Source: Saccharothrix sp. NRRL B-16348 (GTDB taxonomy: Bacteria > Actinomycetota > Actinomycetes > Mycobacteriales > Pseudonocardiaceae). Taken from it: a stretch of 29,356 nt of DNA. Where the stretch lies: positions 1 through 29,356 of the forward strand of contig NZ_LGED01000275.1 in assembly GCF_001280085.1 (NCBI RefSeq), read 5' to 3'. Below the pieces are notes generated by a model, which made no database searches, had not been told where the DNA came from, and saw only the letters and a list, made by a program, of their open reading frames with translations. Positions 1-29,356 of the stretch are shown here, in pieces. Positions within the stretch are counted from its first letter, which is position 1. Each line of letters opens with the position of its first letter. Made by a program: the position numbers and the translations under genes.

Positions 1-153
1 GCCCTCGCCGATCCACACCACGATCAGCGGCGGGTCCATGCTCGCCGACGTGAACGAGCTGACCGTCACGCCCACCGGGCCGTCCGGGCCCGTCGCGGTG
101 ACGATGCCGACCCCTTGCGGGAAGTCACGGAGTGCCATGCGGAGGTCCGTCAT
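1..153 (-). CDS. Flavin reductase-like protein, N-terminal fragment
   Basis: The first 51 residues of a flavin reductase of the FMN-binding split-barrel type; the rest lies beyond the left edge. The start (ATG at 153-151) is followed by the family's opening, with FPQGVGIVTA, then PVGVTVSSFTSASMDPPL and VVWIG, which is the strand/loop region that holds the flavin phosphate. Such enzymes use NAD(P)H to reduce FMN or FAD, often for a two-component monooxygenase. The start codon overlaps the stop of the upstream FMN reductase by 4 bp (ATGA), so the two are probably translated together. Two flavin reductases in a row suggest a flavin-supply operon for a monooxygenase further left, which cannot be seen here. 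The family call is fairly secure; the substrate is unknown. Confidence 0.8.
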   Translation of the reverse strand, partial: MTDLRMALRDFPQGVGIVTATGPDGPVGVTVSSFTSASMDPPLIVVWIGEG

Positions 154-698
154 CGCGTCGCCCCCACCGGAGTGGTGAACCACCCTGCCTCGGCGAGCCG
201 GTCACCCAGCGTGCCGATCAGCTGTTCCCGGTCGCCGGACAGAGACTCCTCGTTGACGAACACACCCCGGCCCGGCACCGAAGCGCCCAGCTCCGCCAGC
301 AGCGGCTTCAGGTGGAGTTCCACGGCCAACGCGTGCTTGTCGGCGGCGGCGACCAGCAGCGGCACGGCGGCCTTGCCGCGCAACCAGCCACCCGGCGCCT
401 GGTCGAGGATCGCCTTGAGCAGACCCGTGTACGTCGCCTTGTACGTCGGCGACGCCACCACCAGCACATCGGCCGTCGACAGCCGGTCCAACGCCTCCCG
501 CACGGCCGTCGAACCGGGCTCGAACACCGAAGGCGCGAGATCCGCCGCGTCCACCAGCGGCCCGCCGGGCGCCACCGCCACCCCCTGCGCGCTCAAGGCG
601 TGGCGGACCGCTTCGCGCAGGGCGAGCGCCGCGTTCAACGTGCGGGACGCCGGGCGGGGGTTGCCGACCAGGACGCCGATGACGAGTGGCTGGGTCAT
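150..698 (-). CDS. NADPH-dependent FMN reductase (SsuE/MsuE-like)
   Basis: A 182-residue flavodoxin-fold FMN reductase. The N-terminus IGVLVGNPRPASRT is the FMN phosphate loop, and ASPTYKATYTGLLK near residue 80 is the conserved P-T-Y segment that contacts the flavin ring in SsuE-type enzymes. Length is normal for the family. I chose the ATG at 698 because the family motif starts within five residues of it; the reading frame stays open upstream but carries no recognisable sequence. Its stop overlaps the start of the following flavin reductase (ATGA). SsuE-type proteins supply FMNH2 to desulfonating or related monooxygenases; whether that is the job here depends on genes left of the window. 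Confidence 0.85.
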   Translation of the reverse strand: MTQPLVIGVLVGNPRPASRTLNAALALREAVRHALSAQGVAVAPGGPLVDAADLAPSVFEPGSTAVREALDRLSTADVLVVASPTYKATYTGLLKAILDQAPGGWLRGKAAVPLLVAAADKHALAVELHLKPLLAELGASVPGRGVFVNEESLSGDREQLIGTLGDRLAEAGWFTTPVGATR

Positions 699-1065
699 GC
701 ACCGAGCATTCCAACGCCACCGACGCCCTTCAAGGTCGTCCACCCTGCGGGATTCCCGCTGCGGCCGACGGAAATCAGGGACGTTGCGCAACACTCCCGG
801 TCGACGGGCGCCTCACCGTCCGGGGCCGGCGTCCTCCCCTGGTCATCGCCAACCACCCGCCAGTAGTGGCCGGCCACGCCATCGAGTGAACCCTGCCCCG
901 CGCTCGGTCCGCGAGAACCCCCGCCGACCCCGGTTCCACGGCCGAACAGGAATCTTCACTCATACGAGCGTATTCCGGCTTTTCCCCTGTGTGGCAACGA
1001 CTTTTCGCGCTGTCATATCCCTACGGACAGCCTGGCACTCGTCGTGCGCACGGGAAGGCAGGAAG
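699..1065. other. Divergent intergenic region between FMN reductase and C70 protease
   Basis: A 367-bp non-coding stretch between two divergent genes, so it should hold both promoters. Near the protease side is a short dyad ATACG-AG-CGTAT (962-973) inside a more AT-rich patch that contrasts with the surrounding GC, a reasonable place for a promoter or operator. A Shine-Dalgarno-like GGAAGG/AGGAAG tract precedes the protease ATG at 1066. No convincing -35/-10 pair could be fixed by eye. A 60-codon frame (877-695, minus strand) abuts the FMN reductase start, but I did not accept it as a gene. Confidence 0.5.
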
Positions 1066-1629
1066 ATGGGCAGAGGGAAGTTCGCGACCGCGTTGTCGGC
1101 CATCGCGCTGACGGCCTGCGGATTGCTCGTGGCCGCCGGAGGCACGGCCCACGCGGAAGCGGGATACGACGACATCGCCATGTACAAGCAGGAGAAGACC
1201 CAGTGGTGCTGGGTCGCCTCCGGCCTGACGATCGCCAAGTACCAGGGCTACGGCAGCACGCAGGCGGACTTCTGCACCCGGGCCAAGCCCTACTACGGCT
1301 GCGACAACCAGCCCGCCACGCTCGACGACATGGCCAGGGCGTGGGGCAGCCTCGGCATGGCGCACACCGGCTCGGGCCTGGCCAGCGCGGCGTCGTTCAA
1401 CCAGGTCTACACCGACGTGAAGGCAGCCCGTCCGCTCGGCGCGCGCATCGGGTGGACCTCCGGCGGCGGCCACATGAACGTGATCTACGGCTTCGACACC
1501 TCGAACAACACCATCGGCGTGGCCGACCCGTGGCCGGACACCACCACCTACACGTGGTGGAACTACAGCGACTACGTAAACAACAGCTCGTTCAAGTGGA
1601 CCCACTCCCGGATCGGCATCTCCCGTTAA
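1066..1629 (+). CDS. Secreted papain-like cysteine protease (peptidase C70 type)
   Basis: A 187-residue exported protease related to the AvrRpt2/C70 papain-like family. Residues 1-30 are a Sec signal peptide ending in THA-HA. The mature part opens with KTQWCWVAS, the typical Q-x-W-C-W catalytic block, with Cys48 as nucleophile. His136 in GGGHMNVIYG and Asp154 in VADPWP complete the triad. The start at 1066 is the only one that gives a clean signal peptide, and a GGAAGG/AGGAAG tract precedes it. The open frame extends far upstream but is not credible coding. The stop is 10 bp before the next gene, also exported, so the two are probably an operon and the neighbour may be a partner or substrate. 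Extra cysteines (in FCTRAKPYYGC) may form a disulfide. Confidence 0.8.
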   Translation: MGRGKFATALSAIALTACGLLVAAGGTAHAEAGYDDIAMYKQEKTQWCWVASGLTIAKYQGYGSTQADFCTRAKPYYGCDNQPATLDDMARAWGSLGMAHTGSGLASAASFNQVYTDVKAARPLGARIGWTSGGGHMNVIYGFDTSNNTIGVADPWPDTTTYTWWNYSDYVNNSSFKWTHSRIGISR

Positions 1630-1639
1630 GGCAGGCGAC

Positions 1640-2506
1640 ATGCGCGAAACAACGACGTCCGGCGCGCGAGCGGCCTCACGCTTCTCCCGCCTGGCCACCG
1701 TCCTGGCGCTGGGCGCGTCCGCACTCCTGTGCTTCACCGGCCCCGCCCAAGCCGCCCCTGCCCAGGATCCGCTGCCCGTGGACATCCCCGACTACCAGGC
1801 CGCCCTCGCCGCCGTGAAGTCGAAGGCCGTGCTCGACGCCGTCTGCCGCTTCCTGAGCGTGCCGGTGCCCCAGGGCGGTTCGGACACACCGCAGGCGATC
1901 CCGGACAAGGCCGAGCCGTGCGAGGGCTTGCCCACCTTCACCATCAAGGACCCGTTGGCGGTCAACGAGATCACGCCGGGCTTCGTCGCCGGCACGTCCC
2001 AGCCCATCCCCACCGAGGCGGTCAAGCTGAGCCGCCTGGTGTCGTCGCTGAGCATCACCGTCAACGACCGCCAGGCCACCGTCATGCTCGCACCCACCCA
2101 GGGCGGCGGCTGGCACCTGGCGGCGGTGCGCGAGGGCGACAGCGACGCCACCTTCGCCGGCCAGGCCACCCCGGGGAGCCTGGTGTTCGCCGAACCGCAG
2201 ATCCGAGCCTGGTACCAGCTGACGCTCCTCACCGTCACGCCACTCAACGACCAGGCCCGCCAAGGCCTGAACGGGCGGTCGTCGATGTCGCTGAGCGAGT
2301 ACCAGCAGGTCGTCAAGGCCCGTTACGCCGACAAGCTGGCCGGATCGGAGTACGACACCAAGGGCTTCTCCAGCGGCTACAGCACCGCGAGCACGGAGGA
2401 CGCGTCGTCCTCCACACCGCTGATCGTCGGCGGTTCGAGCGCGGCGCTCCTGCTCGCGGGCGGCGCCTTCCTGCTCTACCGCCGCCGGCGCGACACCACC
2501 GACTGA
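1640..2506 (+). CDS. Cell-surface protein, signal peptide and C-terminal membrane anchor, unknown function
   Basis: A 288-residue protein that I do not recognise. Residues 1-38 are a signal peptide ending AQA. The exported body carries two cysteines early on (AVCRF and EPCEG, about residues 68 and 94) and ends in a Ser/Thr-rich stalk. Near residues 259-281 a hydrophobic helix (LIVGGSSAALLLAGGAFLL) is followed by YRRRR, the classic layout of a protein held in the membrane by its tail. No LPXTG-like sorting motif is present. It follows the C70 protease by only 10 bp, so the pair is probably co-transcribed. A protease next to an anchored protein may mean cleavage, release or inhibition, but this is inference. 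A strong hairpin lies directly downstream. Confidence 0.7.
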   Translation: MRETTTSGARAASRFSRLATVLALGASALLCFTGPAQAAPAQDPLPVDIPDYQAALAAVKSKAVLDAVCRFLSVPVPQGGSDTPQAIPDKAEPCEGLPTFTIKDPLAVNEITPGFVAGTSQPIPTEAVKLSRLVSSLSITVNDRQATVMLAPTQGGGWHLAAVREGDSDATFAGQATPGSLVFAEPQIRAWYQLTLLTVTPLNDQARQGLNGRSSMSLSEYQQVVKARYADKLAGSEYDTKGFSSGYSTASTEDASSSTPLIVGGSSAALLLAGGAFLLYRRRRDTTD

Positions 2507-2515
2507 ACCGGCCTC

Positions 2516-2542
2516 GCCCCGATCCCCGCCGGGGATCGGGGC
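2516..2542. terminator. Strong hairpin between convergent genes
   Basis: GCCCCGATCCCC pairs perfectly with GGGGATCGGGGC across a 3-nt loop, a 12-bp stem starting 10 bp after the stop of the surface-protein gene and 25 bp before the end of the convergent DUF1349 gene. There is no U-tract, as is common in high-GC actinobacteria. It can serve both directions. Confidence 0.8.
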
Positions 2543-2566
2543 GCGACCACGCCCGGAACGACTCGC

Positions 2567-3154
2567 CTAACGGCCGTCGAACAGGTGGGCCAGTCGGCTC
2601 GCCTCGAGTCGAACCTGGTCGAAGACCACCTCACAGCCGTCGCCCACCGGCGACTGGACCTCCAACCCGACGCGCACCGGGCCGTCCAGGGTGAACTGCC
2701 GCTGCAACCGCCACGTCACGCCGTCGTGCGACGAGTGGAAGGCGTACCCGCCGTCGAGGCTGCTGATCCGCAACCACGCGCTGCTGCCGCCGACGGCCGC
2801 GCCCACGGCGTCGTCGGACCGGCCGTCACGCGTGACCACCGAGAAGATCGACGGCGTGCCGCCGGGCGCCAGCTCCAGGTTCAACTTGGCCCACGTGCGG
2901 TCGTCGCGCCAGAGCAGCAACGCGCCGGCGTCCCAGTCCGCGTGGAAGTCGACCCGCACGCGCGCCCGCAACTGCCAGTCGCCGCTCGGCGGTTCGGTGA
3001 GCGCCCGCGCGGCGTCCTCCTTGACGTGCGAGCCGATCGGGCTGCGGAAGATGTCGGTCCGCGCAGCCGCGACCGCCGTCAGCGCCTCGTCGGCGACTTC
3101 CCACTTCGCGGGTGACACGTCCCAGTCGAACGACGACGGGCCAAGCGTGAACAC
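2567..3154 (-). CDS. DUF1349 family protein (concanavalin A-like fold)
   Basis: A 195-residue cytosolic protein that matches the DUF1349 family, whose members fold like concanavalin A-type lectins or glucanases. The pattern is a beta-rich chain with DIFRSP, then WQLRARVRVDF...DAGALLLWRDDRTWAKLNLE, then AWLRI..LDGGYAFHSSHDGVTW, and a final FDQVRLE. This Asp/Trp-rich order is what I used to place it. The start is a GTG at 3154, preceded by GGAGG at a 6-nt distance. No signal peptide. The family's biochemical role is not established; carbohydrate binding is a reasonable guess. It is transcribed towards the strong hairpin at 2516-2542. Confidence 0.75.
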   Translation of the reverse strand: MFTLGPSSFDWDVSPAKWEVADEALTAVAAARTDIFRSPIGSHVKEDAARALTEPPSGDWQLRARVRVDFHADWDAGALLLWRDDRTWAKLNLELAPGGTPSIFSVVTRDGRSDDAVGAAVGGSSAWLRISSLDGGYAFHSSHDGVTWRLQRQFTLDGPVRVGLEVQSPVGDGCEVVFDQVRLEASRLAHLFDGR

Positions 3155-3229
3155 GAAGAACCTCCGGCGTTGTCGGTCCGCAGATCATGCCGGAGCCGCG
3201 CGCCGCCACCCACGGGCCGTGCCGGAACT

Positions 3230-3249
3230 CACAGGGCTGCGGCCCTGTG
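3230..3249. repeat. Short perfect hairpin in intergenic DNA
   Basis: CACAGGGC and GCCCTGTG form an 8-bp perfect stem with a 4-nt loop, about 76-95 bp upstream of the DUF1349 start. It may be a regulatory dyad for that gene. Nothing else in this 268-bp gap looks coding. Confidence 0.4.
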
Positions 3250-3389
3250 CCGAAACCCGGGATGACGGAGCCGAAGCGGACCGACACGACCTGCGTGCCG
3301 CGACCGGCCCACCCCACCTCGGCGGTTCACCCGAATGTCGAGTCGTCGCCCGCAGACGAGGTCGAGCTGCGCTGAACCACGTCGTTCAC

Positions 3390-3417
3390 GCCGGCGGGTG
3401 TGGCGGCACCCGCCGGC
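3390..3417 (-). terminator. Terminator hairpin after the TIMP-like gene
   Basis: GCCGGCGGGTG and CACCCGCCGGC form a perfect 11-bp stem with a 6-nt loop. It starts 5 bp beyond the stop of the minus-strand TIMP-like gene (stop at 3423), the expected place for an intrinsic terminator. Confidence 0.75.
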
Positions 3418-3422
3418 CCCGA

Positions 3423-3917
3423 TCACGGCGTCGCGGTCGCGCAGGGCGTGGTCGGTGTGGTGGTGGTCGTCTGCGTCGGCGTCGTGATCGGCGGACCCGC
3501 GGACGCCAGGCGGGTGCCGGAGCAGTACTGCGACTCGACCGCGCGGTCGCTGGAGTCGCCGTGAGCGAAGATCAGGTACTCGGTGCCCACGGTGAGCCTG
3601 ATGCCGCACGCCGCACCGCTGGTCGACGTGAGGATGTCGACCTTGCGTGGCACGTCGCCCTTGTACTCCACCCCGGACGTCACCCGGTAGCGGTACTGGT
3701 CGTCGGACGAGGAGTCCGGGTTGTTGACCTCCAGCGTCTCGCTGAGGACGACACCGACGAACACGTGGTCCGCCCGCAGGAAGGCCGCGGCCTCCCCTTG
3801 GCCGGAACCCGGGTAGCAGCTGCACGCGGTCGCCGAGCCGGCGAACGCGGCGGTCAGCAGACCGGCCGCCATCACGACCGCGGCGGTGACATGCGCGAGT
3901 AATCGTAGACGTGCCAA
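3423..3917 (-). CDS. Exported TIMP-like (CSC N-terminus) protein
   Basis: A 164-residue exported protein. A signal peptide (about residues 1-28, ending SATA) leads straight to a mature N-terminus CSCYPG, followed by FLRADHVFVGVVL. This is how bacterial proteins related to the tissue inhibitors of metalloproteinases (TIMP/netrin-like fold) begin: the free N-terminal Cys and the C-x-C pattern in animal TIMPs chelate the protease zinc. Two more cysteines (in GAACGI and SQYCSG) could form disulfides. The tail is a Thr/Pro-rich low-complexity stretch. I chose a TTG start at 3917 because GAGGGGG precedes it by 7 nt and it opens the signal peptide. Protease inhibition is not shown in bacteria of this kind; the resemblance is what I see. 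Confidence 0.65.
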   Translation of the reverse strand: MARLRLLAHVTAAVVMAAGLLTAAFAGSATACSCYPGSGQGEAAAFLRADHVFVGVVLSETLEVNNPDSSSDDQYRYRVTSGVEYKGDVPRKVDILTSTSGAACGIRLTVGTEYLIFAHGDSSDRAVESQYCSGTRLASAGPPITTPTQTTTTTPTTPCATATP

Positions 3918-4091
3918 GGCAATCCCCCTCGTGGGTGGTGGACGCGGCGGCGCACCGACCAGGCTACTGGCCAGGCGCGGCACGAACCAACGTCCGGCCC
4001 GCCGTCCCCTCGATCCTGCCTGGTAGTCCCGGTACCGTTGATCTCGGCCGCACGACGACGGCCACGTCCGCGTCGGGGAGGCCACACGGCC

Positions 4092-4285
4092 ATGCCACCG
4101 GGTGAGGGTTCCGTGCCGCCGGAAGGCGTGCCACCCGACGCGATCAGAGCTACGTGGGCTGGTTGGAAGGACCGTGGCCGTTCGTCGCCACGTTCCGCGG
4201 TCCGGACGGCGTCGTCCGCACGGAGGTCGACCTCTCCCTCGACAAACTCTTGACCCAAGCCATCACGTGGTGCACCGACCGCTGA
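4092..4285 (+). pseudogene. Small gene split by an apparent frameshift, unknown function
   Basis: A good ribosome site (GGGGAGG, about 4076-4082) precedes ATG at 4092, and the first 19 codons read MPPGEGSVPPEGVPPDAIR. From about 4148 the coding signal moves to another frame (-1): it reads SYVGWLEGPWPFVATFRG, then a part ending LLTQAITWCTDR and a stop at 4283-4285. In this second part almost every third base is G or C and the composition is protein-like, whereas the frame from the ATG decays into Arg/Ser-rich junk. The downstream frame has a stop at 4103-4105 and no good start of its own. So this is a roughly 64-residue gene with a frameshift, a sequencing error, or a rare programmed -1 shift. 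I do not recognise the product. Confidence 0.5.
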
Positions 4286-4320
4286 CCCCCTCGCCCGGCC
4301 CCGGCCGGTCCGCGGCGGCG

Positions 4321-5679
4321 TCAGAACGGGGGTTCGGTGGAGGAAGTGCCCGTCCAGACCGGCACGACCGGCTCGGGCTCGCGCTGCTGGAGGACCGCCA
4401 CCGCGTCCTTGATCCGGCCGAGGTCGATGAGGTGGCCTGCCAGCAGGCCGGAGTTGGCGGGGGCGTGTGCTGCCAGGACCGCGACGGCCTCCTCGGTCCG
4501 ACCGGTCTCGGCCAGAAGGTCGGAGATGGTCCAGGCCGCGTACCAGGTGTCGCCCTCGGGGTGCAGGCGCGCCTGCTCGAGTGCTTCGTCGAGCAAGCCG
4601 CAGTCGGCCATGAGCCGAAGCCGCATCCTGAAGAAGTCCCACTCCTCCTCGCCGTCACGGCGTGCCTTGAGGACGTCGAGGTGGACCAGGCCGTCCCGAG
4701 CGCGGCCATGGTCGGCGTACAGGGTGCACAGCGTGTCGACGATCCAGTCGTCCGCGCCACCGGGAGAGTCCGCGAGCACGCGCATCACGTCGATCGCCTC
4801 GTCGCCCCGGCCGTGACGGGCCAGCAGCTGCGCCAGGTGGACCGAACCGTGAGTCTGACGGACCGGTGAGTCGCCCGGCTGCCGGTACACGGCGATCGCG
4901 CCCTCCACGTCACCGCGCTCCTCCAACACCTCGGCCAGGCGCCGCGCGGCGTGCCCGAGGTACTCGGACGCCGCGTACTCACGCAGTTCCTCGATCCGGT
5001 CATGCCTCGCCAGCAGGTCGGCCAACTGGTCGTGGTTGTTCACGGAGGTGATGTGCTGCCGGGTGCGCAGCAGGGCGATCGCTTCGTCGACACGGCCCTG
5101 GCGCTCGCGGATCGTCGCGACCAGGCTGATGACCGTGTCCGGATCGAGGCCGCCGCAGCACCAAGGACCGTCGCAACGATGCCCGGCCGGAATCCGCGCG
5201 GTCAGCAGCGCGGCGATCTCCTCGTCCCTGCCCGCACCCTCGGCAACCTCCACCAGAGCAGTGGCGAGGAACCAGTCTTCGATCCCGGCGCTCAGCGACT
5301 CGATCGCCTCGTCCCGGCGCCCGTGCCGGGCCAGCAGCCGCCCGAAGAACTCCAGCGGGAGCCCGACGACCTCCGCGTACGGCCGGGCCAGGGCGATCGC
5401 CTCCTCGGCCCGCCCCCAGCTCTCCAGCAGTTCCGCCTGGGCCCGGGCGGCCGGCCACCAGCCCGTGGCGACGTACGGAGCGAGCACCTCCAACGCCTCG
5501 GCCTGCCGCCCTTGGACACCGAGCACCCGTGACCACTCACGCGCGCAGAACCAGTCCCCCCGGCCGGCCTGAAGCTCCACTTCGTCCCCATGGCCGAGCT
5601 CAAGAAGCCGGGAGACCAGGAGCGGAGGAATGCAGCCGGACAAGGTCCGGACCTGGCGGTCGAGATCAGCGGCCTTCAC
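4321..5679 (-). CDS. Tetratricopeptide-repeat protein
   Basis: A 452-residue protein made almost wholly of degenerate TPR-like helical hairpins about 34 residues apart. Repeats are seen as Lxx..GR..EAI/EAL, for example GRQAEALEVLAPY, GRAEEAIALARPY, GRRDEAIESL, GRVDEAIALLRTR, GDVEGAIAVYRQ, GRGDEAIDVMRVL and GRTEEAVAVLAAH. A Cys-rich insert CDGPWCCGG sits near residue 180. No signal peptide, membrane segment or enzymatic domain is seen, so a cytosolic scaffold or protein-binding role is likely. The GTG at 5679 is the first start consistent with the repeats. It lies 42 bp beyond the end of nothing but the antiporter's upstream-side neighbour on the same strand (antiporter stop at 5722), so read-through from the antiporter gene is possible. 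Target unknown. Confidence 0.75.
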   Translation of the reverse strand: MKAADLDRQVRTLSGCIPPLLVSRLLELGHGDEVELQAGRGDWFCAREWSRVLGVQGRQAEALEVLAPYVATGWWPAARAQAELLESWGRAEEAIALARPYAEVVGLPLEFFGRLLARHGRRDEAIESLSAGIEDWFLATALVEVAEGAGRDEEIAALLTARIPAGHRCDGPWCCGGLDPDTVISLVATIRERQGRVDEAIALLRTRQHITSVNNHDQLADLLARHDRIEELREYAASEYLGHAARRLAEVLEERGDVEGAIAVYRQPGDSPVRQTHGSVHLAQLLARHGRGDEAIDVMRVLADSPGGADDWIVDTLCTLYADHGRARDGLVHLDVLKARRDGEEEWDFFRMRLRLMADCGLLDEALEQARLHPEGDTWYAAWTISDLLAETGRTEEAVAVLAAHAPANSGLLAGHLIDLGRIKDAVAVLQQREPEPVVPVWTGTSSTEPPF

Positions 5680-5721
5680 GGCGGTGGATCCTAGTGCCGC
5701 CCGTGCTCGGTGCCCCGCGCG

Positions 5722-6819
5722 TCACGGGTTGATGGCGAGGAACAGGAACGCGGCCAGCAGCACCAGGTGCACGCCGCCCTGAAGCCGCGTGGCCCTCCCC
5801 GGCACGACGGTCAGCACGCTCACCACGATGGTGAGCACCAGCAGCACCGTCTGCGTCGCACCCAGGCCGAGCACCAGCGGGCCGTCCAGCCAGATGGTCG
5901 CGAGCGCGATCGTCGGGATGGTGAGGCCGATGCTCGCCATGGCGGAGCCGTAACCCAGGTTGAGGCTGGTCTGGACGCGTTCACGCAGCGCGGCGCGGGC
6001 GGCGGCGATCGTTTCCGGCAGCAGCACCAGCAGCGCGATCACGACGCCGACGAACGACTGCGGGAACCCGGCGGCCCGCACGCCCGCCTCGATCGCCGGC
6101 GACTCGACCTTCGCCAGGCCCACCACGGCGACCAGCGCGACGAGGAGCAGCGCGAGGCTCGCCCACGTCTCGCGACCGCTCGGCGTCGGGGCGTGCTCCT
6201 CGGACTCGACCACGCCGTCGGCGGTGACCGAGATGAAGAAGTCGCGGTGCCGGACGGTCTGGGCGAACACGAACAGCCCGTACAGGGCGAGCGACGCGAG
6301 TGCGGCGAACGTGAGCTGGGCGGGTGAGAACTCCGGCCCCGGCTGGCTCGTGGTGAACGTCGGCAGCACGAGGCTCAGCGTCGCGAGCGTGGCCACGGTG
6401 GCGAGCGCGGCACCGCTGCCCTCGGGGTTGAACAGCGTGACGCCGTAGCGCAGGGCACCCAGCAGCAACGAGATGCCGACGATGCCGTTGGTCGTGATCA
6501 TGACCGCCGCGAACACGGTGTCGCGGGCCAGGGACGCGGTCTCCGGCCCGCCGGACGCCATCAGCGTGACGATGAGCGCCACCTCGATCACGGTCACCGC
6601 CACCGCGAGCACCAGTGAACCGAACGGCTCCCCCACGCGCAGCGCCACGACCTCCGCGTGGTGCACCGCGGCGAGCACCGTGGCGGCGAGGACGACGGCC
6701 ACCAGTGCCACCAGGAAGGCGCCGGGGACACGGCCCCACGTCACGACGAGCACGACGACGCTGAGCAGCGGCGCGATCGTCGTCCAGGTCAGCAGCGAGG
6801 AGCGGGCGGTGGCGACCAT
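5722..6819 (-). CDS. chaA: Calcium/proton antiporter of the CaCA family (ChaA-like)
   Basis: A 365-residue membrane protein with about eleven helices and the two inverted alpha repeats of cation/Ca2+ antiporters. The first repeat is GEPFGSLVLAVAVTVIEV near residue 65, the second LLPETIAAARAAL followed by NLGYGSAMASIGLTIPT near residue 280. The acidic residues of these repeats bind the ion. A loop rich in charged residues (about 205-220) separates the halves, as in ChaA. ChaA exchanges Ca2+ or Na+/K+ for protons at the cytoplasmic membrane. I chose ATG 6819, which has GGAG just upstream; GTG 6828 is an alternative. The gene stands divergent from the TerC-family exporter, which gives a small metal/cation homeostasis locus. 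Confidence 0.85.
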   Translation of the reverse strand: MVATARSSLLTWTTIAPLLSVVVLVVTWGRVPGAFLVALVAVVLAATVLAAVHHAEVVALRVGEPFGSLVLAVAVTVIEVALIVTLMASGGPETASLARDTVFAAVMITTNGIVGISLLLGALRYGVTLFNPEGSGAALATVATLATLSLVLPTFTTSQPGPEFSPAQLTFAALASLALYGLFVFAQTVRHRDFFISVTADGVVESEEHAPTPSGRETWASLALLLVALVAVVGLAKVESPAIEAGVRAAGFPQSFVGVVIALLVLLPETIAAARAALRERVQTSLNLGYGSAMASIGLTIPTIALATIWLDGPLVLGLGATQTVLLVLTIVVSVLTVVPGRATRLQGGVHLVLLAAFLFLAINP

Positions 6820-7085
6820 GATCTCCACTTTTGCACACCGCCCGTGACGCCGCCCATCAGCGGGAACGCATTTCACGCGGGCTGATCGGAATTCAGGAAG
6901 AGACTCAGGAATATGCCACTGCACACGAACGCGGCCTGCACCGCATCCCGAATCCCAAGGCCAGGGACCTGCGCGACAACTGCTGAGAGTGGCCGTCAGC
7001 TACCCGGTCGCGCCGGTCGGGCGGTGGCAGCTTTTGTCGCCAGAGTGCCGATATCCGATCGAGCCACATCCCGCTTGACCGGGTC
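6820..7085. other. Non-coding part of the divergent antiporter/TerC region
   Basis: About 266 bp that must hold the antiporter promoter. It is somewhat less GC-rich than its surroundings, with GGAATTC-like and CAGGAA(G/T)A patches near 6888-6914. I found no gene or firm promoter. The second half of the divergent region holds the TerC promoter and riboswitch, listed separately. Confidence 0.5.
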
Positions 7086-7114
7086 TTTACCGGTGACCGG
7101 TGCTGCCTGATACT
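7086..7114 (+). promoter_or_regulatory. Predicted sigma-70-type promoter for the riboswitch-terC transcript
   Basis: TTTACC (7086-7091) and GATACT (7109-7114) are separated by 17 bp and each match the -35/-10 consensus at four of six bases. The predicted start near 7120 falls exactly at the first base of the riboswitch P1 stem, which supports both calls. Confidence 0.55.
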
Positions 7115-7118
7115 GAGC

Positions 7119-7217
7119 GTCGAGGGGAGTACTTCCCAAGCGCCCACCCGGTCAGTACGGGCACCTCGATCGCTGCCCCCGGGAGGCCGCCCCCGCCGGG
7201 GTGAAGGAGACCTCGAA
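7119..7217 (+). promoter_or_regulatory. yybP-ykoY (manganese) riboswitch upstream of TerC gene
   Basis: The ends carry the class's conserved parts: a 5' P1 strand CGAGG directly followed by GGAGTA, and a 3' GGAGA followed by CCTCG that closes P1 perfectly (7121-7125 with 7211-7215). The GGAGTA...AGACCT layout is what I used to recognise the family; a GGTCAGTACGGGC segment lies in the middle, and GGGCA/TGCCC can pair inside. Known members bind Mn2+ and switch on TerC or P-type ATPase exporters. The element ends 23 bp before the ATG, and the ribosome site GGGGAGG (about 7229-7235) lies just downstream, so control of translation is plausible. Confidence 0.85.
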
Positions 7218-7240
7218 CATCGACTGTTCGGGGAGGTCCG

Positions 7241-8272
7241 ATGCCCCTGTCAGCGGCGGTGCCGGCGGGCCCGGTGGACTCCATCGGGTCGACGGGCCTG
7301 TGGTCGGTCAGCCTCGCCGCCCTGGTCGCGCTGCTGGTCGCCGATTTCGTGGTCACCCATCGCCCGCACGAGGTGTCGGTGCGGGAAGCCGTCGGGTGGT
7401 CGGTGTTCTACCTGACGCTGCCGGTGGTGTTCGGGTTCTGGCTGTGGCACGCGTTCGGGACCGACCGGGCGCTGGAGTTCATGACCGGGTTCGTGGTCGA
7501 GAAGTCCCTGTCCGTGGACAACCTGTTCGTGTTCATGCTGCTGCTCGCCGCCTTCGCCGTCCCCTCCGACGTCCAGCAACGCGTCCTGCTCTACGGCATC
7601 GTCGGAGCCCTGGTGCTGCGCGGCGTGTTCATCGCGGCCGGCGCGGCGATGCTGGCCGCCGGCACGTGGGCATTTCTCGTGTTCGGGCTCGTCCTGTTCG
7701 CGTCGGCGGTGAAGATCCTCCACGAAGCACTGACCGGCATCGTCGTCGAGCGTGACGTCTGCCGGATGCGGTCGGTGCGACTGCTGCGCAGGCTGATGCC
7801 GGTCACCGACCACTACTGCGGCGCCCGCCTCACCGTCCACGAGAACGGACGACGCGCGCTCACGCCGTTGGCGGTCGCGGTGGTGGCGGTGTTCGCCACC
7901 GACGTGGTGTTCGCCGTCGACTCCGTGCCCGCGGTCTACGGCATCACCGACGACCCCTACCTGGTGTTTGCCACCAACGCGTTCGCCCTGCTCGGCCTGC
8001 GCGCCCTCTACTTCGTGCTGCACACCGCGCTGGCCAAGCTCGTCCACCTCAACCACGGCCTGGCGATCATCCTCGCCTTCATCGGCGCGAAGCTCGTCCT
8101 GCACTGGGCGCACGGCATCTGGCCGGCCGTGCCCGAGATCCCCACCCCGGTCTCACTGGTGATGATCATCGGCGTCCTCGCCACCGTCACGCTCACCAGC
8201 AGGCACTCCCGACGCCGTGCCGGGATCCTCATCCGCCGGCCGGCCGGGAAAGCCACCACACCCCTGGAATGA
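7241..8272 (+). CDS. TerC-family integral membrane metal exporter
   Basis: A 343-residue protein with about nine membrane helices. TerC signatures are clear: EKSLSVDNLFVFMLLL around residue 87 and FATDVVFAVDSVPAVYGIT around residue 225, with paired acidic residues inside helices. The final part LLGLRALYFVL and HLNHGLAIILAFIGAKL is also typical. TerC/Alx proteins were named for tellurite resistance, but characterised ones export Mn2+ and help load secreted metalloproteins. ATG 7241 has GGGGAGG upstream. A yybP-ykoY riboswitch precedes it, which argues for Mn2+ as the real ligand or substrate. The stop codon overlaps the start of a 40-codon membrane microprotein. Confidence 0.9.
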   Translation: MPLSAAVPAGPVDSIGSTGLWSVSLAALVALLVADFVVTHRPHEVSVREAVGWSVFYLTLPVVFGFWLWHAFGTDRALEFMTGFVVEKSLSVDNLFVFMLLLAAFAVPSDVQQRVLLYGIVGALVLRGVFIAAGAAMLAAGTWAFLVFGLVLFASAVKILHEALTGIVVERDVCRMRSVRLLRRLMPVTDHYCGARLTVHENGRRALTPLAVAVVAVFATDVVFAVDSVPAVYGITDDPYLVFATNAFALLGLRALYFVLHTALAKLVHLNHGLAIILAFIGAKLVLHWAHGIWPAVPEIPTPVSLVMIIGVLATVTLTSRHSRRRAGILIRRPAGKATTPLE

Positions 8273-8391
8273 CCATGCTCTTCGAGTGGCTCTTCGACGT
8301 CCTGATCACCACCGTCATCACCGTGCTCGTCCTCGCCTCACTGGTGATCACCTGCGCCGCGCTGAACCCACCACGCGGACCACATGCCTGA
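8269..8391 (+). CDS. Single-helix membrane microprotein coupled to TerC
   Basis: A 40-residue frame starting with ATG at 8269, which overlaps the TerC stop as ATGA; ATG 8275 is a second in-frame choice. It encodes MTMLFEWLFDVLI, then one strongly hydrophobic helix with VITVLVLASLVITC, and a short Pro/Arg tail ending PPRGPHA. Third codon positions are nearly all G or C, and the overlap suggests coupled translation. It is too short for most gene finders. A small one-helix protein made with an exporter under a Mn2+ riboswitch could be an accessory subunit or regulator, comparable in principle to other small proteins that bind transporters; no homology is claimed. Confidence 0.6.
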   Translation: MTMLFEWLFDVLITTVITVLVLASLVITCAALNPPRGPHA

Positions 8392-8618
8392 CAGGGTCCG
8401 CTGTCCCGACATTCCGGTGTGTACTCGACCGCCCGCGCAGCGACCTCTTTCGAGTGATACCAAGACAGTTCGAGCACGGACCGACACCTCCCACGCCCCC
8501 TCACGCTACGCGCCGCCACTATCAGGTGAGGGCCGTTCCCGCCCGTTCAACCCGGGATTACCGTGGGCCCCAGGACCGACGCAGCCGGCCCCGCACCAGC
8601 AGGACAGGAGGCCCAGCA

Positions 8619-9254
8619 ATGTCCACAGCGGAACAGAATGCCGCAGTCGCACCCCCGATCGGCGCCGACTTCACGCTGACCGTGGTCAACCAGTCCGACG
8701 CCCAGGCGAACACCATGATCTTCCCCGTCGCGAAGGCCGGCGCGCAGGGGTCCACCGTGGTGTGGCAGTCGTTCTCCCTGCCACCCGGCGACCGGCACAC
8801 CGTCAACTGGCAGTACAGCCTGAACTTCGTGCGCGGCGGGCTCGGGCAGCTCGGACCGGGGCAGAACTACGAGCCGCTCCAGGTCGTCGACGCGGTGCCG
8901 GACGAGTCCAACCAGATCACCCTCGCCCTGGTGAACGGGGAACTGACCCTCACCGACCCGCGCCCCGGACCGCCCGGGACCCTCCTGGTTGTCCAGGACC
9001 CGAGCGTGCCGGCGAACGCGGGCAACGCGGGCGTGGGCATCAGCGGCTTCGGCACGTTCGTCGCGCCCGCCCAACCGGGCAGCGAGCAGTCCTACGGCTA
9101 CACGCCCCAGCTGTGCATCGGCACGGGCACGTTCACCGCGGGCCAGATCATGAGCACCATGGGCATCAACACGCAGGCCCCGCTGAACTTCCCCGCCGGC
9201 GTGACCACGGCGACCGCGACGTTCGACGGCACCGACTGGAACGTCACCTACTAG
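8619..9254 (+). CDS. RhiA-like protein
   Basis: A 211-residue soluble protein with no signal peptide. It opens with DFTLTVVNQSDAQANTMIF and later has VVWQSFSLPPG, VGISGFGTFVAPAQPG and LNFPAGVTTATATFDGTDW. This beta-rich order resembles the RhiA protein of Rhizobium and its relatives, where a similar start (TLxxxNQS) and similar end (FPAGV...TATL..D) occur. In Rhizobium RhiA is an abundant quorum-regulated protein with no known biochemical activity. ATG 8619 has AGGAGG about 8 nt upstream; the frame is open further upstream but the sequence is not protein-like. It is probably a separate transcript, since 227 bp lie between it and the microprotein. The family assignment rests on remembered pattern, so it is moderate. 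Confidence 0.5.
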   Translation: MSTAEQNAAVAPPIGADFTLTVVNQSDAQANTMIFPVAKAGAQGSTVVWQSFSLPPGDRHTVNWQYSLNFVRGGLGQLGPGQNYEPLQVVDAVPDESNQITLALVNGELTLTDPRPGPPGTLLVVQDPSVPANAGNAGVGISGFGTFVAPAQPGSEQSYGYTPQLCIGTGTFTAGQIMSTMGINTQAPLNFPAGVTTATATFDGTDWNVTY

Positions 9255-9261
9255 ACGTCGC

Positions 9262-9353
9262 GGTGACAGTTCAGTCACCACTGAAGTAATTGCGTTGATT
9301 ACGAACCCCGGCCGCCGCCGGAGCGTCGATGGCGCGCCGGTCGGCGGTCGGGG
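9262..9353. terminator. Convergent intergenic hairpins
   Basis: GGTGAC-AGTTCA-GTCACC (9262-9279) overlaps TTCAGT-CACC-ACTGAA (9270-9285), two competing 6-bp stems just after the RhiA-like stop. Further on, a longer imperfect GC-rich stem joins CCCCGGCCGCCGCCGG (9306-9321) with CCGGTCGGCGGTCGGGG (9337-9353). The second ends 17 bp before the stop of the convergent gene and is the better terminator candidate for both sides. Confidence 0.5.
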
Positions 9354-9370
9354 ATCGATTCGGCGAGGGG

Positions 9371-9808
9371 TCAGTCCCGCCAGTGGTGCTGCGGCCTGCT
9401 GCACACCTGGTACTCGGTGCCGTGCCAGCAGACCGTGACCTTGGTCCGGTCGAACCCGCCCACCAGGTCGGGATTGCCCAGGGTGATCGGGAAGCCGCGG
9501 GTGCCGCTGGACACCGACCGGGTGTCGCTGTCGATCTTGGTCGAGCCGGCGTACGCCTCGAAGTAGGCCGTCACGAACCCGCTCGCGTACTCGTTGGCCA
9601 CGGTGCCGCTGATGCTCGCGGTCCGGTTTCCCCAGACGATCCAGCCGTGGGTGTAGCCGTAACAGCCGGCGTCGTCGGGCACGCACAGGCTGAAGAAGTC
9701 GTCCGCCCAGGCGGACTCGGCCTTGGCCGACGCCGCGGGGACGCCGACCACCGCCCCCAGGGTCAGTGCCAGTGCGACGGCCGCGGCCGCGCGTCGAATG
9801 CTGATCAT
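9371..9808 (-). CDS. Small secreted protein, unknown function
   Basis: A 145-residue exported protein. The start ATG 9808 follows GAGGAGAA and opens a clean signal peptide (about residues 1-29, ending ASA). The mature chain has four cysteines (SLCVPDDAGCYGYTHG near residue 45, then VCWHG and QVCSRP near the end), which may form two disulfides. The middle part (RTASISGTVANEY, AYFEAYAGSTKID, TRGFPITLG, TKVTVCWH) looks like a beta sandwich of alternating strands. No known catalytic motif is visible, and I do not recognise the family. It lies 73 bp downstream of the nucleoside hydrolase on the same strand, and the gap contains direct repeats that may be a promoter element. Confidence 0.7.
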   Translation of the reverse strand: MISIRRAAAAVALALTLGAVVGVPAASAKAESAWADDFFSLCVPDDAGCYGYTHGWIVWGNRTASISGTVANEYASGFVTAYFEAYAGSTKIDSDTRSVSSGTRGFPITLGNPDLVGGFDRTKVTVCWHGTEYQVCSRPQHHWRD

Positions 9809-9869
9809 GCGGTTCTCCTCGTTCGCGGGACCTCCAGTGCCGGTCCCGCCCCGAAGCATCACGAGGGGT

Positions 9870-9887
9870 TCTAACAAGTCGCTAACA
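9870..9887 (-). promoter_or_regulatory. Two 11-bp-spaced direct repeats upstream of the secreted protein
   Basis: On the minus strand TGTTAGC and TGTTAGA are separated by GACT, so the period is 11 bp. This 7+4 spacing is the typical layout of SARP-type activator sites, which lie about 8 bp before the -10; a TGATGCT sequence follows at roughly that distance. The repeat overlaps the stop of the nucleoside hydrolase gene. A chance match is possible. Confidence 0.3.
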
Positions 9888-10880
9888 GGCGGGCGGGCCC
9901 GCGACGGCACCGAGCGCCTCGCCGATGCGGTCCAGGACCGCGTCCGCGTCGACCGTCATCGCGATGCGCACCGGCGGCCTGCCCTGAGGACCGGGATCGA
10001 CCGGTGTCACGTAGCCGCGGAGGTCCACCAGGGTGGCGCCGTAGGTGTACCTGCCCTCCAGCTCCACCACGACGGGGTGCTCCTCGTACCCCGCGAGGTC
10101 CGGTTCGAGCATCAGGACAGCGGCCACCGGGTCGTGCAGGACGCACCCACGACCGCCCCGGCGGTGCCCCTCGATGTCGCTGTAGACCCCGACGTAGTGC
10201 TCGATCACCGCGAGCGCGTAGTCGGCGAGGGGCACCTTGGCCTCGGCGACCCGCGCCAACCACCGCTCACCCGCCCACGTCGACTGGGTCGCGTCCAACG
10301 GCACGACGGTGAGCGGGAACCCGGCGGCGAGGACTTGGTCGGCGGCGATCGCGTCGTGCAGCGTGTTCGCGTCGGCGTGCGCGGTCAGGTTGCCCGGCAC
10401 CCTGATCCGAGCGCCCATCCACACGACCTCGCGCAGCAACGAGGGAAGCTCCGGCTCGATCCCCAACGCCAGCGCCACGTTGGTCAACGGCCCCAACGCC
10501 AGCAACGACACCTCACCGGGGTGCTCCCGGGCGATCGCGACCAACTGCTCCGCCGCGCTGCCCACGACCGGCCGCCGCTCGGTCGCGGGACCGGCGGCGC
10601 CGCCCAACCCGTCGTGGCCGTGCACGAACTCGGCCGTGCCCAAGCGGTCACCGCGCAGCGGGCCGTCCGCGCCCACCGCGACCGGCACGTCCCCCAGGCC
10701 GCACGCCTGCAGCACCCGCAGCGCGTTGTCCGCCGCCTGAGGCGCCGACACGTTGCCGTAGACCGACCCGACGCCCAAGACCTCGACCCGACCACGGGCC
10801 GCGTACCCGCTCAGCACCAGCAGCGCCACCGCGTCGTCGGCGCCGGGATCGGTGTCGACCACCAGCTTCCTGGGCTCCAC
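9882..10880 (-). CDS. Inosine/uridine-type nucleoside hydrolase
   Basis: A 332-residue enzyme of the IunH family, which splits the N-glycosidic bond of ribonucleosides to base and ribose. The N-terminus VVDTDPGADDAVALL is the calcium-binding signature. Further family marks are LGPLTNVALAL around residue 140, MGARIRVPGNLTAHADANTLHDA around residue 160, and VLHDPVAAVLML near residue 245 with the catalytic His. The start is uncertain: GTG 10880 has GGGGGAG about 5 nt before it and puts the signature at the usual distance, but GTG 10886 or the more distant GTG 10898 could also serve. No signal peptide, so cytoplasmic nucleoside salvage is likely. Substrate preference cannot be read from the sequence. 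Confidence 0.88.
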   Translation of the reverse strand: MEPRKLVVDTDPGADDAVALLVLSGYAARGRVEVLGVGSVYGNVSAPQAADNALRVLQACGLGDVPVAVGADGPLRGDRLGTAEFVHGHDGLGGAAGPATERRPVVGSAAEQLVAIAREHPGEVSLLALGPLTNVALALGIEPELPSLLREVVWMGARIRVPGNLTAHADANTLHDAIAADQVLAAGFPLTVVPLDATQSTWAGERWLARVAEAKVPLADYALAVIEHYVGVYSDIEGHRRGGRGCVLHDPVAAVLMLEPDLAGYEEHPVVVELEGRYTYGATLVDLRGYVTPVDPGPQGRPPVRIAMTVDADAVLDRIGEALGAVAGPPAC

Positions 10881-10974
10881 GTCCACTCCCCCGCACACCC
10901 GACAACGTCACCACCAGGCTGTCACACGACGACACACCGTGATCATCCGCGCGATCGACCATCCACCCGTCGTG

Positions 10975-12309
10975 TCACCTGGTCAGGGGTGCGGGGTGGT
11001 GGCGGACGAAGCCCGGCTCCGCGGTGCCCGACTCGTTCACCGTCCAGTCGAACAGGAACCTCAGCTCCGGACCGTGACGGCCGGCGGCGGCGTTCAACCG
11101 GTTCGGCGCGGTGGTCGGCCACCGTCCGGTCTCGACCCGGTCCACCAGCACTCCCAACGCGACCAGCTCCTCGGCCGCCGTGTGCGTGCAGTGCCCGCCG
11201 CGGTCCACGTACAGCTGCCGCAGCCGCGAAGGGTCGACCTGCTCGGCGTAAGCGCGCTCGTGCCCGGTCGCCACGACGTCGCCGACCGGGTGCAGCGTGA
11301 CGACGGGGGCCGTCCCGCGGCCGGTCGGCGAGCCGTAGCGGGTCAGCCACCGCACGGCGGGAGCGTCCGGGGTGATGCGCGGCGCGGCGGCCAGCCGGTC
11401 CAGGTCCGCCGACAGGTCCAGCCCCGCGTCCCGGTACGCCTGCCGCGCCAGGTCCCGTTCGGCGGAACGTCGGAGCAGGTCGCGGTAGTCGACGCCGACG
11501 TTGCCGCTGGGGTTGCCGCCCGCCCGCGCCTCGATGTCGGCCCGCTTCGTGCCCCACGCCAGCGCCAGCACGATGGTCTCGTCGTACTTCGCCTGCTGGC
11601 CGACCTGCTCGGCGACGTCGGTCGACCGCGGCTGCAACGAACGCGACCAGCCCGGCACGCTCGCGAACGCGTTGGCCAACGCCAGGCGAGCCCGCCCCTC
11701 CGGGGTGCTCTTCGCCGCGCGCAGCACCTCCGCCGCCTTGGCCTCGTTGGCGATCGGATCGGTCAGCCGCACCACCTCCAACTCCGGTGCGAGCAGCGTC
11801 CGCACGGTGAAGGCCAGGTCCAGCAGTTGGTCGAACAGCGCGCCACCACCGCCGACCGGGCCGCACATCGCGAGCACGCCGTCGATCCGGTGCGGGTCGT
11901 GCTCGGCCAGCAGCACGGACGTCAGCCCACCGCCGGACTCACCCCACGTCAGCACCCGGCGCGGCGTGCCCACGTTGGCGTGGAACCAGTCCAGCAGCGC
12001 CGTCTGGTCGCGTAACGCGTCGGGGACGGAGTAGCCGTGCGGGTTGGCGTACTGCGACGCGGCCAAGGCGTAGCCCTCGGCGAGCAGGGGCGCTTTCGCC
12101 TGGGGCTGGTTGGTCAAGTCCACCTCCGCGGGTGTGTACCCGAACGAGTAGAAGCCGTGGTTGTAGAGCAGCACCGTGCCGTTCCAGTCGGGCGGCACCT
12201 CGACGCGGTAGGGAGCGCCGTTGATGACGCCGGTGTGGACGCGCACGTCCTCGGTAGGCGCGGCACCGGCGAAGGCCAGTGCGGCGACAAGTGTTCCGGT
12301 GAGCAACAT
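10975..12309 (-). CDS. Exported alpha/beta-hydrolase
   Basis: A 444-residue hydrolase. ATG 12309 opens a signal peptide (LLTGTLVAALAFAGAA). The catalytic order is complete: TWGESGGGLTS (nucleophile Ser in G-x-S-x-G), an Asp in HPVGDVVATGHE, and His in RGGHCTHTAAEE near residue 395. NGTVLLYNHGFYSFGY near residue 37 is the oxyanion-hole region with its HG. The lid region between them is large and Arg/Ala-rich. The fold is that of a secreted esterase or peptidase; I cannot tell which. The gene is divergent from the small phosphotransferase, 127 bp apart. The ribosome site is weak (GGAG 11-12 nt before the ATG). The frame is open upstream over the divergent promoter, but that is not coding. Confidence 0.75.
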   Translation of the reverse strand: MLLTGTLVAALAFAGAAPTEDVRVHTGVINGAPYRVEVPPDWNGTVLLYNHGFYSFGYTPAEVDLTNQPQAKAPLLAEGYALAASQYANPHGYSVPDALRDQTALLDWFHANVGTPRRVLTWGESGGGLTSVLLAEHDPHRIDGVLAMCGPVGGGGALFDQLLDLAFTVRTLLAPELEVVRLTDPIANEAKAAEVLRAAKSTPEGRARLALANAFASVPGWSRSLQPRSTDVAEQVGQQAKYDETIVLALAWGTKRADIEARAGGNPSGNVGVDYRDLLRRSAERDLARQAYRDAGLDLSADLDRLAAAPRITPDAPAVRWLTRYGSPTGRGTAPVVTLHPVGDVVATGHERAYAEQVDPSRLRQLYVDRGGHCTHTAAEELVALGVLVDRVETGRWPTTAPNRLNAAAGRHGPELRFLFDWTVNESGTAEPGFVRHHPAPLTR

Positions 12310-12436
12310 GGCGCTGATGCTCTCCGTCGGACGACCAGCGCGGCATCCACCCGAGAGCGCGCCCCGCACGTACGCCTGGCGACGTAGCCTCTTCCAGATC
12401 GGACGCCACCGACGCGCGGAAGGAGGCCAGCGAGAC

Positions 12437-13171
12437 GTGACCGACTCACCTGACGCCGAAGTCCTTCTGACGGGAGGACGAATCACGCCGGGCGTCGTTC
12501 GCGTCGGGGACACGGTCCGACGGCCCACCACGGCCTCATCAGCCTTCGTCGCCGAACTTCTCGCACACCTCGAGCAACTCCGGTTCACCGGCGCACCGCG
12601 CTACCTCGGGCTCGACGAGGCCGGCCGCGACACCTTCAGCTACCTGCCCGGCTGGGTACCGGCCAAGTTCCGGCGCTGGACCGACACCCAGGTCGCCGCA
12701 GGGGGAGCACTCCTCCGCTCGCTGCACGACGCGACCCGCGACAGCGACCTCACCGGCGGACGTCCCGTCGTCTGCCACCACGACCCCGGCCCGAACAACA
12801 CCGTCTTCCGGCACGGCCGACCGGTCGCCTTCATCGACTTCGACACCGCCGCGCCCGGTGACCCTCTCGAAGACCTCGGGTACGTGGCCTGGACGTGGTG
12901 CGTCTCCTCGAAGACGACCGCACCTCCCGCCGCCGCCCAAGCCGCCCAGGTGAGAATCCTCGCGGACGCCTACGGCCTCACCGCCGCCGACCGGACCGAC
13001 GTCGTCACCGCGATGCTCGACCGCCAGTCCCGCAACGCGCGCTGGTGGGCAGACCGCCTGACCGACCACAGTGCCGACGCCGAGCAGATCACCTCCCGCA
13101 TCGCGTGGTCCGAGCGTGAACACGCCTACACCCGCGCCAACCACGCCACCTTCGCTGCGGCTTTGCGATGA
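12437..13171 (+). CDS. Small aminoglycoside-phosphotransferase-like protein
   Basis: A 244-residue protein of the choline/aminoglycoside kinase fold. The catalytic loop is VVCHHDPGPNNTVF, with the H-x-D motif at His114-Asp116 and Asn121, followed by VAFIDFDTAAPGDPLEDLGYVAW, which carries the Mg-binding Asp. It is shorter than usual because the N-terminal lobe is cut down: the Gly-rich loop and Lys are not obvious, only GRITPGVVRVGDTVRRP. This reduced form is seen in proteins called trifolitoxin-immunity-like or phosphotransferase family, and its substrate is unknown. GTG 12437 follows AGGAGG at 10 nt. It is divergent from the alpha/beta-hydrolase. Nothing in the sequence shows that it gives drug resistance. 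Confidence 0.75.
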   Translation: MTDSPDAEVLLTGGRITPGVVRVGDTVRRPTTASSAFVAELLAHLEQLRFTGAPRYLGLDEAGRDTFSYLPGWVPAKFRRWTDTQVAAGGALLRSLHDATRDSDLTGGRPVVCHHDPGPNNTVFRHGRPVAFIDFDTAAPGDPLEDLGYVAWTWCVSSKTTAPPAAAQAAQVRILADAYGLTAADRTDVVTAMLDRQSRNARWWADRLTDHSADAEQITSRIAWSEREHAYTRANHATFAAALR

Positions 13172-13214
13172 CGTTCAGCTGCACGTCGGCGCGCACGAAC
13201 CCGCCGTTGCGGCT

Positions 13215-13523
13215 CTACGTTTGGTCGTGCCGCGCGAGCAGGGCTCGCAGCACCGCCATCTCCGCGGCGAGCGCCTCGCGGCCCGCCGCGGTGACGCTCA
13301 GCCACGTCTTCGCGCGCTTCCCGTCGTAGCCCTTCTCGACCTCCAGCAGCCCGGCCTCTTCGAGCACCGTGACGTGCCGGGACAGGTTGCCCGCGGTGAG
13401 TTCCAGAATGGATTTGAGGTACCCGAACTCGACCCTCTTGACCTCGGCCGCGATCGTCAGGATCCCCAGCCGATGCCGCTGGTGGACGGTGTCGTCCAGG
13501 CCCGACGTGGGGTGCTCGGTCAT
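13215..13523 (-). CDS. Winged-helix transcriptional regulator
   Basis: A 102-residue regulator of the small winged-helix type (MarR/ArsR-like, HTH family with a short C-terminal helix). The core is RLGILTIAAEVKRVEFGYLKS, the recognition part TAGNLSRHVTVLEEAG, and the wing VEKGYDGKRAKTWLSVT, followed by AAGREALAAEM. It starts with ATG 13523, which overlaps the stop of the upstream membrane protein gene as ATGA. Regulator and membrane protein are therefore coupled. In known pairs of this type the regulator controls its own operon. A perfect palindrome in the operon's promoter (14391-14405) is a candidate site for this protein. Confidence 0.85.
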   Translation of the reverse strand: MTEHPTSGLDDTVHQRHRLGILTIAAEVKRVEFGYLKSILELTAGNLSRHVTVLEEAGLLEVEKGYDGKRAKTWLSVTAAGREALAAEMAVLRALLARHDQT

Positions 13524-14356
13524 GCCGGGACCGCGCCCCGCACCCGACGGGCGATGAGCCCACCGATCCCGCCGAGCACGAGGATCAGCGACGACGACAG
13601 CAGGTCAGCGAAGTCGATCAGCGCCCAGGGCCACAGGACCGAGCCGTAGACCCACGTCGACCACCCGTTCACGAACAGCGCCCAGGCGGCGAACAGCACG
13701 GCGAACGACGTGCACAGCGCACTGCGCTCCACCCACGCCAGACCGAGAACTCCCACCGCCACCACCAGCAACGGCCCGAACGGGAAGATCATCACCAGGT
13801 GGGCGACCAGGATCAGCGACAGGATCACGACCGCGGTCCGGAGCTTCCGCTTCGCGAGCAACGTCGCCACCAGGACCCCGACGACCAGCACCGACAGCGC
13901 GACCGGCCACCCCAGCGTGGAGAAGACCAGCCGGGTCGCCAACGGCACGCCCAACAGCGGAAAGGCCAGCACGAACACGGTCACCTGGACGTAGAGCCGC
14001 GTCGAGGTCTCCACGCCGACCTTCGCCGCGCGCCACCGGTACCACCACACCGTCGCCAGGAACCCGACCGTCAGCGCGGCCATCCAGTAGAAGTCCTTCC
14101 ACAGCGACGGGTGGTCGCCGGAGGGGAACGCCTTCGACGCCTGCCCCGTCGGGTGCAACCAGTGCCAGAGCGCGGGCAGCTCGTTCGCCGACCAGGAGCA
14201 GCCCAGCTCGCACCGCGCCGGCAGGTACCACGGGATCGCCGCCGCGACGATCACCCCGAACAGCAGGAACGGGAACCAGTAACCGTGCCGGTCGCGACGG
14301 GCACGCCGCCGCAACGCCGACAGTTCGTCGAGCAGGTGCCTCGGATCAGTCGCCAC
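13520..14356 (-). CDS. Polytopic membrane protein coupled to a winged-helix regulator
   Basis: A 278-residue protein with about eight membrane helices and a charged N-terminal stretch (LSALRRRARRDRHGYW). A loop with two cysteines (ARCELGCSW, near residue 60) and a Trp/Pro/His-rich extracellular part (LWHWLHP) separates the first two helices. No transporter or enzyme motif is visible, and I do not recognise the family. GTG 14356 is the first start that fits, with a GGGGG tract 7-8 nt before it; the frame is open upstream but covers the promoter and a divergent gene. It forms a two-gene operon with the winged-helix regulator. Such pairs often encode a membrane effector of stress or antibiotic response. 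Confidence 0.72.
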   Translation of the reverse strand: MATDPRHLLDELSALRRRARRDRHGYWFPFLLFGVIVAAAIPWYLPARCELGCSWSANELPALWHWLHPTGQASKAFPSGDHPSLWKDFYWMAALTVGFLATVWWYRWRAAKVGVETSTRLYVQVTVFVLAFPLLGVPLATRLVFSTLGWPVALSVLVVGVLVATLLAKRKLRTAVVILSLILVAHLVMIFPFGPLLVVAVGVLGLAWVERSALCTSFAVLFAAWALFVNGWSTWVYGSVLWPWALIDFADLLSSSLILVLGGIGGLIARRVRGAVPA

Positions 14357-14389
14357 CGCACAACCCCCAACCGCTCGCTGATGCAATCG

Positions 14390-14418
14390 AGTTTGCACTG
14401 CAAACCTGACAGCGTCAA
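14390..14418 (-). promoter_or_regulatory. Promoter with embedded perfect palindrome for the membrane protein/regulator operon
   Basis: On the minus strand TTGACG (14413-14418) and CAAACT (14390-14395) lie 17 bp apart. Inside and overlapping the -10 is the perfect 15-bp palindrome GTTTGCA-C-TGCAAAC (14391-14405). An operator over the -10 fits repression by the winged-helix protein of the same operon. Confidence 0.6.
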
Positions 14419-14537
14419 CCGCGCCCGCGAACCCGTGCCCGAACGCCGTGCTCTCTGTGCCCCAGAGCCGATCAGACCAACCGAATCGGGATGTCCCCGG
14501 TTTGACAGGCGGAAACGGCCTGACGACGCTGGTGGGC

Positions 14538-14891
14538 ATGGCGGACGCGACCGACCACAGCTTGCACCTCGACCCGGAGATGCCCGACGTCGCCGAGCTG
14601 TCGGACCGCGGGCGGCGGAGTTCCTGGGAACTGCCGGGCGCGGTCCAGGTGGTCGACGACGTCGAGAAGTGGAAGGCCATCGCGGAGAAGGTCGCGATCG
14701 GGAACGGGTTTCACGTGATCGAGTGGGCGCCCGAGCCGGCGGGCGGGTTTCGCGCGCTGATGCGCCCGCGCCCGGACCCCGCCGAGGTGTTGGACGCCGT
14801 CAAGGCGGCCCTGGCGCGGTTCGACCTCACCATCGGGGAGGCGTGGGAGACGCCGGAGGGCACCATGCGGGTGGAGTTCGTGCCCGACTGA
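14538..14891 (+). CDS. Conserved-looking small acidic protein, unknown function
   Basis: A 117-residue cytosolic protein. The start is ATG 14538; upstream codons in the same frame are not protein-like and overlap the divergent promoter. The N-terminal third is acidic (DPEMPDVAELSDRG), then a mixed alpha/beta part: VDDVEKWKAIAEKVA, GFHVIEWAPE, GFRALMRPRPDPAEVLDAVKAALARFDL, ending TMRVEFVPD. No membrane helix, motif or known domain is seen. It is likely a two-layer fold, by strand/helix alternation. No clear ribosome site precedes it; TTGACA at 14502-14507 lies where the -35 of a leaderless transcript would be. Its last codons form a palindrome with those of the convergent epimerase gene. Confidence 0.6.
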   Translation: MADATDHSLHLDPEMPDVAELSDRGRRSSWELPGAVQVVDDVEKWKAIAEKVAIGNGFHVIEWAPEPAGGFRALMRPRPDPAEVLDAVKAALARFDLTIGEAWETPEGTMRVEFVPD

Positions 14892-14905
14892 CCCTGCCGT
14901 CAGTC
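14886..14905. terminator. Hairpin built from the two convergent stop codons
   Basis: GACTGAC (14886-14892) pairs perfectly with GTCAGTC (14899-14905) around a 6-nt loop. Both genes end in Asp-stop (GAC TGA), so the last codons of each make one arm. It may act as a small bidirectional terminator. Confidence 0.45.
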
Positions 14906-15835
14906 GGCGGGGAAGTAGTGGCCGTTGTCCAGGTCGGCGAGCAGGCCTGGGTGAGCGGGTTCCCAGCCGAGGGTCCGGCGGGTGATGAGGTTGGACGCCG
15001 GGTAGCTCTGCGTGACGATGTTCGCGAGGAACCCGAAGTACCCCGGCACCATCAGCACGTCCGCGGGAACGCTCACGACGGGCAGGCCCAGCCGGCGGCC
15101 GATGGCCTCGGCGATCTCGCGCAGCGGGATGGCACCGTCCCCGACCGCGTGCCAGTACCTGCCGGCCGGTCCCTTCTCCAGCGCCAAGCGGAACAAGGAG
15201 GCGGCGTCGCGGATGTGCACGGCGTTCCACAGGTTCGCGCCGCCGCCGGGGTAGCCGACGAAGCCCTTCTCCTTCGCGAGCGCGATCAGCTGCACGAAGA
15301 AGCCGGCACGATCGGTCGTGCTGTGCGCGATGTTGGCGATCCGCACGACGGATGACCGCACTCCCCGCTCGGCGAGGCCGACCACGGCGGTTTCCACGAC
15401 GTTGCGAACCCGCAGGGTGCCCTTGTGCTCATCGCCGACGGGAAGGGCCGGGTCCTCCTCGGTGACCGGCCGGCCCAGGTTCCCGGGCGAGCCGATGCTG
15501 CCCGCCGCGACCAGCGGCTTGCCCGTCCCCTCTAGTGCCTCGCCGTACGCGAGGATGATCGGGAGCTCCGCGGCGGCCACGGCGTCGATCCCGCCGGACG
15601 GGAGCAGGTCTTGCCGGTGCGCGACGTGGATGACGCCGTCGGATTCCGCGGCCGCCTCCTTGAGCCCGTCGAGATCCTCGATGTCGCCGCGACGCACTTT
15701 CGCGCCGAGCGCGGACACCGCCGCCGCGGCCGTGTCCGACCGGGCCAGGCCGGTGACCTCGTGCCCGGCGGCGACGAGCTCGGGAATGATGTGCGAACCG
15801 GAATGGCCGGTCCCGCCAGTGACGAAAACGCGCAC
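14900..15835 (-). CDS. NAD(P)-dependent epimerase/dehydratase (extended SDR)
   Basis: A 311-residue extended short-chain dehydrogenase. The N-terminal VRVFVTGGTGHSGSHIIPEL is the Rossmann nucleotide loop (T-G-G-T-G-x-x-G), followed by ARSDTAAAAV and GDIEDLDGLKEA, where the adenine-binding Asp sits. The usual Y-x-x-x-K dyad is not obvious: in its place stands GTLRVRNVVE around residue 140-150, so the chemistry may be atypical or redox-only. GTG 15835 is supported by AGGAG at 8 nt. It follows the F420-type reductase by 37 bp on the same strand; both may be controlled by the divergent LysR regulator. Substrate unknown. Confidence 0.8.
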   Translation of the reverse strand: MRVFVTGGTGHSGSHIIPELVAAGHEVTGLARSDTAAAAVSALGAKVRRGDIEDLDGLKEAAAESDGVIHVAHRQDLLPSGGIDAVAAAELPIILAYGEALEGTGKPLVAAGSIGSPGNLGRPVTEEDPALPVGDEHKGTLRVRNVVETAVVGLAERGVRSSVVRIANIAHSTTDRAGFFVQLIALAKEKGFVGYPGGGANLWNAVHIRDAASLFRLALEKGPAGRYWHAVGDGAIPLREIAEAIGRRLGLPVVSVPADVLMVPGYFGFLANIVTQSYPASNLITRRTLGWEPAHPGLLADLDNGHYFPAD

Positions 15836-15872
15836 GCTGCTGCTCCTGGTGAATGACGTGGTGCGGGTGCGC

Positions 15873-16505
15873 TCAGCGGAGAATGCTGACGCCGAGCGAG
15901 AAGTCGGTGTGCTTGACCGAGTGCGCGACGAGGCCCAATTGCAGCAGGGCGACGTTCTCCAGCGTCCGCGCCATGGGCAACTGCCCGATGTCCAGCGGGC
16001 GCAGTCCCAGGCTCTCCACGAACGCTGACACGCGTGCCTTCGCCCGTGCGTCGTCGCCGGCGATGAACACGTCCAATGGGCGGCCCTCGGCTGTGCCGGC
16101 CGCCAGCACGTGGGAGAACAGGGTGTTGAACGCCTTGACGACCTGCGCGCCGGACGGTGCGGCCTTGGCGATCTCCTGCGCGCCGGAACTGCCGTCGGGG
16201 GTGACAAGGCCCGTGAGGTCAGAGGAAATGGGGTTGGTGAGGTCGACGATGATCTTGCCGCGCAGTGCGTCCCCGTACTCGCCGACCACCGCCGCCGCGC
16301 CGGCGTACGGCACGGCGAGGATGACGATGTCCCCGGCCGGGACGGCGCCGGCCGTCCCGACGGTAGCGCCGCCGAGCGCGGCGGCCACTTCCTCGGCCTT
16401 GGCCCGGTCACGGCCGATGATCTCGACCGCGTTGCCGCCGGCGAGCGCCCGGCCGGCCAGGGCACTGGCCATGTTCCCCAGGCCGATGATGCTGATGCTG
16501 CCCAT
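15873..16505 (-). CDS. NADPH-dependent F420 reductase-like oxidoreductase
   Basis: A 210-residue protein of the F420-dependent NADP reductase family. The N-terminus SISIIGLGNMASALAGRALAGG is the Rossmann loop, and GRDRAKAEEVAAALGG contacts the NADP phosphate. VPAGDIVILAVPYAGAAAVV, IIVDLTNPIS and VVKAFNTLFSHVL are also family-typical, the last carrying the Asn/Thr around the active site. True F420 reductases are a little longer, and many relatives of this size act on other substrates, so F420 use is not certain. ATG 16505 is the only good start, with a weak ribosome site. It leads the operon reductase-epimerase and stands divergent from LysR. Confidence 0.82.
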   Translation of the reverse strand: MGSISIIGLGNMASALAGRALAGGNAVEIIGRDRAKAEEVAAALGGATVGTAGAVPAGDIVILAVPYAGAAAVVGEYGDALRGKIIVDLTNPISSDLTGLVTPDGSSGAQEIAKAAPSGAQVVKAFNTLFSHVLAAGTAEGRPLDVFIAGDDARAKARVSAFVESLGLRPLDIGQLPMARTLENVALLQLGLVAHSVKHTDFSLGVSILR

Positions 16506-16546
16506 TTGCGTGCCTGCTTTCTGGAGCCTGCCATCAAGTCCCGATG

Positions 16547-16569
16547 GTGAATTCCTCCACCGAATTCAC
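16547..16569. promoter_or_regulatory. Perfect inverted repeat upstream of the reductase gene
   Basis: GTGAATTC and GAATTCAC are spaced by 7 bp (16547-16554, 16562-16569). The repeat lies 42 bp upstream of the reductase ATG, where its promoter should be, and is AT-rich compared with the flanks. It could be a second regulator site. Confidence 0.5.
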
Positions 16570-16639
16570 TCCGGCTTCATCGGTCACCTGTTCAGGTTGC
16601 CCCTGGCCTGATCGGCTGTCCAAGACCTCTTTCAGCCGT

Positions 16640-16662
16640 GGTGATACCTTGGAGGCATCACC
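16640..16662. promoter_or_regulatory. LysR-type T-N11-A box
   Basis: GGTGAT and ATCACC are separated by exactly 11 bp. This is the classic LysR-type recognition dyad (T-N11-A inside an inverted repeat). It ends 15 bp before the LysR start codon, fitting autoregulation and control of the divergent reductase/epimerase operon. Confidence 0.75.
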
Positions 16663-16677
16663 AGACCGGGAGGCGCC

Positions 16678-17577
16678 GTGGATCTGGACCTGCGCAAACT
16701 GCGCTACTTCGTCGCCGTGGCCGACCGGTTGCACTTCGGCCGCGCCGCCGACGAGCTGCACATCGCGCAGCCGGCGCTCAGCCGCCAGATCCGCGCGCTG
16801 GAGCAAGACCTCGGCGCCTCGCTGTTCATCAGGAATCGCCACGGCGTGGCGTTGACCGACGCGGGCCGACAACTGCTGGACGACGCCGGTCCGCTGCTCG
16901 CCTCCGCGCACGCCGTCCGACGTCGGGTGTCCGTGGCCGCCCGCGGCAGCCGGCGGCTGGTGGTCGGCTTCCGGACCGGCATCCCGGTCATCCCGGCGGC
17001 GCAGGCGTTCGAGGCCCGGCACCCGGACGTGGTCGTGGACGTGCAGCGGGTGGAGTGGGACGACCAGGCCGCGATGCTGCTCGACGGCCGCGTCGACGTC
17101 GGCTACGTGCGACTGCCGATCGACGAGACGGGCCTGCGCGTGACCCCGCTGTACACCGAGCCGCTCATGGTCGTGCTGCCCGCCGGCCACCGGTTGGCCG
17201 GCAAGGAGGAGGTCACCGAGGCCGACCTGGCCGGTGAGCCGCTGGTGTGGCACGCCGACCCGAGCACGCGGCCCACCAGGCGCCCGCACCCCGACTCCGG
17301 GCTCCGGGTGCGCGGAGTGGAGGAGAAGCTCGAACACGTCGCGGCCGGCCGGGGCATCTCGTTCGTGGGGCGCTCGGAGACCGTGTTCTACTCGCGCCCG
17401 GACATCAGCTACGTCCCCATCCCGGAACTCGCACCCGACCAGGTGGCCCTCGCGGTGGCGGCATCACGCACCTCGCCGCTGGTCGACGACTTCCTCGCCG
17501 CGGCGCAGGCGACGGTCGAGATCACGGCAGAATGCGGGAACCCCGATGCGCATGCGGCTCTTCCGCAGGGACGCTGA
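16678..17577 (+). CDS. LysR-family transcriptional regulator
   Basis: A 299-residue regulator. Residues 1-60 form the winged helix-turn-helix (LRKLRYFVAVADRLHFGRAADEL, then HIAQPALSRQIRALEQDLG), followed by the linker helix and a two-lobed effector domain from about residue 90 (RRLVVGFRTGIPVIPAAQAFEARHP). Length is normal. GTG 16678 follows GGGAGG at 5 nt. A LysR box sits immediately upstream, and the reductase/epimerase operon is divergent, so these are the likely targets. The effector is unknown. The stop lies 2 bp from the stop of the convergent membrane protein gene. Confidence 0.92.
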   Translation: MDLDLRKLRYFVAVADRLHFGRAADELHIAQPALSRQIRALEQDLGASLFIRNRHGVALTDAGRQLLDDAGPLLASAHAVRRRVSVAARGSRRLVVGFRTGIPVIPAAQAFEARHPDVVVDVQRVEWDDQAAMLLDGRVDVGYVRLPIDETGLRVTPLYTEPLMVVLPAGHRLAGKEEVTEADLAGEPLVWHADPSTRPTRRPHPDSGLRVRGVEEKLEHVAAGRGISFVGRSETVFYSRPDISYVPIPELAPDQVALAVAASRTSPLVDDFLAAAQATVEITAECGNPDAHAALPQGR

Positions 17578-17579
17578 CG

Positions 17580-17999
17580 TCAGTGCACGGCCGGGCGGTG
17601 CCCGCGTGCCACGGCCAGGCACAGCGCGGCCAGTGCCGCGATGATCGGCGCCCAGCCGAAGCGTTCCCACGGGCTTGACGAAGCCAGGTTCATCAACAGC
17701 CCGACCGTGAGCAGCACGACCAACACCCACGTGCCGCTCTTGGCGACCCGCGCCGGCACCCACCGCACGCGATAGCCTCCTCGCCGCAGCACCACCGCCG
17801 CGGCCACCAGCCAGAACGCGGTGGCGACCCCACTGGCGACCCGCAGAGCGGGGGGCAACTCGGCCACCTCGCCTCCATATGCCGCTCGGCCCAAGGGGAT
17901 CCCGGCGGCCAGCAGTGCCTGGAACACCGACACCGCCACGAAACCCGTGCCGGCGACGGCAGCGGCCCGTCTCAGCCGGCGGGTGACAGCCACAGTCAT
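17580..17999 (-). CDS. Four-helix membrane protein coupled to PadR
   Basis: A 139-residue membrane protein with four predicted helices: AGTGFVAVSVFQALLAAG, LRVASGVATAFWLVAAAVVL, GTWVLVVLLTVGLLMNLA and APIIAALAALCLAVA. A basic linker (RRGGYRVRWVPARVAK) joins the second and third. The layout resembles small DUF-type actinobacterial membrane proteins, but I cannot name a family. ATG 17999 overlaps the PadR stop as ATGA and has GGGAG upstream, so expression is coupled with PadR. Genes paired with PadR this way are often the regulator's main target. The function is unknown. The gene ends convergent to LysR with the palindrome CTGACGTCAG made by both stops. Confidence 0.7.
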   Translation of the reverse strand: MTVAVTRRLRRAAAVAGTGFVAVSVFQALLAAGIPLGRAAYGGEVAELPPALRVASGVATAFWLVAAAVVLRRGGYRVRWVPARVAKSGTWVLVVLLTVGLLMNLASSSPWERFGWAPIIAALAALCLAVARGHRPAVH

Positions 18000-18565
18000 G
18001 ATGTTCTCCCTGGTCGTGTTCTCGCCCGGTCGTCGTCGAGTTCCGCAAGAGTGGACAGTGCGTCGTGAGCCCATGCCTGTGTGGCACGGGCGGAATGCTC
18101 TCCCGCGGAGACGGTGAGCAGCCAGTAGGCACGGTCCTCGCCGTCCTGGCCCTCGATCTCCGCGCGGATCTCCGCGTACCGCTTCAGCGCGTCCTGCGCT
18201 TCGGTCAACGCCGCCTGGACCAACGTCCGGCACGCGGCGGGACCGAGGTGTCGCCCGAAGTACAGTCGCAGCAACATTCCGTTGCGCGGTGGCGTGGCCT
18301 GAACGGGCTGCGCCAACAACTCCTCCAGGCGTCGTACGCCCGATGGCGTGATCGCGAACGTGGACGCACCGGTCCGGGTGGCATCCTGCTTGCGCACGAA
18401 CCCCTCCCGTTCGAGATTCGCCAACGTGGGGTAGATCTGGCCGTAGCTCTCGCTCCAGAAATGCCCCAACACGTCCCGGATCGCTTCGCGCAACGCGTAG
18501 CCCGTCATCGGCTGGACGCTCAACCCGCCCAGCACCGCGACCTCCGTCTGACTCGCCCTGGCCAT
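17996..18565 (-). CDS. PadR-family transcriptional regulator
   Basis: A 189-residue PadR regulator. The N-terminal winged helix runs EVAVLGGLSVQPMTGYALREAIRDVLGHFW, SESYGQIYPTLANLEREGFVR and TFAITPSGVRRLEELL, the family hallmark being GY-x-L and Y-x-x-L. A C-terminal helical dimer part follows (about residues 95-180). ATG 18565 follows GAGAGGGG at 7 nt. It overlaps the membrane protein gene and lies divergent from the cyclase-like/EAD2 gene. A 26-bp near-perfect palindrome in its promoter is probably its own operator. PadR proteins are usually repressors of stress or efflux genes and may sense phenolics or drugs; the signal here is unknown. Confidence 0.9.
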   Translation of the reverse strand: MARASQTEVAVLGGLSVQPMTGYALREAIRDVLGHFWSESYGQIYPTLANLEREGFVRKQDATRTGASTFAITPSGVRRLEELLAQPVQATPPRNGMLLRLYFGRHLGPAACRTLVQAALTEAQDALKRYAEIRAEIEGQDGEDRAYWLLTVSAGEHSARATQAWAHDALSTLAELDDDRARTRPGRTS

Positions 18566-18574
18566 CCCCACCCC

Positions 18575-18617
18575 TCTCTGACAGATATATCTATCAGAGA
18601 CATGCCCGCGCCGGCAA
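18575..18617 (-). promoter_or_regulatory. PadR promoter with 26-bp palindromic operator
   Basis: On the minus strand TTGCCG (18612-18617) and TAGATA (18588-18593) lie 18 bp apart. The palindrome at 18575-18600 has arms starting TCTCTGA and a centre AGATATATCT, with only one mismatched pair, and covers the -10. This is the layout of a repressor operator; autoregulation by PadR is likely. Confidence 0.75.
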
Positions 18618-18719
18618 GCACGTGCTTCGACCGCACGGAACGCGCCGGGATTGGTCTGTTCGAGTGCCGCCGCTGCCCCCGCGCCCTCGACTGGACTACA
18701 ACAAGCGTGGGGAGGTCGC

Positions 18720-20165
18720 ATGGGGTCGGATTCGGGCGCACTGCACCGGTCGTTCATCGCCGTGGACGTGGAGGGCTTTGGCGACCCGGCGCGCACCACG
18801 GCGCAACGGCGCGGCGCCCGCAGCGGCATGTACCAGGTGTTGATGCGCGCGTTCGCCGACGTCGGCCTACCGTGGGACGACAAGTCGGTGGAGGACGCGG
18901 GCGACAGCCTCATCGTGCTGCTGCCCCCGGACGTCGCCAAGGCGGTCCTCGCCGACCGGCTGCCCGGGCGTCTGGCGGCTGCACTGCGTGATCACAACCA
19001 GGGTCACTCGGTCGGCGCGCGGTTGCGCCTGCGGATGGCGTTGCACGCGGGTGAGGTGCACTACGACGAGCGCGGCAAGACGAGCGCCGACCTGATCCTC
19101 GCCTCTCGGATCCTGGACGCGGCGGAGGCCAAGCGGGCGCTGCGCGACTCCACGGCCCCCCTCGTGGTGATCGTCTCCGACCCGTTCTACCAGTCCGTGA
19201 TCCGCGATCGATCCGCCACCCGCCCGGACGCCTACCGACCGGTGGACGTGCGGGTCAAGGAGATCAGCGACCAGGCGTGGGTCCGCCTGGTGGACGCCGA
19301 CACGCCCCGGCCCGCCACCGGCACGCGTGCGCCTACCTCGCGTGAGCTGAACGCGATCGTCGACGCCCTGCTGCGCACACCCGGCTTCGACACGCACGAG
19401 AAGCGTGACCTGGTGTTGCACGAACTTCCGTTCGCGGCCTCCATCGCCCGCCACAGCTCGGACCGCGCGGACACCTTCAGCATCGTCCGGATGATCGCGC
19501 GCTACCCCGGCGGCCTCGAAGCCCTGCGCGAGTCGATCAACTTCCACGCCGCGGGCAACACCGCCGTGGCCGAACTCGACACGCTGATAGCAGATCTGGC
19601 CGGTGGCGGGGATTCCGGCTCGCGTGCCTCGAACGACGAGCACGAACTGGTGGTCTTCACCTCCGGCGAGGACGGCGTCCCGGTCAGGGATGCCGTGGTC
19701 GACATCCTGGAGATCGCCGGGTACGGCGTCACCGCCGAGCAGAGCCCGGAACGCGGATCGTGGTTCCAACGGCTCACCGTCAAGCAGAGAAGTCCCGAGG
19801 CCGCGGCGAACCTGGCCACCGCCCTGACGGCGACCGTGACCAACGGGGTGGTCGCCGAGACGGTCGGCACGGCCGTGCAGGGAGGGGACATCACCGTCCA
19901 GGTCCACCCGCCCGACGCCACCCACGACGAGCGGATGACGAACGCGATCGCGCGGTTGCTGGAAGCCAGCCGCGGGCACGACGAGGTCGTCGTCTACATG
20001 GGCTCGATCCTGTTGATCAAGATCGACTCGTCGATCAGGGTGTGGGAACCGACGGAGGACGAACACGACCTCATCGCCGCCAACCCCCACCTGCTGCAGG
20101 CACCTCGCGATCTGGTCGCCAAGTTGGTCGGCGACAAGCTGCCGGAGAACGCTGCCGAGCGTTAG
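18720..20165 (+). CDS. Cyclase-like domain plus effector-associated domain (EAD2) protein
   Basis: A 481-residue cytosolic protein of the kind found in actinobacterial conflict systems. Residues 10-190 are a nucleotide-cyclase-like domain: FIAVDVEGFGD with metal-type Asp16, and VEDAGDSLIVLLPP with Asp62, then LRMALHAGEVHYD. In the N/R motif (normally V-N-x-A-x-R) the Asn is replaced: DLILASRILD keeps Arg130 but has Ile126, so catalysis is doubtful. Residues about 205-290 match EAD2, a small helical adaptor: LNAIVDALLRTPGF, KRDLVLHELPFAASI, MIARYPGGLEALRESI. The remainder (about 310-470) is unknown. EADs are thought to recruit an effector by homotypic contact. ATG 18720 follows GGGGAGG. It is divergent from PadR and convergent with the broken ABC operon. 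Confidence 0.75.
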   Translation: MGSDSGALHRSFIAVDVEGFGDPARTTAQRRGARSGMYQVLMRAFADVGLPWDDKSVEDAGDSLIVLLPPDVAKAVLADRLPGRLAAALRDHNQGHSVGARLRLRMALHAGEVHYDERGKTSADLILASRILDAAEAKRALRDSTAPLVVIVSDPFYQSVIRDRSATRPDAYRPVDVRVKEISDQAWVRLVDADTPRPATGTRAPTSRELNAIVDALLRTPGFDTHEKRDLVLHELPFAASIARHSSDRADTFSIVRMIARYPGGLEALRESINFHAAGNTAVAELDTLIADLAGGGDSGSRASNDEHELVVFTSGEDGVPVRDAVVDILEIAGYGVTAEQSPERGSWFQRLTVKQRSPEAAANLATALTATVTNGVVAETVGTAVQGGDITVQVHPPDATHDERMTNAIARLLEASRGHDEVVVYMGSILLIKIDSSIRVWEPTEDEHDLIAANPHLLQAPRDLVAKLVGDKLPENAAER

Positions 20166-20173
20166 CTCTTCGG

Positions 20174-20858
20174 TCAGTCGGAGCGGCCGATTCCCCGGAA
20201 CTCGATCTCGACGCCGTCCAGCGCGTCGAGAGGACCGGACTCGGGCCACGACCCGGTCGGCGAGCACGACCGCCTCCTCGACGGAGTGCGTGACGAACAC
20301 GACGGTCAGCGGTTGCTCCCGCCAGATCCGTTGCAGCTCACCGGACAGCTCCGTCCGGGTCAGCGCGTCGAGCGCCGAGAACGGCTCGTCCATGAGCAGC
20401 ACTGCCGGGCCCTCGATGATCGCGCGGCACAAGGCCACCCGCTGCTGCATCCCGCCGGACAGCTCGTGCGGCAGCCGTGTGGCGAACCCCTGAAGTCCGA
20501 CCAGCTCCAGCAGCTCGTGCGCGCGGGCGACGTGCCGCCGGCGGTCCAGGCCGAGCACCTCGACGGGAAGCAGGACGTTGCCCAGCACCGAACGCCAGGG
20601 CAGCAACGCCGGGCGCTGGAACATGACGGAGATGTCGCGCCGGGGCCCGGTCACCGGTTCGCCGGCGACGACGACCCGCCCTCCGGTCGGCGCGAGCAGC
20701 CCGGCGACGATCCGCAACAGCGTCGACTTGCCGCAGCCGGACCGCCCGATCACCGCCACGACCTCGTGCTCGCCCACCTCGAAGTCGATGCCGTCGAGGG
20801 CGGGCACGTGCCCGCGCTTCCCCTCGAAGACCCGGGACACCTGCTCCACGGCGATCAT
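20174..20858 (-). pseudogene. ABC importer ATPase, 3' end damaged
   Basis: Residues 1-204 are a normal nitrate/taurine/aliphatic-sulfonate-type ATPase: Walker A GRSGCGKST (38-46), Q-loop FQRPALLPW, signature LSGGMQQR (133-140), Walker B VLLMDEPFSALD (153-164), and the switch His in VTHSVEEA. Directly after LADRVV (about 20249) the usual C-terminus is lost. The frame then continues into Arg-rich sequence and would run on, antisense through the EAD2 gene, to a stop at 18867. A different frame in this stretch looks coding (GPLDALDGVEIEFRGIGRSD) and stops at 20174. The best reading is a deletion or frameshift near 20174-20250. No permease gene is present. ATG 20858 follows the binding-protein stop by 7 bp. 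Confidence 0.7.
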
Positions 20859-20865
20859 GACGGCA

Positions 20866-21726
20866 TCAGGGCTTCGGCACCAGCTCGAACGAGACGAGAT
20901 CAGCCGCCCGCAACGACCCGGCGGGGATCGCTTGCGCCTCGCCGAGCAAGTCGATGATCGTCGTGACCCGGCTCTCGTCGACCGCGCCGAGCGGGCCCGG
21001 GAACCCCGCCGGCTCCGAGTACTCCGGCATCAGCCGCAGCTCGGCGGCGGCCACCTCGGGGTTCTGCGTCGGCTGGTACTTGGTGAGGATCCGGCCGGCC
21101 TCGTCAGGGTGGTCGAGGGAGTACCGCAGCCCTTTGAGCAACGCGCCGCTGAACCGCCGCACCAACCCGGGGTCGTCGCGCGCCAACTCCGGTGAGGTGA
21201 CCAGCATGTTGCCGTAGAGGTCGGGCAGGAGTTCCCCGTACGGCAGGACGACCGCCTTGCGCCCCTTCGCCGCCGCCTCGATCAGCGGCTTGCCGACGAC
21301 GAACTGGCCGATCCCGTCGACCTGCCCGGACAGCAGGAGCTGCGGCAGCCCCGGCGGCGCCGAGGGCACGAACTCGACCGTGCCGGGGTCGATCCCGGCG
21401 GCCTTGGCGTACAACGGGAACATCAACCGGATCGTCGAGCCGGGCGGATCACCGATCTTCCTGCCGACGAGGTCCGCGGGCGTGGTGATGCCGCCGCCTT
21501 CGAGCCCGATGATGGCCGCGACGGTGCGCTGGTGGATCGCGGCCACGGCGGTGACCGGCAACTTCTCCTTCGCGACCGTGATCATCGTGCCGGTGAGGTC
21601 GGCCACCCCGAACGACGTGAGGTAGGTGACCTCGGCCGCGTTGCCCGCGGTTCTCGTCCCACTCCCACAGGCGACGAGCGCCGCCAACACGATGACCACG
21701 AGGAGAACGGAACGACAGGGCCGCAT
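20866..21726 (-). CDS. ABC transporter substrate-binding lipoprotein, probably with internal deletion
   Basis: A 286-residue lipoprotein (signal peptide ending LAALVAC at the lipobox) of the nitrate/sulfonate/thiamine-precursor binding family (NMT1/SsuA-like). Recognised parts are VTYLTSFGVA, AAIHQRTVAAI, GGGITTPADLVGRKIG, FPLYAKAAGID, GQVDGIGQFVVGKPLIEAA and LYGNMLVTSPELA. As I remember the family, some 55-60 residues lie between VAKEK and the AVAAIHQRT block; here the two are joined almost directly (ITVAKEKLPVTAVAAIHQ). This suggests an in-frame deletion that removes part of the ligand lobe, but the comparison is from memory. ATG 21726 follows AAGGAG. It leads the broken importer operon and is divergent from the NACHT gene. 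Confidence 0.75.
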   Translation of the reverse strand: MRPCRSVLLVVIVLAALVACGSGTRTAGNAAEVTYLTSFGVADLTGTMITVAKEKLPVTAVAAIHQRTVAAIIGLEGGGITTPADLVGRKIGDPPGSTIRLMFPLYAKAAGIDPGTVEFVPSAPPGLPQLLLSGQVDGIGQFVVGKPLIEAAAKGRKAVVLPYGELLPDLYGNMLVTSPELARDDPGLVRRFSGALLKGLRYSLDHPDEAGRILTKYQPTQNPEVAAAELRLMPEYSEPAGFPGPLGAVDESRVTTIIDLLGEAQAIPAGSLRAADLVSFELVPKP

Positions 21727-21945
21727 CGTGGGCTCCTTCCCCGGTGTCCCCACCGAACAGCACCGGCGAAGACGGCGTCGAGAACCGCGGCACAACCCGG
21801 GACCGACCCCAAGGGATCCGGGCGAACGAACCGATCACGGTGACGTCACGTGTCGGAGCGGACGACGAAATCTGCGGCCGGCGGAGCACCGATCGCCGGC
21901 ACCCTGTACGACGATCACAACGCCCTCGTCACCTCCGGGACGTCC

Positions 21946-24900
21946 ATGGAGATCCGGCTGCTCGGCCCCGTCGAACTGCACGGCCCGTCCGGCGAGGTCG
22001 ATCTCGGACCGCCGCAGCGCCGACACGTGCTCGCCGCGCTCGCGGTCCGGCCCGGCCGGGTCGTGCCGACCACGACGCTGATCCGCCAGGTGTGGGGCGA
22101 GGACCCGCCTGACTCGGCACGCAAGGCGCTCCACGCCCACGTCAGCAGGCTGCGCAAGGCGCTGCAAACAGTCGGCGGCTCGCTGGTCAGCCGCAACGGC
22201 GGCTACGTCCTGCTGGTCGAGCCCCACCAGGTCGACTGGTTCCGGTACCAAGCGCTCGTCGCCACGGGCCGGGACGCCGCGCGCGACGGCGACGATCCGC
22301 GTGCCGCCGAGGACTTCCAGCGTGCCGCGCGGCTGTGGCGCGGCCGACCGCTGGCCGACCTGGAGGGCCCGTGGGTCACGGGCTACCGCGAGGTGATGAC
22401 GGAACGCAGGCTGTCGGCCGTCGAGGCGGCACTGGAAGTAGGGATGCGCCAGGGTCGCCACGCCGAGTTGGCGAGCGAGGCCGCGGACTTGGCGCGGCAC
22501 CACCTGGGCCGTCAGCACCTCGTCGCCCTGGCCGCCCAATGCCTCCACTGGTGCGGCAGGCAGGCGGAGAGCAGCGAGCTGTGCCACCGGGCGATCGTGT
22601 CGCTGCGACGGAACGGGGTGGAGCCGAATCGCCGGCTGCTCGAGCTGCACACGCGCATCCTGCGCGACGACCCCGGGCTGGCCGGGCCGTTCCCGACGCC
22701 CGCACCGGCGACCGGTGATCCCGGGGCGCGCCGCGAACTCGCCCGCGAGATGCGCAGGATCTGGCTGGAGCGCCGGGACGAGGACGCCCGCGTGACGCTG
22801 CGGGTGCGCGAGCAGCCAGGGGCGGTCTGGCCGGAGTTCGCCGACCACACCGCCCCCGACCTCGGCGAGGCGGGGCCCGTGCTGGACCGACCGCTGTCCG
22901 AACTCGTGCTCCGCCGGTACAACCGCAGGCTGCTGGTGTTGGGGGACAAGGGCGCCGGTAAGACCACCAGCCTGGTGGACCTGGCGGCGGCCCTGCTGGC
23001 GCGGTCCGACGACCCGGACGTGCCCGTGCCCGTCGTCCTGCTGCTGTCGCGGTGGCGTGGCGGCGACTTCGCCGACTGGGTCGTGAGGGAGGTTCGCGAC
23101 CAGTACCGGCTGCCCGCCGACCGGGTGCGGCGGCTGCTCGTGGACGAGGAGGCGCTCGTCCTGCTGGACGGGCTCGACGAGGTGCCCACCGAGCTGCGCG
23201 GCGCGTGCGTGCGGGGCATCAACGCGTTCCGCACCGCGTTCGGCGCCGGGATCGTCGTGACCTCACGCACCGCGGAGTACCGGGACCTGGACGTGCGGCT
23301 CGCGCTCGCGGGCGCGGTGGCCATCCAACCGCTCACCGCCGAGCAGATCGACCGGCGGCTCGCCGACGGCGGCGCCGCGTTGGCGGGGCTGCGGGACGCG
23401 GTGCGCCGTGACCCCGAGCTGGTGAAGCACCTGTCCGCACCGCACATGCTGGACGTCGTGTGCGTCGCGTACGAAGGAGGCGGCGAGGTGTCACCGACGA
23501 TCGGTGGCTCCTACGACGACTACCTCCGCGTCCTGCTGCAGCGGTCACGCTCGCCGCTGCCCGGAGCCCGCCGCACGCCGCCGTTCGACCTCGCCGCCAC
23601 CCGTCACTTCCTCACCTGGCTGGCCAGGCTGATGACAGCACGCGGCGAGACCGTGTGGTTCCCCGACCACTTGACGCCCGCGTCGCTGCCGGGGCCGCGC
23701 CCGCGCTGGTCCCTGCCGGTGACGCTGTGGTCCGGACCGGCCGAGCGGATCGGCCTGCGACGCCTCGCGACCGCCGGGACGTACGGGGTCGTGGCGGCGC
23801 TGTTGTCCGCGGCGGTCTACGGGGTGCAGCTCGGGCTGGGCCGTTCGGCGGCCCGGGACACCCCGCTGGACGCGTCGCCGCTGTTCGCCGTCCCGCTCGC
23901 GGTGGTCGTGTTCGCGGCGGTCACGTGGCTGTTCGTGCGCGGCGGGTTGCCGCGGTGGTCGAGGGTTCCGGTGTACGCGGTGACGCTCATGGTCGCCGGA
24001 GGGCTGCACAAAGGGCTGTACACCGGGCGGCAGTCCGGCACGGCTGCGGGGTGGCACGCGGGCATCGTCGGCGCACTGGTCTACGGGGCGACCATCGCCG
24101 CTTCGGTCGCGATGGCGCTCGGCGTCGTGGCCGTGGTGCGCCGCCTGGACCGGGACGACCGGTGGGCCCTGTCCCCCGGTCGGATCGCGCGGTGCACCGA
24201 CACCGCCGCGGTGTGCGCCCTGGCCGTGGGCGTGAGCCACGCGCCGGCCCGGTTCGCCGCCGCACCGCACGACGCCGCGTACGCCCTGACCGCGGGCTTC
24301 GGCTACGGCGTGATCATGGGCCTGGGTGGTGGCGTGCTGCTCGGGCTGGGGTTCATGCTCGTGGACCTCGACGTCGCGCGGCCCGCCGCGCGCTGGTCGT
24401 TGTCGTGGCGCGGGTTCGCGACGGCGTGCGCGACCGCCGCCGTGTTCGGGGTGCTGCACTGGCTGCTGCTCGTGCGGGCCGTCGGGATGGCGCTGGGTCC
24501 GGACAAGGGTCCGGTGTTCGCGTTCGTCGTCGCGATGACGTTCTGCCTGGCCTTCGGCCTCGGGCACAGCCTGCGGCCCGAGCTCAACCTGCCCGTCCCG
24601 GCCCCCGCGCGGGCGCTGACCGCGTCCCTGCGCGCGGCCGTCGGGCCGGTGGTGGGCGCGGTGCTCGTGGCCCTGCTCGCGACGGCGCCGGCCCGGACCG
24701 CGGTCGTCGAGTACGTGCAGATCGCGCTCGTGGTGCCCGCCGTGCTGGCCGCACTGCTCACGTTCTGGTTCACCGGCGGCGGGGTGTGGCTCGCGCACCA
24801 CGTGGCCCGGACGATCGCGCGGCACGCCCGCCTGCTCCCGCGAGACCTCCTCGGGTTCCTCGAGCACGCCGACGAGCGGATGCTGCTGCACCGGCACGAC

Positions 24901-24981
24901 GGCGGCTACCGCTTCCGCCACCCCGAGATCCAGCGGCACGTCGCCGAGGACTCCCTGACCACGTCACCCGTACCGCGCTGA
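21946..24981 (+). CDS. BTAD (SARP-type)-NACHT NTPase with C-terminal membrane domain
   Basis: About 1011 residues in four parts. Residues 1-95 are an OmpR-like winged helix as in SARP activators (MEIRLLGPVELHG, RRHVLAALAVRPG, HAHVSRLRKAL). Residues 100-245 are the helical BTAD domain. Residues about 315-600 are a NACHT NTPase: Walker A GDKGAGKTT at 333-341, Walker B LVLLDGLDEVP at 404-414 and sensor-like VVTSRT near 440. Residues about 605-950 hold some ten membrane helices, followed by a wing-like tail (RHDGGYRFRHPEIQRHV). The start is uncertain: ATG 21946 fits the SARP opening exactly, while GTG 21850 lies upstream. NACHT proteins are STAND switches. A DNA-binding front on a membrane-bound switch could mean membrane-tethered transcription control. 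No ligand or partner is known. Confidence 0.85.
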   Translation: MEIRLLGPVELHGPSGEVDLGPPQRRHVLAALAVRPGRVVPTTTLIRQVWGEDPPDSARKALHAHVSRLRKALQTVGGSLVSRNGGYVLLVEPHQVDWFRYQALVATGRDAARDGDDPRAAEDFQRAARLWRGRPLADLEGPWVTGYREVMTERRLSAVEAALEVGMRQGRHAELASEAADLARHHLGRQHLVALAAQCLHWCGRQAESSELCHRAIVSLRRNGVEPNRRLLELHTRILRDDPGLAGPFPTPAPATGDPGARRELAREMRRIWLERRDEDARVTLRVREQPGAVWPEFADHTAPDLGEAGPVLDRPLSELVLRRYNRRLLVLGDKGAGKTTSLVDLAAALLARSDDPDVPVPVVLLLSRWRGGDFADWVVREVRDQYRLPADRVRRLLVDEEALVLLDGLDEVPTELRGACVRGINAFRTAFGAGIVVTSRTAEYRDLDVRLALAGAVAIQPLTAEQIDRRLADGGAALAGLRDAVRRDPELVKHLSAPHMLDVVCVAYEGGGEVSPTIGGSYDDYLRVLLQRSRSPLPGARRTPPFDLAATRHFLTWLARLMTARGETVWFPDHLTPASLPGPRPRWSLPVTLWSGPAERIGLRRLATAGTYGVVAALLSAAVYGVQLGLGRSAARDTPLDASPLFAVPLAVVVFAAVTWLFVRGGLPRWSRVPVYAVTLMVAGGLHKGLYTGRQSGTAAGWHAGIVGALVYGATIAASVAMALGVVAVVRRLDRDDRWALSPGRIARCTDTAAVCALAVGVSHAPARFAAAPHDAAYALTAGFGYGVIMGLGGGVLLGLGFMLVDLDVARPAARWSLSWRGFATACATAAVFGVLHWLLLVRAVGMALGPDKGPVFAFVVAMTFCLAFGLGHSLRPELNLPVPAPARALTASLRAAVGPVVGAVLVALLATAPARTAVVEYVQIALVVPAVLAALLTFWFTGGGVWLAHHVARTIARHARLLPRDLLGFLEHADERMLLHRHDGGYRFRHPEIQRHVAEDSLTTSPVPR

Positions 24982-25067
24982 CCTGCGGAGCAAGGATTCG
25001 ACAACCATCGCGTGCACTCCCGGCTGCGAGCCTGGCCATCACGACGGACCGGAAGGAGCCCCCGGAG

Positions 25068-25967
25068 ATGGCCATTCGAAGATCCCTCGCGCGGTTGTCC
25101 GCATTGGTGCTGCTGAGCGGCGGACTCGTCGCCCTCGGCACCGCACCGGCGCACGCCGCCGCCTGTTTCGGCGCCGGTACGACGATCGTCGGCACGCCGG
25201 GCAACGACGTGCTGCTCGGCGGCAGCGGAAACGACGTCATCGACGCGGGCGGCGGCAACGACCTCGTCATCGGCAACGGCGGCAACGACAAGCTGTGCGG
25301 CGGCGACGGCGACGACACCATCGAGGGCTACAGCGGCGACGACATGATCTCCGGAGGCCATGGCGCGGACCGCCTCGACGGCGGACGCGGCGGGTGCTGC
25401 GACTCCTCGTTGGACACCGGCACCGACACCGTCAACGGCGACGACGGTCCCGACGTGATCTGGTCCGCCGACTTCGGGCGCCTGATCGCCAACGGCGGCT
25501 TGGGCGACGACGAGATCTACGGCCTCGGCGGCAACGATCAGATCGGAGGCGGCGGCGGCAACGACACCATCGGCGGGCACGGCGGCGACGACCTGCTCGA
25601 CGGAGGGCTCGGCGGCTGCTGCGACCCGGTCCAGGACACCGGCGCGGACGTGATCTACGGCGGTGACGGCGGCGACGTCATCTGGTCGGCAGACCTCGGT
25701 CGGCTGCTGGCCGACGGCGAGGCGGGCAACGACACCCTGCACGGCCTGGGCGGCAACGACGTCCTGTGGGCGGGCGAAGGATTGGACTACCTGTTCGGCA
25801 ACGGTGGCGACGACGTGCTCGACGTCCGCGACGGCTACACCAATTCCGATCTCGCCAACGCCGGGGACGGCGTCGACCAGTGCCGGATCGACGTCTGGGC
25901 CTACAACCCGGCACAGCACGACACCCACTACTACTGCGAAACGATCGTGACCAACCAGGTCACGTGA
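25068..25967 (+). CDS. Secreted RTX-like (hemolysin-type) calcium-binding repeat protein
   Basis: A 299-residue exported protein. Residues 1-31 are a Sec signal peptide (ending AHA). Most of the rest is RTX nonapeptide repeats, G-G-x-G-x-D/N-D-x-hydrophobic, such as GGSGNDVI, GGNGND-like and GGGGGNDTI, which bind Ca2+ as a parallel beta-roll. Two copies of a 74-residue module carry an unusual GGCCD (residues 108-112 and 182-186) and later DVIWSAD (129-135 and 203-209). This module inserts Cys-Cys pairs into the RTX roll. No lipase or protease domain is present. ATG 25068 follows AAGGAG at 9 nt. It lies 86 bp behind the NACHT gene, same strand. A Sec signal is unusual for Gram-negative RTX toxins but usual in actinobacteria. 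Confidence 0.85.
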   Translation: MAIRRSLARLSALVLLSGGLVALGTAPAHAAACFGAGTTIVGTPGNDVLLGGSGNDVIDAGGGNDLVIGNGGNDKLCGGDGDDTIEGYSGDDMISGGHGADRLDGGRGGCCDSSLDTGTDTVNGDDGPDVIWSADFGRLIANGGLGDDEIYGLGGNDQIGGGGGNDTIGGHGGDDLLDGGLGGCCDPVQDTGADVIYGGDGGDVIWSADLGRLLADGEAGNDTLHGLGGNDVLWAGEGLDYLFGNGGDDVLDVRDGYTNSDLANAGDGVDQCRIDVWAYNPAQHDTHYYCETIVTNQVT

Positions 25968-25980
25968 CAGGGACGCGATT

Positions 25981-26005
25981 CACTCGACCGGGCTCACTCG
26001 ACCGG
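25981..26005 (+). repeat. Two perfect 11-bp direct repeats before the Pro-rich gene
   Basis: CACTCGACCGG occurs twice, 14 bp apart (25981-25991 and 25995-26005), and the second copy runs into the ribosome site GGAGG of the next gene. It may be a regulator or RNA-binding site, or slipped-strand duplication. Confidence 0.6.
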
Positions 26006-26014
26006 AGGATCCTC

Positions 26015-26890
26015 ATGTCGTCCGCTGCGCTCTGCTCCCCCTCCCTCCCCCGCGACCTGCCGCGGAAGATCACCACGCACGCAGCCGCGCTCCTCCTGCT
26101 CGCGGTGTGCGTGGATGCCGTCAACGAACTGCACCACGCCGACCCGGTCGGGTCGACGGTCGTGACCAGCGCGCCGGCCGTCGCGCGGATGCCCGACGCG
26201 CACAACGTCAAGAGCGCTGCCGTCCCCGACCGTGTCATGGCGCCCGACCGCACAGCGCTTCCACGGACCGCGTCGACCATCGATGCGAGCGGGGCGGCCG
26301 TCATCGACCGCATCCCCACGCTCGCACAGGTCGAGCACACGGCACCGGCACAGTCGGGCACCGCCGTGGGGCCGTCGGGCGACGCCCCGAACTCCGTCCA
26401 GGTGACTACCGCTCCCGACATCCCGGACGGCACGCCCAACCCCGCACCGTCCGGGAGCGGGAGGGTCGCGCTTCCGGCCCTGGCGGCAGGCGGCACCTCC
26501 GACGAGCAGGCGAAGCAGGACCAGGCGGAAAGCGCCCCGATCCGCTCGGCCCCCGCCGAAACCCCGGCGCCGGCCCGGCCGCCGACGGTTCCCGTGGGGC
26601 CCGCGGCAGTCCCCGTGCCGCCCGTGGTCACAGCTCCGGTGATCGCAACTCCGGTGGTCATGGCCCCGGCGACCCCATCACCGGCTGTCGACCGGCCAAG
26701 CGTCCCCGTCTCGGCGCGGCCGATCGTGGCAGCGATGCCCGTTCCCGTCCCGTCGACCATGGGCGCCGTGACCGTCACCGGCAGCATGAGCGAACCCGTG
26801 CCCGCGGTGCCGGTGCACTCGCCCACGCCCGCGATGCCGCTCCCCGGCCCGGGCGGGATGGTCCAGCACGCACCGCAGTCGATGATCTGA
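26015..26890 (+). CDS. Pro/Ala-rich membrane-anchored protein
   Basis: A 291-residue low-complexity protein. One hydrophobic helix near residues 22-34 (HAAALLLLAVCVDAV) is a signal anchor or signal peptide. What follows is Pro/Ala/Val/Thr-rich with no folded domain visible: the last 110 residues repeat short Pro-Val-x motifs (PPTVPVG, PPVVTAPVIATPVVMAPAT, VPVSARP, PVPVPS). Such stretches span or interact with the cell wall and can be extended rods or mucin-like stalks. It has no obvious enzyme or sorting motif. ATG 26015 has GGAGG 7 nt upstream. It ends 4 bp before the next gene, so the two are co-expressed. By context it may be a cell-surface linker for the RTX or repeat protein. Confidence 0.65.
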   Translation: MSSAALCSPSLPRDLPRKITTHAAALLLLAVCVDAVNELHHADPVGSTVVTSAPAVARMPDAHNVKSAAVPDRVMAPDRTALPRTASTIDASGAAVIDRIPTLAQVEHTAPAQSGTAVGPSGDAPNSVQVTTAPDIPDGTPNPAPSGSGRVALPALAAGGTSDEQAKQDQAESAPIRSAPAETPAPARPPTVPVGPAAVPVPPVVTAPVIATPVVMAPATPSPAVDRPSVPVSARPIVAAMPVPVPSTMGAVTVTGSMSEPVPAVPVHSPTPAMPLPGPGGMVQHAPQSMI

Positions 26891-26894
26891 CCCG

Positions 26895-28139
26895 ATGCCG
26901 AACGCCACGAGAACCGACAACCGCATCGTGGGCACGGTGCACGAGGCGGTGCAGGCCGGGTCCATCAACGAGGTGCACTTCCACCGCCCGTCGAAGCACT
27001 TGCGGGTGTTCCTCGCGATCGTCGGGACCTGCATGCTGACCGCCGCGTCGGGCACGCCGCCCGCCGAGACCTCCGACCACCGCCCGGTCTCCCCCACCAC
27101 GGCCAAGGCGTGCCTGGTGCGCACCGACCCGTCCACCAAGTCCGGCTACGTGTGGGCGAACCGGCCGCACGAGGACGCGTACCGCCCGCAGGGCGAGTAC
27201 CAGTGCAACTCCTCGGGCGGGGTCAACAGCGTGGTCCGCGAGGGCGTCGGCCGGTACACCGTGGACTTCCCCGGCCTCAGCGTGGACGGCGGCACGGTCG
27301 ACCTCACCGCGGCGGACACCGCCGACCGGCTGTGCTCGGTACGCGACTGGGGACCGTCGCACACCGACCAGCGAGTCCGGGTCACGTGCGTGGACCGCGA
27401 CGGAACACCGGCCGACGCCGCGTTCACGCTCGCCTTCCTGTTCACGATGGGCCGCAACGGCGTCAGCGCCTACGTACGCGCCGACCAACCCACCACCGAC
27501 ACCCAAGTCCCGGACCCCAACCACCAGCACAACTCCACGGGAGGGATCAACTCGATCGACCGCGAGGCCACCGGGTCGCACGTCGTCTTCCTCCCCGGCA
27601 TCGACCAGTCGCCGGCAGAGGGCGACTCGGGCGGCATGGCCAAGGTGACAGCGCTCGGCGAAACGCCGAACACCTGTTCCCCACACGGATGGCGACCATG
27701 GCACAACCCCGAGACGGACAAGGACTTCTTGATCGTCCGCGTCACCTGCACGACACCACGCGGCGACCCGGTGGACGCGCCGTTCGCCCTGTCGTTCACC
27801 GCCGACCTGGGCTCCACCCCCACCGCACGCGTCCCCGGAGCGTACTTATGGGCCGACAAAGAGGACGAGGCCTCGTACACGCCCACCAAGGAGTACCAGT
27901 ACAACTCGACACACACGCTGAACACAGTGACCCGATCCGCGACCGGCACCTACACGGCGCACCTGCCAGGCCTGACCCGCAAAGGCGGCCACGCCCAGGT
28001 CTCCGCGTACCGGACGGACGCCACGTGCGGCGTGACCGGCTGGTACCCAGTGGAGCAGGAACAACGAGTCGACGTGGTGTGCCGCGCACCGACCGGCGAC
28101 CCGGTCGACGCACAGTTCACCCTGGTCTACCTCCAATAA
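26895..28139 (+). CDS. VHFH-tagged membrane protein with three extracellular repeats
   Basis: A 414-residue protein of unknown function. Residues 9-30 hold a short motif, IVGTVHEAVQAGSINEVHFH, like the N-terminal V-x-G-x-V-V-Q-A-G...V-H-x-H tag found before many actinobacterial STAND and conflict proteins. Residues about 36-53 form one membrane helix. The rest is three related modules starting at about residues 84, 192 and 316, each with AYVWA/AYLWA-like start, a QYNS-type Asn-Ser segment, TV-x-x-P-G-L and a pair of Cys, ending DPVDAxFTLxxL. The tag would be cytoplasmic and the modules outside. ATG 26895 follows the previous stop by 4 bp. Last gene of the run from the NACHT protein. A terminator was not seen. 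Confidence 0.7.
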   Translation: MPNATRTDNRIVGTVHEAVQAGSINEVHFHRPSKHLRVFLAIVGTCMLTAASGTPPAETSDHRPVSPTTAKACLVRTDPSTKSGYVWANRPHEDAYRPQGEYQCNSSGGVNSVVREGVGRYTVDFPGLSVDGGTVDLTAADTADRLCSVRDWGPSHTDQRVRVTCVDRDGTPADAAFTLAFLFTMGRNGVSAYVRADQPTTDTQVPDPNHQHNSTGGINSIDREATGSHVVFLPGIDQSPAEGDSGGMAKVTALGETPNTCSPHGWRPWHNPETDKDFLIVRVTCTTPRGDPVDAPFALSFTADLGSTPTARVPGAYLWADKEDEASYTPTKEYQYNSTHTLNTVTRSATGTYTAHLPGLTRKGGHAQVSAYRTDATCGVTGWYPVEQEQRVDVVCRAPTGDPVDAQFTLVYLQ

Positions 28140-28156
28140 CCAATGGGCTCGGACAG

Positions 28157-28513
28157 TCACCTCCGGCGTGCCGCCGCCCCCGGACGCGAACGTCCTGCCG
28201 CCGAAGACTCAGGCTCGTCGTCGAGTCGCAACGACTTCAGGAACGCGACGGCCGCCCGGTGAGCCGGCCCTTCCGGCGGCACGACTTCCAGCAGTGCCAC
28301 CAGTGCGAGCAGGCGGTCCTTGTCGAGCGCTCCGAAGTAGCGCGTCAGGTGCGCGTTCCACCTGCTGTCGAGGTGGAGCAGCAGACCACCGCCGCCCCGC
28401 GCGTCATCGACCAGGACCGGTCGCCCGTCGTGCTGCTCGACCTGCCAGGCGGGCAACGGCGCCACCAGCCGCCGGAACCGGTCGACCATCCGCTCGTACT
28501 CACGCCGATCCAC
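28157..28513 (-). CDS. Small protein of unknown function
   Basis: A 118-residue soluble protein with a charged, helical N-terminal half (REYERMVDRFRRLVAPLPAW), a Gly-rich centre (DDARGGGGLLLHLDSRW), a DKDRLLALVALLEVVPP helix and a disordered Arg/Ala/Gly-rich tail. I chose GTG 28513 because AGGGG precedes it; GTG 28516 and GTG 28546 remain possible. No domain is recognised. The gene is convergent with the VHFH-tagged gene, 17 bp apart. A 9-bp inverted repeat lies just upstream. Confidence 0.5.
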   Translation of the reverse strand: MDRREYERMVDRFRRLVAPLPAWQVEQHDGRPVLVDDARGGGGLLLHLDSRWNAHLTRYFGALDKDRLLALVALLEVVPPEGPAHRAAVAFLKSLRLDDEPESSAAGRSRPGAAARRR

Positions 28514-28523
28514 CACTACCCCT

Positions 28524-28572
28524 GACCGTCGGAACCTCGTGCCCACGCCCTTCAGAGCGATGGCCGACGGTC
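28524..28572. promoter_or_regulatory. 9-bp inverted repeat upstream of the small gene
   Basis: GACCGTCGG (28524-28532) and CCGACGGTC (28564-28572) are perfect inverted copies 31 bp apart. They sit 11-59 bp upstream of the chosen start and may be an operator; a long-loop hairpin is also possible. Confidence 0.35.
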
Positions 28573-28664
28573 GGGGAAGAACCGCACCGTGATCGTCGCA
28601 CAGCCGTTCGAATCGCTGTCAAGTGGAATCACCCAGGCAGGGCGCGTGCGGCACGGAACGGTCG

Positions 28665-29186
28665 TCAGTCGTTGCCGCCGAACGTGAGTTGGCGGCGGTG
28701 GAAGTCGAAGTGCCGGACCGGGAAGCGGTAGATGTCGGCGAGGGTCATGAAGTCCTGGAAGAACGGGTCCCAGCGGGTCGGGTAGTGCATGCCGCGGGCC
28801 AGGTCGGTGTCGGTTTCGCGGTCGAGGCGGCGGTGCAGGGCGGCGATGGTGCGGTCGCAGAGCGCGGCCAGTTGCCGGCGGCCGAGGGTGCTGCCGCCGA
28901 GCCAGGAGCCTGCGAAGTTCACCGCGTCGAACGGTGCGGTGGCCGCGTTGAGCAGGCGGGCGAAGGTTCTGCTCATGCCGGTGGGCAGCCGGTCGACCAG
29001 GCGGGCCAAGGTCAGCAGGGCGCGGATGATCAGGAACCCGAGGAGCATGTGGAACAGCAGTTGGCGGTTGTCCCACCGGGTGCCGTCGGACTTGCGGCGC
29101 AGGTCGGCGGCAGTGGCCTGGTCCAGGAGTGCGTGGAACGTGGCGCGTGCCCGTTCCAGGTCGTCGTGAACCGCCTGCTTGTCCAC
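28665..29186 (-). CDS. DinB-family protein
   Basis: A 173-residue helical protein matching the DinB/YfiT-like four-helix family. It starts VHDDLERARATFHALLDQATAADLRRKSDGTRWDNRQLLFHMLLG, the typical helix 1-2 stretch with Trp and a His that can bind metal, and ends with PVRHFDFHRRQL, where more His could complete the triad. The family includes metal-dependent thiol-transferases and stress-induced proteins; this member's substrate is unknown. GTG 29186 is the only good start; the ribosome site is weak (TGGGACC). It follows the acetyltransferase stop by 26 bp on the same strand, so the two may be co-transcribed. Confidence 0.78.
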   Translation of the reverse strand: MDKQAVHDDLERARATFHALLDQATAADLRRKSDGTRWDNRQLLFHMLLGFLIIRALLTLARLVDRLPTGMSRTFARLLNAATAPFDAVNFAGSWLGGSTLGRRQLAALCDRTIAALHRRLDRETDTDLARGMHYPTRWDPFFQDFMTLADIYRFPVRHFDFHRRQLTFGGND

Positions 29187-29212
29187 GGTCCCAGTGTGCG
29201 CCTGCTCGGCGT

Positions 29213-29356
29213 TCAGCAGGTGGCGCAGTCCGGTGTGGTGAGGACGGAGGCGGAGTTGGCGCGGCGTTCGAGCATGACGGTGTCGCGCCAGGTGCCGTGG
29301 TGTTGGGCGATGCGTTCGCGGACGCCGACGGTGCGGTAGCCGGCGGAGTGGTGCAG
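29213..29356 (-). CDS. GNAT acetyltransferase, C-terminal fragment
   Basis: The last 47 residues of an acetyl-CoA-dependent N-acetyltransferase; the rest is beyond the right edge. HSAGYRTVGVRERIAQHHGTWRDTVMLERR is close to the end of phosphinothricin-acetyltransferase-like GNATs, where GFRxVG..E and GxWRDxVxLERRS are common. The tail adds TTPDCATC, a Cys-pair end. The substrate cannot be told from this part. Confidence 0.75.
   Translation of the reverse strand: MHHSAGYRTVGVRERIAQHHGTWRDTVMLERRANSASVLTTPDCATC

Follow-up and report, generated by a model that had tools for sequence, protein, structure and literature searches.

A SARP-NACHT protein of Saccharothrix with a predicted ten-helix membrane domain nested in its winged-helix domain

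Anatomy of the protein

The window analysed here, the whole 29,356-nt stretch of contig NZ_LGED01000275.1 from Saccharothrix sp. NRRL B-16348, encodes a protein of 1011 aa (21946..24981, + strand) that combines a SARP front, a NACHT NTPase and a membrane domain predicted to lie nested inside the winged-helix domain (WHD) of the NACHT. This anatomy is well supported by the structural models, and we lean, at slightly better than even chances, towards a membrane-embedded STAND transcription activator whose WHD would be gated by the membrane domain and which would act from the membrane.

The frame is open throughout, and the ATG at 21946 is favoured as start over an upstream GTG at 21850 because this is also where the homologues P0002, P0003 and P0005 start (MEIRLLGPV/MEICLLGPV). 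From the N-terminus, and all on the + strand, the parts are an OmpR-type winged helix (residues 1–92, 21946..22221), a BTAD (96–240, 22231..22665), a linker (241–259, 22666..22722) left partly disordered in the model (pLDDT <50 at 241–244 and 248–256), a pre-NACHT segment with the nucleotide-binding domain (260–470, 22723..23355), HD1 with the first part of the WHD (471–600, 23356..23745, edges by our own reading of the model and the NLR superpositions), the membrane domain (604–960, 23755..24825) and the second part of the WHD (961–1001, 24826..24948). Pfam placed Trans_reg_C at residues 23–87 (9.4e-11), BTAD at 96–239 (3e-24) and NACHT at 327–469 (1.3e-7). The winged helix, BTAD, NACHT and membrane helices of the original prediction were all borne out by Pfam, hydropathy and AlphaFold2, the BTAD being confirmed both in sequence, where AfsR (1e-30) and EmbR (1e-19) also match, and in the predicted fold. 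What that reading had missed were the nesting in the WHD, the interchangeable fronts and the variable 6.4-kb block described below.

All nine SARP-fused homologues found, eight of them database proteins (P0002–P0005, P0066–P0068, P0089) and one a genome locus (L122), carry the parts in one gene and in the same order. They range from P0002 of Actinosynnema, with 76% across the whole protein, to P0089, the weakest, with 28% identity, a BTAD without Trans_reg_C in Pfam and a divergent tail. The fusion proposed from the DNA is therefore real; an assembly or gene-prediction artefact, to which we attach next to no credence, is ruled out by the open frame together with this conserved order.

The central part belongs to the STAND/NACHT clade, with a P-loop bearing Walker A and Walker B motifs followed by HD1 and WHD (Pfam above cut-off; NLR superposition). 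Walker A (GDKGAGKTT, residues 333–341, 22942..22968) retains its glycines and lysine in 9/9 SARP-headed rows, and Walker B (within VLLDGLDEV, 405–413, 23158..23184) retains LLDG.DE in the same number. Superposition of the models on NLRC4, NLRP3 and NOD2 extends across the membrane block, WHD included, and reaches residue 1004–1011; tail residues are invariant in 10 proteins. In these models the C-terminal tail supplies the other half of the NACHT WHD and the membrane block is nested inside that domain, so the "wing-like tail" noticed earlier proves real and acquires an identity. The protein ends 10 residues past the predicted end of the WHD. No leucine-rich repeat, NB-ARC or TPR was matched in Pfam for the 1011-aa protein, and none of its matches there with E ≤ 1 was to a KAP profile. 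By analogy, the NACHT would be switched by ATP.

The membrane domain

Hydropathy gave nine peaks of at least 1.35 between residues 614 and 942, plus a weak tenth hydrophobic core (1.08) at 674–692 in a ten-helix model, and AlphaFold2 drew ten long helices across residues 604–960, in good agreement with the roughly ten helices first counted. Charges are few in residues 591–960 (D 10, E 3, K 2). With the N-terminus inside, Lys and Arg make up 22 of 129 inside residues vs 5 of 59 outside, a bias which, the inside/outside assignment having been taken from the model, is a consistency check and not independent proof. The eight other proteins in the alignment show this tendency too, from clearly in P0067 (25/133 vs 3/59) to weakly in P0068 (18/131 vs 7/62). 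Since the helix count is even, both termini lie in the cytosol, as nesting inside the WHD requires, and the predicted outside loops are short. Membrane embedding with an N-in/C-in topology is strongly predicted.

Part of the domain is internally duplicated. As profiles, residues 690–770 (24013..24255) and 771–850 (24256..24495) matched in hhalign with a probability of 97 (E 1.4e-11, and 4e-11 in a second run), against at most 4.2 in 60 column shuffles of the second unit and 6.8 for the reversed unit. When 66 window pairs were scanned, the top six all fell in the 690–770/771–850 register range; the seventh, 600–679 vs 800–879, reached 89 and may represent a further repeat copy. In the first hhalign run one other pair scored 95, its two windows overlapping each other. 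The membrane domain had no match in Pfam, and in structure comparison no row aligned its helices as a separate domain, these having been folded only within a larger model.

The SARP front

SARPs switch on antibiotic genes. The front of our protein has the SARP arrangement, an OmpR-type wHTH followed by a BTAD, and its nearest solved structure is AfsR; the NCBIfam AfsR model itself scored 159 bits vs a cut-off of 1430, with the match confined to the front. We scored the AfsR contact positions in eight close proteins against other SARPs, 49 of 61 controls being alignable. W74 (8/8 close proteins vs 47/49 other SARPs), R94 (8/8 vs 49/49), P79 (7/8 vs 44/49) and R92 (6/8 vs 40/49) are kept, whereas S91 (4/8 vs 46/49) and K95 (basic in 6/8 vs 48/49) are less well kept; R87, T88, S80, Q81, Q48 and S46 mostly differ in both sets. 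Among the polymerase contacts, D71 is found in 3/8 close proteins and 22/49 other SARPs, E76 in 3/8 and 33/48, and R59 in 2/8 and 7/49. Judging from these residues, the front likely binds DNA, probably at a sequence other than the afs box; contact with the polymerase is less sure than DNA binding. Upstream of the gene there were no tandem SARP-type repeats, the sole 7-nt pair lying 58 apart.

According to the original prediction, a regulator of such a layout would need either to reach DNA while in the membrane or to be released from it. The membrane tether is well supported as a prediction, and it poses no paradox, given that CadC, a ToxR-type regulator, binds DNA while membrane-integrated and without cleavage (excerpts of PMC6320335). 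The same example weighs against a proteolytic reading, in which the SARP front would be cut off at the linker to yield a soluble activator. The linker is poorly modelled and poorly kept (16–58% identity to P0001), as such a reading would have it, yet no protease gene appeared among the gene calls scanned in the 6.4-kb block (some small frames left out), and we regard release by cleavage as improbable.

A NACHT-membrane chassis with interchangeable fronts

A search with residues 240–1011 retrieved 64 proteins and a profile search 962 (top 120 listed). We examined 221 proteins, namely 180 database proteins and the ORFs of 41 of the 80 loci from an alignment scan. Both Walker motifs occur together with the tail motif in 96 of the 221, about 30 of these being near-identical proteins of about 607 aa. 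P0157, also among the 96, is probably a chance match. The alignment scan with Walker motifs gave mixed NACHT loci, the tail motif being present in 24 of the 41 examined, and a single-sequence pattern scan of genome contigs yielded 93 stretches, none of them a relative.

Apart from the protein under study, Pfam recognised BTAD fronts in P0089, L122 and the Anaerolineae loci L020 and L024. Other fronts identified by Pfam are XRE HTH (P0006, L166 and the own-genome loci L153 and L154), a plain wHTH (P0088), wHTH plus kinase (P0086), kinase (L016, L029, L045), TIR (P0069, L026), CHAT (L019, L023, L025, L033) and AAA_35 (L030); in P0078 the CHAT domain is C-terminal. The loci of the alignment scan include Cyanobacteria, Chloroflexi, one Myxococcota and one Chlorobaculum. 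The chassis of NACHT and membrane domain occurs widely, in Actinobacteria, Chloroflexi and Cyanobacteria, and its attachments are interchangeable: SARP, XRE, plain wHTH, Ser/Thr kinase, TIR or CHAT.

With fronts and membrane block excluded, a tree of 65 cores (SH-aLRT support only, 27 of 62 inner branches remaining open) required 23 changes of front type among nine groups vs a shuffled mean of 32.9. SARP accounted for 4 changes, at least three of them forced by starred branches. A single SARP clade of 11 was rejected (p-AU 3e-86) and one of the eight actinobacterial SARP types was not (p-AU 0.83). SARP fronts were joined to the chassis more than once. A placement of the XRE-headed P0006 inside the SARP clade was dropped, the tree with the eight actinobacterial SARP types together being 25.8 log units better.

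We find the chassis, a NACHT gate with an inbuilt membrane domain and swappable outputs, more interesting than the SARP front. There is about an even chance, in our estimate, that it marks a large family of NLR-like receptors embedded in the membrane, in which an internally duplicated polytopic domain sits in the NACHT WHD gate, outputs are swapped (SARP, XRE or wHTH regulators, kinase, TIR, CHAT protease) and membrane events could drive the switch directly; the present member would connect membrane and promoter within a single molecule. Neither such a family nor a SARP-BTAD-NACHT protein was found in the open-access papers searched, an earlier description elsewhere being possible; the open-access papers listed as naming both BTAD and NACHT are unrelated, judged from their titles, and the WHD-nested membrane layout was not found in excerpts of the conflict-NTPase surveys PMC7159879 and PMC8195603.

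These relatives also bear on the reading that the membrane domain is a mere anchor or an output (pore- or transporter-like), with a cytosolic input such as a NACHT-binding protein and a SARP that reports or feeds back. Five copies in the Saccharothrix genome itself (L155, L156, L158, L159, L162), which start with two extra hydrophobic peaks and carry no known output domain, would fit it. Other chassis members, however, already have a full output domain (TIR, kinase, CHAT), and the membrane block occupies a site within the WHD gate that is suited to input; we consider this reading rather unlikely.

Occurrence among genomes

Searching the own genome with the whole protein gave 52 places, comprising 47 matches to the SARP front only, 4 to the NACHT region and the gene itself, with no second copy matching the whole SARP-NACHT-membrane protein. 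Because 47 of the 52 match the front alone, front matches say nothing about the chassis, and later searches were restricted to residues 241–1011. At full length this segment matched 1 of 390 genomes in the family to which the window belongs (the own one; the other match covers query 17–343 only), 1 of 396 in the phylum sample and 1 of 394 in the class sample (again the own genome), and 1 of 341 in the family of G1139 (Acrocarpospora, Streptosporangiaceae). Such single-sequence searches miss diverged chassis, unlike profile A4, which matched in all 15 same-genus genomes (own included) with 2 to 15 matches each, some to the NACHT part only. In the own genome it gave 11 matches, 8 of them reaching position 633 or beyond of 644; among the ten copies other than our gene are two with XRE fronts and the five with the hydrophobic start.

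The patchy distribution of the gene is one reason to think of a receptor for conflict or defence that would, through transcription, launch a protective programme against phage or competitors; the original prediction's membrane-sensing conflict or stress switch is a possibility of this sort. TIR and CHAT are likewise found on the chassis, NACHT proteins act against phage (excerpts of PMC12169576), and Tmn, a KAP NTPase that has membrane helices, is antiphage (excerpts of PMC11846954). Against this, patchiness would also suit ordinary accessory genes, and PADLOC-DB returned no significant match (best E 0.018, mad8, 30 residues around the P-loop). A defence role is possible, though we incline against it; it is compatible with a membrane-embedded STAND activator, from which it differs solely in the trigger.

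Genomic neighbourhood

In comparison with a same-genus genome (G065; blastn vs L163), a block of 6.4 kb (21787..28193) containing our gene is missing as a unit: window positions 21610–21786 and 28194–29356 map there 4 bases apart at about 93% identity, a difference in which gain and loss are indistinguishable. A comparison of the two block ends revealed nothing beyond 7-nt matches. The same genome differs elsewhere too, with about 1.3 kb in place of window positions 13076–20245 (about 7.2 kb) and a further difference of about 1.1 kb at 9879–10961, and because the whole region varies between same-genus genomes, membership of the block is weak evidence of a functional unit.

Downstream of our gene, and on the same strand, the block holds a gene for an exported-looking RTX calcium-binding repeat protein (25068..25967; Pfam HemolysinCabind, N-terminal hydrophobic stretch), one for a Pro-rich protein with an N-terminal hydrophobic helix (26015..26890) and c414 (26895..28139), which in our reading consists of similar segments along its length. 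The left neighbour, a divergent NMT1-type binding-protein gene (20866..21795, - strand; Pfam), lies mostly outside the block and is kept in G065.

Close homologues of c414 occur in 3 of 386 family genomes (the own, G073 and G071). In G073 the homologue (59%) comes after a Pro-rich gene whose layout is similar and is divergent from an XRE-NACHT-membrane gene whose chassis is distant from ours (33% over 133 aligned columns of the NACHT part). The Pro-rich proteins of the two genomes align weakly (E 0.035); it is by their layout and N-terminal helix that they are taken to be related. By our estimate, a chance adjacency of c414 and chassis has a probability below 1% per locus (at a chassis density of 6 to 11 matches per 10 Mb), for an association that was noticed post hoc. 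No chassis gene was present in the 19.5 kb of DNA examined around the partial copy in G071 (63%), nor in the surrounding DNA examined for the more distant homologues L167–L169 and L171. The orthologous locus L122 (G1329) shares no neighbours with the window; those it has include a divergent NACHT plus Ig-like protein and one with a signal-peptide-like start.

Proposed mechanism

In the mechanism that we favour, the ten-helix domain inside the WHD is strongly predicted to anchor the protein in the cytoplasmic membrane, its N- and C-terminus both inside. At rest, as NLR structures and AfsR suggest, the WHD would be packed on an ADP-loaded NACHT and the SARP front would be inactive. A ligand, or a disturbance of membrane or envelope, might be felt by the membrane domain, a sensor role suggested by its position inside the WHD, and passed directly to the WHD, provoking nucleotide exchange; the ATP-bound NACHT would then free or cluster the SARP heads. 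By analogy with AfsR and CadC, a SARP pair, still anchored, could bind promoter direct repeats and recruit RNA polymerase, acting on DNA from the membrane. Possible targets, weakly supported, are the genes for exported proteins in the same 6.4-kb block.

In AfsR, NOD and TPR inhibit the SARP and ATP binding relieves the inhibition, while oligomerisation and DNA binding are both unchanged by ATP (excerpts of PMC10936776), so ATP-driven clustering is not a given. CadC for its part clusters on DNA while membrane-integrated, via diffusion and capture (excerpts of PMC6320335). Whether an inducer binds the sensor domain of AfsR is left open in excerpts of PMC10936776. The signals that reach large SARPs are poorly known, and a membrane domain within the switch offers a concrete, testable input site. 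If the proposal holds, a STAND gate that contains a membrane domain and is reused with at least six output types would provide a compact wiring of membrane events to transcription, signalling or cell death, and would be an informative relative of animal NLRs.

Comparison with known systems

AfsR and other large SARPs are built as SARP, NB-ARC/NOD and TPR, whereas here a NACHT takes the place of the NB-ARC and the membrane domain that of the TPR. Excerpts of the SARP review PMC10972967 describe no class with NACHT or membrane parts, with 0 occurrences of either word. XssQ, an HTH-STAND activator of Synechocystis that binds its targets in EMSA (excerpts of PMC8205485), resembles our protein in carrying a DNA-binding domain at the N-terminus of a STAND protein; compared by description only, it differs in that this domain is an HTH and not a SARP and that no membrane domain is mentioned in those excerpts. 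Relative to the NLRs NLRC4, NLRP3 and NOD2, our protein shows no LRR and has a WHD-nested membrane domain and a transcription-activator front.

The membrane insert of KAP NTPases lies between Walker A and Walker B, whereas here it comes after Walker B, in the WHD (Walker A 333–341, Walker B 405–413, block 604–960). What is shared with them and with Tmn is that membrane helices are built into a P-loop NTPase protein (for Tmn, excerpts of PMC11846954); the title of the KAP family paper places the KAP insert within the NTPase domain. The ToxR-like CadC has one membrane helix and no NTPase switch, in place of the ten helices and the NACHT found here. Its sensor is periplasmic. The likeness lies in a membrane-tethered OmpR-type wHTH that acts on DNA (excerpts of PMC6320335), the wHTH of our protein being cytoplasmic by predicted topology.

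Gene neighbourhood and variable blocks

A forward-strand gene (18651–20165), separated from the SARP gene by about 1.8 kb, encodes a protein of 504 aa carrying Effector-associated domain 2 (Pfam EAD2, 2.9e-16), an adaptor of conflict systems. Comparison of 9306–21786 with the corresponding locus of the same-genus genome G065 revealed several blocks of 1–7 kb present in one genome and absent from the other, within a backbone conserved at 87–95% identity, and the EAD2 gene falls within a stretch, other than the block that holds the SARP gene, that is missing from G065. On the reverse strand, an ABC-transporter ATPase (18867–20858) adjoins the NMT1-type binding-protein gene; its frame runs open through the EAD2 gene on the opposite strand and the end of the ATPase is putative. 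No permease was seen among the frames scanned. Overlapping frames also occur at the left end of the window, where a Peptidase C70/C39-like frame (115–1629, forward strand; Pfam 5e-13 and 5e-8) and an FMN-reductase frame (150–794, reverse strand) are alternative candidate genes.

SARP repertoire, c414 and related architectures

The SARP repertoire of the Saccharothrix genome itself (10.9 Mb) is large, with 47 SARP-front matches across the whole genome, not counting the SARP gene.

The protein of c414 (26895–28139, forward strand), encoded in the same 6.4-kb block as the SARP gene, begins with the motif GTVHEAVQAGSINEVHFH, followed by a short hydrophobic stretch and, by eye, three apparent repeats of about 100 residues each; it matched no significant Pfam family. 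Similar GDVHVH-like motifs, likewise N-terminal, precede NACHT at two chassis loci (NACHT-membrane body) of the same genome, L157 and L161.

The divergent neighbour of the SARP-gene orthologue in G1329 (L122:12466–15558, forward strand) combines NACHT/ATPase_2 with a bacterial Ig-like domain and a pair of hydrophobic segments within a single protein, and is a further membrane STAND layout. One more attachment to the chassis, on its C-terminal side, is the DinB domain that follows the tail of a Chloroflexales protein (L041:2259–5636, forward strand).
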